Below, in pieces: positions 1 through 64,000 of a stretch of DNA of 64,000 nucleotides. This DNA is from Thuidium tamariscinum (Eukaryota; Streptophyta; Bryopsida; Hypnales; Thuidiaceae). Within the stretch, counting starts at the first letter, position 1; each line of letters begins with the position of its first letter. The position numbers were made by a program, and so were the translations under genes. The DNA lies in assembly GCA_947034885.2 (NCBI GenBank), contig OX344754.2:23516501-23580500 (forward strand), given 5' to 3'. The notes under the pieces are model-generated. The model saw only the letters and a program-made list of their open reading frames with translations, made no database searches and had not been told where the DNA came from.

Positions 1-2826
1 TGCCGAAAGAGCAATACGCTCGAACCGATTTTCAGCAGAGGGCACCACGCGTACTCGAATTGGACGATTTGCCGGCCTGCCTGGTTGTTTGTAAACAAAG
101 TGGTAGATCTCGCCCGGCGGATACAGGCGCCGAAGGTTGTCTGGAGCTTTGCTGAAAAATTGTTTAACCCAAAAGAAGAAGATGAATGTTCCCGCGCTGC
201 ACACACAAAGGCACTGTTCATGTCCTATACATTTGAGGGTTATAGAAAGGGCATGTACGAGAGGTCAGCTAGTCACCTAGATGAGTAATGTAATCCCAAT
301 GATACTCACAATGATCAACGTGAGCTAAAAACTAGTGTCTTTAAGAGAACAACTATAATATTGTCCATCATAAAAATTGTTGATTGTTGACAATGCCCAA
401 TCCTAATGATGTGCTAATACCCAAAAGGCATTTGTTCAATGCCATTATAAATTTTGAAAAAACACCAAAAACATTGACATGGCACTAAAACAATGGGATG
501 TTAGTCCTAATCATTAAACTATTTGAAGCAGCAGTAATACAGTTAATAATCAAAAGGGGAGGAAACTTTGCGATGAAATGACCTAGCAATGTCCAGGAAA
601 GCATATGTGGTGAGAAATAGTCGCTTCACAGACTGTGTCGAAACTCTTGGTAGAAAATCATCCTGCAACATCGAACAAATTAGATAAAAGTTGAGCAATA
701 CTACCTACTCAATCAACAATTATGAGTACCAATGTGGTAATTCAAAACATCATGATAGGAAACTCACTGCTTCAAATGAGGAGCACCATCAGTTTTGTGA
801 AGTAATAGCTCAGATAACGAAGTGACAGACCTCCTTATGATTATTCTTACATACATTTTTGTAACCAAGTACGTAATTGCCATGAAATAAAAGTAGAGCC
901 AGTGAAACCAAATACCTGATATATAATACTACTAATTTGAGGAGCATACTTATTGGCCAACTTTAGTGACATAACTCTCGGAGGGGCGATAGCAATGCAA
1001 TGAATGGAGTTCGGACTGATGCCTCCAAGCACTTCTGTTTTCTCGACGAGAAAAATCGTCATCAATGATGCAACTCCGGCTCCAAGAGAATGCCCTACTA
1101 TATTCAGTTGATACCTGTGCATCACATTGCAGCACATCAGTATTGCAGAACCTTCATGTCCCAGGAAGCTGATGAACAGGTAGCGTTACACTGACGTCCG
1201 CCTGATTCTAACGCCTTTGGGACATAAAAATTATTGCAAGAAGGGTGAAATACCTCTGAAGCACCCTTTCTCAAGTTGTTTACCCAATAACAAATAATTT
1301 TCACGATATTCTTCGTAGGTAAAGATAATCTTACAGTAGATAAAGATGATCCTAGAGTAGATAAAGATAGTCAATAGTAGATAAGGATAATCCTTAGTAT
1401 CCTATCAAATCTGAACCCCAAACTCGAGTGCTAAGAAAATGGATTGTGGAATATTACCCTTTGTTGGAATCAAGGTGATTCCTCAACATCGGCGCTGCGT
1501 GTATGACAGCCCACTCAGCCGGCCCGGACATGCCATGATGCACAAATCCCTCATTGAATTTCTGCAAGTCATGTTATCGAACGATTCATCACATATTACC
1601 AAGACTTTCTTGCTACAGAGGAAGCTTGAAACTCGCTCTGTAGAGCTTCTTCAATAGGAAGCATCATTCAAATGGACGAGGAATCGTTCGGGTTGTCGAA
1701 CCTTCTCACCCTTGCGGTTATTCAAGAGTGACTCGTAGTCGTGGCGACGCATGAGGTTGAGACCTCGAATGTACATACTTACTTCTTTATGATTGTGATC
1801 AACGTATATAAAATATGGTGGGCATGCACCGGCCGCTTTAGGCTTCTGGAAATCAACAACCCCCTCTGGATCAAACAAAGGATCGTGCTCTTTAATGGCT
1901 TTCGTCAATCCAGCCAAGTCTTCTCCATATGCTCCTAAAGTCTGTACATTAAGAGGCCAAATATACTAAAGTTAGTGATTTTAATCGCTATCTCAAAAAA
2001 TTCTCACAACCATTTCTCGAAGAGATGTGAAGCGTGTAGAATCAGGGTGATTGAGAGTCCAGTTCTCAAAAGGCAGTTACACACTGTAAAAATACAATAA
2101 ATAAATTAAATTAAATTATTACTCACACCTGATGCAAAGATAATATTACTGAACTCCAAACCTTCATAGCAACCTTAATGGGATACGAAAACAAGAGGCC
2201 TCAACATCAGCTGCAAAAAAGGCTGTTCTACAACAAAGATAGCATCAGATGCAAGCAGAAACCATTCCTTGGCGTCGTGGAAAACGTGATATGATTCTTC
2301 CCTGTTCAGCTACCAGCGATTGACTTGTAGTGCTCACAAGCTAAGGCCGCACAAAACTTTAAGGAAGGAATGATGGACATGATTACCATGATAATATGAC
2401 GAAAGATATCCTTGACAAAAACAGCCGATGCTGTCGGACATCCTTGAGAATCTCGTGAGCCTTCCCAAAATAAACGTTTCGGATGGCAGAATCCTCTATT
2501 AACAATGAGGTCTTCGTCACCGACCTCTTCCCAGTGTTCCGCTTCCTCCTGTCTTTTCAATGATTTCTTGCCGAAGTATCTTCTCATACTTTGGGCAGGA
2601 CGGTCGCCTCGTTCTGAATCTATCTGTCCACTATGTGCACCATGTGTGTCTACACCCACTCCTGAGGCATCTGATTGAAAAATCTCCTCCTCTTCATGCA
2701 TTTCATGATCGACTCCATTACCGTCGACAACGTGACCCTCGTCAGTAGTGTTTTCTGCCATCTCCCAATATTGGACCTCGGTACACCTATTCAAGTACCG
2801 TACTAATTTATGTACAATCTCAGCAG
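1..2826 (-). CDS. Class-3 (diacylglycerol-type) lipase, partial
   Basis: Spliced alpha/beta-hydrolase gene read from high to low coordinates; the 3' end lies beyond the window. Exons that join in phase: 2826-2314, 2199-2129, 2064-2011, 1941-1702, 1561-1458, 1114-916, 662-583, 196-<1. The nucleophile elbow is GHSLG (in LNIVGHSLGAGVAS, exon 1114-916), and the next exon opens with DDFLPR, holding the likely catalytic Asp. The stretch PPYFIYVDHNHKEVSMYIRG matches the core of plant lipase-3 proteins of the calmodulin-binding heat-shock/Sn1-DAG-lipase type, and RRLYPPGEIYHFVY is the typical C-terminal block. Family role: hydrolysis of acylglycerols at membranes. Exon 2826-2314 encodes an acidic, low-complexity segment then a hydrophobic stretch that I do not recognise. 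The acceptors at 2064 and 2199 are less certain. The start codon is unresolved. Confidence 0.85.
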
Positions 2827-4800
2827 CTAAAAAGAACAGGTAGAAGTAACGTGACGTCCCCCACACATTCGCTCAAAATGCAACAATGATGTTTGGTTAT
2901 AATTCAGCCTCTCGAGTATCGATCGATACGCTACTCCAATACAGTGTTCCCCTGCACCCGCACATCAATACATCAGATCTTTTCCTTCAGTGAAAACTGT
3001 CCAACAAACAGACTGTGATCACAACACAAGCTGAGGCAAACGATACTACAGGCTATTCGAAAGATCTGCGCAGTATCTACATGCTTCCCTCGTGAGCACA
3101 AGTCATAATATTAGACCTTCGGTGCACGTAGGAAAGTAACCAATTCAGAGTCTGCGCCCAAGTTCAATGTCAGCACGCTCGTTCCATTTCAGATGCTTCA
3201 GACCAGATTCTTAAAACTTCCGGAAATTTCACCACAAATATAAGAACACCATCTTATAGATTGACCTGCAATTTAAATTCGGGATTTAGACACAACTGCT
3301 TGCCATAAAAAATGCTAGCCTCTTTGAGATTTCGGATCCAATTATACATGCAATTACCTTCTAGGGGTGAATTTACGCCAAGAGAAAAAAAGTCTTACGG
3401 CTCACACTAGGCTGCTAATTTATGAGATCCTATAATGGTGACAGACCTCCTGAAATGACCCTGAGGAGAAGAAATCCCGAAACAGCAAGACTCAGAAGCG
3501 GACTGGTAGAAAACCTTTACGACTGGAATGACGACATTACATTCATGAAGCTACAATGCAGCTTGTCCGGCAGGGCTGCGATTTTTGGTAACAAATTGGA
3601 AAGCAGCTCAAACGGTTCAAGCTGATCAACTGACCATAGCAAAGAATGCCCTTTTCCCGAAAGCAGCCCAGAAGAACCGTCTCAGGCGTTAGTAGCTTCC
3701 ATACTACTTCTCACAGCACTTCCTGCAGTACTGCTTCTTCACTCAACGAATAGCAACTGCTAGCAGTCCATCATGCTAAATCTCCCCGATAACAAGAAGT
3801 AAGAAAATCACTAAAATCCTCAAGAATGCAGTGTCTGATTGATCGTCACAGATTATTACGCCTCGAGTTTAACTCTCCATTATCGCCTTCGAATTCTGTC
3901 AAAATTCGAGAGCAACTTCGAAAAAAACAAAGAAACATTGGAATGTCCTAAGAACCGTGTGGCTGTATCGCATTAGAGCAACATTACAATGTCGTTCTGA
4001 TACGTTCTGCAGTCATGTTATGTGCACCGTGTCGCTTTTAGGGACTAACCTTCTACCAAGGGCGCCACGACGAAATCGAAAGTAAGAGAACTATCTTAAA
4101 ACTTCCAAGAACTGACCAATTCGACTCCTAAGCTCCACCACGGCTCTCTACTCGCCAGTCTACCTCTCTTTCCCGACCTACAACATCCACCAAACCACAT
4201 CAACTCATCAATTAATATCACAACTCTCCCTCTAAGAAGCTTTCCGGCGACAAATCAAATCATCCCCTGCTTCAGACCTCCGCCGTCCCAAAAACACGCT
4301 ACACATTGCAACCGAGCGCTAGCTAAAACGTTTGGCATTAAATTAGACATTTCTAAACAGTCTCCCCTATCACAACCCGGTCTAATCAGGCAGGGTTTCA
4401 CCATAAAGTTCAACGAAGCTTCAAAGCATATCCATTTCAACCTCGAAATTGTCTACACCGAAATTCTCAGAATTCTACCTCCCTACTAGTCTCGAAAACG
4501 AGCGCAACTGAGTATGAAACTGTAAAATCCTATACATATTGCAAAGTGAACGTTGAAAAGTAGCATTACAGCCACTTCCGAAGAGTTTCCTTCATGACGA
4601 CCCGGTCTAATTAGGAAGAATTTCAGAGGGAAGCTTCGAAGCATTCATGTCGACCACAAATTTTCTAGCACAGAAACTCGCCTACCCGTCAGAATTACAC
4701 CTCATTGGTCTCAAAATGAGTGCGCAATGAGCGCGACTCTGCGGCGACTCGTGCTCAATCTGCCGGGGCGACATGGCCGGAGCTTCGGGGAACGAAACCA
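2827..4800 (-). other. Unresolved 5' part of the lipase gene
   Basis: The exon ending at 2826 needs an upstream exon contributing one base, so the N-terminus lies here. One candidate first exon is 4774-4701 (ATG at 4774, 24 codons, donor AG|GTGTAA) in a local GC-rich patch next to AT-rich upstream DNA. Intermediate exons could not be assigned; open stretches near 3650-3490 are ambiguous. Confidence 0.3.
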
Positions 4801-4999
4801 AGGATGTTAAACCGAGAATGGAGATCACGCTAGGCCGTCAGATGTGGAGCCGATCGGACGGTCAGAGGACTGAATGCTGAATGGATTCAGTTTGGGAACC
4901 ATTGATTTTGTGCTCGTCTAACTTATTCGGCCCTAAGAAATTGGACTCATGATAAGACTGTTTTAGGTCCAAGGATTTATCTAGAGAACTAAAGATCTT

Positions 5000-5888
5000 T
5001 TAACACCTGAGCGCTCATGGCAAATTCCAAAAGCTAGTCACAAAGACAATGTGTGTACATTTTAAAAATCCCCTCAGACCCTATGTTTAGTTTTATTAAT
5101 TAATTTAAATTTTTTGTTTTTAATTAAGTACATCCCTCCCCTCCCCTCCCACCCCCTCTTTATAATTTTGAGAACCAAGTTAGAAGACAAATAACATGGG
5201 ACAATCTATTGCTTATGTATTGTATCTACTCCCATATTTGTATCCGATTATGTAACCATATTTGGTATTTGGTATTCATACCATATCTATATCCTACTTT
5301 GTACCCTTAGATTGACGATTGTCGAAGTCGACCACTTGCTACATCAACGGCCTTCCATTTTTCTCCTTGGATAGATTGATGGCATGGCTTTTTTTTGGCT
5401 TTTTTGCGCCAGTTTTGCACCAGAAAAAATAATCTGGCTAAAAAACACCCCAAAAAATGCCGGAAAACTTCGATGAAATCGCCAGACAACTTTGAAATAT
5501 AGAAAAATATTAGATGAATTCACCTAATTTTGGATGAAAACCATACTATACATCCAAAAATGAATGAATGTTGCAATTTGGAGCATCCCTATAACATTTT
5601 ATGTTGCCACTATGGCTATTCTCCAAAAATGAAAACAAACAAACTGATTGATGGTAGCTTCCTCTTGGTCAATGGTTGTGCTTATTTATTGAAGGGTTTT
5701 TTTCAGTCAAGATTGCTAGCATCTTCTATAAGATTTAAGAAATTGGTTGTTGAGATTGCAAGACAATTAGGGAAAACAACTTTGGGAAAAATTGTGGAAG
5801 TTTTCACCATACACCTTACAAGATTATAATGGTCAAACATCTCTTAGAAGGAGGCCAAATTTGGGGTGTTGGGGCACTTTGGGGTTAA
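5000..5888. repeat. Candidate degenerate TTAA-flanked element
   Basis: Begins TTAACACCTGAGCGCTCA and ends in a sequence whose reverse complement is TTAACCCCAAAGTGCCCC. Both resemble the termini of the clearer 42100-42347 element. Similarity is imperfect and no unoccupied site is available. Confidence 0.3.
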
Positions 5889-6284
5889 CCCTTTAAAGAC
5901 AAATTGACCACTTTTGGATTGAAATTGACACTTTTCATTGGTAGCCACAATTTTGGAATGAATTTGGATACAAATAGAAGAGGATGGATGTGGGGAATGG
6001 AAAATTGAATGCACTGGGATAAGAATTACAAGAATCTATGCTAGTATGTGGTTTAGGGTTTGAAAAAAATAACAAAATATGGGATGAAAATATAGAAATC
6101 TTCTAATAAGAGAATCTTTAATTGCCATAAAATTTTCCATGGAGGACTAAGCATTCATGCCAATTCCATTGGTTTGGTCAAATCTTTAAAATGCATGATG
6201 GTTTGGTATTTTTTCCATATTTAGCTTGGGACTAGAAAATGTCTTGCTTGCCTCAAAAATCAACCTCAATCCTTAAAGGATTAG
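5885..6284. repeat. Candidate short TTAA element
   Basis: Starts TTAACCCTTTAAAGAC and ends in CAATCCTTAAAGGATTAG, whose reverse complement restores a similar terminus. It abuts the preceding candidate, giving the palindrome GGGGTTAACCC at 5881-5891. Parts of the interior recur near 31650 and 32100. Confidence 0.3.
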
Positions 6285-8820
6285 TAAAGAGTGGTTAGTT
6301 TGGTGGGATGTTAGATATTTGATAGGAAAATTTCAATCAAAAATTGCTTGTATTTATGAAAGAAGCTTGCAAGGTATATAAATACACTAAATCAATTTTA
6401 TATGGAAATGGATTTGTTTTTGAATTTGATCGTATCACTTATCATAGGTAATAAGTAGATATAGATAGGTGAGATATTTGATTGGCTTGAACCTTCTTCT
6501 TTATTTTGAGGCCTTAAATTCATGTAACTACTTACTTTATTAGCATGGAGTGTAGATAACCTATATGTTTGTTAATTTATATAATTTGTTTTTCTATCAT
6601 AGAAACTATGATAGAACTCATTTTCTAACTCTAAATTTGATATATAGGATTGGAGTTAAGACAACATTATAAAAAATTGGATGGAAAACAAGTGATATAT
6701 GACTTTTAATTTGTGATTTACATATTCTGAAGAGAATGAATGCTACTCTCAAATTTCTTGCTTAAAGAGCCAACTTTGCACATCTTTCAACATCTTTCAA
6801 CAAATTTTTGCTCAAAGTCAACATTTGGTTGTGATATCTTATACAAGTTTTATTTAAATTTAAATTAAACCATATTAGTCTTTCAACTAGTGACTAATAT
6901 GTAGAAATTTTCACCAATGTATATTGCATATATATAAGGTAATTCAAATCTATCTAAAGCTTGAGACTATAAAATGTTATATGTAGAAGTATTTTAGTGT
7001 GTGGATTATAGATAGGCTTTTCTGACAACTAAATGTTTAAGTTTGAAGTATGTAATATAATCATAATGAAGATGCTATGATCTTAGGAGATCCAATGATG
7101 ATCAAAGTAGAAGTTGGGTTATATTGTGTGAGGAAAAAAATTGGTAAGAATATTGTCTATTGCTTATAATTCAGCTAAGATGCTATAGTGTTTGGAAATT
7201 CAATAGTGATAAAAACATATTTTTGGGATATTAAGCATCAAAATAGAAACTTGAAAAAACATAATAGTTGTGGTTTAGTTGTGTTTTTTAATTTGGTCCT
7301 TTTACTCAATTGGTGGTTTAATACTTGTGGATTGCTAGGCCTTGTCAATGTGTGTCATATCTAATGAACAAATCATTGGTGGGTGAAAAGAAAGAACCAA
7401 TTATTTGTAAGATTAGGGAATTCCATCAAACAAAGGACTTAGTCACAGGTTTTTTTAAAAGCAATTAAATGCCCAGTTTCATCCCTCCAAAATAGGTAGC
7501 TTCAAGCCTATAGAAAAACATTAGTAAAAATGTGTAAAAAAATGTCAAACTATAATCATGGCAATACATTGTTAACCCCAGAATGCTTCCAAAACCTCAT
7601 TTCATATGTTGTACAAAGCTAATATATACAAAAATTGCATACAAAAATTACATATATAGAGTTGTATATTCAAAATTCCCTCCTTCAATAAATCCCTCCA
7701 AATTAAGGAGATGAACAACTTAAATTTTTTGAAAAGGAGGGCTACATAACCATTTGTCCACCCCCCCCCCCCCCAACCCTAGATTTAATAGAAAGATGAC
7801 TTTGATTGAAAAGATGTGGTTCCATCTCCTCTTCTATTCATTTTCCTTTTTTACCTTTCAAAGATACAATGATTCCATTCACTACACCATCATCCTGTCT
7901 TATCACCCATTATATTGAGACTTTCTTAATTCTTAAAGGTTTTTGAATATGTTTTCACCAAAAATCATTAGAAAAAATTTGTATTTGCTTCAACATACTC
8001 TACTTGATGTGTTTGTTGAGGCAAACACAAAATCTGCGTTGAAAAATGCAAAAAAATGCACACTTTGTGTTTGCCTCAATAAACTCATCAAATAGAGTTT
8101 GCTGAGGCAAGCAAAAATTTCTTCTAGTAAAAGCTCAAAAATTGCCATTTCTAGTACAAGGACTAAATTTTAGAAGGAATACATTTTTGAACACTTTTAA
8201 CTCTAAGATCTTATAGTATGCTAGTTTGAAAAGATGTAGAAAAAATTTCAAAATTTTCTTTGGAATTTTCCACTTTAGAGATTGTAAGATATTAACGTTT
8301 GAATCATTTGACAAAAATCTTTTCTTGGACTTAAAAATAATTGTGCATTTGTACTTCTCAAGGTCACATTTTCATGAAAAAATGTCCTAATCATTAGTGC
8401 TTCTTTAGATTTATTCTTCAAGGCAAGTTGGTTACATGCTTGAAAATTTTCAAATTATTTGGAATTCCACAACATATTGAAAAAATATAGTAAGTAGAAA
8501 GAAGTAGAAAATGATTCAAAATACTAATTAAAAAATACCAATTCAATTGCAATTTAGTTAGGGAATTGAAAAATACAAACTCTAATGGTTACAATGTTGT
8601 ACTAAACAATCTACATCCTATAATTTAATTTTTTTATAAATATAAAAAATTGAGTTAAATAAAGACTTCAAATCTTATTTTAGAATAGAAAATTCATAAT
8701 TGCTTGCAAACTAAAACTCCTCGTAACTTTCATCTCATTAATTAAAATAGAATATTTTAAAGCTTTCTACCTATATATAAATCTTGAAAACCAATTTCAA
8801 TTTTTTTACTTTTAATTTCT

Positions 8821-9387
8821 AAAAGTTTGAGGCACCAAATTTTGGTGTTGACAAAACTTTGAAGTTAAATAAAACCTAACCAATTTTTTTCTTAAAATAA
8901 TTTATATTTTTTTAAAGATATTTTTTGGAAGTTTAGTTTTTGTATAAAAACAAGTTTTGAAAATGATTGATTATGATTTTTCTATTAAAGATTTTATGCA
9001 AGGAGGTCCATTGCAATCTTGACTTTATAGTGTTGAGGGCTCTTAAAAATGAGCCTCAAATATTCTAAATCTTCAAGAAATTCAATCACAATAGAAAATT
9101 CATTTCAAAAAATTGTAGAGTAGATTTTGAGAATCCATAATTTATGCATGTTAGGCCTTTTTTAATAACCTAATGATCAAACATTATAATCTTTCAATCA
9201 ATAAGTCATATTGTTGTGTTTTTCTTTTCTTATGTGATCTCTAATATGTCTAGTTTGAATTTGCACAATTATAATTCAAATAAAATTGATGCAATTTATC
9301 AAAATATTGGATTTTTTCTCAATGTAGAACAAATTCTTACAAGCTCAAAAAAAGCCTTGGGTCCCACCTTAGGCATATAAGGCTTAA
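8821..9387 (+). mobile_element. TTAA family B copy (5' end unclear)
   Basis: About 500 bp is shared with 9640-10260, beginning GGCACCAAATTTTGGTG and ending GGCATATAAGGCTTAA. The left boundary is not clean. No ORF of note. Confidence 0.5.
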
Positions 9388-9495
9388 CAAAAGAATTTTT
9401 CTATGCTATCAAAGATACCTATAGATCAATGAAAACTATATATCATACAATGACTTCTTTACCACGTTGTTAAAAGTTATGAAAATTGTTGGGCC

Positions 9496-10260
9496 GTAAC
9501 CCTTAAATGCCTAAGTTAACAAAATCTAGTGTTTGCAAAACTTTGAAGTTAAATAAAACCTAATTAAATTGGTATTTTTAGTAGTTTATATTTTTAGAAA
9601 CTTTTTTTTGAAGTCTAGTTTAAGCATAAAAAAATCAATCTTGAAGCACCAAATTTTGGTGCTGACAAAACTTTGAAGTTAAATAAAACCTAACCAATTT
9701 TTTTTTAAATAATTTATCTTTTAGAGAGTTTTTTTGGAAGTTTATTTTTTGCATTAAAACAAGTTTTGAAAATGATTGATTATGATTTTTTCGTTCAAGA
9801 TTTTGTGCAAGGGTGTACATTGCAATCTTGACTTTTTGTAGTGTTAAGGCTAGGGTTTTTGGAAATGAGCCTCAAATACACTAGATCTTGGAGAAAAAAT
9901 CACAATAGAAATTCATTTCGAAAAACTATAGAGTAGATATTGAAAAGCCATAAATTGATTGGACTTACACATGTTAGGCTCTTTAATCTCATATTTTTTT
10001 GATGACCAACTTTCTAGATTTGACATGTGCAAAGAGGATTGAAAGACTTCAAGTCACTTTTGCAATTTCAACACCATCACAATCAAACATTATAATCTTT
10101 CAATCCATACGTGATATTGTTATATTTTCTTTTCCTAAGTGATCTCTAAGGAATTTGTATAGTTACATGTAAAAAAAAAACTCATTAAAATGTTGGCTTT
10201 TTGTTCAATTTAGATCAAATTTCTAGAAGCTCAAAAAAGCTTTGGACATTTAAAGGTTAA
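9496..10260 (+). mobile_element. TTAA family B element, nested insertion
   Basis: 765 bp. Left end GTAACCCTTAAATGCC (TTAA decayed to GTAA); right end GGACATTTAAAGGTTAA. The termini are inverted repeats (CCCTTAAATGCC / GGACATTTAAAGG). Flanks GTTGGGCC and AGCTACTCCT are contiguous in the paralogous sequence near 60930, apart from a TTGA there, so the unoccupied site can be read. Non-coding. Confidence 0.65.
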
Positions 10261-10540
10261 AGCTACTCCTTTGGTACATGTTGTGTAAAAATATCAAAGA
10301 AAAATAATTAAAAATTTCATTTGTAGTGAGTTGCCGAAAATCACTATATTGCCAAAAAAATGTTGTTTGGTACTTTAGCAGTTAATTAAAACCTCGCAAT
10401 TATTCATCCTCGGTATTAGGGGTGGAAAAGGGAGACCTTCTACAATACTTTGACTTCCAATGAGTATATTTGGCTTATTCAAAATAGATGATGTTATTCA
10501 ATATCAAAATGCATGATTTCCATGGCTACTAGTCCATCCT

Positions 10541-11468
10541 TTAACCCCTAAAGGACCAAGGCCTTTTTTCTATCAAAAACCTCTCAAAACTGCCATTTCT
10601 GTTGCATTCACCCAAGAAAACAAATTTTTTTCTCTTAAGAATCTAACCGTAGGATCTTGTACTTAACTTGATTGAAATCAGGTGGTAAAAATTTCATGAA
10701 GTTTGACCGTACAGATTGGAAGATATGAGCATTCAAAGTTGAAAATGCAAGTTTTTTTGAACTGTGGTTTGCAATTTCAGATGACTTTGACTGGCATTTG
10801 TAAAAAAAAAATGCACTACAGACTTTGAATTTATAATTTTTTATGTTAAAAAATTGAGTTGAGAGTCTAGGAAAAAATTTTACACAAAAAACACTTGATT
10901 TTCATTCTTTAAAAAATTGTTAAGTAGATGTAGGTCCAAGATTGAAAGAAAAACTAAATGGTTAATAACTCTAAGATGGGATTGAAATACAATAATCCCA
11001 TTGGTGAGATTGTTCTAGCAAGTAAACATAACCTTGTCCAACAATTTTTTTTGAAAAATTGTGAAAATTGCATTAAAAAATGAATCCTATAAGTTATTTT
11101 TTCAAGAAATTATTTAGATTGCCCGAAAAACAAGATTGTCCATAACTTTCTCATTATAAGTCCAAATAGAATGAATCAAAGCTTCACATGTAGGCAAAAA
11201 TATATTATTTTAGAAAAGAAATTAAAAAAATTAAATTTCACCTTTTTGCAAGAAAAAAATTCTGCCCGCCGAATGAAAATTTGGACTTTTTGTGGTATAA
11301 CTTTTGCTCCCAGTCACCAATTGGAATAAAAATTACATTCCCATGAAGCTAATCAGTTTTCCTATCTTATGAGAAAGTTTCAAAAAGATTCATTAAGAAT
11401 TGAGGTCTACGGAACCTGCTCGAACTCCAAATTGTCCCCCGAGGGGACAACGGTCCTTTAGGGGTTAA
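10541..11468 (+). mobile_element. piggyBac-like TTAA non-autonomous element, family A
   Basis: 928 bp including a TTAA at each end. Termini CCCCTAAAGGACC and GGTCCTTTAGGGG are perfect 13-bp inverted repeats. The interior is AT-rich with no long ORF and shares several blocks with the other family A copies. TTAA target duplication plus CCC...GGG ends is the hallmark of the piggyBac superfamily; the assignment rests on these features only, as no transposase is present. Confidence 0.8.
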
Positions 11469-11656
11469 AGGTCAACAACAAAAATGATTGTCTTCCAAGC
11501 AGTTGGATTAATGGGTTAGAGTTAGAGTGTATGTACACTTGTTATACTATCATTACTAGTAACACTAGTCTCATGCAAACATTTTTATCACAAATATGAT
11601 TGTCTTTCAAGTGATTAAATTAAGTGGGTTAGGTTTAGAGAGTATGGACATTAGGA

Positions 11657-11987
11657 CAGATTTGAGGGTAAGGGAGGGCCGTTTCAAGGTTATTCCCTTA
11701 CTTGTTCAATGTGTTGTTTTGAAACTATAAAGCAACCCATAATGATTGAATTTTAGAATCCCCCTTCCAAAAAATTCCAAAAAATATTAAGAAACCTACA
11801 ACTAATTCACATAAAAATTCAAAATTTTTTATTTTAAATATTTTTTATTAAAAATAATTAAAAAATATAAAAAATCTTTATTTTATGACGTGGCAATGTC
11901 TTGACTACATCAGACTATTGATGTAGTGCGTTCCTACAATCTTAGAACTCAAGGTAACTCATGATCTTCTAATATCCTCAAATCTCT
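11657..11987. mobile_element. MITE-like element, family C
   Basis: Ends are inverted: CAGATTTGAGGG at the left and CCTCAAATCTCTTC at the right. The interior has a GTTCCC-type motif near each side and a short inverted pair GACTACATCA / TGATGTAGTG. A similar architecture recurs at 12313, 44292 and 47219. No ORF. Confidence 0.5.
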
Positions 11988-12129
11988 TCTAAAGTATTCA
12001 AACATTCGATTGATTGTAACTCTCAATTCTAGAATCCAATTTCACACCCGTTTATTCACGTCCGTGAAAGTCTTCAACCTTCAATCCTAAAACCCTAAGA
12101 ACTTAAGCTTAAACTTACTACCTTTATCT

Positions 12130-13418
12130 TTAACCCCTCAAGGCCCGTGGCAAAAACATATTCAAAAACATCATAGCCTTTGAAGCCTCATAGATCTAAA
12201 TGTCATTAAGCTACACAAATCTCAACCGTACAATCTTGTAGTAGACATGTTTGTAGATGACATGTACAAAATTTGGAGTCATTTGACCGCATAGATTGCA
12301 AAATTATAATCATAAGAGGATTTTTCAGGGCTTCAGGAGACCGTTTTAGCCCTGTTCCCTTGTTTGCGAACGCGTCAGATAAAATAATAAAAAAATAATA
12401 ATAAAAAAATAAAAAAATAAAATTTTAATATTAAAATATTATTAAAATATTTAAATAATAATAATTTTTTTTCCAAATAATAATATTAAAATATTAATTA
12501 AATATGATTATCTGATGTGGCAGCCTCTTGGCCACATCAGATCGCCTCAGTGGCAGCGTTTAGAGAGTTCCCATGGCCTGATAACTCACAGTCTTCCAGA
12601 GTAGCTAAAAATCCTCTTATGGTTTTAGTGCTGAAAATGGATGTTGAAATTTTCCCAAAAACACATTTGGAGGTGAAATTTGATTTCTAAACCTACTCAA
12701 ATGAAAAGACTTTACACTACAAAGTGATTCAAAACTAGTATACAAACACATTGGTGAAAAAAAAATTCACTCAATTGACTCATTGTGTCTACAAATCAGC
12801 TTTGAAATGTCAAAAATTAGCAAGAAAAACTACATAAATTACATCCAAGGCTGAACCTCCGTCTACTAGAACACTTCTCAATCACTCATAACTTCTTGGA
12901 TCGACACGAAACTTTAAGCACACAAACTAGACTAGTATGTGCAATGTTTCCAATAAATTTTTATTGAAAATGGACTTTGCATGAAGAAGAAACAAGCCGT
13001 CAAAGTTTACTCTATTCTAAAAATGGTAGGGTTTTGAACTTTGAATTGCTCCCAAACATCAAAACAACTTGAATTGCCACGAAAATTTTTCCACACGAAA
13101 TAGACTTCAAGGGAAACAAAGCCCAACAAATTTTATTGAAAATGATAATTTGATGAAAGAGAAACAAGCCCCCAAAGTTGCAGCCCTAAAATACAGTTTC
13201 TGAACTCAAATTGAACCTGCAAACTTTTATTGGCTGCAAAAAAATCATCACTTTTTGGATCGATTTGAAAATTTTACCACACAAAGTAGAAGACAATGCG
13301 CAACTTTTACAACAATTTTTATTGAATTTGGACATCACATGCAAAAGTTATAGCACTTTGAATTTGACTAAAAACTTTGAGCGGCGCTATTTGCGCCCCT
13401 TGGACATTGAGGGGTTAA
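12130..13418 (+). mobile_element. TTAA family A-related element with nested MITE
   Basis: Flanked by TTAA (12130-12133 and 13415-13418) with ends TTAACCCCTCAA and TTGAGGGGTTAA. Removing the nested MITE at 12313-12619 leaves ~982 bp, close to family A length. The sequence before the MITE (TTTGACCGCATAGATTGC) matches an internal family A block at 10704-10720. Confidence 0.6.
12313..12619. mobile_element. MITE family C copy nested in a TTAA element
   Basis: 307 bp with perfect 13-bp terminal inverted repeats TAAGAGGATTTTT / AAAAATCCTCTTA. Internal GCTTCAGGAGACCG and GTTCCC motifs are shared in inverted order with the copy at 44292. The middle is an A/T-only tract. Confidence 0.65.
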
Positions 13419-14050
13419 TCTCTGATCTGCTGCGCAAATGATTTTGGACACCACGAGCTGTGTGCAGTGGAGACCGGAGGAGACATAGAAAGGAAAGGCA
13501 ATGATGAAACAACCTTTGAAGACATTGCTGCAGCTTCCATTCAACAGGTTTCCCAGTTCAAGCCACCCGGCTACTGGATCAAGTCAGCCTTTAGTTTTTA
13601 GTTTCAAGGTGTAGGGTTTTCGAAGTAATGCATTCTATGTTTAATTTCCATTGCATCTCCATCGAGAAGATTGACATGAAATACGTTGAACAATGCATTT
13701 GAGGGTTCATATGTTTTCAGTGCATATGTATGTCAACAACACTCACATTCACGTACCCTTAATCAGAATTTGCTTGTGACAGCAGCCGTAAATTTCACAA
13801 TAAATTTCACAGCTGTATGTCGGCTTTGGATTTTAGTTTTTAGGGTTTAGGGTTTTCGAAGTAATGCATTTTGTGCTTGGTTTCCAGTGGAGCTCAAATG
13901 AGAAGACCGACACTACCGGTGCCTTGAAAGTTCGTTTGCTTGCAGTGCATATGTTCGTGATGTAAACTCACATTTTATGTAAAATTATTTGCTGGCCGGG
14001 GTTGAACCAACCCCTTCGCTCTTCCCCGAGGGAAAACACTAAATTTTAAA
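13419..14050. repeat. Tandem duplication with possible short exon
   Basis: Two ~160-bp copies at 13589-13757 and 13830-13985 share GTAGGGTTTTCGAAGTAATG-like sequence. The second contains TTTAGGGTTTAGGG, a telo-box-like motif common in plant promoters. Upstream, ATG at 13501 opens a basic, hydrophobic N-terminal peptide (MMKQPLKTLLQLPF) followed by a possible donor GTCAGC. I could not connect further exons. Confidence 0.3.
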
Positions 14051-15304
14051 ATTTCCCACGCATGATTAGATTTGCGAATTTTGGATTTGTGTTTTGCAGA
14101 AAATGCAGTAACTTATATATAGTACGGAAGGGAACGACTGCGAAAAAAACTGCACATGGTACATTGTTGTACCACCTTGAACAGCAGGCAGCAGGTGAGG
14201 CTTATAACATCTACCAAAATAGCACAATAGAAATATTATAGAATCATTGCTTCTGAACAAGACTATTTTAGCCCTCAGTCTTACCACTGACCAATCGCGT
14301 ACCAATTCCAATCAAACAAAAAAATCTTTTCCAGTTTGAAACTGAAGATTCGTAGTCACTGCCAGGATGAAGTGCAATGTATAAGAGAACTAGAAAGGAG
14401 TGTGTCATGTCGATCAGTACAGCAGAGATTGGATCCTTGGGCATCATCAAATATTGTGTGCCCATGTATACTTCAATTGGGAAAAATGTAAGGAACTCAA
14501 TCCAGCAATCTAAATAGCAAAACTGAATCGCAGTCCAGAAGAAGTCGGGTTAGCACTGCCATCTCATAACCTGAGTCAAAATCCAGCCAAACAGCAAATC
14601 AAAGGAAGTAACTCAACCAACCCCAAAGCGTAATCCGACCTGCATCAACAATCTAATATTTTAACTTAGAGTCAGTTACTCAATGCTCATCTGAGAGACT
14701 GACAAGCACACAAACATCAACACAGCAGTTCACAGGATCGGAAGAGAAATGCCACAATAAAAATTTAAATGCACTGACCAATAAGTGTTTCCAATGAAGT
14801 CCATAGCAATCCGGTACATGTGAAATCGAATGATTGGTAATGATACAAGAGGCAGCCCATTTTGCTCACAGATTACTCCTACTGCTTAAAGGGTTTCAAA
14901 GTACAGCTATTCCTCCAGCTAACCCGAAGGTAGAGGAGAATCTTCCAATCTCAATTCCAATCAATGCCATTCGTTTTGCCCTCAAAAGTTATCAGCTTCG
15001 GCCACAGTGCAAGAAACTTAGAAATTGTGTATCTAACGGCGTCATTCTCGCACTTAAAATACATATAAACCAGCGACAGAAAATTAGACTCTCCAAAACC
15101 TATCCAATCCGTGACTAAATCCACAAAATCTAAAAAGACCAAAACTGAATTTCATTCAGTGCTGAAGAGACGGTGAATCACAATCGCTTCTCAATATCAT
15201 ACCCTAAACAGAACCATATTTCCAATCCTCAGAATACAAAAATGTAAATGATAACCTTGAAAATACCAAATCGGTAAAACATCCAATCTCGTACAAAAAA
15301 GCGC
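14051..15304. other. 3' flank of left PDH copy; no gene recognised
   Basis: Moderate GC. Short open frames on the minus strand (14951-15142, 14268-14465) are not recognisable and are not conserved beside the right PDH copy. The sequence probably includes the 3' UTR of the left copy, which differs from that of the right copy from base 15304 outward. Confidence 0.4.
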
Positions 15305-17402
15305 CCCACCAGTCCGTTTCCCGTCTGCCAGCAGCAACACCAAGACTAAAAACAACGTGCCCGCCTAGTGCTTCTTCCCGGAGCACAAATTCTCCACGGC
15401 GGCGATGATCTGGTGAGGCTGAACCACAGTCAGCTCCTCCAGAGGGCCAGAGTAAGGCGTCGGAACGTCCTGCGAAGAAAGGCAACCGATCGGACCGTCC
15501 AGCTCGTCCCAAAAACTCTCCATGATGGCGGACCGAAGACTCGCGCCGATGCCGCCCGTACGCATGCACTCCTCCACGATCAGCACGCGGTGCGTCTTCT
15601 TCACAGACTCACCGATCGTGAACATGTCGAACGGCTTCAGCGAACGGATGTCGATGATCTCAGGGTCGTACCCGCGGTCCACCAGCGTCTTCGCCGCCTG
15701 AAACGAACACAAATCAATCCAACATCAAAACGAACACATCCATGATCTCAACCATCCATTCACCCCCAAGTCGACTACGATGCAAAAAAAAGACCATTCC
15801 GTATCAACACTCTCGAAAAAACAACTCACTAGGGAATATTCCAACCAGGGTTTAACGCATCAATACACTCCCTTCGCATACACACACACACACACCATTC
15901 TTCCAAATCGCAACTCCCATCTCCCCAGACGATCCCAACCAACAACTACACATGGAAGCCGACCAAGGCTCATAGATCCCACGCCACGCAGTTCGGGAAG
16001 GAGAAGAGGGACCCGGCAGTTACCTGCGTCACGTGGTAGCGCATGCGCGAGTAAGTGAGGATGGTGATGTCCGTGCCCGGACGCACCATCTCCGCCTCCT
16101 CCAAGCAGCACGTGTACTCCTCGTCCGGGATGCGCTCCTTCAGGTTGTACAGCAACACGTGCTCGTACAAAATCACAGGGTTCTCGCTCCGGATGGCCGC
16201 CTTCATCAAACCCTTCGCGTTGTACGGCGTCGAGCAAGCCACCATCTGCAGACCCGGAACCGACTGGAAGTAAGACTCCAGGCGCTGCGAGTGCTCCGCG
16301 CCCAGCTGACGACCCACGCCGCCAGGGCCGCGGATCACGATGGGGATCCTGAACTGCCCGCCCGAAGTGTAGTGCAGCATGCCGCAGTTGTTGGCGATCT
16401 GGTTGTACGCCAGCAGCAAAAAACCCATGTTCATCCCCTCCACCACGGGACGCAAACCCGTCATCGCGCCGCCGATCGCCATCCCCATGAACGAGTTCTC
16501 CGCGATCGGAGTGTCCAGCACGCGCCACGAACCGAACTTCTCCGTGAAACCCTTCGTCACCTTGTACGACCCGCCGTAGTCGCCCACGTCCTCGCCGATC
16601 ACGCACACGGTGGGGTCGCGCTCCATCTCCTCGCCCAGACCCTCGCGCAGCGCCTCGAACATCAGCAGCTCGTGCCTGGACAGAATGCGCAACACCAATC
16701 ACTTCCTCGGGGCCATCTCACTGCCCTACTACTCAGCAGCGCACTTTATTGTATTCTTTTCGCGACAAACCATCCCTTTCAACATTCGTCAATTAGGTCT
16801 CGAGCTCTTCATCGTTACTACTGGGTCACAATTCCCAGCTCCAGCAGAAACGATGGGAATTCCATCCTTCCACAACAATCCCTCGAATTCAAATTGCATC
16901 ATGGACGAGCGCAGAAAACACTCACCCCGCCTGGGTCGACGACGAAGCCGACGCCGCCTCCCGTGTCTGCATTGCCATTACCAGACCAATCAATTGGGAA
17001 ACCAAGGTTCAGCAAAACCGACCCACTGAACTACCGACCTCACGAGGCGCATTGGCAAACCGTGCTTGCGGGACATTGGATTCGTTATCATTATCTGGGA
17101 ATCAGAATGAACGCATGGAAATGGCCACGACAGTCGAAACAGCGGGTAGGGAGAAAGCTGACCGCGACGGCAGCTTTGGCCGCGACATGGCGAGCCGGCA
17201 AGTGCGGCCCACGCGATTCCCCAGCTGCTGCTGCTGCTGCTTGGCAGCGCACCACCTGCTGGATGAAGGAAGGCGACTTGATAGCCACTTGGGTGCGGGC
17301 GATGGAGGACGACGCTTTGGACGACTGAGTGCAGAGGCCGCGGCCGACAGGCAGGGTGGTGGACGCCGCTGCAGCCATGGCCATGGCCACCGCAGAAAGA
17401 AA
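15305..17402 (-). repeat. Left arm of perfect PDH inverted repeat
   Basis: Each base x pairs with 36800-x in the right arm (19398-21495). All overlapping open frames, exons and introns agree; I found no mismatch in 2,098 bp. The first mismatches are 15304/21496 outside and 17403/19397 inside. Confidence 0.97.
15365..17384 (-). CDS. Plastid pyruvate dehydrogenase E1 beta, left copy
   Basis: Mirror image of the gene at 19416-21435, with the same four exons at 17384-17163, 16966-16926, 16675-16024 and 15697-15365, encoding an identical 415-residue precursor. It appears intact. Only 18 bp upstream of the ATG and 60 bp beyond the stop belong to the identical tract, so promoter and 3' UTR are its own: the next ~120 bp upstream is homologous to the right copy but diverged by substitutions and indels, and the 3' flank shows no clear similarity. 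The two genes are divergently transcribed from a ~2-kb spacer. Function as for the right copy: E1 beta of the plastid complex supplying acetyl-CoA for fatty-acid synthesis. Whether this copy is expressed cannot be told. Confidence 0.93.
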
Positions 17403-19397
17403 CGAAGGACGGGGAAGATAAAACAACAAAATGGGCACGACTGAGAGAAACCGCGATCACTCGGCGAGTGATCGGCTTGCAGGGCTGGAAGGAGTGAAGA
17501 CGGGGTTGTCTGGTGAAGATCACGAGGTGAGGGAGTTCGTTGGTCAGAAGTAGCGGACATTACAATGCGGGGCACATTAACCTAGTGTGTCCTTGAGTGA
17601 AGGGAGGAGGCTCGATAATGGACCATCTAAGTCTAAATACACCTCAGAAGGGAAGGGTGTGGCAGCTATTAATTTTCGGCAAAATTTTGGAGAAGGAGAA
17701 ATTCAGAGGAAACAAAAGGCAATTTTTATAATAATTTTTTGGTTTTAAGTGAATTATGTACGTTAGTCTTGGAATGCTCTAAGATTGGTCTTGAAACCAT
17801 GCACTTCATTATAAAGATGGAGCTATACACATGTGAAAGCAATTCATAAGCATGCCCCATAGCTAGCAGTATTTACAGAAAAGTAAGAATTGAATAGTTT
17901 GACAAGTTCCTAAATCTTATTTGATCTAAATCAAATTCATATTATTACCAAGAAGCATCCATGACATGGAGCATATTTCCACATGACAAGTATTGCAAAA
18001 TTGTGTACAAACATTTGTTGTGGGTCTTTTCTAGAAACTGATGCTTTCTTTTTAGACAATTTCAAAATCTTAAACATGATGGTTTGAGAAGCCTGAGCAG
18101 TTTTTGAATCTCTTCATATACATACATCTTGTTTCAAAATGTGATTGAAGTATCAATCCTAAAGTTGTCCAAATTGAAGGTTTGTCAATTGTTCTTTGTG
18201 TAGAATTGTAAAATCCTAACATTGTTTGAATAATATTTTTATACTATTTTTTTATTGTAGAATTGTGAAAGGCAAGATTCTTTAAAAGTATTAAGAATGG
18301 TTTGTTAAGAAGGATTTTAAAATGGTTCTTCTTAATATGGAGTTGTAATATTTTTTATTGGATTTGGCAATATAAAGAACTTGACTAAACTCACCTTAAC
18401 TACTTCACTCCTGATTTTTCGACAAGGTAGACCACTCCACTTTAGATCACAAAATGGCCTTGACTTTTACTTGATGCAAAGAACCTCTATTTGTCTTCCA
18501 ATTCAAAACAAGTGTAAAAGTTGAGAGAAAATATTTGTAAAGTCTTCTAGCAATTTATATTGAATTAAAAAAGTATTTATCTTAGGTATTACATGAAGTC
18601 ACCCATGTCAATATTGAGTTGTGCCAAAACTATAAACCTTCATTAAAAGCAAGAGTCTATAAAGATAGCAATCCTCATTACCATTAGTGTACTCATTTTG
18701 ACACTTCATGTGATTGATAGGCTTGATTTTTTTAGATTTTGTGGAAGAATAAAAAAAAAATTAGTAGTTGTAGTTTAGAGTGTTCTAAGGGAGTTTCACT
18801 TTGTAAATTCATAGAAATTAGATGCCTTATCCAAAGACTTCTTTAAATTTTAATCATGATTTTCAATTGCTGATATTGCGAAGAGGTGCCTCCAACTTTC
18901 CTAAATTGGTTATTTTAATGGTTATGGGTGCTACTACCTTAAATATGTGTCCAATTTGGGGTTCTAATTTCTTAGATATAAAAACTATGTTCTTGAATTT
19001 ATATACATTATTAACCATGATATGTCAATCTTGTTGGTCCTTAAAATTGCACTTGAGGGACTCTTTACACTTGGGATCAGGCTTTCAAAATTAAAACAAA
19101 TAAATTCTCAGCCCTCTGGCTCATCGGCAGGCTGGACCATTTCTAAGCACTCGCCCAAAGAGAATCCGCAGAATCTTTTATTCCCACAGAAAGTGAATCT
19201 CGGTTTTAGTCCAGTAAGTTATTACTGCAGGGTTTTCTCTCTCCTCGTAATCTCCGCCTCACTACAGTAGCTTCACCAGACAACCCCGTTTTGCGCTCAA
19301 AGCCCTGCACTCTCCGATCGCTGTGGGTGGTGGTTTCTCTCTGTCGTGCCCATTTCTTCGTTGCTGTTTCCTCCTCTCGACCTTGTAGTTCATTTCA
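17403..19397. other. Spacer and divergent promoters between PDH copies
   Basis: 1,995 bp, mostly AT-rich, with no recognised gene. The two ends (about 17403-17525 and 19276-19397) are the 5' regions of the two genes and share CTTCACCAGACAACCCCGT and GTCGTGCCCATTT in mirrored orientation, with diverged sequence between. The middle (~17640-19100) shows no inverted similarity. Confidence 0.7.
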
Positions 19398-21495
19398 TTT
19401 CTTTCTGCGGTGGCCATGGCCATGGCTGCAGCGGCGTCCACCACCCTGCCTGTCGGCCGCGGCCTCTGCACTCAGTCGTCCAAAGCGTCGTCCTCCATCG
19501 CCCGCACCCAAGTGGCTATCAAGTCGCCTTCCTTCATCCAGCAGGTGGTGCGCTGCCAAGCAGCAGCAGCAGCAGCTGGGGAATCGCGTGGGCCGCACTT
19601 GCCGGCTCGCCATGTCGCGGCCAAAGCTGCCGTCGCGGTCAGCTTTCTCCCTACCCGCTGTTTCGACTGTCGTGGCCATTTCCATGCGTTCATTCTGATT
19701 CCCAGATAATGATAACGAATCCAATGTCCCGCAAGCACGGTTTGCCAATGCGCCTCGTGAGGTCGGTAGTTCAGTGGGTCGGTTTTGCTGAACCTTGGTT
19801 TCCCAATTGATTGGTCTGGTAATGGCAATGCAGACACGGGAGGCGGCGTCGGCTTCGTCGTCGACCCAGGCGGGGTGAGTGTTTTCTGCGCTCGTCCATG
19901 ATGCAATTTGAATTCGAGGGATTGTTGTGGAAGGATGGAATTCCCATCGTTTCTGCTGGAGCTGGGAATTGTGACCCAGTAGTAACGATGAAGAGCTCGA
20001 GACCTAATTGACGAATGTTGAAAGGGATGGTTTGTCGCGAAAAGAATACAATAAAGTGCGCTGCTGAGTAGTAGGGCAGTGAGATGGCCCCGAGGAAGTG
20101 ATTGGTGTTGCGCATTCTGTCCAGGCACGAGCTGCTGATGTTCGAGGCGCTGCGCGAGGGTCTGGGCGAGGAGATGGAGCGCGACCCCACCGTGTGCGTG
20201 ATCGGCGAGGACGTGGGCGACTACGGCGGGTCGTACAAGGTGACGAAGGGTTTCACGGAGAAGTTCGGTTCGTGGCGCGTGCTGGACACTCCGATCGCGG
20301 AGAACTCGTTCATGGGGATGGCGATCGGCGGCGCGATGACGGGTTTGCGTCCCGTGGTGGAGGGGATGAACATGGGTTTTTTGCTGCTGGCGTACAACCA
20401 GATCGCCAACAACTGCGGCATGCTGCACTACACTTCGGGCGGGCAGTTCAGGATCCCCATCGTGATCCGCGGCCCTGGCGGCGTGGGTCGTCAGCTGGGC
20501 GCGGAGCACTCGCAGCGCCTGGAGTCTTACTTCCAGTCGGTTCCGGGTCTGCAGATGGTGGCTTGCTCGACGCCGTACAACGCGAAGGGTTTGATGAAGG
20601 CGGCCATCCGGAGCGAGAACCCTGTGATTTTGTACGAGCACGTGTTGCTGTACAACCTGAAGGAGCGCATCCCGGACGAGGAGTACACGTGCTGCTTGGA
20701 GGAGGCGGAGATGGTGCGTCCGGGCACGGACATCACCATCCTCACTTACTCGCGCATGCGCTACCACGTGACGCAGGTAACTGCCGGGTCCCTCTTCTCC
20801 TTCCCGAACTGCGTGGCGTGGGATCTATGAGCCTTGGTCGGCTTCCATGTGTAGTTGTTGGTTGGGATCGTCTGGGGAGATGGGAGTTGCGATTTGGAAG
20901 AATGGTGTGTGTGTGTGTGTATGCGAAGGGAGTGTATTGATGCGTTAAACCCTGGTTGGAATATTCCCTAGTGAGTTGTTTTTTCGAGAGTGTTGATACG
21001 GAATGGTCTTTTTTTTGCATCGTAGTCGACTTGGGGGTGAATGGATGGTTGAGATCATGGATGTGTTCGTTTTGATGTTGGATTGATTTGTGTTCGTTTC
21101 AGGCGGCGAAGACGCTGGTGGACCGCGGGTACGACCCTGAGATCATCGACATCCGTTCGCTGAAGCCGTTCGACATGTTCACGATCGGTGAGTCTGTGAA
21201 GAAGACGCACCGCGTGCTGATCGTGGAGGAGTGCATGCGTACGGGCGGCATCGGCGCGAGTCTTCGGTCCGCCATCATGGAGAGTTTTTGGGACGAGCTG
21301 GACGGTCCGATCGGTTGCCTTTCTTCGCAGGACGTTCCGACGCCTTACTCTGGCCCTCTGGAGGAGCTGACTGTGGTTCAGCCTCACCAGATCATCGCCG
21401 CCGTGGAGAATTTGTGCTCCGGGAAGAAGCACTAGGCGGGCACGTTGTTTTTAGTCTTGGTGTTGCTGCTGGCAGACGGGAAACGGACTGGTGGG
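19398..21495 (+). repeat. Right arm of perfect PDH inverted repeat
   Basis: Exact reverse complement of 15305-17402. Includes the TG-rich microsatellite in intron 3 (near 20904-20920), which has the same length in both arms. Confidence 0.97.
19416..21435 (+). CDS. Plastid pyruvate dehydrogenase E1 beta, right copy
   Basis: Exons 19416-19637, 19834-19874, 20125-20776 and 21103-21435 give 1,248 nt (415 residues plus stop). ATG at 19416 is chosen because it starts a Ser/Ala-rich plastid transit peptide (about residues 1-75). Residues from ~88 align closely with Arabidopsis plastid E1 beta (At1g30120/At2g34590): GEDVG at 115-119 holds the Glu that in known E1 beta subunits contacts the TPP aminopyrimidine; [16 protein letters not shown] follows in the pyrimidine-binding domain, then the C-terminal transketolase domain ([23 protein letters not shown]). 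With E1 alpha it forms the alpha2beta2 enzyme that decarboxylates pyruvate in the plastid stroma. Splice sites are GT-AG and phases close exactly. Codon use is strongly GC-rich against AT-rich flanks. Confidence 0.95.
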
Positions 21496-22044
21496 ATGAA
21501 CGTTTACTTCGGCATTCCTAGTCTTTGTTTTTTTTATCATTTTCACATTGATATCATTATCTCGTTGTGAATGCAACTTCTACAATTTTTGTAGAACCAG
21601 CTTGAACATGGTAATTGTACTCTACCAATTTGTGGAACTTACCGGAGGTGGTTAGAGGAGTAGTTTATTTCAGTATCATTGGTAGGTTGTCAAGCCTTAC
21701 TTGGAGGCGCGTCCGTCAAATTTAGGTGCCAGATGGGCGGGTGTTTGAGGTTCCTGGAGTACCTTGGATTCCCAATTGTAATTATAGAATTATTGGTATG
21801 GCAATTCATGTAGTTGTCGTTCATTGTTTGGTCTCATTTTCTTTCGTTCTATTTTTAGAAGCCATGTAATAGACAGTTGTTTTGGATGTTTGTGGTTGTG
21901 AATGCTTTTGGGCGTTGGAACCTGAGGAGAGTGGTTGAGAGTTGGCTTATTTGGAGATCGTAAATGTATCTGTTTCTGTGTTACCTTTTGTTTGGAAAAT
22001 CTGATTCGGTGGGGTTCGTGCGTCCTTCACTCTTTTGACGCTCT
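21496..22044 (+). other. 3' flank of right PDH copy
   Basis: Begins at the outer edge of the inverted repeat. T-rich, with no open frame of note; likely the 3' UTR and downstream region of the right copy. It shows no clear similarity to the left copy's 3' flank. Confidence 0.5.
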
Positions 22045-22099
22045 GCTGTGAATGCCAAGAAAGGCAGGGCGGGGGCGCGAAGCCCCGTCACATAAAAGC

Positions 22100-25000
22100 A
22101 AAAACAGATTACATTAAAGAATCGGGAAGATAAAACTTCCAAGCATAAGCTCCAGGTGACAGAAGACGGGGCCCATAAGGCCTCAAACCGCTTCTTCACA
22201 GACTGAAGTTTATCTCTATTCCTAATCCTAGTGCTAAAGTCTTGCTTAATCGCCATCCTTGCATGAATGACGGAGGTCCACGCAGCTTGAATAACCCACT
22301 TCGTGCTGAAGTCCAGGGCGCAATACTTCGCATTGCACCGTTCAATCTAGATATGCCACATAACGAAAGACCTGGGTAAGTCCCAAGGCTGAAGGTCGTA
22401 CACGTATTTATCAAGTTTGAAGGAGCTTTATCAAGTTTGAAGGAGCTGCTCCTGCTGCTCCTCCCTAAGAGAGTGTCCTGAAAGCTCCTGATTCTTGGAA
22501 TGTCCCAAGCCATACCCAATCTGTCAACCCTCCCCCACAACTCTTTGGCGAATTTGCATTCCTAAAATAAGTGTGCAGCGGTTTCCATTTGATGTCTGCA
22601 GCTCGGACAGCTGTGTGTAGCCGTCGGGACTCTCCACGATAGCCACTCTCCCGTCACAATTCCCCAGTTCAGAGTTTGCCATAGTAACATAGCTGGTTTC
22701 CTAGGTCTCGATGCGTGCCACATTAGTTTGAACGTATTTCTTCTCTGCTCCTAATTCAATTCCTGTCTAATGAACTCGTGCATCCCAGTAGATGTCTCCT
22801 CCTTTCCTTGCAACCCAACCGTATATCCACGTCTGACCGTATACCCGAAGAAAGGGGCTTTACTAATTCTACCTGTCTTTCCCCAGCTCCATTCTCCCGA
22901 ATTCCATGGCAAGTTCCTCAGATAATTGTTTTGGAAATGCCAAAGCGTATCTGGTTTCTCTGGTGGGGTTTGGGGGTTGCAGTCATAAAATGACCTCCTG
23001 CTTGCATCCCACTGCACTACTCTAATCTCGAGTTGCTTCTCGTCTGGTGGCTGGTCTTGGCCTTCTCGCCTGTACAGTTGCTCTGAACCAGGTTTTTTTA
23101 TAAAAACTACAGTAATGGGCCTGATTTTGGCTTGTTTTCCTTTTAAGGAAAATCCTATCATCGTTTTCTACCATAATCCATTCCACTTCTCTCTGCTTTG
23201 GGAACGCCCTAGGCTCCTAGAATATGTGTGAGATAGCGATCCTTTTCTTTTCAGCCCTTTTCTCCGTGACTGCTCCCGCTCTGGGCAGTCTGGCCTGGAT
23301 CCCTTCTGCCGTAATCCAATCCCCTACGTTGAGATCCCACAGGTCTCCTACATTACTTATCCCGCTTCTAGCCCAAAGGTATAATCTTTTGTTCGGGCCT
23401 TTGCCCAATGGCACGTTTTCATCCTCCAACAGCAGCAGATTTCCAAATAAGGGCTGTCTAAGGACTTCACTAAGGATTTCGGGATTCTTCTGAATCAGAT
23501 TCCCCCAAATTGCTATAAATGCCTTTATACAAGCAATGACTAACGGAGAGTGATTTTCTCTTTTTAAACCTTTGCTGAATAACAGCCAGGCGTAGGATCT
23601 GTGCCATTTGGCATCGCCTAATGGTCTGCCCTGTTCTATACGATAATGCAGTAGACTCTTTCAGGGTTCTTCTCCCGGGGCTAGACATCTCACCGTCAGT
23701 TTAGCTAACAACGCTTGTGTTTGTAAAAAAGGGTCTATGAGACCCAAGCCTCCTTCCTCCACTGGAAGTATGCACGTGGCCCATCTGACTCGAGAAGCAG
23801 TTCTACCGTTTTCTTTCCCAGTCCACAGGTACTGGGTAATGAGTGAGCGAATTTTATCACACATTCTGGGTGTGATACCGCAGCAGGCTGCTATATACCA
23901 GCAAGTTGCGAGGAAGATCTGATTACAGATCAGTACTCTCCCTACCTGTGACACGGTTTTGGCTGCCCATGAACGGAGCTTTGCCTTAAGTGAGTCCAAT
24001 AATGGGACTGTATTCGTATCCTTAGGAAGGTGAAAACCGACCATAGGACCTAGATATCATACTCCTATTCCTTCGGGGACCCATTTGAGACCCATACCCT
24101 GACCCCACTCGAAGTTCCTTTTGTTTCTAGATGCTCAGATTGTAGCTGTTTTTTTCCAACTGACCCTTGATCCTGAGGCCAAACAAAATAATTATAATAC
24201 TCTAGCTGCCCTGTCCAAGTTACTCTCTGTCCCAATTAGATAAAAGGATGCGTCGTTTGCAAACGACACGTCCTGGACGGTTTTCCCATTCAGGAGTTTG
24301 AATCCCTGAACTCCGTATTTTGGATCCTCGAGCATAAAGCCGAGTGTATCGAAGGCTATTATAAATAGGTACGGTGCGAGGGGGCAGCCCTGGCGCACCG
24401 ACCTTTGCAAGTCAAATTCCTCCCCTAACTCTCTGTTGACAACAACTGACGAGGAAGGATTCTTATACATCAACATCACTCTTTTGATGAAATTCGGATC
24501 AAATCCTCGTTTTTCTAAAACTACACTCATAAAGGGCCACAAGATCCTATCGTATGCTTTTTCAAAATCCAGCAGTAAGAGAACTAGGTCCTGTCCCGAC
24601 TCCTCAGTGTAATGGATGGCTTCTTGGGCTAAGAAAATATTATCTATTATGCAGCGGCCCCTCACGAATCCCGTCTATGATGGTCTGATTATGTCTGGGA
24701 GGATTTTCTAGATTCTCTTCGCCAGTATTTTAGCCACTAGTTTGTAAAAAGATGAAAGTAAGGCAATCGGTCTGAAATTTTTAATTAATGTTGCGTCCCC
24801 CCCTTTGGGAATCAGAGCGATGATACCTCTGTTGTGCATTTTTGGAAGGACTCCCGTCTTCAGAACCTCCTTGGTGGCCTCTAGTAGGTCCGCCTCGATC
24901 TTGTCCGAGCAATTTTTGTAGAAGTCCGTCGGGATGCCGTCCGCTTCCGCTACATGTCCCGACGTGAGCTCTTTGATGGCCTCCCTGAGCTCCTGGATCG

Positions 25001-26428
25001 TAACTTCTCCCCTTAGCTCCCTGTTTTGTTCTTCTGTAATGTCCCGGGGGACACTCTTGAGTACTTGTCTATGAGCTGTCCGTACCTCCCGACTGTCCGA
25101 CTGCTCCGTATATAACTGCCTGTAATAGCTGGTCAACGCCTCCGTCTTCTCCCTTTGGTTTGTTAACATCTGTCCCTCCACTCTCAGCTGAGATATCACC
25201 GTTTTTTTAGAGTCTTTGAAGACATTGAAGAATTCCTTCGTGCATCGTTCCCCCTGCCTCATCCATCTAGTTGAAACCCTGTGGTACTGATCGTCTAATT
25301 TCTCCAACGTGATGTTTTGAAGCTCCGTTTTCACTGCGTCCAACTAGCTCCTCGCTCGGGTGTCCCAGGGGCTCTCCTACACTCTGATCTCTGCGTCTTT
25401 ACATGACCTGATCGCCCTGTTCTTTGCGCTAAATTTCCGCACTCTGCGTTCCTTTTGGATTCGTATGGCTTCCTCTCTTGTGCGGCCTTGAGCATCCTCA
25501 AGCCACTGTCCCCATGCAAAATCTCCTTCCGGACGCCCCTGCCCTTTCCAGGCCTTGACTAGTCTCGCCCTGGCCTCCTCCGATTTCAGCGTATGGAGCT
25601 AAAACACCCCCTGTCTTTTTGCGGCTTCCTATGGGGAAAGATCTTAAGTTGCACCGGCGCATGATCTGAGATCTTTGAATGTAGATGCACCGTGATCTTC
25701 CCGCCTTATAGTGCGAGCTCCTTCGAGAGGTATAGTCTGTCTATCCTCGTCTATCTGTGCTGCTTGCCATCCTTGTTATTATCCCATGTGAATCTGAGGT
25801 TTGTGGTTTTGTAAATGTGGTCGGAAGCCCATGAGTCCTCCAGCCTGTAGTAGTTTAGCAGTCTAGTCCATGCGGATTTTTCACATTGGTTGGGAGTCGT
25901 GTACTTCTGGAAGCTTCCCAACTTGTCCTCCTCTGATTCCACCATATTAAAGTCACCTGCTAGAATGTAGTAATCCCTTGGTATATCCTCGTCTACAAGT
26001 TGATTCCACAACTCAATTCTTTCGCCCATTGTGGTTGGGCTGTAAACGTTTATCACCGTGAGCACCTCCCGTGAGTGCGTTTGTAGTGTGATGAACTGAG
26101 GCCTGCCTTCCATCAATAGCGTTTGCTGTTTTACCCTTCCGGCGAGCTGCTTCGATACCAAAATTGTTGTTCCTGCCCTCCATCGAGCTACAGCCCCTAC
26201 GCATTTAATGGCTGGGTTCCAGCTCTAGAGTCCTCCTGAAAATGGTAAACTGTGGCATCTCCGGTTACACTACGCGTCCGAGAGCCAATGTTCCTGTAAG
26301 AGTATAATTCCGGGTTGCTCGTCCATTCTCTCAAAAAGGCACCTGATATGGACTTGTTTCGGAGCACCACGGGTACCAATACTTGCCCCTCGGACATTAA
26401 GTGTGGCAATATTAAGTTGTAAATCCAT
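22100..26428 (-). pseudogene. LINE ORF2: endonuclease, reverse transcriptase, zf-RVT
   Basis: ATG at 26428 opens with IATLNVRG, the start of an APE-type endonuclease; ILLQEHWLSD and LAGDFNMVES follow (~26280 and ~25970). Reverse transcriptase occupies ~25350-24190: IPKGGDATLIKNFRPIALLS, LLLDFEKAYDRI and RQGCPLAPYLF are clear. The catalytic box reads SFANDAS instead of F/Y-A-D-D, so the first Asp is Asn. A zf-RVT motif, CPSC with HLF-stop-EC, lies at ~22590. Stops sit where Trp or Gln is expected (TGG to TAG, CAG to TAG), and frameshifts are present. Confidence 0.85.
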
Positions 26429-26441
26429 GTATTGGCTTGGT

Positions 26442-29400
26442 TTATACCTCCTCCATGGCTACATCCGTAGCCGCAGGGGATTCGTCACTAGATGGCGGCA
26501 CTGAGCTTCCAGTAGTTCTCAGCTTTTTGGATTTGGGGTGCGGCGAAGCCTGCTGCCTCGGCTGCCAGTCCACAAGTTTGGCTTCCTGTGAGTATAGTCC
26601 TGCCCAGTCCTGAAGCAGAGCGTTGGCTTTCGCCCTCCTACTCCTTGATGCTAACTCCTTCATATTCTCCGCATTGACCCACAAAAGCTGAACACTCTTG
26701 AGACACCGAGCTTTGATCGGGCTCTCATCACTGCCATGAGGGTTAATTCCTAAGCGTGACCCAGCCTGTCCCACTTGCCAATCCAGTGGACGTAGTTCCA
26801 GTCTTGGATCTTGGGGGGTTTCTTGATCGTATCCTTGACGTGTACCCTAAGTGCCGCCAAGATGGTCTCCTTAATGGCTTCCTCCGTCAGCTCGTCCTCC
26901 TTAAATTCCATGCTCAAGGGGCCTGGAATCGAGATGGAAAGGTCCTGTTTCTGAGCTAGAAGCACCTCCTGATCATCCTCCTTTAACTTGTATATTACTG
27001 GCCAAATTGATAAAAATTTCTGCCTGGTGTCTATCTCTCTTGCTAGGTAAATGTTGAAGGCACGCTCCATCTGCTCCTCCCTCCATGCGCTCCACCATTC
27101 CTCCGGGATATGTGAGGAAGACCTGGTTTTTCTTTAGCCTTGGGCTGACTCTCCCTTCTGCTGCTCCGAGTTTTGCACTTCCTTATGAAGCAACGTCTTC
27201 GTGTATGTCTTCATCTGCTCTTGTTGCAGCTTGTCAGCCGCGAACTTCATACCCAGGGGAAGAAAATCAATTTCCTTCCAAGCCCCCTCCTCACCAAAGG
27301 GATTGGATGGAGGTTTGCTTGGAACCTACTCCCTGGTTTCCACTATCGGGAAGGTTTGTTTGGTTCGCCACGTTGGGTCCGCTTCTAGGATTCACCTTAA
27401 AGTCCAGGATCCAGCATGACCTTCCCTGAACGTATCTGGGACTTGGCCCTCCTGCAAGCTGAGGCCTCCTGTCTTCATTTGGGTGGGCGTGCCTAAAGCC
27501 TCCCTATCTCCTTCAGAACTGTCTATGGTTAAGGCTTGAGTCTCTGCCAGCCCCTGTCCCTTATCTGCTCCAAGTTCCAGGGTACCTCTGGGGCTATCTC
27601 CCCTCCTGTTGAGTTCCAGGGTGCCGGGCTTAGAAATCTCCTCCACTTCATTGCTATGTACAGATCTGTTGTCTATGGAGCTGGTTTTGGAGTTGGACCA
27701 GTCCTCTATCGGGTCCGACTCTATAATCTGTTTATTGCCTATCCTTGCTCCTAGCTCTTTTGTCTCCACAGTTGTCTTCCTCGGCGCTCCGAGGTCAAGG
27801 GTGCCCTCTTTCCCCCGGGGCTCCTTGTGCGCGCCAAACTCCAGGGTACTTCCCGTTTGTAGCCTCTATAGGTTGCTCTTCTCCAACCCTAGTCCTCTCG
27901 TCTGTTGCCCTATTTTGGGGGGTGTAGCCACTTGTTTAATGCATTATACCTCCTTGGGGGTTGTCTTGGCTACCCTGTCTATAATAACTTGTAAATTCTC
28001 CCTGACTGCTCCGCTGGATCTATCTCCCTTTTGTGCGCCGCGCTCCAGGGTGTTGCCGACTGAATCTCCTTGCCCTGCGCCTTGGGGTTATTTACCCTTA
28101 TTACTCTGTCCAGGTCCCATACGCTTGGCCCTCAGCTCCATTTCTCTCACAAACTCTGTCGATTTTACCAACACCTTAACTTGTGCCTGCGCCTTCTCTC
28201 CCTTGCTGATCGTGTCTCCTCCCTTGGGCTGAGATTCCTGCGGTTTATGTCCTTCCCTGCCTCCCAAGCTCTTCTATTGTTTTTCCAATGTTTGTATCTT
28301 CTGGGATTCGGACCGCGTGCGGACTCTAGGCAGGGAATTCTCCAGTACCTCCCGTTGTGTGTTGGCTGCCGCCCTGTCTTCGCTGTGTGTCGGAAGTTCC
28401 AGGGTAATGCCGCGCTATGTAGGTTTCTCCGCTTGCGTGTTGCTGGTGTGCGCCCTGGAGTTACCTCTGTCTTCTCTGTTGTCGACTTCTCTGTTGCTGG
28501 GCCCCCTCCCCCGCATCTTGGTGAGCCCGTATCACCACCTGTCTTTTCCGGTCGACCCTGATCCTGCTTCGCCCTCCACTGTGCTCAGGCTTGGCTGCCT
28601 GGTCTTGTCTTTTTCTTTTTCTTTGCTCCCACCGTCGTGAAGCCTTCTTGGTCATTTGTTCCTGCTTCTCCCTCGACATTCGCCTCGCTCTCTTTCCTTT
28701 TCTTCTGTACTGGGCTGTTGAGTGGGCAATTCATGGCACTGTGCCCGAATTTTCTGCATCTGTTACATTGATTCGGCAGGCCCGAGTAGCTCACTTCCTA
28801 TGGGATGGTCTTGATTTTTGCATTCTCTCCCACAAATAGAATGCAAATACTTCTTGGGAGCTTGCCAATCTCCGGAACCTTAATGGTTATTAGCAAGCCG
28901 CCTGGTCTTTTCCAAGCCAGCTCCTTGTTTTCAATTACCAGGACCTCTCCAATCAATTTGGCTAGAGTACTCAGCCATTCATCCGTTTGAAATACCGAAT
29001 CCAGACCTAGGAACTGGATTCTTATGATATAGCCTGAATCAATCTCCCTGAATTGCGTTTCCTGCGTGAGACTACGTCTCCACGGAAAGAGTTGAATCGT
29101 TTTGCTTTCGCTCTCCACAGATCTGAGACAGGTGGCCCCAATTGCTACCTCCTTGGATTCAAATTCAGCTCAGAGAAAACCTCTTGCGAGGTTCTGAACT
29201 GCTCTGAGTTTTTGCCCGAAGCGAGTTGTCATCAATTTACTAATGAAGGCATAGCCTGGGGATTGCCCTAAGACTCTCTCCAACACCATACGTGAGTGGA
29301 TTTCCTCCTACGCGCTCCTAATCGACTCAAGCTACTCTGGTGTGAGCTACAGTTCCAACTTCCAGTCTTTGTCGATGACTGGATGGCTGTTCTCCCCAAC

Positions 29401-29604
29401 CTTGTCTTTAGGTGGTGAATTAGGGTTTCCTGTTTGCCCTTCCTGGCGGGTTAGGGTTTGGGTCGACAGTGAAGCCTCCCGCACCCCTGCTTCACCCATG
29501 TTTGTATCCAATTTGGATGTTGGTGCTAATGTGACACCCTCAGATGCACACCAGCCCGCTCCAACTTCATCCAGGAGAGTTATCATCTCCGTATCCTCCA
29601 TCAC
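26442..29604 (-). pseudogene. LINE ORF1 (gag-like, DUF4283 plus CCHC knuckle)
   Basis: Starts near 29604 (MMEDTEMITLLDEVG). A DUF4283-like RNA-binding region spans ~29300-28800 (LGQSPGYAFISKLM ... GLLITIKVPEIGKLPRSI). A zinc knuckle CNRCRKFGHSAMNC (C-x2-C-x4-H-x4-C) is at ~28765-28720, followed by a Lys-rich stretch. A long linker (28480-27550) carries repeated TLE(L/F) motifs. The C-terminal part ends at 26442, 13 bp before ORF2. Broken by stops and frameshifts. Confidence 0.75.
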
Positions 29605-30150
29605 TTCCTCGGTGACAGAAACCCTTAGGGTTTACAATTCCGTGCAAATGAACAATGGCCGCAACACAAAGAACGAGCCTGTAGTTTTAATACCTGCAGA
29701 GCAAGTATTGTAGCCCAGAAAGGAACCCCAAACAAATCCGAAATAGCAGAAAGTTTCGAAAAATGCTACCCGCAACCGTATACTCCGAGACCAAACCCTA
29801 ACCCTAGGGTTTCCACAATACTTCACGGGGGTTTGTGCACAATCAAAAATACCTGTACGCTACTGGAATACAACAGCGCACCATACTTTTAACCTCTGGG
29901 CTGCCCGGCCACTTTCGTACGCGCTCCCAAACTCCAGATATGACTCCGGAACCGCGACGCACACAAACTGAGCCGTAACTACCCCGAGACTCCACCAAAA
30001 CCTATGAGACTTGGTTCTCTGCGACTCTCCCGCTCTCTCGCAGCCAATGCCGTGGAAGCGCCTAGAAAATCACTCAGAAAACTACAAAAATCACTCGATT
30101 CTGGCCAGGTGTGCCCTCTCCGCAAAGTGCGGAAACCCTAGGCGAAAAAA

Positions 30151-33100
30151 TAAAAGTTTTGATGCTCTGCTTGTTGCCTTTTTTGAAAAATTGATTTTAC
30201 CTCGAGCTATGCTTTACTTCGTGAAAATTTGCTAACAGAAACACATGTGTGCGTAGTTGCTTTTTGGGAGGCGTGAATTGTTTGTATCTGCGTGCAGCAC
30301 TTTGTAGCAGCTAAACGTTTGAGGTTATTTTTCGATCATGCAACTAGTTTCCAGAGTCGGGAATTCGGAATGATATGTGGCATGGAACGACAACAGCGTT
30401 ACCGTAGGTCAAGTCATATATGTGTACCTGTATACTATCCATGATGTACTCCTCTTTGCTCTCAGTAAAGGCATCATCAAATCATCACATATAAACTATT
30501 TTTGTTTAGCTAATAAGTGATTTGAGTAGCAAGAGCAATTTTAGGGGAGTTTTGGTAGAATTTTACTCCCGCACCCTCATCTTGGTGAATGGAAGATATA
30601 GTTTCTAACTCTCTTCAAGTTTGTGTTAACCTTTTGACAAACTTGCAGAATTTTAATCCATCAATCATTGGAGACAAAGAATGGGAGGCAAGTAGGTTTG
30701 AATGGAGAAAGCATAGAGGAAAGAATGCATAACATAGCTAGAAATGAATGATTTATCTTCATAGTATTGCATAGAAGTCAAAAATTGTTTTTTTTAAACC
30801 ATGTCCAATGAAGATGAGAGGGAATGGAAGTGAAATATTTTCTTATGAAATATGTGTGATATGAAGTTTTGCTATGTGCAAGAGAAATTGTCCATGCATA
30901 GCACTATATTACCAAAATGAATGAAATGATATCTAGAAATGCATCCAAAATTGAACAAACTTTTGCTTAATAGTAATTTTAATCATGTGTTACAATTGTA
31001 ATATTTAAACCACAGGTTTGAATGTCTCTAAAGTAGATCAACTTTGATTGTAAATTTCAAAATAACCATTTTGGTATGTTTGTCTTCTCTTAAGATAATT
31101 TTTAAATCTATATTATTAAATATATTTCTCATTTGAACCTTCGTTTTTGGTCAAAATTTCAAATTATTCTAATATACATTATGATTGGTATAGTTTTATT
31201 TTTAGCATTAAAATTCTTTAAAATCACAATAACTATTCTTATTCCTTCAAAAATTCTAAAAAGGAAATCCATAGTCAATAGAAAATAAATTTTTCACAAA
31301 AAAGTTTGTATCAATTATATAAAAGGATAAAATTAGCATAATAGTGGAATTTGACTTAAAATTCATTGGCGACAATAATTTGGGTGTGAAAAAACAAAAA
31401 TTAAAAATTAATAAACCTTCGCCCAACTCTCCATTACTACTTAAAATTTTTGAAAAATATTTATACTACTTTGAATGTTTTTGCCATATTTACAAATTTA
31501 TTTCTATATTTTGCTATAAAATTATTACAATGACAATTTTCACAAAAAAAAAAAAAAAATTCTACAATTGCACACAATTCATCATGTCATGCAATATGAA
31601 TATAAGATTGATATATGAACACAATTTAAAAGGCTAAATTTAATTGAAGCATGATGTTTAACCATTTTACATTAGATTTGGCCCTTAAAGGATTAATTTA
31701 AAAACTAATGTGATGTAAGGGAGAGCCATTTATAACCAATCATTTAAGGTATTTTAGACATGATCTAGTGTAGCACAAGACAAAGCAAATATTTTCAGAG
31801 GTACAATGAAAGAAATGATGGGATTGCAAAAGCATTTATAATTTTTTGCATAAATTGAAATTATTAAAAAATTTGAAAGATGAAAAGTTTACTAGACCTA
31901 TAGCTAATCTCTAAACTCTTTTAATTCCAATCATTCAAAAAATTGCTTTACAATTCACTACTTTCTACCTTCTTGTACACTATTTTGGAACTTTCTACTT
32001 CATGTGTCATGAACTTTTAGTTCCAACTTTGAAAAGAAAAAAAAAAACATTCTAGCCTAATTTGGAAATATATCAATCTATAATGGTCGAAAATGGATGA
32101 TGGTTTGACCATTTCATACTAAATCTAGTTCTTTAGGAATTAACCATAAAGTGCTTCTACATCTATGTTCTATATGATGAACAAAGATTTCAAGGGAATA
32201 TATAGTTCAACAAACTTCTCATTCATCCAATGTAATACTTGAATCTCAAAAAGACACCTTCTTTAATGATCAATTTTATGAAATTTTTGTATATAATATT
32301 TAGTACAAAGCTAAGGGAAGGTGTTCTAAATGAGACTCAACTCTAAAAGGGACTTCTAATATAGAGGTAGATTTTACTCACTTGAATGTACCAAAAAATG
32401 TACATTTGAAGATAAAGTTGCTTTTAGAAACCACTGCCTTTCAACTTCGGAAATTCATAACTAATGCCACTAAGGTCCAAATAATATGAAATGATTTGGG
32501 TTGGATGCCAATTCCATTTTTCTTCCTACAAAAATTTACTAAAAATTGTTTTATAGACTTTAGCTTCCCCCCAAATGCAATCAACTCTGAAAAGGTCACT
32601 TTAACAACACCTTCATAAACAAGAATGTAGAATAGTTCAAAAAAAGATTGAAGTGTTTAGAGGTTAATTTCAAAATCAATATTAAGGTATCACAAGTCCC
32701 TATTGTGACTAAACTTTAAAAAAATATCTATTGTTGTGATTACTAATGTAAGAACAATCCCCTTCCATTTTCAACAATGGGAAGCATTAATTTATTGTAA
32801 GTCCCCTTTGCTATTCACAAAAGAAAGTAATATTTTTTTGTAATCCAATAAATGGGATGCAATGACCAAAAGTACCAACTGTGGACTTTTCTACAAAACC
32901 ATCACTTAAAATTCAATTTATGCCACCTCTAACAAGCACATCAAATTATGACAAAAAAGAAACTCAATATTTGACGATGACAACTTTACACCTAACGCAT
33001 GGCAAAGATGAGGTTCAACACACGGTTGATATTCTCACCAAACACATAGCTATCATCAAAGCCTTCTATCTTAGAGAAGGTCACATAACTCTCCAATTTT

Positions 33101-33600
33101 AGTTAAGAAAAAAAATACAAGAATGAAGAATGTAATCAAACAAAAAACTACAATAAACACTCAACAAGAAGCTGCCTCCCTATTGCATTATCTGGTTTTC
33201 CATAAGATCCTACTCCAAATTCATAACATGTAGCTTCAATCAATGCAAAGCCTCCGTCTCAGTCTAGAGTCAATCAGGACAAATACACAAGATGAAAGAG
33301 AGTACTTTAACCATAGAAAAAGAGAGGATACAGAAAGAATGGATCGAAGAATGGAACAAACAGTTACACACTCAAATGCAATTACAGTTACCGCATTATT
33401 TACAAACAAATCCACTTGCTTATAAAGCTCAGCGGAAGAATCTTCTCTTCTGCAGTGAACACCTTCCCTAAATTATTCAGGACAAAAACTTGCAATAACA
33501 AGACATAAATGTAGGTTCTAAAATTGCAATTTGCGTAATCCGTCCGCAACATAACTTGAATGATAAACCAAAACGTAACTTAAAGGAAGCCCAAAACCAA
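30151..33600. other. AT-rich intergenic DNA
   Basis: No gene recognised. Short stretches near 31640-31705 and 32070-32150 (GATGGTTTG, then ...GGATTAA / GGAATTAA) resemble the ends of the candidate element at 5885-6284. The frame at 32881-33102 has no recognisable similarity. Confidence 0.55.
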
Positions 33601-33673
33601 TGCGACAAATGTCGTCACAAGGGCTCCATTCGAAGCGATGAATTTTTTTTCCCTCCTCTTTCCGAACTAATGG

Positions 33674-36600
33674 TTAGTCGCTATCATGGCCATTTGCGCT
33701 AAACCCTCCCATTTTCTGTGAGTGCGAGTTCTGACGCCGACGGTTCATCACCTCTGTGCGTGCCTTGCTGACAATTGAATTAGGTGACTGAAACAATCTC
33801 TGCAAATACAACGACGGCGACGTATAAGAACAGTAGCTTGACCCATGCCAAACGCTTGGAAGTAGTGGAGAGAGTCTTGTGCATAGGACCAAGCATTGGA
33901 CTGGTACCTAGCGATTCCATGCAGAACGACCATGGTGATCATAGACAAATCATTGATCATATTGTGAAACTCAATAATTCAGATGAGACCAAATTCTATA
34001 TTGACCAATCACTAGAATTAATGCAGAATATTGCATATGTTGGTCCAAGAATGTATAAAACTGGACAGAAGAAAGACCCACGTGGCAAACTGCTAGAAAA
34101 ACATGAAGCCCCATTTGCGCTTCTTGGTTTTTAAGGGTCAAGCGAAACCCTGCCAAAGCATGAGACAAAACAAGAATGTAATCGAAAGTAAGTGGTTGCC
34201 AAACCTTTTGTTTCGTTGAAAGGGATTTGCGCTTCTCGGCTTGTGGTACGAAGTCAAAGATATCATGCAGCAGCTCATTTCCCTGGTTCAGTCAGGTTCA
34301 CCGTAAGCAAAACTAATGGATGTATTACAGAGGAAAATGAATCGAAACAGTAATTTCAGAGGGAAGAAGTCCAACATTCGATCTTTACACATAAACAACA
34401 TGACTATCAACAAAATTCGAAAATTTCCTGGCATAAGATAGGTGATGTAGTGCTGCTCATGTCACCAATAATCAAATTACTAAAGACACTGAGAACTGCT
34501 CATAAAGTGCGGAAAGAATCACTTACTTGCATATGAGTCTGAAAGCCCTCACCCAAGAAGTGCCGGATAAAATTCAACTGCAGTCACAAAAATACACGCA
34601 TTAACTTTGTACAAGCCAAGAAAATATTGGATGAGTTTAAGGGACAAATAAGCAAGATGCAAGCAATATCAAATGAATATTGAGCTTTTAAAACACTTAA
34701 ATTTATAGTAAACTGCCCCAAAGCAATGTCATTACGTAAAACATCCACTACCTGTGTAATCTCAGTCCAGGAATTGAACTTCAAGGTATTTCCTGCAGGC
34801 AGCTTCACAGAGACCTGAGGAGCCACACCATTCTGCACCACACAACATTTTAGATCAAGTATTGCTGTACATTCACAACATATTCTCATAAACGTATCTC
34901 CTTGCTGGTAACTATAACAGGTGCACTAAAAGAGCGAGAGCATAATTCTCACTCAGATTAGATTGTTTCAAGACTTTTAGACGACGCCATAGGGAGATTG
35001 ATCATGGGGAGACAAGACAAATATGATGCAATTCATGTACAGGCAATATTGACTCACAAGAACGCCTCTCATAATTGAGATACCAAAGCATGACAACCTC
35101 TTACAAATGACAGGATCAGCTATCCAGAAGAAGGGACTGACCTCAATAGAAGCAAGAAGTTCTCGGAATGAACTACGTTGCACAGCCCGTTCCTTCTTCG
35201 GTTGACCTTTCCCACCAGCATGCACAGACAAAGTCTTCATCTGCTCAACCACCTCATCCTCTGGTATTGTAGCTCTCGCCACCTGAAATTGAATAAACAG
35301 ACACATTCAAAGTCTCGTACTACAGCACTTCCAAAAAGAAGTAATCTACGTCTGCATACCCAGAGTCACCAGCTGAGATCCAACGAACCTAGAGCTGTAG
35401 AACTTACATTCAAACGTGAATGAGATCACTGTGATACGACCAAAAAAATGGCATATACTTACACTTGAAATTGGCGGAACTTCATCATCATCAGAATCCT
35501 CAGCTTCTACTTCTGCAGATGCTGAAGTATCTGTCAACTCATAAAGCAAGGCAATTGCTTCTCCTGCAGCAGTTCTCAAACCCAAGTCATCGTTTTTCAA
35601 CAAGCCTGATAGAACTGGAAGACTCCTGTTGAAGATAAATCACAAACTTTCAGTAATCGCCAACTATAAGACATAGACAGATCAAAGATACAGCACCTTT
35701 CTATCTAGGTTGGTTGAGTAGAAGCATAACAATATTTCAATAGACATAAGACTGGTGCAAGAACACAACATCGTAAAAAGAATATTCCCATGATTCAAGA
35801 GGGGGGTCCTTGTGATTATAGTGATATCATAAACCCATCGATTGCACACAACAAAAATTTACAGGTGGCTCAGTTTGTGAACTTACGATTGAAGATGACG
35901 GGAAGAGACCTTTTGAGAATCCACCGTGGATAGCAACAAAGCCCAGGCCGCAATAGCAGATACCTTCACCGGACTTGGGGGGAAGTTGATTCCAGTTTTC
36001 TGCATATTGAACAAACCGAAATACGTTTATATTAAGAAGGGAGACAAAAAAAGAAAACTGAATGATGCCCTCACTGATGCTCAAAGAAAAAACCCACAAA
36101 CAAACTTTGCGGTATAGCATGCCCGAAACTGACAACACAGACTATAGCATGCTCATAGGTTTGTATCCAATTTATCACATACCTGATCTTCTGGACTGTG
36201 CCTGTGATTGATGATGGACCAGAGAAGTTCCAAGGTAGCTTCTGTGGACTCCAGATCCGCAGCTCCAATAAAGGCAAGAGCCCCCAAAGTCTCAAGAGCC
36301 TGCAGTATGCCAGCGAGTCAAGTGAGTATTGCGAAGTATGTTGGCAATAGGGAGTTTGTAGACTCGTTCTTCACCTCTGAAACTATATGACGTAATATTT
36401 AGGCATAAAATTGCAAGTGCAATGATGCAAATCATAATCTTAAAAAAATTGCAAGAGAGTTTTACTAATGGAGAAACGATGAAAGATAATGCACTTACAG
36501 AAGAACGAGCAGCAATAGAGGGCCCAACCCTAGCCACTTTCCATAAGTGCGGTGTAGCATCTGACAATATACTTTTAGCACTGTCTCCCGCTCCAACTGT

Positions 36601-38486
36601 GAAGGTCAAAAGACCTACACAGTATTGCACAGAAGTCAGCGTACCAGCTCTAAAAATAATTGCAACTAAACAAAGGACTCGATAACAAGCAAGTTTTGGT
36701 GATATAAAGCACATGTTGCTACAACGTAAACATGAAAATTAACCTTTAGAGATCACATGCCCAGGAATTTGCACTGCATTGATGTGCATCTATAGTCTCA
36801 TCAACTGAAAACAAAGCAATACAGTTCATAAATGTCTCCTAGAACAAGTGGCAATGCTTTCACGTAGTATAAGAACTGACCAAGTGCACGAGCTCCCTGA
36901 GCAGTCTCAGGTCCAGATCCAACCTTGATTGAGTTGATAAACCTGTTTGAAAGCGTTTCACACCTGCATCGAGCCAGGAAATTTGGGTAAGCATTGATTG
37001 TGCATACTACATGAAAAAAGTTCCAATACCTAACTACTGCTGGTCGTCTCCTCTGCCATTGGAGTATCATGAAACTCACTGCATCTGATTTATCACATTG
37101 ATTCTACAAGAGAAAGAAATCAAAAGGTTCAAGTATAAACTTACTGGTCCTCTGCAAATTCAGTCAAGACCGAGCTGGTGAAAGCATTTATCAAACCCTT
37201 CAACCCTGCCTCCCGCATAGATGCCCTGTAACACACATTAATCATATCAAACGACAATTAGATGCATATAAAAATGTCTGGTATTGATATAACACCTTTC
37301 AATGCAAGGCAGATGCCAATTCCACCTGCCTTATCAAACCATCAATTGATCATCTCACCCAATGCCATCCAAGTAGCCACCTCTCATACAAGGTTTTTAA
37401 ACCTTTTAGGACCCGATCGACCAAACTGGTGGCTTCCGTCAGGTTGAAAGCAGCCTTAATTCACTCTAAGAACAGATTTCAAACATCTAAGTTCCATTGA
37501 ACACTTCACAGTCTCCCAAAGCAAATGATGCAAGTCGAAATGAGATCTTCCTCAAAATCAGTTTACATAGTCGTCCAATACGCAGAATAAGCAGTCTAGT
37601 GCATAGTTTTGGGAAAGACATCATGGTGAGATTGGAAATTCAGAACTAGGTCGATACAACTCCAAGAATTACGAAACAGAATTGCACTCGCTCTCGGCAA
37701 TAACGACAAAAATCAATCTTCACCATGTGCACATCCATATTTACAAGGTTTAAGGGAACTTACAATACTAAACCCGAACTTTCAGATCAAGGTTTCTCAA
37801 GATAATTGCATGATACAAGTAATTGAAAAAAATTGCATCATCAGTTAGCAAAACACACTCTGGCGTTATCATACCTCTTCTGATAGAGAGCTTCCACAAA
37901 CTGATCCATCAACGTGCTTTCATCATCCCCGACTTCTTCGGTTTCGGGGGCTCCACCGAAATCTGACGACGACACGGTTGATGTGGTGCTCATCATGTCA
38001 TCGTCCGTGTAGTCGTCTGCCCGTGCAGACTTACGGTCCTTTCTGTCTGAAAACCACAATAATACATCACAACCCTAGGTCAATGAAAGGGTGTGAACTT
38101 GCGAACCAAGAGGCATAAAAAGAACACATATAAGACAGAACATATAATTACGTAACTCAATGCCAATCCTGTCAGACCTAAAAAGATCTCGCGCAGACAT
38201 CCTCATCAAAAATTCCATTCAAAACTAGGATGAGAACAATTCTCTGATTTCGGCTACACTGCTAATATTTAGGTCACAGGTGGTAGCATTGTTTTCCAAG
38301 TGCTAAAACCACAAGTTCCATGCCTCAACTACTCAAATTCAGACCACAGACGAAGCACCTATTCTGCGTAATCTCCAATGTTGGGCAGCTAAATTTCTTC
38401 AAAAGAATAGAATTCAATACATATCGTCCCACTTGCGATTCAAAACGGAGAGGAAAAGGAAGGCCACAATGCTTACTTTTACCCAT
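33674..38486 (-). CDS. Interferon-related developmental regulator (IFRD/SAT32 type)
   Basis: Thirteen exons: 38486-38477, 38046-37875, 37225-37145, 36963-36881, 36614-36499, 36299-36183, 35999-35887, 35625-35463, 35282-35142, 34832-34752, 34577-34527, 34282-34205, 33799-33674. They total 1,332 nt (443 residues) with every junction in phase and GT-AG. Order: acidic Ser/Thr-rich N-terminus after MGK; IFRD domain of ARM-like repeats (STLMDQFVEALYQKR to RTAAGEAIALLYEL); IFRD C-terminal domain (NFIRHFLGEGFQTHMQ, ELLHDIFDFVP); a basic tail SKARTEVMNRRRQ. The same plan occurs in Arabidopsis SAT32 (At1g27760), linked to salt tolerance; IFRD proteins are thought to be regulatory or ribosome-associated. 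The start is fixed by the conserved MGK on a 10-nt coding exon. Introns hold AT-rich filler only. Confidence 0.93.
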
Positions 38487-39580
38487 CGTGTCCGACGTTC
38501 AAAGCTCAGTCTGCAACAGACGGTCAAGCTGCCGTCTGCCTCTTTGAATAAAACGGCAATGAATACGAAATCTTTCAATATTAGCAAACACAGCAACAAA
38601 GCTGCGGATAGTCGCCCGCTTCCCGAGTCGCCGCTCGGTCACTGAACAATCTCTCGTTTCTGCTTTCAATTTCCATAGACAAGATTCCTATATATGAAAC
38701 TCCCCAAAACCACTACACCATCAATGTAATAAACACCATTAAGAAACGGAACTAATGTATACAGAGCAATGCTATAGCGCCGTTGCTCGCTCCATACTAC
38801 ACAGAAATTATATGGAACGGTTTCGCTTGCGCTTGACTACAACATATGCGCAACCTCAAATGACACTACGCAACCTCAATCAATTGATTGTGCGCCGCCG
38901 AAGCAACCAAACTCACGCAATACCAAAAACAAGCCCCCCCAAAACTGCCAAACCCTCGCAAAAGACACGAGAAGACGCGATTACGGCGCTCTGACGCGTG
39001 ATGACCACGACAAGAGGAGGCATACACAACAATCCACAGTGCTCCTCACTTACAATCTGAACCTCACCGGAAGAAGACTTTGGTTGCAGCGAAGGCTCGC
39101 AGGGAAGCGCCTATCCAGTGGGCGACCTTAGGTAGGAGTCGCCGTCCACTGGAGTGTTTTCAGGAGAGTGATTTGACCGGTCCGCAGGCTACTTGGAAGA
39201 ACGGCCACCAAGGATTGAGCGCGGGCGACTGATGGTCGGGGTCTTTGACCGGAGATGGGGATCCGAGAATGTGGTCACCGACCAATGGTCGCGGAGAAAG
39301 TCCTCTCCAGTGGTGCTGCTTGTGGCGGTGGGGCACATTGAGGGGGTATATGCGTTTGTGCGCGTTCACACGGGCGATGTCACTTTGACGTGGCAATGGA
39401 TCTTGTCCGTCCAATTGAATCGAAGGACGGAGACGCTTTTGTATTGGTCGGCCATGCGTAAGAGGGGTACGACAGGTGGTGCATCCTGGATGGCCACCTG
39501 CAGCTCGCCAAGTGGCAGTGCGTCGTTTTATTCGTTCATGTTTTTTATCATGCTACTTGGAATGCTACTGTAGTTACTGG
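38487..39580. promoter_or_regulatory. 5' region of IFRD gene, GC-rich segment
   Basis: Probably contains the IFRD 5' UTR and promoter on the minus strand. GC rises sharply at ~38980-39560. A 126-codon plus-strand frame (39193-39573) in this patch has no recognised domain; its C-terminus is hydrophobic. It could be a small divergent gene or a chance frame in GC-rich DNA. Confidence 0.35.
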
Positions 39581-39640
39581 TTGCTCCAAAAGGTTTTCTG
39601 CCAGCCAAACAATCCAACAACCTATCTTAAAGTAAAGTAT

Positions 39641-40690
39641 AGATAGGCATCAACTTTGGCTACTTTGAGAGTGAGTAGTTTTTTTTTTAAAAAAACTGTA
39701 GAACAGAGAGGATTTTGCAAGTTGTGAAGGATTACACAGAGTACTATAACACAAAACTGACTTAATAGATGATGATTCCAATGAGGAGGAAGTTGCAAAT
39801 TGGTTAATTATTATATCTAGTGTCAACTTTTATATCTCTTTATGACAAAAATAAAAGATAATAAGTAAAAGATAATATAAAGTAAAAGATGATTAAAGCA
39901 TAAGCCCAAAAGCAAAAAAAAAAGATATGACAAAGAATTGATTAAGAAAATTCAAAATAAAATATTGATAATAATGATAATAATAAAATCAAAAAATGAT
40001 TAAAAAAATCTACAAATATGTCAAACAAAAGATGCATTGATGGTTCTACCTTAATTGTCTCACTTTGTTCTACAGTATCTAAATTCCAACATTAATTATT
40101 CTACCTTATGTCATCGTTGCCACAATCAAATTCAAAGTAAACCTAATTTTCTAAACTTTTTTTAAACCAAACTCCCTCTACAAAATCCATAACTTTCCTA
40201 CTATAGGTTAGAATGTCATGAAACCAAGCCTAAACACCCCTCTTTTTTGACGGCTTTCCAATGGTACAAAAATTGCCACTAAAATTTATGTAAAAGTAAT
40301 TTTGTAATTTTTTAGAACTAAAAATAACTCAAAAATCCATAACTTTCATCTATAGGTTGGAATGCTATGAAACAAAGTCTATGCATCCCTCTTCACTGAG
40401 AGCTTTCCAATAGTACCAAGCACGCAACCAGGGGATGTACGAGCTCGGAAATCTCAATGTAACAAACAAACAAACAAAACAAACTACTTGTCTTGAGGTA
40501 TAGGTAGGCATCAACTTTGGCTACCTTGAGAGTGAGTGGTTTAAAAAAAATAGAACAAATAGGATTTTGCAAGTTGTAAAGGATAATTAGAGTACTATAA
40601 CACAAAATTGACTAAATAGATATTAATCCCAATGTGGAGGAAGTTGCAAATAGGTTATCAAATTCTATTGTTAGTTACAATTTTGGCTAA
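39641..40690 (+). repeat. Direct repeat pair (~195 bp)
   Basis: 39641-39836 and 40499-40690 share TAGGCATCAACTTTGGCTAC, AGGATTTTGCAAGTTGT and GAGGAAGTTGCAAAT. The sequence preceding the second copy, with CAAACAAACAAAC, recurs in part near 42715-42870, so this is a dispersed AT-rich repeat. No ORF. Confidence 0.6.
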
Positions 40691-41128
40691 AATGTCTCTT
40701 TTAAAGGCCCTTTTTTAATAACTTACTAGTAGCAAAAGGATTCTTTGGGTAGAAACTTAGCCAATTTTGGCATCACTAACAGGCACACGAAAGTAAAGAT
40801 CCCTATAATGAATAATTTAGAAGCTTACAACCCATTTCCAACCACTTAAGGAATTTTGCACAGCTCCTAGTTGGATTGGGTGGGGGGAAAAACTTTCTCG
40901 TGTGGAGAAATTGATTTAAGATGGATTTGAAATTTTATAAATTTTATTTTGCCCAAAAAGAAAATTACTATGAAGTTTTCATTAAAATTCTATAAAATCT
41001 ATTCTCAATATATAAATATGTCTAATTCCAACCATAAGTTGGTTAGGAATTCTAGAGGAAATTGTTGGATTATAATTCATTATAATGGATGAGTACCTCC
41101 CACCTCCTATGCTTGGAAATAGGACAAC

Positions 41129-42059
41129 TTAGACCCATAAGTTTCTTGACTATGTTTACCTCAAAAACAATCAAAAATTGCCATTTCTAATACTAGTGCC
41201 AATTTTTTTTAAACAATATTTTTTGAGATTTGTAACTGTAGTATTTTATGATTAAATTGGTTTGAGAATGTGTGGAAAATTTTATAGAGTTCTCCACCAT
41301 GTAAATTGCAACAGATATTAGCATTTAAATCCTTAAAGATAATTTTTTCACCTTACAAAAAAGGGCAGCTATACTTCAAAAGGTGACAATCATATGAAAA
41401 ATGGTACAAAATAGTAGTTTTTCTTTGGAGTCATTGTTGAGGCCAAGTAGGGTACTTGCCTAAAAAATTTCAAATTATTTGAAATTGTATAATATATAGG
41501 AAATAAATAGTGTAGAAAGAAGTAGCAAAGGATTAAAATACAAAATAGTTGATAATTTATTTATGGAATTGAAAAATGTCAATTCCACTAGTTGTAATGT
41601 TATAATAAATAATTTAAGTTCTATAATTTTATTTTTTCAAAAAATATTGAAAATTAAGTAAAACAAAGGACTTTAAAGTTTATTTTAGAGTAGAAAATCC
41701 ATAATTGCCCGCAAACAAAAATTTCTCATAACTTTTGACTTATTGATCAAAATAGAATGATTCAAAGCTTTACATCTATGCATAAATGAGATAAACCAAT
41801 TCCATATTTAAGTTTTTCAAAAAAGTTTTTTTTTTCCAATTTGCCCAAACTCCCATTTCCAAAATAAAAAAGCATATAAGGCCATAGCTTTTGACTCATA
41901 TTTTCAAATGTCCTAAATATTAGTGCATTTAAAAGATATATATTTCTCATTCCCACCTTCTAATAAAATTTGGGCCCAAAATATAGAAATCTCCGGTCAC
42001 AAATACCTACCTGAAATCATTATGTTGCCAAATTTAGCAAGTTGATCTTTTAGGGTTAA
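41129..42059 (+). mobile_element. TTAA family A element
   Basis: 931 bp. The left end is decayed (TTAGACCCATAAG) and the right end is GATCTTTTAGGGTTAA. Internal blocks match the other copies (GACTATGTTTACC, GCCATTTCTAATAC, the GATATTAG block, and GTTGCCAAATTTAGCAAGTTG). Confidence 0.65.
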
Positions 42060-42099
42060 ACTTTGGAAATGGAAGGTGATTGAAAAGGGATCAATTACC

Positions 42100-42347
42100 T
42101 TAACCCATGAGCGCCCAAGAGACCAAAATGTGGCCTCTCCAATTTGAAAAACTTTCTTGTTTGACTATTATAATCTTTTGTGTGGTACGGTCAAAGGACG
42201 TGCCATTTTCCCCAAACCTCCAAGTCTCTCTTGACTACCAATCAGTACGGTTGATTTATGTGGATTTCTTCTTAGAAGAAAGATTGAGTGGAATGAGTTT
42301 AGAGAGGTTTGGATTTCAATGAATTTCTCTGGGCACTCAGGGGTTAA
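42100..42347. mobile_element. Short 248-bp TTAA element
   Basis: TTAA at 42100-42103 and 42344-42347. Termini CCCATGAGCGCCCAAGAGA and, on the other strand, CCCCTGAGTGCCCAGAGA form imperfect ~18-bp inverted repeats. It begins 40 bp after the end of a family A element. No coding capacity. Confidence 0.7.
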
Positions 42348-44291
42348 GCATTTTAGATAGTAGGATGTGGGGGGTTTATTGTCAAATTGAGCTTAGTGTG
42401 TGCAAACTCAAGGATGAGGAAGAATGCAAAAACAAAGAATTTTTTTCTTCAAAATTTAATATTTTATTTAATAGTAAATGTTCATTTTTCATTGGGATCC
42501 ATTTCATAATTCATTGTAAATAGCACTTCTCCCTAAGTAAGAAAGCAAGAGAGATGGATGGACAAAAATATACAAATAGATAATCTTTTTCAATGATTGC
42601 ATAATTTTAAAAAAGACTAAAGTATCTTGTATTATTTTCATATTATAATAAAAGTAATATTTTTATGTTTTTTAATTCAATTTCTTTTTGAATCAATATC
42701 TTTCACATTGTAGGTCCAAACACTACAAAACAAAGTCCATGCACTCCTTGCAAAAGATTTTTCAACATTACTAGAAACACAATTGGAGGATGTATAATAC
42801 TAGATATCACACTATAACAAATGAATCAAACAAACAAACAACTTCATTTAAGATATGGATAAGTAAATGTGCTTTGTGACTTTGCCACAATTCAATATAA
42901 TAATGAAAGCAATTTTCTAATTTTTTTATTCATAATAAGTTTGAAGTTCAATATTTTTTTTTATGAGTTGAAAAGCCATGAAACATGTCTATGTGGGATT
43001 GCTCATGTTTATTGCCACTATTGAGAGTAGAATTGCCAAGATTATATCAGAGGCCTTCATAATTGGTTCCAACTTGTTGAACTATGCTTCAAAGTCCAAA
43101 GTGTTTCTTATATACTTCCTTCAATGGACCAATTTCAAATGTTTGCCAAACAAATTTCACTCATTCTATAATAGGATCATCTCCCAAGTGTGCTTTTTAG
43201 AGGCCATATGTTCACAAAGAAAGTTAACTTTTAGAAAACTAAAGTATTACTAAAGTATAGGTGAAGTTGAGGTGAACTTTCAAGCATATACAATCCCTAA
43301 ATATAATTTGCAAACATACCTTGGAGGTATTATCTTCAAGCCTGGAGGGTGCACTTCCCATTTCTTTGATGCCAATGTGCAAACTAATGAAGGGTAATTT
43401 TAATTGCCTTGGACCTAAATTTTATACAATTCTTCAAAATAAATTAGCATCCATATAATGGGCTTTCAGACTTTAGAAATATTGAAGGGTATACAAAAAT
43501 ACAAAATTTTATCAATTTCTTTTTTCTAAAGTAGCCCCACAAAAATTCCCTTCCAAAAACTTGAACTTTCTATAGTATACTTAGTATAGTATAAATCCAT
43601 GAGCTGTACAGCAAATTCACATAGGTATAATAATTTATGGTTTACAAATGGTTGATTAGAATCCCATGTACTTGGTGTACAGGCAAATTTAAATTTGGAT
43701 GAATGAACCCATGAATGAATGATATTCTCATTGGCCATGTACTTCCATCAATTTAGTCAGTGATTGAGTGGTGGGGTGAATGGACAACTGGGTTTAATGA
43801 AGTTTTTGAATGTTAGGGTTTTTGTTTATAATGGCGGAGGTTTTTTGAATTTGCTTGAGAGATTTCAAATTTGTGTTTGAATTTGGTTTAGGATTTGTAA
43901 GGATCAAGTGAAGAATTTGAATGCTTATTGTAACTTTGTTTGTACGTCAATTGTTTATATGACTTTCTACTATGTTATATATATAATGAACATAGGGTAT
44001 AAAAATTGGCACTCAAAATCTTTTAACTAAAAGATAAGGTACATGAAATAAGCACCCTTTAGAAATTTTGGTAAAGTAAGCCCCCCATAAATCCCAAAAA
44101 ATCACCTATATAGCCCCTAAAGAATAGGGGTTTGTTCACATTTGATCAACAAACTTCCCAAATCGTACACCCCCCGGTTCTTCAAGGCACCTTCAATCTT
44201 TTGTAGTCAATTGAAACTTAGCAATTTGCATGAAACAAAAGGACACTCCTAAATTGTCAAGTTCCATCCACCTATCTTATAGAAATTCACT
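42348..44291. other. AT-rich intergenic DNA
   Basis: No gene recognised; contains a partial copy of the dispersed repeat described at 39641-40690. Short open frames (42978-43253, 43526-43738) have AT-driven composition and no domain. Confidence 0.55.
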
Positions 44292-44615
44292 GAAGAGGAT
44301 TTTCAGCTATTGTACAAGACTGCGAGTTCCCAAACGCTGGGAACGTTGGGAACGCGATGCTGATGTGGTCGAACGACTACCACGTCAGAAAATAATAAAT
44401 TTTTATTAATTTTAATTAAATATTAAATATTTTTAAAATATTTTTTTGAATCATTTTTTTCTCTTTAATACATTTTGAAGTTTTTTGGAAAAAAAAAATT
44501 AATTTTTTTTTTCAAAATTCAAAAATTCAGACCAACAGGGGCCTGGTCTGCAGCAGTGGGAACAATTTCGGGAACACCCCTGAAACAGTCTCCTAGGGGC
44601 CCAAAAATCCTCTTA
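44292..44615. mobile_element. MITE family C copy
   Basis: 324 bp with ends GAAGAGGATTTTC and AAAAATCCTCTTA. It carries CAGTCTCCTAGGGGCCC near the right end, matching the inverted left end of the 12313 copy, plus GTTCCC and GAACGTTGGGAACG motifs and a DNA stretch rich in A/T. Confidence 0.6.
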
Positions 44616-47218
44616 TGTTTAAATCGAGAACACAATCCTATAATTCAAACACGTACTGCACCATCAATGACTTTGACAAAGGTAACATCCATTGAATAAG
44701 TGATGTCTACTAAAACTCTCCCTAATAATTCAAACAACATCTATGAGCAAAAATCATTGAGAATTTCATCACTACTATCACAAAATTTAAATTGTGGCTA
44801 TAAAGCATCCTATAAATCACTTTGGTCACTAATTTCATTCATTTTTGAAGAGGTTAATACTTGCTGAAAAAAACTTTGTACTTCTCCAAGTGATGAAATT
44901 CAAATGCTCACATTTATTCCAAAAATTACTATGTATAGGCAATCTAAAGATTTAAAACAAGCTAAATAGATATTTAGTAAAAGAATTGTACATGCTATCT
45001 TGCAACTACAACTAGCTTGCAACTAAAAACCTTCACTCTTACTTACTTCTTCCCTTCTTTAAGTCTAATGTCCCATCAACTGACTTCTTGATATTTGTTC
45101 CATTTACCCATTGACATGAGTCCTTTTCATAATGATATTATAAGATTGTAATTTGAAGGGACTTCGAGTCAAGGAGGCAAATAAAGATATCTCTACATAG
45201 GCTATGAAAGGACTACTGCCATATATGCTTGCGAGGCAATGACAAACGATGAGCTCCAACCACCAATCATATATTGTAGCAATAACATCAACACCTCTAT
45301 GGTCATAGATTGTGAATGCACAAATTTACATGTTACATTATACTTGCATGACCTCATCTTCACGTGCTCAAGATACACATTCTTCCTCCTCCTATACCAA
45401 TTTAATATTCATATAATGATGTGACTTTTATCAAGGGTTCAATCCATCTAGGCTTCCCTTCTCTCAACAATTCCATCCATACTATTCCAATTCTTACATC
45501 TTCTCATATTTTCAACATTTTCTAGCCTATGCAATGTGCAACCCTAAATTCCACAATATGACTCAAAGAAACTAAGACTACTAAATGCATTTACATAGCA
45601 TCTCAAACATAAGCAAAAGTGAATAGCCTATCCAACAAAAGATCTCATTTAGTTTTCAAGCTTCCAACCAATTGGGGATCTAAGAAATTCAAATATACAT
45701 CACTTATAAATCTAGAAAGCTTTTTTGGGGGGATTAATGATATTTGCATATTGCTTCAAACTTGTATGTCCCTGCCTTCAAATAATTTAATACTAAATAC
45801 ATCACACAATAATACATGAAATGAATGTCAATGACCACCTTCTTCCATTCTTTTGTTGTTACATCATTTCCACTAAGTAGGGTCATTGTAAAAAAAACCC
45901 TATTGTTTTGGTCTAAAAATGGCTTCTTTTAGAAAGTACTATGACTTTTGGAATAATTTTTTTAAAATAAAATAAAATATAAATTATTTAAAATAATATG
46001 TCTTTCAAAATTCAAACCTAAAAGATTTATCTCTAAAATTTATGCACTAAATATAAAATATAAAATACCAAGAAAATATATACACATTGATGTTTGTTTA
46101 TTTTTAATAGTAAAAAAGTGCAAAAAATAAATAAAAAAGTCATTTTCCTAATTTGAAGATGCTCTTTTTCAAACATTTTTATCTTTGGAAAAAAAAAGTG
46201 TATTTTACTCTTGTGCAAAAGTGGTGTACTTTGAATTCATGTGGAAGATAAATTTGTTTTCCTCAAAAATCTCTTTGCTAGCTTGTATAACTTTAGTTGA
46301 AGCCCTTGAATTCTAACTTTGTGGTTCAAAATTACAATTTGGGGGTCGAAGATAGTACTAAAACCATTCAAAATGACTTGGATAGACATCCAATTGTGTA
46401 TTGTTTGTAAATAGTAAAATAATTTTTTTAAATGCAATAGATGTTTACATCTACTACTTGTATCTTCATTTCAAATTTCCTATAAAAACAACATATGTAT
46501 GACACAACTTTTGAGCAAAAGAACACTTGTTTGCAAGGGGACAAAAAACAAGACAATTGTTTCTTACAATCACTCACTACAACAAGGGGACCCACTTGTT
46601 GATCACTTGAGTGATCAATGAATCTTGCATCATCAAGCAAACCACCCATTGTACTTATTGGATTGATTCCTACAATGGGGTTAGTTACAACAAAATAAAT
46701 ACAAAATTTTCTTTGCTAATTGTGATTAATGTTCAATCAACCAAAGTACTATCAATTCCTTGGCCATACTAGATTGATTTGGATCCAACAGCTTTGAGTC
46801 TAATTTGACATAATTTTCCAAATAGTCATGAGATTGTTTTTATAAACTACAACTATTCATACTAAATGATAGCTAAGTATACCTACACTTAATTTCTAAA
46901 CCAACCTAAATTTGACACTCCAAAATCTTCAAGACAAATACAAATTGATTTTAAATCTTTCACAACAAACACATATCTATATGAAGATGTACCCCACTTC
47001 AATCTTAGTTCTTGTGTTGGTTTTCAATCTTACCTCCAAATCCTTGTGCTCATTTTAAACTTAGTACAAGGCAATGATTGAAAAGACTATGTGGAGTACC
47101 ATATTTGAAGGGTGTACTTTTGTTCATACAATACTATATAACTCTCCAATTTGTATATGTGAAATCCATTGTTACAAGTCATGGTGTTTCCAATTGCAAA
47201 GTGTTGGAGATACATTAA
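44616..47218. other. AT-rich intergenic DNA
   Basis: No gene recognised. The minus strand of 45050-45560 has somewhat protein-like stretches broken by many stops; possibly an old transposon fragment, not identified. Confidence 0.5.
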
Positions 47219-47547
47219 GGGAGATTTGAAGGCAGGAGAAGGTTGTTTCAGGGCCATTCCCTAGCTTGTTCCTTATACTATCTTGAAACAATAAATCAAC
47301 CTATAATGATTGAATTTTTGGAAAAAAAATTAAATTTTTTTTCAAAATTTCCAAAGTCTTAACAAACCAATAATCAATTTTTAAAATAATATTAAAAATT
47401 TTGGTTTTAAAATCATTAAAAAATATTTTAAAATATTATTTTTTTGATGTAGTAATCTTTCAACCATGTCAAACTATTGATGTGGCATGTTCCCATAGTC
47501 CAAGAATTCAAGATAATTTGCAGTCTTCTAATGTCCTCAAATCTCCC
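47219..47547. mobile_element. MITE family C copy
   Basis: 329 bp with perfect or near-perfect terminal inverted repeats GGGAGATTTGAAGG / CCTCAAATCTCCC. Inside, GGTTGTTTCAGGGCCATTCCC and TATTGATGTGGCATGTTCCC-like blocks match the 11657 copy. Confidence 0.65.
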
Positions 47548-49025
47548 CTATTGTTTTGATAGCAAAACAATCTAGAAACTATAGATCCCAATATTTTTTG
47601 ATAGTAAGAGTGGTAATCATAGGAAAAAAAATTAACACATGACCTTGAGTTAATCCCTAACAATCCAAGCATTCTAAAAATAGATTTGCCTTGATCAATC
47701 ATGATTGTAACTTTCCATATAACCATTTTTGGTATTTGATTTGAACCAAAAAATTGAAGCCATTGACAAGATTTCTTTCTATTTCATCTTAAGAAAAATT
47801 TAAGCCTAAAATTTTAAGAATGATTGTAATTGAAAGTTCTATGTGTTTGAAACCCAAAATACACAATATGCTAAATTTTTCACATTTTTTTTCTTAAAAG
47901 TGGATTTTCAATTTAAATTATAACATTAAGTCTCCCATTCTAACCTTCCCTCCTAGTAAAAATTCCAAGTTATTCTAATATACACTAGTAGCATAGGCAT
48001 GACTAAAATGCCTAATATTTAATTAAAGCCCTAAAATAAGGTTAGGCAAAACTAAAGTTTATATTTATTCTATTTAGGCAACCATTCAAAATTGAACAAG
48101 GTGAAGGCATTTGATAAGGTATAGACACTTAATTTAATGGTTCCCAAGAGGTTAAGTGATCAATTGTTTATAAAATTCATTAAGTATTATGACAAGATAA
48201 TCAAGATTGTCATAAATGGCCAACACATATCTCTAAAGAAGGATATTGTGATTCCTTATCAATCAAATGCAATTTTCATATAGTAGGCAAGATAGGTATA
48301 TAATTTTGCAAAAAATTAGGCAGAAATTGTTATAATTATTTTTTGCCAAAGCTACTAGTAAGGTATAGTATTATAATTGATATAATCTGATTTCTATTTT
48401 TAAATCACAATGCTTTAATTTATCCATCAAATTTTTATGAAAAAATGGCATAAATAAAAAATGCAATTTTCAACTAGCAAAAAATTTCATAATTTTATAC
48501 ACCAATTAAATAAAAGGATAAATTTGGTTTAATAGGCAAATTTGACTTCAAGGTATTTGTTGTAGTTAATTCAAATGTAAAAAATATAATGATCTATTGA
48601 AAAAATTTCTTACTTCCATTACTACTTATACCTCTTGAGAAATTTCAATTATTTTGTATTATTTTTTCTATTTGTACTTACTTATTTTTAATTTTTCATA
48701 AAACAAATTGAAATTTTTCATAGTTTAATATTGATACACAATAGGAGCTAGTCACCCCTTTACAAAGCAAAACTTCTCCAAAGCACAAAAAGTTAGGAGA
48801 AAAAACATGAGCCAGTGGAGAGTTGTTTTAAGTGAAGAAGTTGTACCTCCCTTGTTTTACATGCCAAGCATAGACAATGGAAATTGGAGATAATAGATTT
48901 ACTTGCAAGAATGGATGGCATAATTTTGCTTGGTTCAACGATGGTGAAATTGGTAGCTACAACATCTAAAAATTAATGCAAGGAAGGGTGAAACTACAAA
49001 GTGCAAGAGAATATACTTGGCTTGC
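47548..49025. other. AT-rich intergenic DNA
   Basis: I see no gene, structured RNA or clear repeat in this stretch. Confidence 0.5.
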
Positions 49026-49165
49026 AAAATCTTTTGCATGCCTTCTCTTGACTTTCATAGAAGAATAATAGACAAGAAAAATATTTTGTAGAACAAAAAT
49101 CTTTTGCATGCCCTCTCTTGACTTTTATAGAAGAATAATAGACAAAAAAAATATTTTGTAGAACA
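49026..49165 (+). repeat. Two-copy 70-bp tandem repeat
   Basis: The unit starts AAAATCTTTTGCATGCC; the copies differ at only a few positions, and a partial third unit follows. Confidence 0.8.
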
Positions 49166-49379
49166 AAAATATTTTGCCACTAAGAGTCGATGATAAGCCA
49201 AGTTTAAATGGGAATGTGAAAAAAATGTGACTACTTCTAATGCATAGTTTCAAGCAATAAAATATAGGATTGATATTGAAAACACAATCTAATATGCCAC
49301 ATTCAACTCCAATTTGATGTTTGATAAATTGACAATGGATCTTGTCATTAGAGCTACTCTAGTGCAAACATAAAAGAAA

Positions 49380-50060
49380 ACATGACTATTGCAGAAAGGA
49401 GGTACTTTTAGACTCTACCTCCATTAATGCTAAAGACTTTCTAGATTTCTTGAACAATGCTACACGTATCTATCCACACCGTTTTCAAGGTTTTTTCTAT
49501 CTCCTACAAGAGCTCATACAACCACTCAATCCTTTGACAATAGAAGAATCATTTTCTTTCATAATATCATTGACGATGTAAAAGGAGTTCAATAAAGCAA
49601 CACCGAGGATGTCATATGGATTACACTAGGGTAGTTTTAGAAGAAGGAGATACACAACAACAATTCACCCATGATGTCACTTTAAGAAATGGTTATTATG
49701 TTCCTTATTACGTTGATGTAGAGGAGTTGCTTTAGGAATGTGAAAACCATTTCATAGTGACGTTGCAAGCAAGTTATCATTGCATCTCCCGTTCTTTCAG
49801 AACGGTCGTAGAACAATCCCAGTGACACTCTTTGGCAATGCCTTATCCAACTCCTTTTACATTATCAATGACCTCATAAAAGAGAATGATTCCTCCATTG
49901 TTTAAAGATTGAGTTATAGCATGTCTCTTTACATGGGATAGAAAATACTTTGAAAATGGTGTGGATAGAGCCTTATAACATTGTCTAAGAACTCCATAAA
50001 GCCTTTTGCATTGATACAATAGAGTACAAAAGTTCCAAGCTCTTGCAACAGTTGCATTTC
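49380..50060. repeat. Imperfect ~680-bp hairpin-forming inverted repeat
   Basis: The halves pair about a centre near 49719: TATCCACACC at 49471 pairs with GGTGTGGATA at 49959, and TGTAAAAGGAGTT with AACTCCTTTTACA. Identity is moderate. Both arms, read outside-in, encode related but stop-broken peptides (for example EESFSFI / EESFSFM). Confidence 0.6.
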
Positions 50061-50297
50061 TATATGAGGTAGAATTACCCTGACTACATTGATGTTGTGG
50101 AACTCCTCTTATAGGGTTAAGATAGCACTCATTAAATGTAACTTTAATAGTAAATCAACATTTGAACTTTGATCCAATTACAATCACTCTACTCACCTTG
50201 AAGCACTCTCCTTTAAGCACTATAGTTTCCAAGTCTACACGCAAATACAACATTAATCTAGCTTCCTCAATGAAAAAAATTACAAAATCTTGATCAC

Positions 50298-50415
50298 CAC
50301 TCCAATACAATATTGTACTAAATTTAAGTTATTTCTTCAAACTGAAACATTTAATGCACTCCAATGCAATATTGTACTAAATTTAAGTTATGACTTCAAG
50401 CCAAAACATCTAGTG
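50298..50415 (+). repeat. Two-copy 59-bp tandem repeat
   Basis: The unit contains CACTCCAATRCAATATTGTA and TTTAAGTTAT. Confidence 0.75.
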
Positions 50416-50711
50416 CACTCTGTGCTACATCCAAGAAATGAATTACATTGCTAAATTACTTCTATTTGTGATAGGTAACCACACCTAATTTGACCCCTTT
50501 TTAAAATCGCATACTTTAAAATCTTGCCTAAAATGTACTTCCACTATTCATGAGAGTTTACAATTGGTTATTAAAAATTCCTATTTTCAGTGCTTTGAAA
50601 ATTTGCAGTTTATTCATAGAGTCCCCAAAAATGCAGTTTAGGAGAATCTGTAATCCCATATGACTACCAACAAAGCCTCATGAAAGTTTCTATAAATAAT
50701 AATGGGAATCT

Positions 50712-52467
50712 TACTGAACTGCTTATGGTCTATGCACACTTGCAGTTAGTAAAAATTTAGGTGCATTTAGAGGGGGCGTGGTTAGACAGAATGACCCTAT
50801 TGAGCCTCTTTCAGGGGCAAGGATGGAATGCAGGCAAATCAAGCAGCTACTCCGCAGCCCTCTGAGGATCCATCAATTTACTACCAATTGCGGTTTAACC
50901 CCTAAAGTTCTTTGACTATGTTTTCACCAAAAATCCTTCAAAACTGCCATTTCTAACACAAGTACCAAATATTCAAAAAATATTGTTTTTGGACACATAT
51001 AACCATAGGATCTTGTAGAATTCAGGTTTGAAAAGACGAGGAAAAAATTTCAGACATTTTTACCGTGTGGATTACAAGATATTAGTGTTTGAAGTTACAA
51101 AAATCCTTTTTTTATCACTGCAAAAATCCGGGCAGCTACACTTTACAAGCTCACATTTGCATGAAAAAGAGTCCAAAATGGTAGTGCTTCTTTGGATTCA
51201 TTCTCCAAGTCAAGTTGGCTACATGCTCAAAAAATTTCAAATCATTTGGAATTGAACAACATATAGAAAAAAAATAGTAAGTAAAAAGAAGTGGAGAATG
51301 ATTCAAAATACTAAATTGTTAAAAATTTATTTGCGAAATTGAAACTTGCCAATCCCAATGGTTCAAATGTTGTAATAAACAACCTACACCCAAAGTTTTT
51401 ATTTTTTTCCAAAAATATTGAAAATTGAGTAAAATAAAGGACTTCAAAGTTTATTTTAGAGTAGGGAATCTATAACTACCCGCAAACTAAAACTCTTCAT
51501 AACTTTTGACTCATTAGTCCAAATGGAATGGTTCAGAGCTTTCCACGTATATATAAATCTATTAAATCAATTTCAATTTTTTATTTTCTAAAAAAGTGAT
51601 TTTTTCTGATCTGCCCAAACTGCCCGAGTTGAGAAATAAACAACATATCATGCGATAACTTTTTAACCATGCAGTCAAAAGTCACGAAAATTGTTGGGCT
51701 TTAAAGATATTCCTCGTCCACACCTTCTGTTAAAATTTGGTCCCAAAATATGAAAACATCTAGTCACACGTACCTGCCCGAAATAGTTATGTTGCCAAAA
51801 AAGGCATGTTGGTCCTTTAAGGGTTAAATTTGAATTTTCCAACAAAGAATATGAGAATGCTATAGAACCCAAGATTTCCAATAAGAAAATTGAGGCAATG
51901 ATGCACATTTCGTGCCGTGTGTTCATTTCAGCCTCATTTGAGCCTCATAATCAATCTTATGTCAAAATGGGAGAGGAGAGAAACTCTTTATACTAGTGGA
52001 GTAGTGGTGGGTGGAACAAACCATGTGGGATATGTGATTTAGGAGGAAAAAGAGCTCCTCCATTCATGGTTGTGGAAATGCAGGAATTGTGATAAAAATC
52101 AAATTTCAGACCTCATTTAAACATAGTAGACTATACGTTTTCAAAAAACCTCAAACTAATAAAAGTTGGGGAATCAAGTACACTTTTACCTCCAAAAATC
52201 CGTTTGAGATTTCAATACTCCACCTAAAAGTTATGGACAAATTTTAGAGGAGGTGTTCAAAAATGTCCCCAAAAAATGTCCTTTCCACACACACACCTCT
52301 AGAATTTGTCAAGAACTCTTACATGAGGCTTCAAAATCTCAAGTGATGCTTAGAGATAAATGTTAGCTTGCTTCTCCCACTTCTTCTAGTTTGATTTTCT
52401 TTTAAAGAAACTATTATATGATGCCCAAATAAAGTCTAAAATTCAATTTCAAGCACAATTCTTGTGT
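50712..52467 (+). repeat. Left arm of large inverted repeat (with TTAA insertion)
   Basis: About 827 bp of arm sequence plus a 929-bp insertion. It matches the reverse complement of 54676-55509 from GAACTGCTTATGGTC to GCACAATTCTTG, with scattered substitutions. The outer part is relatively GC-rich (GGGGGCGTGGTTAGACAGAA). The pair could be the long terminal inverted repeats of a Mutator- or foldback-like element ~4.8 kb long, or an inverted duplication. Confidence 0.85.
50895..51827 (+). mobile_element. piggyBac-like TTAA element, family A, with known empty site
   Basis: 933 bp including both TTAAs. Ends TTAACCCCTAAAGTTC and GGTCCTTTAAGGGTTAA. The flanks CCAATTGCGG and ATTTGAATTTTCC are contiguous around a single TTAA in the inverted-repeat partner (55318-55321), which shows precise TTAA duplication. 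The interior has no long ORF. Confidence 0.9.
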
Positions 52468-54675
52468 TTTTACTTACATCTCAAATTCTTAAGAACTTTA
52501 AATTAATATTTCACCATTATTGAAACAACATGACAAATACAAAGTAGACACTTAAGGTTATCTCAGTAATGTCACAAGTTGTGTTGAATCAATATTGTTA
52601 ATCAAAGGTATTGTGTCAATAATTTGAATATGGGATGTAGGAATATTGAATCCACTATTATTCAAAGGTATTGTTTCTACATTTTTAGTATGGTGTTGTA
52701 GAATATTGAATCAACTATTACTCAAAGGTATTGTTTCACATTTTCAATATGGTAGTGTATAATATTGAATCTATAATTATTTATGGTTGAATTCTTGAAA
52801 ATCATCTTCTACAAGGGTTTCTCAAGACTTATAAAAAAAAGTAGTAACCTCATTTTGTGCTTGTAAGGGCTTGTTCTATTTTAATTGATTCATGCTCACA
52901 AGTTGAAATGTTGAAATGTTGAAATGTTAATACAAGAATGTTGTCAAATTTTAATTCTTTTGCAATAAAATTGCTTTCAAAATTGTGACAGAGAGTGCTT
53001 TTGGGATTTGAGTGAGGGAATAATATCCTTTTACAATTCATACCTTTCAATTGATGTTGAATGTCTACATCAAAACAACATTTGGATTTTTGAAATGTTG
53101 GTGGATATTTTATGCCAATTGTTCATCCCTTATGTATTGCAAGCACTTGATGATAGATTAATGATGATAAAAGAAACTTTTTAATATCCAAAATTCCAAT
53201 TACTTGAGAATACAAAAGGAGACTATTTTCCTCTCTCAAGCTAATTAGATTGGATTTGAATATTGTAGTGTGATGCAAATATTGATTAATTTATTTACTA
53301 GGTTTGTATGAGTAGAGTATTGTACACACAATAACACTTTTTGTTTAGTAGGATGTCAAAGCATGTTGGAGCTCTTATCACATAGAGGGTATCTTACAAG
53401 AAATGGAACTTCTTATGAGAAGGTATGAAATGTGTATTAATTTCAAATTTAAGTGTCTATTGATGATATGATGTTAAAACAATTTAACTTTTGTTATACA
53501 TTTAACCATTAGGAAAACATCCTAAAATATTCAATCGTTATTTCAAATAACATTAGATTAGTTTTTAGTTGTGAAAACATCTTTGAAAAAGAGCAATAAT
53601 GTACCAAATGTTGAAACAACAATGAAAGAAGGGGGAAGTAAAATTAGATGAATGGCTTCATTTTCTATAAACAAGATTGAGAAGTGTTGAATATGATACA
53701 ATGTTAGTAGTGGAGTATTATCAATTTAGACCCTACCTACATGTGCTATTAATAATACATAACATTTGAGTTATTTGTAAAGTACACTAAAACAGGGTTT
53801 AAACCTATGAGTTTGGTGAAAAAGCTGGTTGAGTTAAAAAAGTCAAAATAAAAGTGGGTATGAAACTTATTTTTCCATCAAAATGGTGCCTAAAAAAGTT
53901 TGGTCCCCACTTTTGAAGTTGTATGACACAAGTATCTTGCAAAAAAGTTTGACGCTTCAACTATAGTTGCCTTTTCAACTTCAAAAAAAGTCATGCTCAA
54001 AGTGGGGGGGACTTTACAAATAACTCAATTATACAATTTTTTTGACATTCTTACTTTGGTTGATGTTCAAATTTATGATTAGAAAATATTCTTATCAAGC
54101 TTCTAATATCTATAATGATTTGTATTTGTCAAATTGATTAAAAAACACACAACTTTCAAGTATCTGATAAGTACAATTTTTATTTCATTCTTTGAATGAA
54201 AGTTTGTTGTGATTGACAAAACTTATGCATTACATACACACATATTTCATATATATATATATATAAGAAATATTTACAATAGAGAGTTGAGAAGAAAAGC
54301 ATCACTACTTAGATTCTCATAAAGTAACTACATGTATATATGATTGAATATGCAATTGCACATTGTTTGTATAAAGAAACTACCAAACTCTTGTAGAATT
54401 TCGGTGGAAGTTAGTGGAGTATTCTAAAATCTCCAAAAATGCATTTTCTTTTACATAACATATGAATAAATTATAAATTTTCACAATGCTACAAAATTAG
54501 TATTCCTACAACAATATTGTACAAATTAGGTAGGAATTTGTAAAGACTATCACCTTATGAAAAGGATTACAATAGGGTTCAATTACTCAAATAGAAATTC
54601 TACACCTCTAAGATTGTACAATTTTCAATACTTTTCAATTTTATTCATAAAAAATGAAGTTGCTAATGGTTAAGC
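52468..54675. other. Spacer between large inverted-repeat arms
   Basis: AT-rich; no transposase or other gene recognised. Contains a 60-bp tandem repeat (listed) and a short AT microsatellite near 54250. Confidence 0.55.
52586..52780 (+). repeat. 60-bp tandem repeat, ~3 copies
   Basis: CAAAGGTATTGT recurs at 52603, 52663 and 52723, each followed by a variable stretch and GAATATTGAATC. Confidence 0.85.
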
Positions 54676-55509
54676 GGAAACGCAAGAATTGTGCTTGAAA
54701 TTGAATTTTAGACTTTATTTGGGCATCATATAATAGTTTCTTTAAAAGAAAATCAAACTAGAAGAAGTGGGAGAAGCAAGCTAACATTTATCTCTAAGCA
54801 TCACTTGAGATTTTGAAGCCTCATGTAAGAGTTCTTGACAAATTCTAGAGGTGTGTGTGGAAGGGACATTTTTTGGGGACATTTTTGAACACCTCCTCTA
54901 AAATTTGTCCATAACTTTTAGGTGGAGTATTGAAATCTCAAACGGATTTTTGGAGGTAAAAGTTTACTTTATTCCCCAACTTTTACTAGTTTGAGGTTTT
55001 TTGAAAAAGTATAGTCTACTATGTTTAAATGAGGTCTGAAATTTGACTTTTATCACAATTCCTGCATTTCCACAACCATGAATGGAGGAGCTCTTTTTTC
55101 TCCTAAATCACATATCCCACATGGTTTGTTCCATCCACCACTACTCCACTAGTATAAAGAGTTTCTCTCCTCTCCCATTTTGACATAAGATTGATTGTGA
55201 GGCTCAAATGAGGCTGAAATGAACACACGGCACGAAATGTGTATTATTGCCTCAATTTCCTTATTGGAAATCTTGGGTTCTATAGCATTCTCATATTCTT
55301 TGTTGGAAAAATCAAATTTAAACTGCAATTGGTAGTAAATTGATGGGTCCTCAGAGGGCTGCGGAGCAGCCTCTTGATCTGCCCGCTTTCCATCCCTGCC
55401 CCCGAAAGAGGCTCAATAGGGTGATTCTGTCTAACCACGCCCCCTGTAAATGCACCTAAATTTTTACTAACTGCAAGTGTGCACAGACCATAAGCAGTTC
55501 AGCTTCAGT
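54676..55509 (-). repeat. Right arm of large inverted repeat
   Basis: Reverse-complement partner of 50712-52467 without the TTAA insertion. It lies just downstream of the HAD gene's 3' end. Confidence 0.85.
55318..55321 (-). other. Unoccupied TTAA target site
   Basis: Single TTAA in the arm corresponding to the two TTAAs that flank 50895-51827 in the other arm. Confidence 0.9.
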
Positions 55510-55658
55510 ACCGGAGTGCTATTACATGACAAGAGAGTTTTATAACTTTCACATATGGTATTGAAATCATGCATTCTTTGGTTCATGAGAATCCTCTTCA
55601 CTTCCCTAACAAGAATGCTTCCTGTAAAAATCAGACCCTCCACTGAAAGAAACCAAGC

Positions 55659-56672
55659 TCAACAACCGAGTTGGGTAGCGAGGTCTGCAAGATCATCAGC
55701 CGTATAATCCACAGGCACAGACAGGACGGTATCGTCTCCCTGAGTTTTGGGGCGAGACACATGAGCAGTGGCAATCCCAGGGCACGCAGCCAACGCGCCT
55801 GCAATGTCATCGGAATGAGCTGCAACAAACAAAGTTTCTTCCACCGAAAACCCCAACCCAACAACGGCATCACGATACACAGCTGCCTTGGGCTTGTAGT
55901 CGTGGGAGTATTCGCCGCCGAAGATGGCGTCCCACACAATTCCATTGCGACGTGCGAGATCCACCATGATGCGCACATGACCATTCGAAACCGGCGCTAC
56001 CAGGTGGCGTTCACGAATCCGCTTCAGAGCTTCAGGAACCTCCGGCCACGCATCCAGTTGATGCCAAGCCTGCAACACCCAATGGCTGATTACAACTTCA
56101 CGAGGCTAAACCTCCACAATTTCGGATGAATCGGGACACATTCGAACACCTTCTGGCAAATTAGGGCAAATTCGGACAGATTTTGACTAATTGAAGGAGA
56201 AATTGAGGTAGATTAGAGAAATTTTGGGAAGGAAATTTTAATTTCGTGGAACTGGAACTGACCAAAGACTGTACCCCGCGCTACCCATGTGAGAAAAAAT
56301 CCTGCACAAATTCGCCTACTGAAGTGACCTCCACCGAATTCTCGAAACCAGTTCAAGTCAGGGAAAAGCAAGAACCCCTGCCTGCACGAGCTTCTCCTTG
56401 GTTGATGCGTCCGTGACAACTGCGAAGTCCGCCAGCACATCCTCCATAGTCTCGGCTTCCAGTGTGTCAATGTTAACCCATGCGCGCTTGCCGTCGCGCA
56501 CAGGTTTCATTGACGACTGAATGCGCGCATTCCAGTCGGTAGCAAACGCATCGACATCGAGGGCGTGCTTAGCCAGTAGTCGCGAAACCTCGCGAGTGAC
56601 TCCGGAGTGGTGATCCACCAGGGTCCCAAACGTGTCGAATATAACAGCGCCGAACTTCTTCTGAGACGCCAT
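55659..56672 (-). CDS. HAD-family type II haloacid-dehalogenase-like protein
   Basis: Two exons, 56672-56376 and 56069-55659, give 235 residues, the usual size for type II (S)-2-haloacid dehalogenases. The start is the ATG of MASQKKFG. HAD motifs: I, VIFDTFGT with nucleophile Asp13 and Thr17; II, PVSNGH with Ser127; III, YKPK with Lys158; IV, AAHSDD at 182-187. The donor is uncertain: GGG|GTTCTT at 56376, or GC-AG CAG|GCAGGG at 56382, both in frame (two residues fewer for the latter). Type II members cleave carbon-halogen bonds via an aspartyl ester, but motif IV has Ala-His where characterised dehalogenases have Ser-Asn, so the substrate is unknown. No targeting peptide is seen; probably cytosolic. 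Exons are GC-rich against AT-rich flanks. Confidence 0.85.
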
Positions 56673-56950
56673 GGCCGGCAACAACAATCCTAACTGAGAT
56701 AGCTATGGAGGAGATGAATCAATCAAATGAATTGATGGGTTCCGGCAAAATTGCGGAGCTCTGGATGCGTGCTTCAAATGCCTCGCCTCTTTGTTTTGGA
56801 ACACCTCTTTGTTTGTAAGGTAAGGTACTTGACAAGAGAATTCTTGTCTAGGATGGAGAGGTCGCCATATGCGTAGCATGTCACTCTTGAGTATATTTAA
56901 AAGTAGCTAGGTATCCTACAGCTATAGAAGGTACTTATAACATAAACACT
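56673..56950 (-). promoter_or_regulatory. 5' flank of HAD gene
   Basis: Moderate-GC leader then AT-rich DNA on the minus strand upstream of ATG 56672. No defined promoter element was identified. Confidence 0.35.
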
Positions 56951-58965
56951 TATAATACAAGGATTCGAGTTGCTATTTGTAGTAGTTTATATTTTTTTTA
57001 AGTTCTTTTTGAAGTCTACTTTTGGTGTCAAATGTCAAAAATCTAATATGAAAAATGAATGATAGTGATTTTTCTATTTAAGATTTTGTGCAAGGGTACC
57101 CATTGCAATCTTGAATTTCTATAGTATTGAGAGTTCTTGAAAACGAGCCTCAAATACACTAAATCTTGAAGGAAAAATCACATTCAAAATTCATTTACAA
57201 AAATTGTAGAGTAGATTTTGAAAAGCCATAAATTGATTGGAGTTATGCACGTAAGGCCCTTTAACCTCATACTTTTTTGGTCACCAACTTTTCAGATTTG
57301 AATGGGGGAAATAAGATAGAAAGACTTTACATCACTTTTGTAGTTTTATACCCTCATGTTCAAACATTACAATCTTTCACTCCGATCCATAAGTGATATT
57401 GTTGTATTTTCTTTTCTTGTGCAGTGGGGTACCAATCAAAATGTCGTTTTTGAATTCGCAGTGAGAAAAATTTCAGTATTGCCAACTTTGAAAGCCTCCC
57501 GAGAGCTCAAAAATTGGTATTTTACCACGAAATTTTTACCACAGCATCATCCTTAAGTTAATTATATGTATGCCAAATTTCAAGTCCAAAATATTCACCG
57601 AAAAAAAGTTATTCAAAATCTACCAACATGGGTATTAATGAGAAACATTTCACTACTTTCAACTTTGACACCTTCCTAAGGATTGAGTTCTTTTTCTTTT
57701 TCCATGAAATTTTTGTCATGAAACAATCTCTATGTTTCTAATATGCATAAAAAATTTCAAGGTAAAACTTTTTTTTCTTAAGAAGATATTTGAAATCTCC
57801 CAATAGGTTTAGTTTTGAGAAAATTTTCACAATTGCCAACTTTGACACCCTCCCAAGGGCTGAAAAATTGGTTTTTTACTATGAATTGTTATTTGCGAAG
57901 TCATCTCTATGTTGATAATATGTTCTCCAAATTTCAAATTCAAATGAATTACCAAAAAAAAGATATACAAAATCTCCCAACATGTGTAGTTGTGAGGAGG
58001 AGTTTTTGAGCCCTTAGTATAGTGCTATTTTGTGGAGCAAAGTTTGACATGAATGTAAAAACTCAACCTCACAACTACACATGTTGAGAGATTTTGAATA
58101 TCTTTTTTTGGGTAAGTGTTTTGAACTTGAAATTTGGAATATATATTATCAACATAAATTTGATCTTATTCAGAAAAATTCATGTTAAATAGACAAATTT
58201 TCAGCCCTTGGGAGGGTGTCAAAGTCAGCAATAGTGAAAATTTTCTCACAACTACACATGTTGGGAGATTTTGTATATCTTTTTTTTGGTAATTCATTTG
58301 AATTTGAAATTTGGAGAACATATTATCAACATAGAGATGACTTCGCAAATAACAATTCATAGTAAAAAACCAATTTTTCAGCCCTTGGGAGGGTGTCAAA
58401 GTTGGCAATTGTGAAAATTTTCTCAAAACTAAACCTATTGGGAGATTTCAAATATCTTCTTAAGAAAAAAAAGTTTTACCTTGAAATTTTTTATGCATAT
58501 TAGAAACATAGAGATTGTTTCATGACAAAAATTTCATGGAAAAAGAAAAAGAACTCAATCCTTAGGAAGGTGTCAAAGTTGAAAGTAGTGAAATGTTTCT
58601 CACCACTACCCATGTTGGTATATTTTGAATAACTTTTTTTTGGTGAGTCTTTTGGCCTTGAAATTTGTTGTATATATAATTAACTTAAGGATGATGCTGT
58701 GGTAAAAATTTCGTGGTAAAATACCAATTTTTGAGCTCTCGGGAGGCTTTCAAAGTTGGCAATACTGAAATTTTTCTCACTGTGAATTCAAAAACGACAT
58801 TTTGATTGGTACCCCACTGTATAATCTCTAACATGTTTAGTTTTAATTTGTATGGTTACATTTCAAACAAAATTCTTACAACTTCTCAAAATATTGGCAT
58901 TTTGTTCAATTTAAAGCAAATTCCAAGAAGTTCAAAACATACCTTGGGCATTTACGGGTTATACT
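56951..58965 (+). mobile_element. TTAA family B copy interrupted by a palindrome
   Basis: 57000-57421 follows family B (AGATTTTGTGCAAGGG, ATTGCAATCTTGA, GAGCCTCAAATACACTAAAT) and 58820-58965 supplies its end, TTGGGCATTTACGGGTTAT, a decayed family B terminus. The 1.4-kb palindrome at 57422-58819 sits between. The left end is not sharply defined. Confidence 0.55.
57422..58819. mobile_element. Palindromic (foldback) insertion of 176-bp units
   Basis: Arms 57422-57996 and 58245-58819 (575 bp each, x pairs with 116241-x, high identity, almost no indels), spacer 248 bp. Ends CAGTGGGGTACC / GGTACCCCACTG are perfect inverted repeats. Within the right half the block TGTCAAAGT recurs about every 176 bp (58217, 58394, 58571, 58747), and the left half mirrors it. 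No transposase; no clear target duplication. Confidence 0.8.
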
Positions 58966-60094
58966 ATAGGTGTATAGTCTTTTAAGCTTGCAAGCTCACA
59001 CTTTTAGGCTTACATAATAGCAACCCTCAAAGTCACAATATGCGAATTCTAAATTTGAAATGTCATTTTAAAAATCTAAGAGTTTGTAGTATATACACTA
59101 GATTTCCAAAATCCAAAATTAATTTTGTAAATTTGTATGTGCATTGAAAAATTAAAAAATTAAGTATAGGGAATTTGGTACTCATTTTTATGGCCAAATC
59201 ACAAACTATTGCTTCATCATTTATCCATCTCATTCTTCTTTTTTGTTAATTTAATGACAGGTTTCAAAGACCATGCATCACGTCATAAGCCATCATTTCT
59301 AAATACTTCTATCCCAAAACGATTGTCTATAATATTGTTGATATTTTTTTATGCCAATTGCATTGATTATATTGTGAAGAACATAATTAAGAAATAAAAG
59401 TTCCAAATTTTGTATCACTAGAATTAATGAAGAACATTGCATGTGTTTATTGCAACCTATATAAAATTAGTTGTCAAGAAGTCTTTTTATGACCTATTCA
59501 AACAAACTTGATAAAACAAGACATTCAAAGTAGACAATCACTTTAGGATAGAGATAATACTTAATTGTGTATTTAATTTTGATAAATAGAAACACATTGA
59601 CTTTATCAAGTAAGAGATTGATTTCATTCAACCATTTTTTTCTAATTTTTGAAAAAGTACCAAGATGACAATCATGTCTAATTTTATGAAGCACTATTAA
59701 TCTATGTCCATCCATCTTTTGGGCAAAAAAATGTTTTTCAATTTATATATATATATGCATTGTTTCATTTAAAATTGGTGAATTTATCTATATTATAATT
59801 ATAATTAGAAATGTTTCAACCAAAAAAAATTTACGTTTATTTGGCAAAAAAGTAGAGATACATAGTACTTATAATGAGTTGAAAATTATCTAAAATTTGA
59901 TCAATCAACTTATTAAAATCTATATAGCTTGATATTATTGAATGAAAAAAAGGTCATTATCAAAGAGGCTTGGGTGTGTAAATGAAAACAATTACTTCAA
60001 TCATTTTTACACTATTCTTCATATCTGCTTTTGCTTCTTACACAAAATAATTTCAAATAAATTGGGTTATTCTTGTTATATTTGCCAATGTCTT
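58966..60094. other. AT-rich intergenic DNA
   Basis: I see no gene or defined repeat here. Confidence 0.5.
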
Positions 60095-61048
60095 TTAACC
60101 CCTAAAGGTTTTTGACTATGTTTTCACCAAAACCGCTTCAAAACTGTCATTTTTTAGACAACTATCAAATTTTAAGAAAAAAACATTTTTGGACAAAAGT
60201 AACTGTAGGATCTTTTAGAGTATAATTTTAAAAAGAGGTGGAAAAAATTTCAGCAATTTCCGCCGTGTAGATTGCAAGATATTAGTGTTTGAAGTGACAA
60301 AAATCATTTTTTTACCACTGCGGAAATCCGGGCAGCTGCACTTCACAAGGTTACATTTGTAAGAAAAAAAGTTCAAATTGGTGGTTACTCTCTGGATTCA
60401 TTCTTAAAGGAAAGTTGGCTATATGCAGAAAAAAATTCAAATCATTTGGAGTTGTAAAACATAGAGGAAAAAAATAACAAGTACAAAGAAGTAGAAAATG
60501 AGCCAAAACACTAAATTGTACACAATTTATTTATGGAATTGAAAATTTTTGATCCCAATGGTTAAAATGTTGTAATAAACAATCTTCACCTATTGCAATT
60601 ATTTTTATCCAAAAATATTAAAAATTGAATTAAATAAAGGATTTCAAACTTTTTTTGTAGTGTAGGAATTTTGTAACTAGCCACAAACTACCTCAAACTA
60701 AACCTCCTCATAACTTTTGACTCACTAATCCAAATGGAATGATTCAAAGATTCCTGCATACACAAAATTCTAAATAAAATATTTCAATATTTCATTTTTT
60801 CAAAAAAATATTTTTAAAGAAGTTTTTTTATCTGCTCAGATTGCCCAGAGATCAAAGGAAATCACATATCATGTAATAACTTTTTGACTATGTAGTCAAA
60901 TGTTATGAAACTTGTTGGACCTTGAAGCTACTCCTTGGGCGCATGTTGTGTGAAAATTTCAAAGAAAAAGAATAAAAACTCCATTCGTAGTAAGCTGCCC
61001 GAAATCGCTATGTTGTCAAAAAACGCAGTTTGGTCCTTTAGGGGTTAA
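60095..61048 (+). mobile_element. TTAA family A element
   Basis: 954 bp. TTAACCCCTAAAGGTT at the left and GGTCCTTTAGGGGTTAA at the right, flanked by perfect TTAA. Internal blocks are as in the other copies; it gives the uninterrupted version of the site where a family B copy inserted at 9496-10260. Confidence 0.8.
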
Positions 61049-61295
61049 ACTTGAATTATGAAATTATAACAACTGTAATTCATGAAATTATAAATTTAAT
61101 AATAAAAATTACTTTGAACCTCATAATGATTTAAAAGGTTGCATCAAAATTGTTGACATAGACTTTGTTTGGCAAAGTTATGCCTGAAAGACTTCCATTT
61201 CCTCAAGTTAGTAGGGAATTAACCTAGGAAGACATGAAGCTATATGCAAACAAAAAGTGCTTCTATAATAAAACCAAATGGGCATTCGGCATCAA

Positions 61296-62220
61296 TTATC
61301 CTTAAAGGACCAAGGTACATTTTTTTTGTAACATAGAGATTTTGGATAGGTAAGTACAATGGCAAAGTTTCATATTTAGAGCCCAAATTCTAATAGAAGG
61401 TGGGACAAGAAAAAGCATTGACTAAAGGCCCAACAATTTTTGTAACTTTTGACTACATGGTTAAAAAATTATTGCATGATATGTTGATTCTTTTTCAGTT
61501 TGGATTGTTTAAGCAAATTAAAACAAAAATTTAAAAACAAAAACTTGAATTCATTTTCTAGATTCATATATGTGGTAAGCTTTGAATCATTCCATTTTGA
61601 TAAACAAATCAAAAGTTATCAAGATTTTTAGTTTGCAAGTAGTTGTAGATTCTCTACCCAAAAATAAACTTTGAAATCCTTTATTTACCTTATTGTTCAA
61701 TATTTTTGGAAAAAAATTTTAAAAATAGGGTGAAGATTGTTTATTTTAACATTGGAACCATTGGAACTGGCAATTTTCAATTTTATAAATAAATTTGTAA
61801 CAATTTAGTAATTTGAATCATTCTCTATTTCTTTCTACTTACTACTTTTTCCTACATGTTGTACAATTCCAAATGATTTGAAATTTTTCAAGGGGATAGA
61901 AAATTTGCCTTGAAGAATGAATCCAACGAAGGACCAATATTTTGGACAATTTTTCATAAAAATGTGAGCTTGTGAAGTGCAATGGCCTATTTTTTTGTAG
62001 GACTAAAAAAACGAATTTGATCAATTCAAAAGCTAATATCTTGTAATCCACGTGGGAGAATTTTTGAAATTTTTTCGCCTTCTTTTTAAACCAACACACT
62101 ACAAGATCCTATATTTAGATGTGTCAAAGATTAAAATTTTCAAATAATTGGTACTTGTATTAGAAATAGTAATTTTATAGCATTTTTGTGAAAAAATAGT
62201 CATAGAACTTTAGGGATTAT
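61296..62220 (-). mobile_element. TTAA family A element, inverted and decayed
   Basis: 925 bp in minus orientation: starts TTATCCTTAAAGGACC and ends CTTTAGGGATTAT, with TTAA decayed to TTAT at both ends. Internal family A blocks appear reverse-complemented, for example GGTACTTGTATTAGAAATAG and CACGTGGGAG near 62050. Confidence 0.65.
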
Positions 62221-64000
62221 AACACTTCAAACCTTGAAATCCCTAGTTATTTTTTAGCATCCAAAAACCTCTAAACTAAATCTATACCAACCCTATTCAA
62301 TAGACAAACACACAAATTCATTGTAAAAGAACTATACTCCAACAATAATGAAGCCTTCAATCCTAAATTAATACTTCAAACCTTGAAAGCCATTGACATT
62401 AGATGTAGCAATATCACAATGTCAGATCAAATCCAAAACAACCAAAAAGAAGAAGTGTAAATTAACAAATTCAAAAGTGAAGTCAATGTAGGGAGGCAAC
62501 AATTGGAGCAACAATTGGGCAAGGTTGTGATGGAAATTGTGGATCATTGCAAGAAAGACTAGTACTATTTTGCATCACACTTGGAACATTAAAGTTGTCA
62601 TTCATTCTAACTTTTGAAGCAAGAACCTCATTAACTTGAATTTTTTATTGGGAAAATCTAATGCAAGAAAATGAGATTCTTTATTTTTCAAAAAAATTCA
62701 AAAATCATTTTGTATTTAAATGCCAATTTAGCTTATTTATCACACTTTGCAATTTCAAGGTTTTTAGTAGTGGGAAGTATTCAAATTTAATGATTAAAAG
62801 ATAAAAATTTTGTGGTGTATTCCTACAGTAGGCATGCATGCAAACACCAAAAGAATTTTTTTTAAAACGTTCTTTTATTTCTTCTACATGAGTGCTAACA
62901 TGGCTCCTTTGTACATACACAATTCTTAATATTCCAGATTAGATAGTTTTGAGATCATTCTTTTGATGAAGTCTTTTCATGATGAAGTTCTCCCAATTTA
63001 CCATTTTTTAGTTTTTTTGAAAATGATTTCTCCTGTTCTTTATAAATTAAAATGTTAAAATACGTATTTTTAAGGAAATTTGCACTTTTTTGATTCTCCT
63101 ACTTCAAGAACTTTTCTATGATTTTTCCTTCCTAGGATACCTTTTTCTTAAAGGTGTATATATGTAGCACTTTTTTTTTGCATTTAAAAAAAGTTCTTTT
63201 TTTAATTATATACTTCTCTTCAAAAAATCAAAAAAATGCTACAAAATCATATATTCTTTCTTACAATGATTTGTAATGAATAGAGGAATTAGGGTTTGAA
63301 GAAAGATAATTAACACAATTCTAAATCATTTAAAGGTAGCTTTGCTGAACTATATACAAATTTATCCAATAACCTTACACATAAAAGCTAGATAAAATGA
63401 AAAAAATATATATGATGAACTTTGTAAACAATGATGAACTACACAAAGATAGCACTTCAAGTGCAAAAACATTATAAGAGCTCAAACCACATGATTATAA
63501 AGAGAAATGTCCAAAAAATATCTCCTCACCCTTCTTATATTCTTATATAATAGAGATTATTAATAAAGATGATTAGTCCTCAAGAAGACTAGGACTTCTT
63601 TCTTATTTTCAGTTTTTTTGTGTTTAATTCTATCCAAAAACATGCTTGAAGGTAAAAGTCCTAGTTACACTTCTTGAATTACATCTTTTCAAATTGCTAA
63701 CATATTGTCTTTCTATAGTGTTGTTTAATCCCTTATCACCTAAATGGTTTGTTTCACACTGGAAAAATCAAGATTCTTCCAATCCCACCAAGTTTTTTCC
63801 TGGAAGTTCATTGGCTTGCCCAATCATCCAATTCATGAGTAGAGTAACCCATGGTTTAGTAGTAGCTAAAGCAACTTTGTCACTTCTGTGTATCCATTGG
63901 ATTAAGTCCTTTCAGGGGTTCCTTAGGGACCGATTCACTCTGCGTAGATTTACTGAACGTAGAACCCCTTGAACTTTTGGTGATCATGTTTTTCATATGA
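62221..64000. other. AT-rich intergenic DNA
   Basis: No gene recognised. The 108-codon plus-strand frame at 63646-63972 has no recognised domain and is probably chance or an old transposon remnant. Confidence 0.45.

Follow-up and report, generated by a model that had tools for sequence, protein, structure and literature searches.

A TTAA-specific, probably piggyBac-superfamily MITE family in the nuclear genome of the moss Thuidium tamariscinum

The piggyBac transposons are known mainly from animals. Their pathway runs through hairpin ends with 4-nt TTAA overhangs, these are joined to the target without repair synthesis, and excision is seamless. A title on precise excision is cited in PMC10140906, and titles cited in PMC12732532 concern the use of animal-derived piggyBac in plants for marker excision. 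As for native elements, a review of land-plant transposons from 2022 names six TIR superfamilies, and the word piggyBac is absent from it. The repeat table of a fern genome has 1,230 PiggyBac elements, or 0.00% of the genome, and that of a feather-grass genome has a single one of 75 bp, so that trace annotation-pipeline entries exist in vascular plants. For mosses, searches of the open-licence literature yielded no piggyBac transposon: one match used the word in the sense of "expression piggybacking", and the others were a paper on an oomycete and the fern paper. A sequence-only reading of the DNA treated here had called such elements sparse or undescribed in land plants, and this agrees with the open-licence literature, with its trace entries for a fern and a grass. 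The mechanism involved is ordinary; the novelty lies in the host lineage, and such a system is unexpected in a land plant.

The window, that is, the whole stretch of 64,000 nucleotides that was analysed, contains a 4.8-kb host inverted repeat with one filled and one empty arm:

50714..52476, + strand: the repeat's left arm, split by copy A
50895..50898, no strand: left TTAA target-site duplication
50899..51823, + strand: copy A, a 925-bp non-coding piggyBac-type MITE, starting with CCCCTAAAGTTC and, at the opposite end, reverse-complemented, with CCCTTAAAGGACC
51824..51827, no strand: right TTAA target-site duplication
54671..55502, - strand: the repeat's right arm, lacking the insert
55318..55321, no strand: empty site, a lone TTAA in the opposite arm

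The sequence-only reading had described a 929-bp insert between two TTAAs. The insert is real, but it measures 925 bp, and 929 bp is reached by adding one TTAA; the 13-bp terminus proposed with it consists of TTAA and 9 bp. The right arm does have the same flanks around a single TTAA. Outside copy A, the arms agree at 172 of 185 bases on one side and at 97-98% on the other. The left arm is a genome repeat in its own right (2,363 first-look candidates in the genome search), and the junction without the insert aligns in the right arm of the window (L088) and in six paralogous arms elsewhere (L089-L094), with no deletion scar in the right arm. In four of the six (L090-L093) a TTAA stands at the empty site or one base away from it, and the other two have diverged. 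In L089, some 40 bp further in from the junction, there is an unrelated break.

Did the right arm perhaps once hold the insert and lose it? The insertion would then be older than the divergence of the arms, which are 93-98% alike, and precise excision, known to be seamless for piggyBac, would have restored the TTAA. Only a slim chance is left to this history: the insert is absent from all six other arms of the same repeat, which makes the empty state the common one, and even an excision would be piggyBac-type.

The ends of the insert, given in the sequence-only reading as CCCC...GGG, are of the CC..GG type. In the family consensus, the inverted repeat is perfect over the first 9 bases, and beyond these the two ends diverge; 13 of 14 bases match in copy E (below), and about 12-19 bp are usual for the piggyBac superfamily. 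The MITE termini CCCCTAAAG and CCCTTAAAG have the CC(C/T) start, with a 5' pyrimidine and a 3' purine. The piggyBac terminal rule has been given as CCYT (PMC10175614); the right end of copy A and the left end of the autonomous family described below follow it, and CCCCT does not do so strictly. With up to three mismatches, TTAACCCCTAAAG has 45 matches in the window where 24.9 would be expected (38 in the largest shuffle), and the 17-mer TTAACCCCTAAAGGACC has nine where 0.20 would be expected. Counts of a single-end motif are weak taken alone, and the 17-mer is far cleaner. Related copies lie elsewhere in the window:

60099..61044, + strand: copy B, 946 bp, TTAA at 60095-60098 and 61045-61048, left end CCCCTAAAGGTTTT, roughly 77% identity with copy A
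61300..62216, - strand: copy C, about 917 bp, flanked by TTAT on both sides (plus strand), ends slightly decayed, 78% identical to copy A
41135..42055, + strand: copy D, about 921 bp, right flank TTAA, decayed on the left in flank and tip, 73% identity with copy A
10545..11464, + strand: copy E, 920 bp, both flanks TTAA, each end CCCCTAAAGGACC, roughly 60% identity with copy A across 670 bp
7926..10385, + strand: copy F, four pieces collinear with copy A (7926-7974, 8129-8815, 9383-9499 and 10257-10385) with other DNA between them, TTAA at the outer ends included in the coordinates
12134..13414, + strand: element G, 1,281 bp, flanked by TTAA left and right, termini CCCCTCAAGGCCC and CCCCTCAATGTCC, related but different

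The family extends far beyond the window, and the multi-copy family that the sequence-only reading said would be notable does exist: the exact 17-mer TTAACCCCTAAAGGACC occurs 4,780 times in the genome, compared with 0 for its reversed control. Twenty copies were fetched from 39 near-full-length places besides copy A, and all 20 have matching 4-bp duplications, 19 of them TTAA and one CTAA, a variant target duplication reported in PMC10813416; the flanks of these copies from across the genome are consistent. The consensus measures 925 bp, with 21 copies 1.5-3.8% away from it and copy A 2.6% away. Coding capacity is absent, the longest stop-free stretch of the consensus being 91 aa, and a profile built from 17 different transposases of the moss detected no transposase remnant in the MITE or the window (best E 2.6). 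Searches of the region returned nothing at the Rfam gathering threshold, no tRNA and no match in a plasmid collection.

Which enzymes could move these elements? The 363-Mb assembly has at least 116 piggyBac transposase domains (PF13843; best 5.7e-80), scored from 659 first-look candidates, all those listed exceeding the curated cut-off. PF13843 was absent from all 14 control genomes, which make a weak control, the named ones being prokaryotes. The moss transposases form several lineages, with identity between them down to about 30%. One of them, P0001, matches piggyBat (9c0f) at 3e-27 and the piggyBac of Trichoplusia ni (6x67) at 1e-22, and its alignment to the solved structures brings the three catalytic Asp regions into line; D644, D749, D865 and D868 are invariant in nine moss transposases, and the autonomous moss elements carry a PF13843 transposase with the DDD triad. 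A C-terminal CxxC..CxxC pattern is present in 22 of the 26 readable loci among 30 fetched, 11 of the 22 being near-identical copies, and absent from the other four readable frames (L037, L038, L057 and L058).

The sequence-only reading had pointed to a DDE_Tnp_1_7 transposase with matching ends, and the two parts of this proposal fared differently: the transposases exist, but the exact CCCCTAAAGGACC end was present at no locus read. A TTAA-flanked CCCCTAAAGGACC tip occurs at 0 of 50 transposase loci (30, and 20 on one side only), some of these stretches stopping short of the tips. The transposase loci carry their own TTAA and CCC(C/T)-type ends, and the left end of the MITE aligns collinearly, starting at its tip, with the 3' tails of L069, L082, L073, L075, L076 and L077 (best E 3e-21). 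Among 201 shuffled or reversed controls there were 8 matches at E<=1e-3, the best at 9e-6. The closest transposase-bearing element ends in CCCCTAAAGGTTTT-TTAA and is homologous to the MITE through the subterminal region. Neither an exact partner for the MITE right end nor the 5' end of this closest autonomous relative was found among the loci read. A candidate 5' end for the autonomous element on C9 (C9:16267296, CCCCTAAAGTTC after CCAA) was rejected, L099 and L100 sharing sequence upstream. Since subterminal identity between MITE and tails is only 61-69%, and the weaker of the matches, at about 1e-6, lie near the best control, the named helpers are to be taken as relatives rather than proven partners; the likeliest helpers would come from among the relatives of two transposase lineages, L074/L077 and L051/L069/L073/L075/L076/L082.

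Another group shows how recent the activity may be. The terminus CCCTGAAACGCC is common to 11 loci, preceded by TTAA and by 11 different flanks, and termini of this type number exactly 11 in the genome. Nine of the copies are identical over 3,984 bp, which, at different sites, implies recent movement, and the opposite end is TTAA-flanked in all three copies in which it was read. The frame encodes 1,023 aa with a long N-terminal extension, between termini CCCTGAAACG and CCCCTAAACG. At L042, an autonomous copy sits exactly at the TTAA of a MITE. Relatives of the MITE have thus apparently been mobile recently. The motif TTAAC[CT][CT][CT]TAAAG was found at none of the first 30 transposase loci; as the 11-copy family has other ends, the MITE probably does not descend directly from it.

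One filled and empty pair with its termini had been taken as diagnostic of piggyBac. The piggyBac reading is supported, but a single pair could not exclude other superfamilies that use TTAA, such as Sola3, whose target is TTAA, or Kolobok, with the piggyBac transposases of the genome as unrelated bystanders. TTAA is duplicated by Kolobok as well, and Physcomitrella, a moss, has a record of Sola1 (PMC9033089). This chance is slimmer still: Kolobok termini are 5'-RR..YY-3' (PMC9587614), a pattern that the CC..GG ends of the MITE do not have, and the MITE left end lies in register with the tails of loci that encode piggyBac transposases. CC..GG termini and transposases together favour piggyBac over Kolobok and Sola3. 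Likewise, TTAA insertion with a 4-bp duplication, empty sites and left-end homology to transposase tails, beside the lack of coding capacity, mark the family as moss MITEs of the piggyBac superfamily, and copy A is very probably one member of a multi-thousand-copy non-autonomous family in the nuclear genome. That the signal is foreign, from an assembly artefact or contamination by animals, where piggyBac is mainly known, is next to inconceivable, given scored MITE copies on ten contigs (C1-C10, 24-54 Mb each), a LEAFY exon identical to a moss LEAFY at 100 of 106 positions on C4 together with transposase and MITE loci, a window gene with a transketolase pyrimidine-binding domain, and the autonomous copy placed within a MITE TTAA at L042.

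How would such a MITE move? Some other locus of the genome would supply a piggyBac transposase, which would bind its short terminal repeats and subterminal blocks, for example the shared CCGGGCAGCTGCACTT, excise it at TTAA and, following the standard piggyBac pathway, join it to a different TTAA. The MITE probably arose by internal deletion of a transposase-bearing element, or by capture of its ends, and was then amplified.

On balance, we lean towards a native piggyBac community in this moss that is large, old and still mobile, made up of several lineages of transposase, a very recently moved autonomous family and thousands of MITEs. If this is true, land plants would gain a seventh TIR superfamily beyond the six in the 2022 review, and the moss would be a source of plant-native piggyBac transposase, a kind of enzyme prized because its excision is seamless. 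The land-plant picture would be altered by a host with at least 116 transposase domains, MITEs in the thousands and autonomous copies identical to one another, and a further question would arise: vertical descent or horizontal arrival?

Among known systems, Sola3 shares the TTAA target. Sola, as Sola1 of Physcomitrella, is also a DNA transposon known from mosses (PMC9033089). Kolobok resembles the moss MITE in its TTAA duplications and differs in termini that are the opposite of CC..GG (PMC9587614). The insect piggyBac-type MITEs, as iMITEdb presents them (PMC5199201), are likewise short, PiggyBac-grouped and flanked by TTAA duplications, but they are insect families, whereas the moss element has 925 bp and only a 9-bp perfect terminal repeat. 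The best-scoring solved relative, piggyBat of Myotis lucifugus, has the same catalytic regions, but its host is an animal and the match spans only about 365 residues in two stretches. Finally, the piggyBac of T. ni (IFP2) has, like the moss elements, a TTAA target, a C-rich terminal start and a DDD transposase; its protein has 594 aa, against 1,023 aa with a long N-terminal extension in the 11-copy family and varying lengths in the other moss frames, and the moss elements stand apart in the termini of that family and in having a land plant as their host.

Copy A, a 925-bp non-coding MITE of piggyBac type, ends in CCCCTAAAGTTC and CCCTTAAAGGACC and lies in the left arm of a long inverted repeat, where 50895-51827 reads TTAA, 925 bp, TTAA; the 4-bp duplication is exact. 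In the right arm, the reverse complement of 55318-55321 with its flanks gives the same context around one TTAA only, and beyond the insert the two arms share 172 of 185 bases on one side and are 97-98% identical on the other. The sequence-only reading was right about the filled and empty sites; the 929 bp that it placed between the TTAAs is 925 bp, one TTAA having been counted in.

Features of the window apart from the MITE and its relatives
50714-55502, host inverted repeat of copy A, a high-copy long-inverted-repeat element
15305-17518 and 19271-21495, two inverted copies, 98% identical and 1.75 kb apart, of a gene segment carrying a transketolase pyrimidine-binding domain
22000-26300, minus strand, several open stretches of a LINE-like element, with a reverse-transcriptase domain (PF00078, 1.2e-13) in one of them
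55659-56105, minus strand, haloacid-dehalogenase-like hydrolase frame (PF00702, 3.9e-9), adjoining the right arm of the host inverted repeat
57422-58819, inverted repeat whose 575-bp arms are 98% alike, ~180-bp units repeated within

The transketolase-domain segment presumably resembles plastid pyruvate dehydrogenase E1 beta. The host element recurs in the genome (2,363 first-look candidates, 40 scored), in many cases as inverted pairs 2-5 kb apart. Eight host-repeat loci were cut out, namely the window's own two arms (L087 and L088) and six arms elsewhere (L089-L094). In all six of the latter, the alignment runs across the junction and the insert is absent; the TTAA is still visible in four, in place in L091 and L092 and one base off in L090 and L093, and has diverged in L089 and L094. 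It follows that the right arm, with its clean single TTAA, is a normal empty site and not the deletion scar that would have refuted the earlier reading.

How large is the family? The assembly searched comprises 363,211,507 bp in 19 contigs. With copy A as query, 42 matches were listed, from 40 scored of 9,455 first-look candidates; two of those listed are partial, and the other 40, copy A included, cover nearly the full length at 93-100%, on contigs C1-C10. As the earlier reading expected of flanks genome-wide, all 20 copies fetched, out of the 39 others, carry matching 4-bp duplications, TTAA in 19 and CTAA on both sides in one. This last copy (L024, G000:C6:20442524-20444051) fits occasional non-TTAA targeting. 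The consensus from 21 copies (A included) is 925 bp, from which copies differ by 1.5-3.8%, and its longest stop-free stretch is 91 aa. The closest copy among those fetched, on C3, is 99.8% identical and has different flanks. The exact 17-mer TTAACCCCTAAAGGACC occurs 2,453 + 2,327 times in the genome vs 0 + 0 for the reversed control; because one copy may hold it at one end or both, at least ~2,390 copies should have an intact end. A multi-copy family, which the earlier reading said would be notable, is therefore present.

Self-comparison and a terminus search found six further relatives in the 64 kb.

Relatives of copy A in the window
60099-61044, copy B, ~77% identity to copy A, TTAA both sides
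61300-62216, minus strand, copy C, ~78% identity, TTAT both sides
41135-42055, copy D, ~73% identity, TTAA on right side only
10545-11464, copy E, ~60% identity over 670 bp, TTAA both sides
7926-10385, copy F, four collinear pieces matching copy A, TTAA both sides
12134-13414, element G, termini related, body largely different, TTAA both sides

TTAA thus flanks A, B, E, F and G on both sides. Identities to copy A from ~60 to ~78% point to several MITE subfamilies of different ages in the window. The TTAT beside copy C may be another non-TTAA target or decay.

The genome also encodes piggyBac-type transposases. A profile search for their domain, PF13843 (DDE_Tnp_1_7), scored 116 of 659 first-look candidates, every one above the curated cut-off (best 5.7e-80); 14 control genomes gave 0 matches, a weak control because those named are prokaryotes. 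Of 30 transposase loci cut out, 26 were readable and yielded 17 distinct proteins, with pairwise local identity down to ~30%; a C-terminal CxxC..CxxC pattern occurs in 22 of the 26. P0001, from locus L041, has its matches to piggyBat (9c0f) and T. ni piggyBac (6x67) at E 3e-27 and 1e-22, and its segments MTVDES, TTDNFF and GVDTADQ align to counterparts in these structures. D644, D749, D865 and D868 are invariant across nine moss transposases; the triad of T. ni piggyBac is D268/D346/D447.

One autonomous family, at 11 loci (L040-L050), shares a terminus, TTAA then CCCTGAAACGCCGGGC, behind 11 different preceding flanks, and this 28-mer has exactly 11 exact matches genome-wide. Eight of the other loci show no difference from L041 across 3,984 bp or more, while identity to it is 99.975% for L040 and 99.925% for L043. 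Three of the 11 copies could be read at their far end, which is CCCCTAAACGCCGGC then TTAA; outside the 3,984 bp, two of these three differ by at least one base. The C1 copy spans 5,088 bp from TTAA to TTAA, and the family's transposase has a frame of 1,023 aa. L042 is inserted precisely in the TTAA beside the end of a MITE. From these sequences, we strongly infer that the family moved recently.

Does such an enzyme mobilize the MITE? Against 53 stretches of transposase loci, the consensus found two flanking MITE copies (L042, L061) and nine other matches in eight stretches, the best at E 3e-21. At six loci (L069, L082, L073, L075, L076, L077) the match is in register from the locus's own tip, within ~two bases, and at L069 MITE base 1 falls at the tip. 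L074 is a near-identical partner of L077, and the tips of L074 and L038 lie outside the stretches compared; a second L075 match sits outside that locus's tip and looks like another fragment. Controls (200 dinucleotide shuffles and the reversed sequence) gave 8 matches at E<=1e-3, the best 9e-6, so that the weaker real matches (~1e-6) stand only modestly above noise by E-value alone, and their register is the stronger point. The closest autonomous relative by 3' end, an element on C9, has the 3' tip CCCCTAAAGGTTTT then TTAA, those 14 bases being the left tip of copy B, and has in common with the MITE an internal block, CCGGGCAGCTGCACTT, at ~base 230. Its 5' end was searched for and not found, and the tip CCCCTAAAGGACC was not seen at the transposase loci examined; for these reasons, this lineage is no more than a likely helper. 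Of the transposase with matching ends that the earlier reading proposed to search for, the enzyme is present (at least 116 domains), and the ends are partly shared.

Target choice, duplication, empty sites, presence of the enzyme and partly shared ends are established for this MITE. A piggyBac transposase would act in trans on the non-autonomous element by cut-and-paste, through binding, excision and reintegration, as with other piggyBac MITEs.

The LEAFY profile PF01698 has one strong match, on C4, where the DNA-binding exon shares 100 of 106 residues with chain 4bhk ('FLORICAULA/LEAFY homolog 1'), presumably the protein of the moss Physcomitrium, and 75 of 103 with 2vy1 ('protein LEAFY'), presumably that of Arabidopsis. 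C19 carries a complete rbcL frame beside other plastid-type sequence. Together the C4 and C19 loci mark the host as a moss. Five weaker SAM_LFY matches above the family cut-off (G000:C9:9824638, C1:35710485, C8:9874880, C1:42521344, C2:21540582) are paralogues or fragments. A stretch of a nuclear contig, G000:C1:38347545-38348475, also matches the RuBisCO large subunit, in one of its matches with a stop, and is probably a plastid DNA insertion.

Kolobok identity was ruled out on termini, as PMC9587614 gives them. In the accessible portions of the literature, a 2022 land-plant TE review has six TIR superfamilies and the word 'piggybac' 0 times (PMC9033089), 'plants' are mentioned for piggyBac with no land plants named (PMC10140906; PMC10813416), and red algae are named (PMC12732532). 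A fern repeat table has 1,230 PiggyBac elements at 0.00% (PMC6890710); the table for a feather-grass has a single one, 75 bp long (PMC8319324). No moss piggyBac community was found in this open-licence literature. The earlier impression that such elements are sparse or undescribed in land plants agrees with these sources, the fern and feather-grass entries being trace annotations. We rate this as a known kind of element in an unexpected host lineage.
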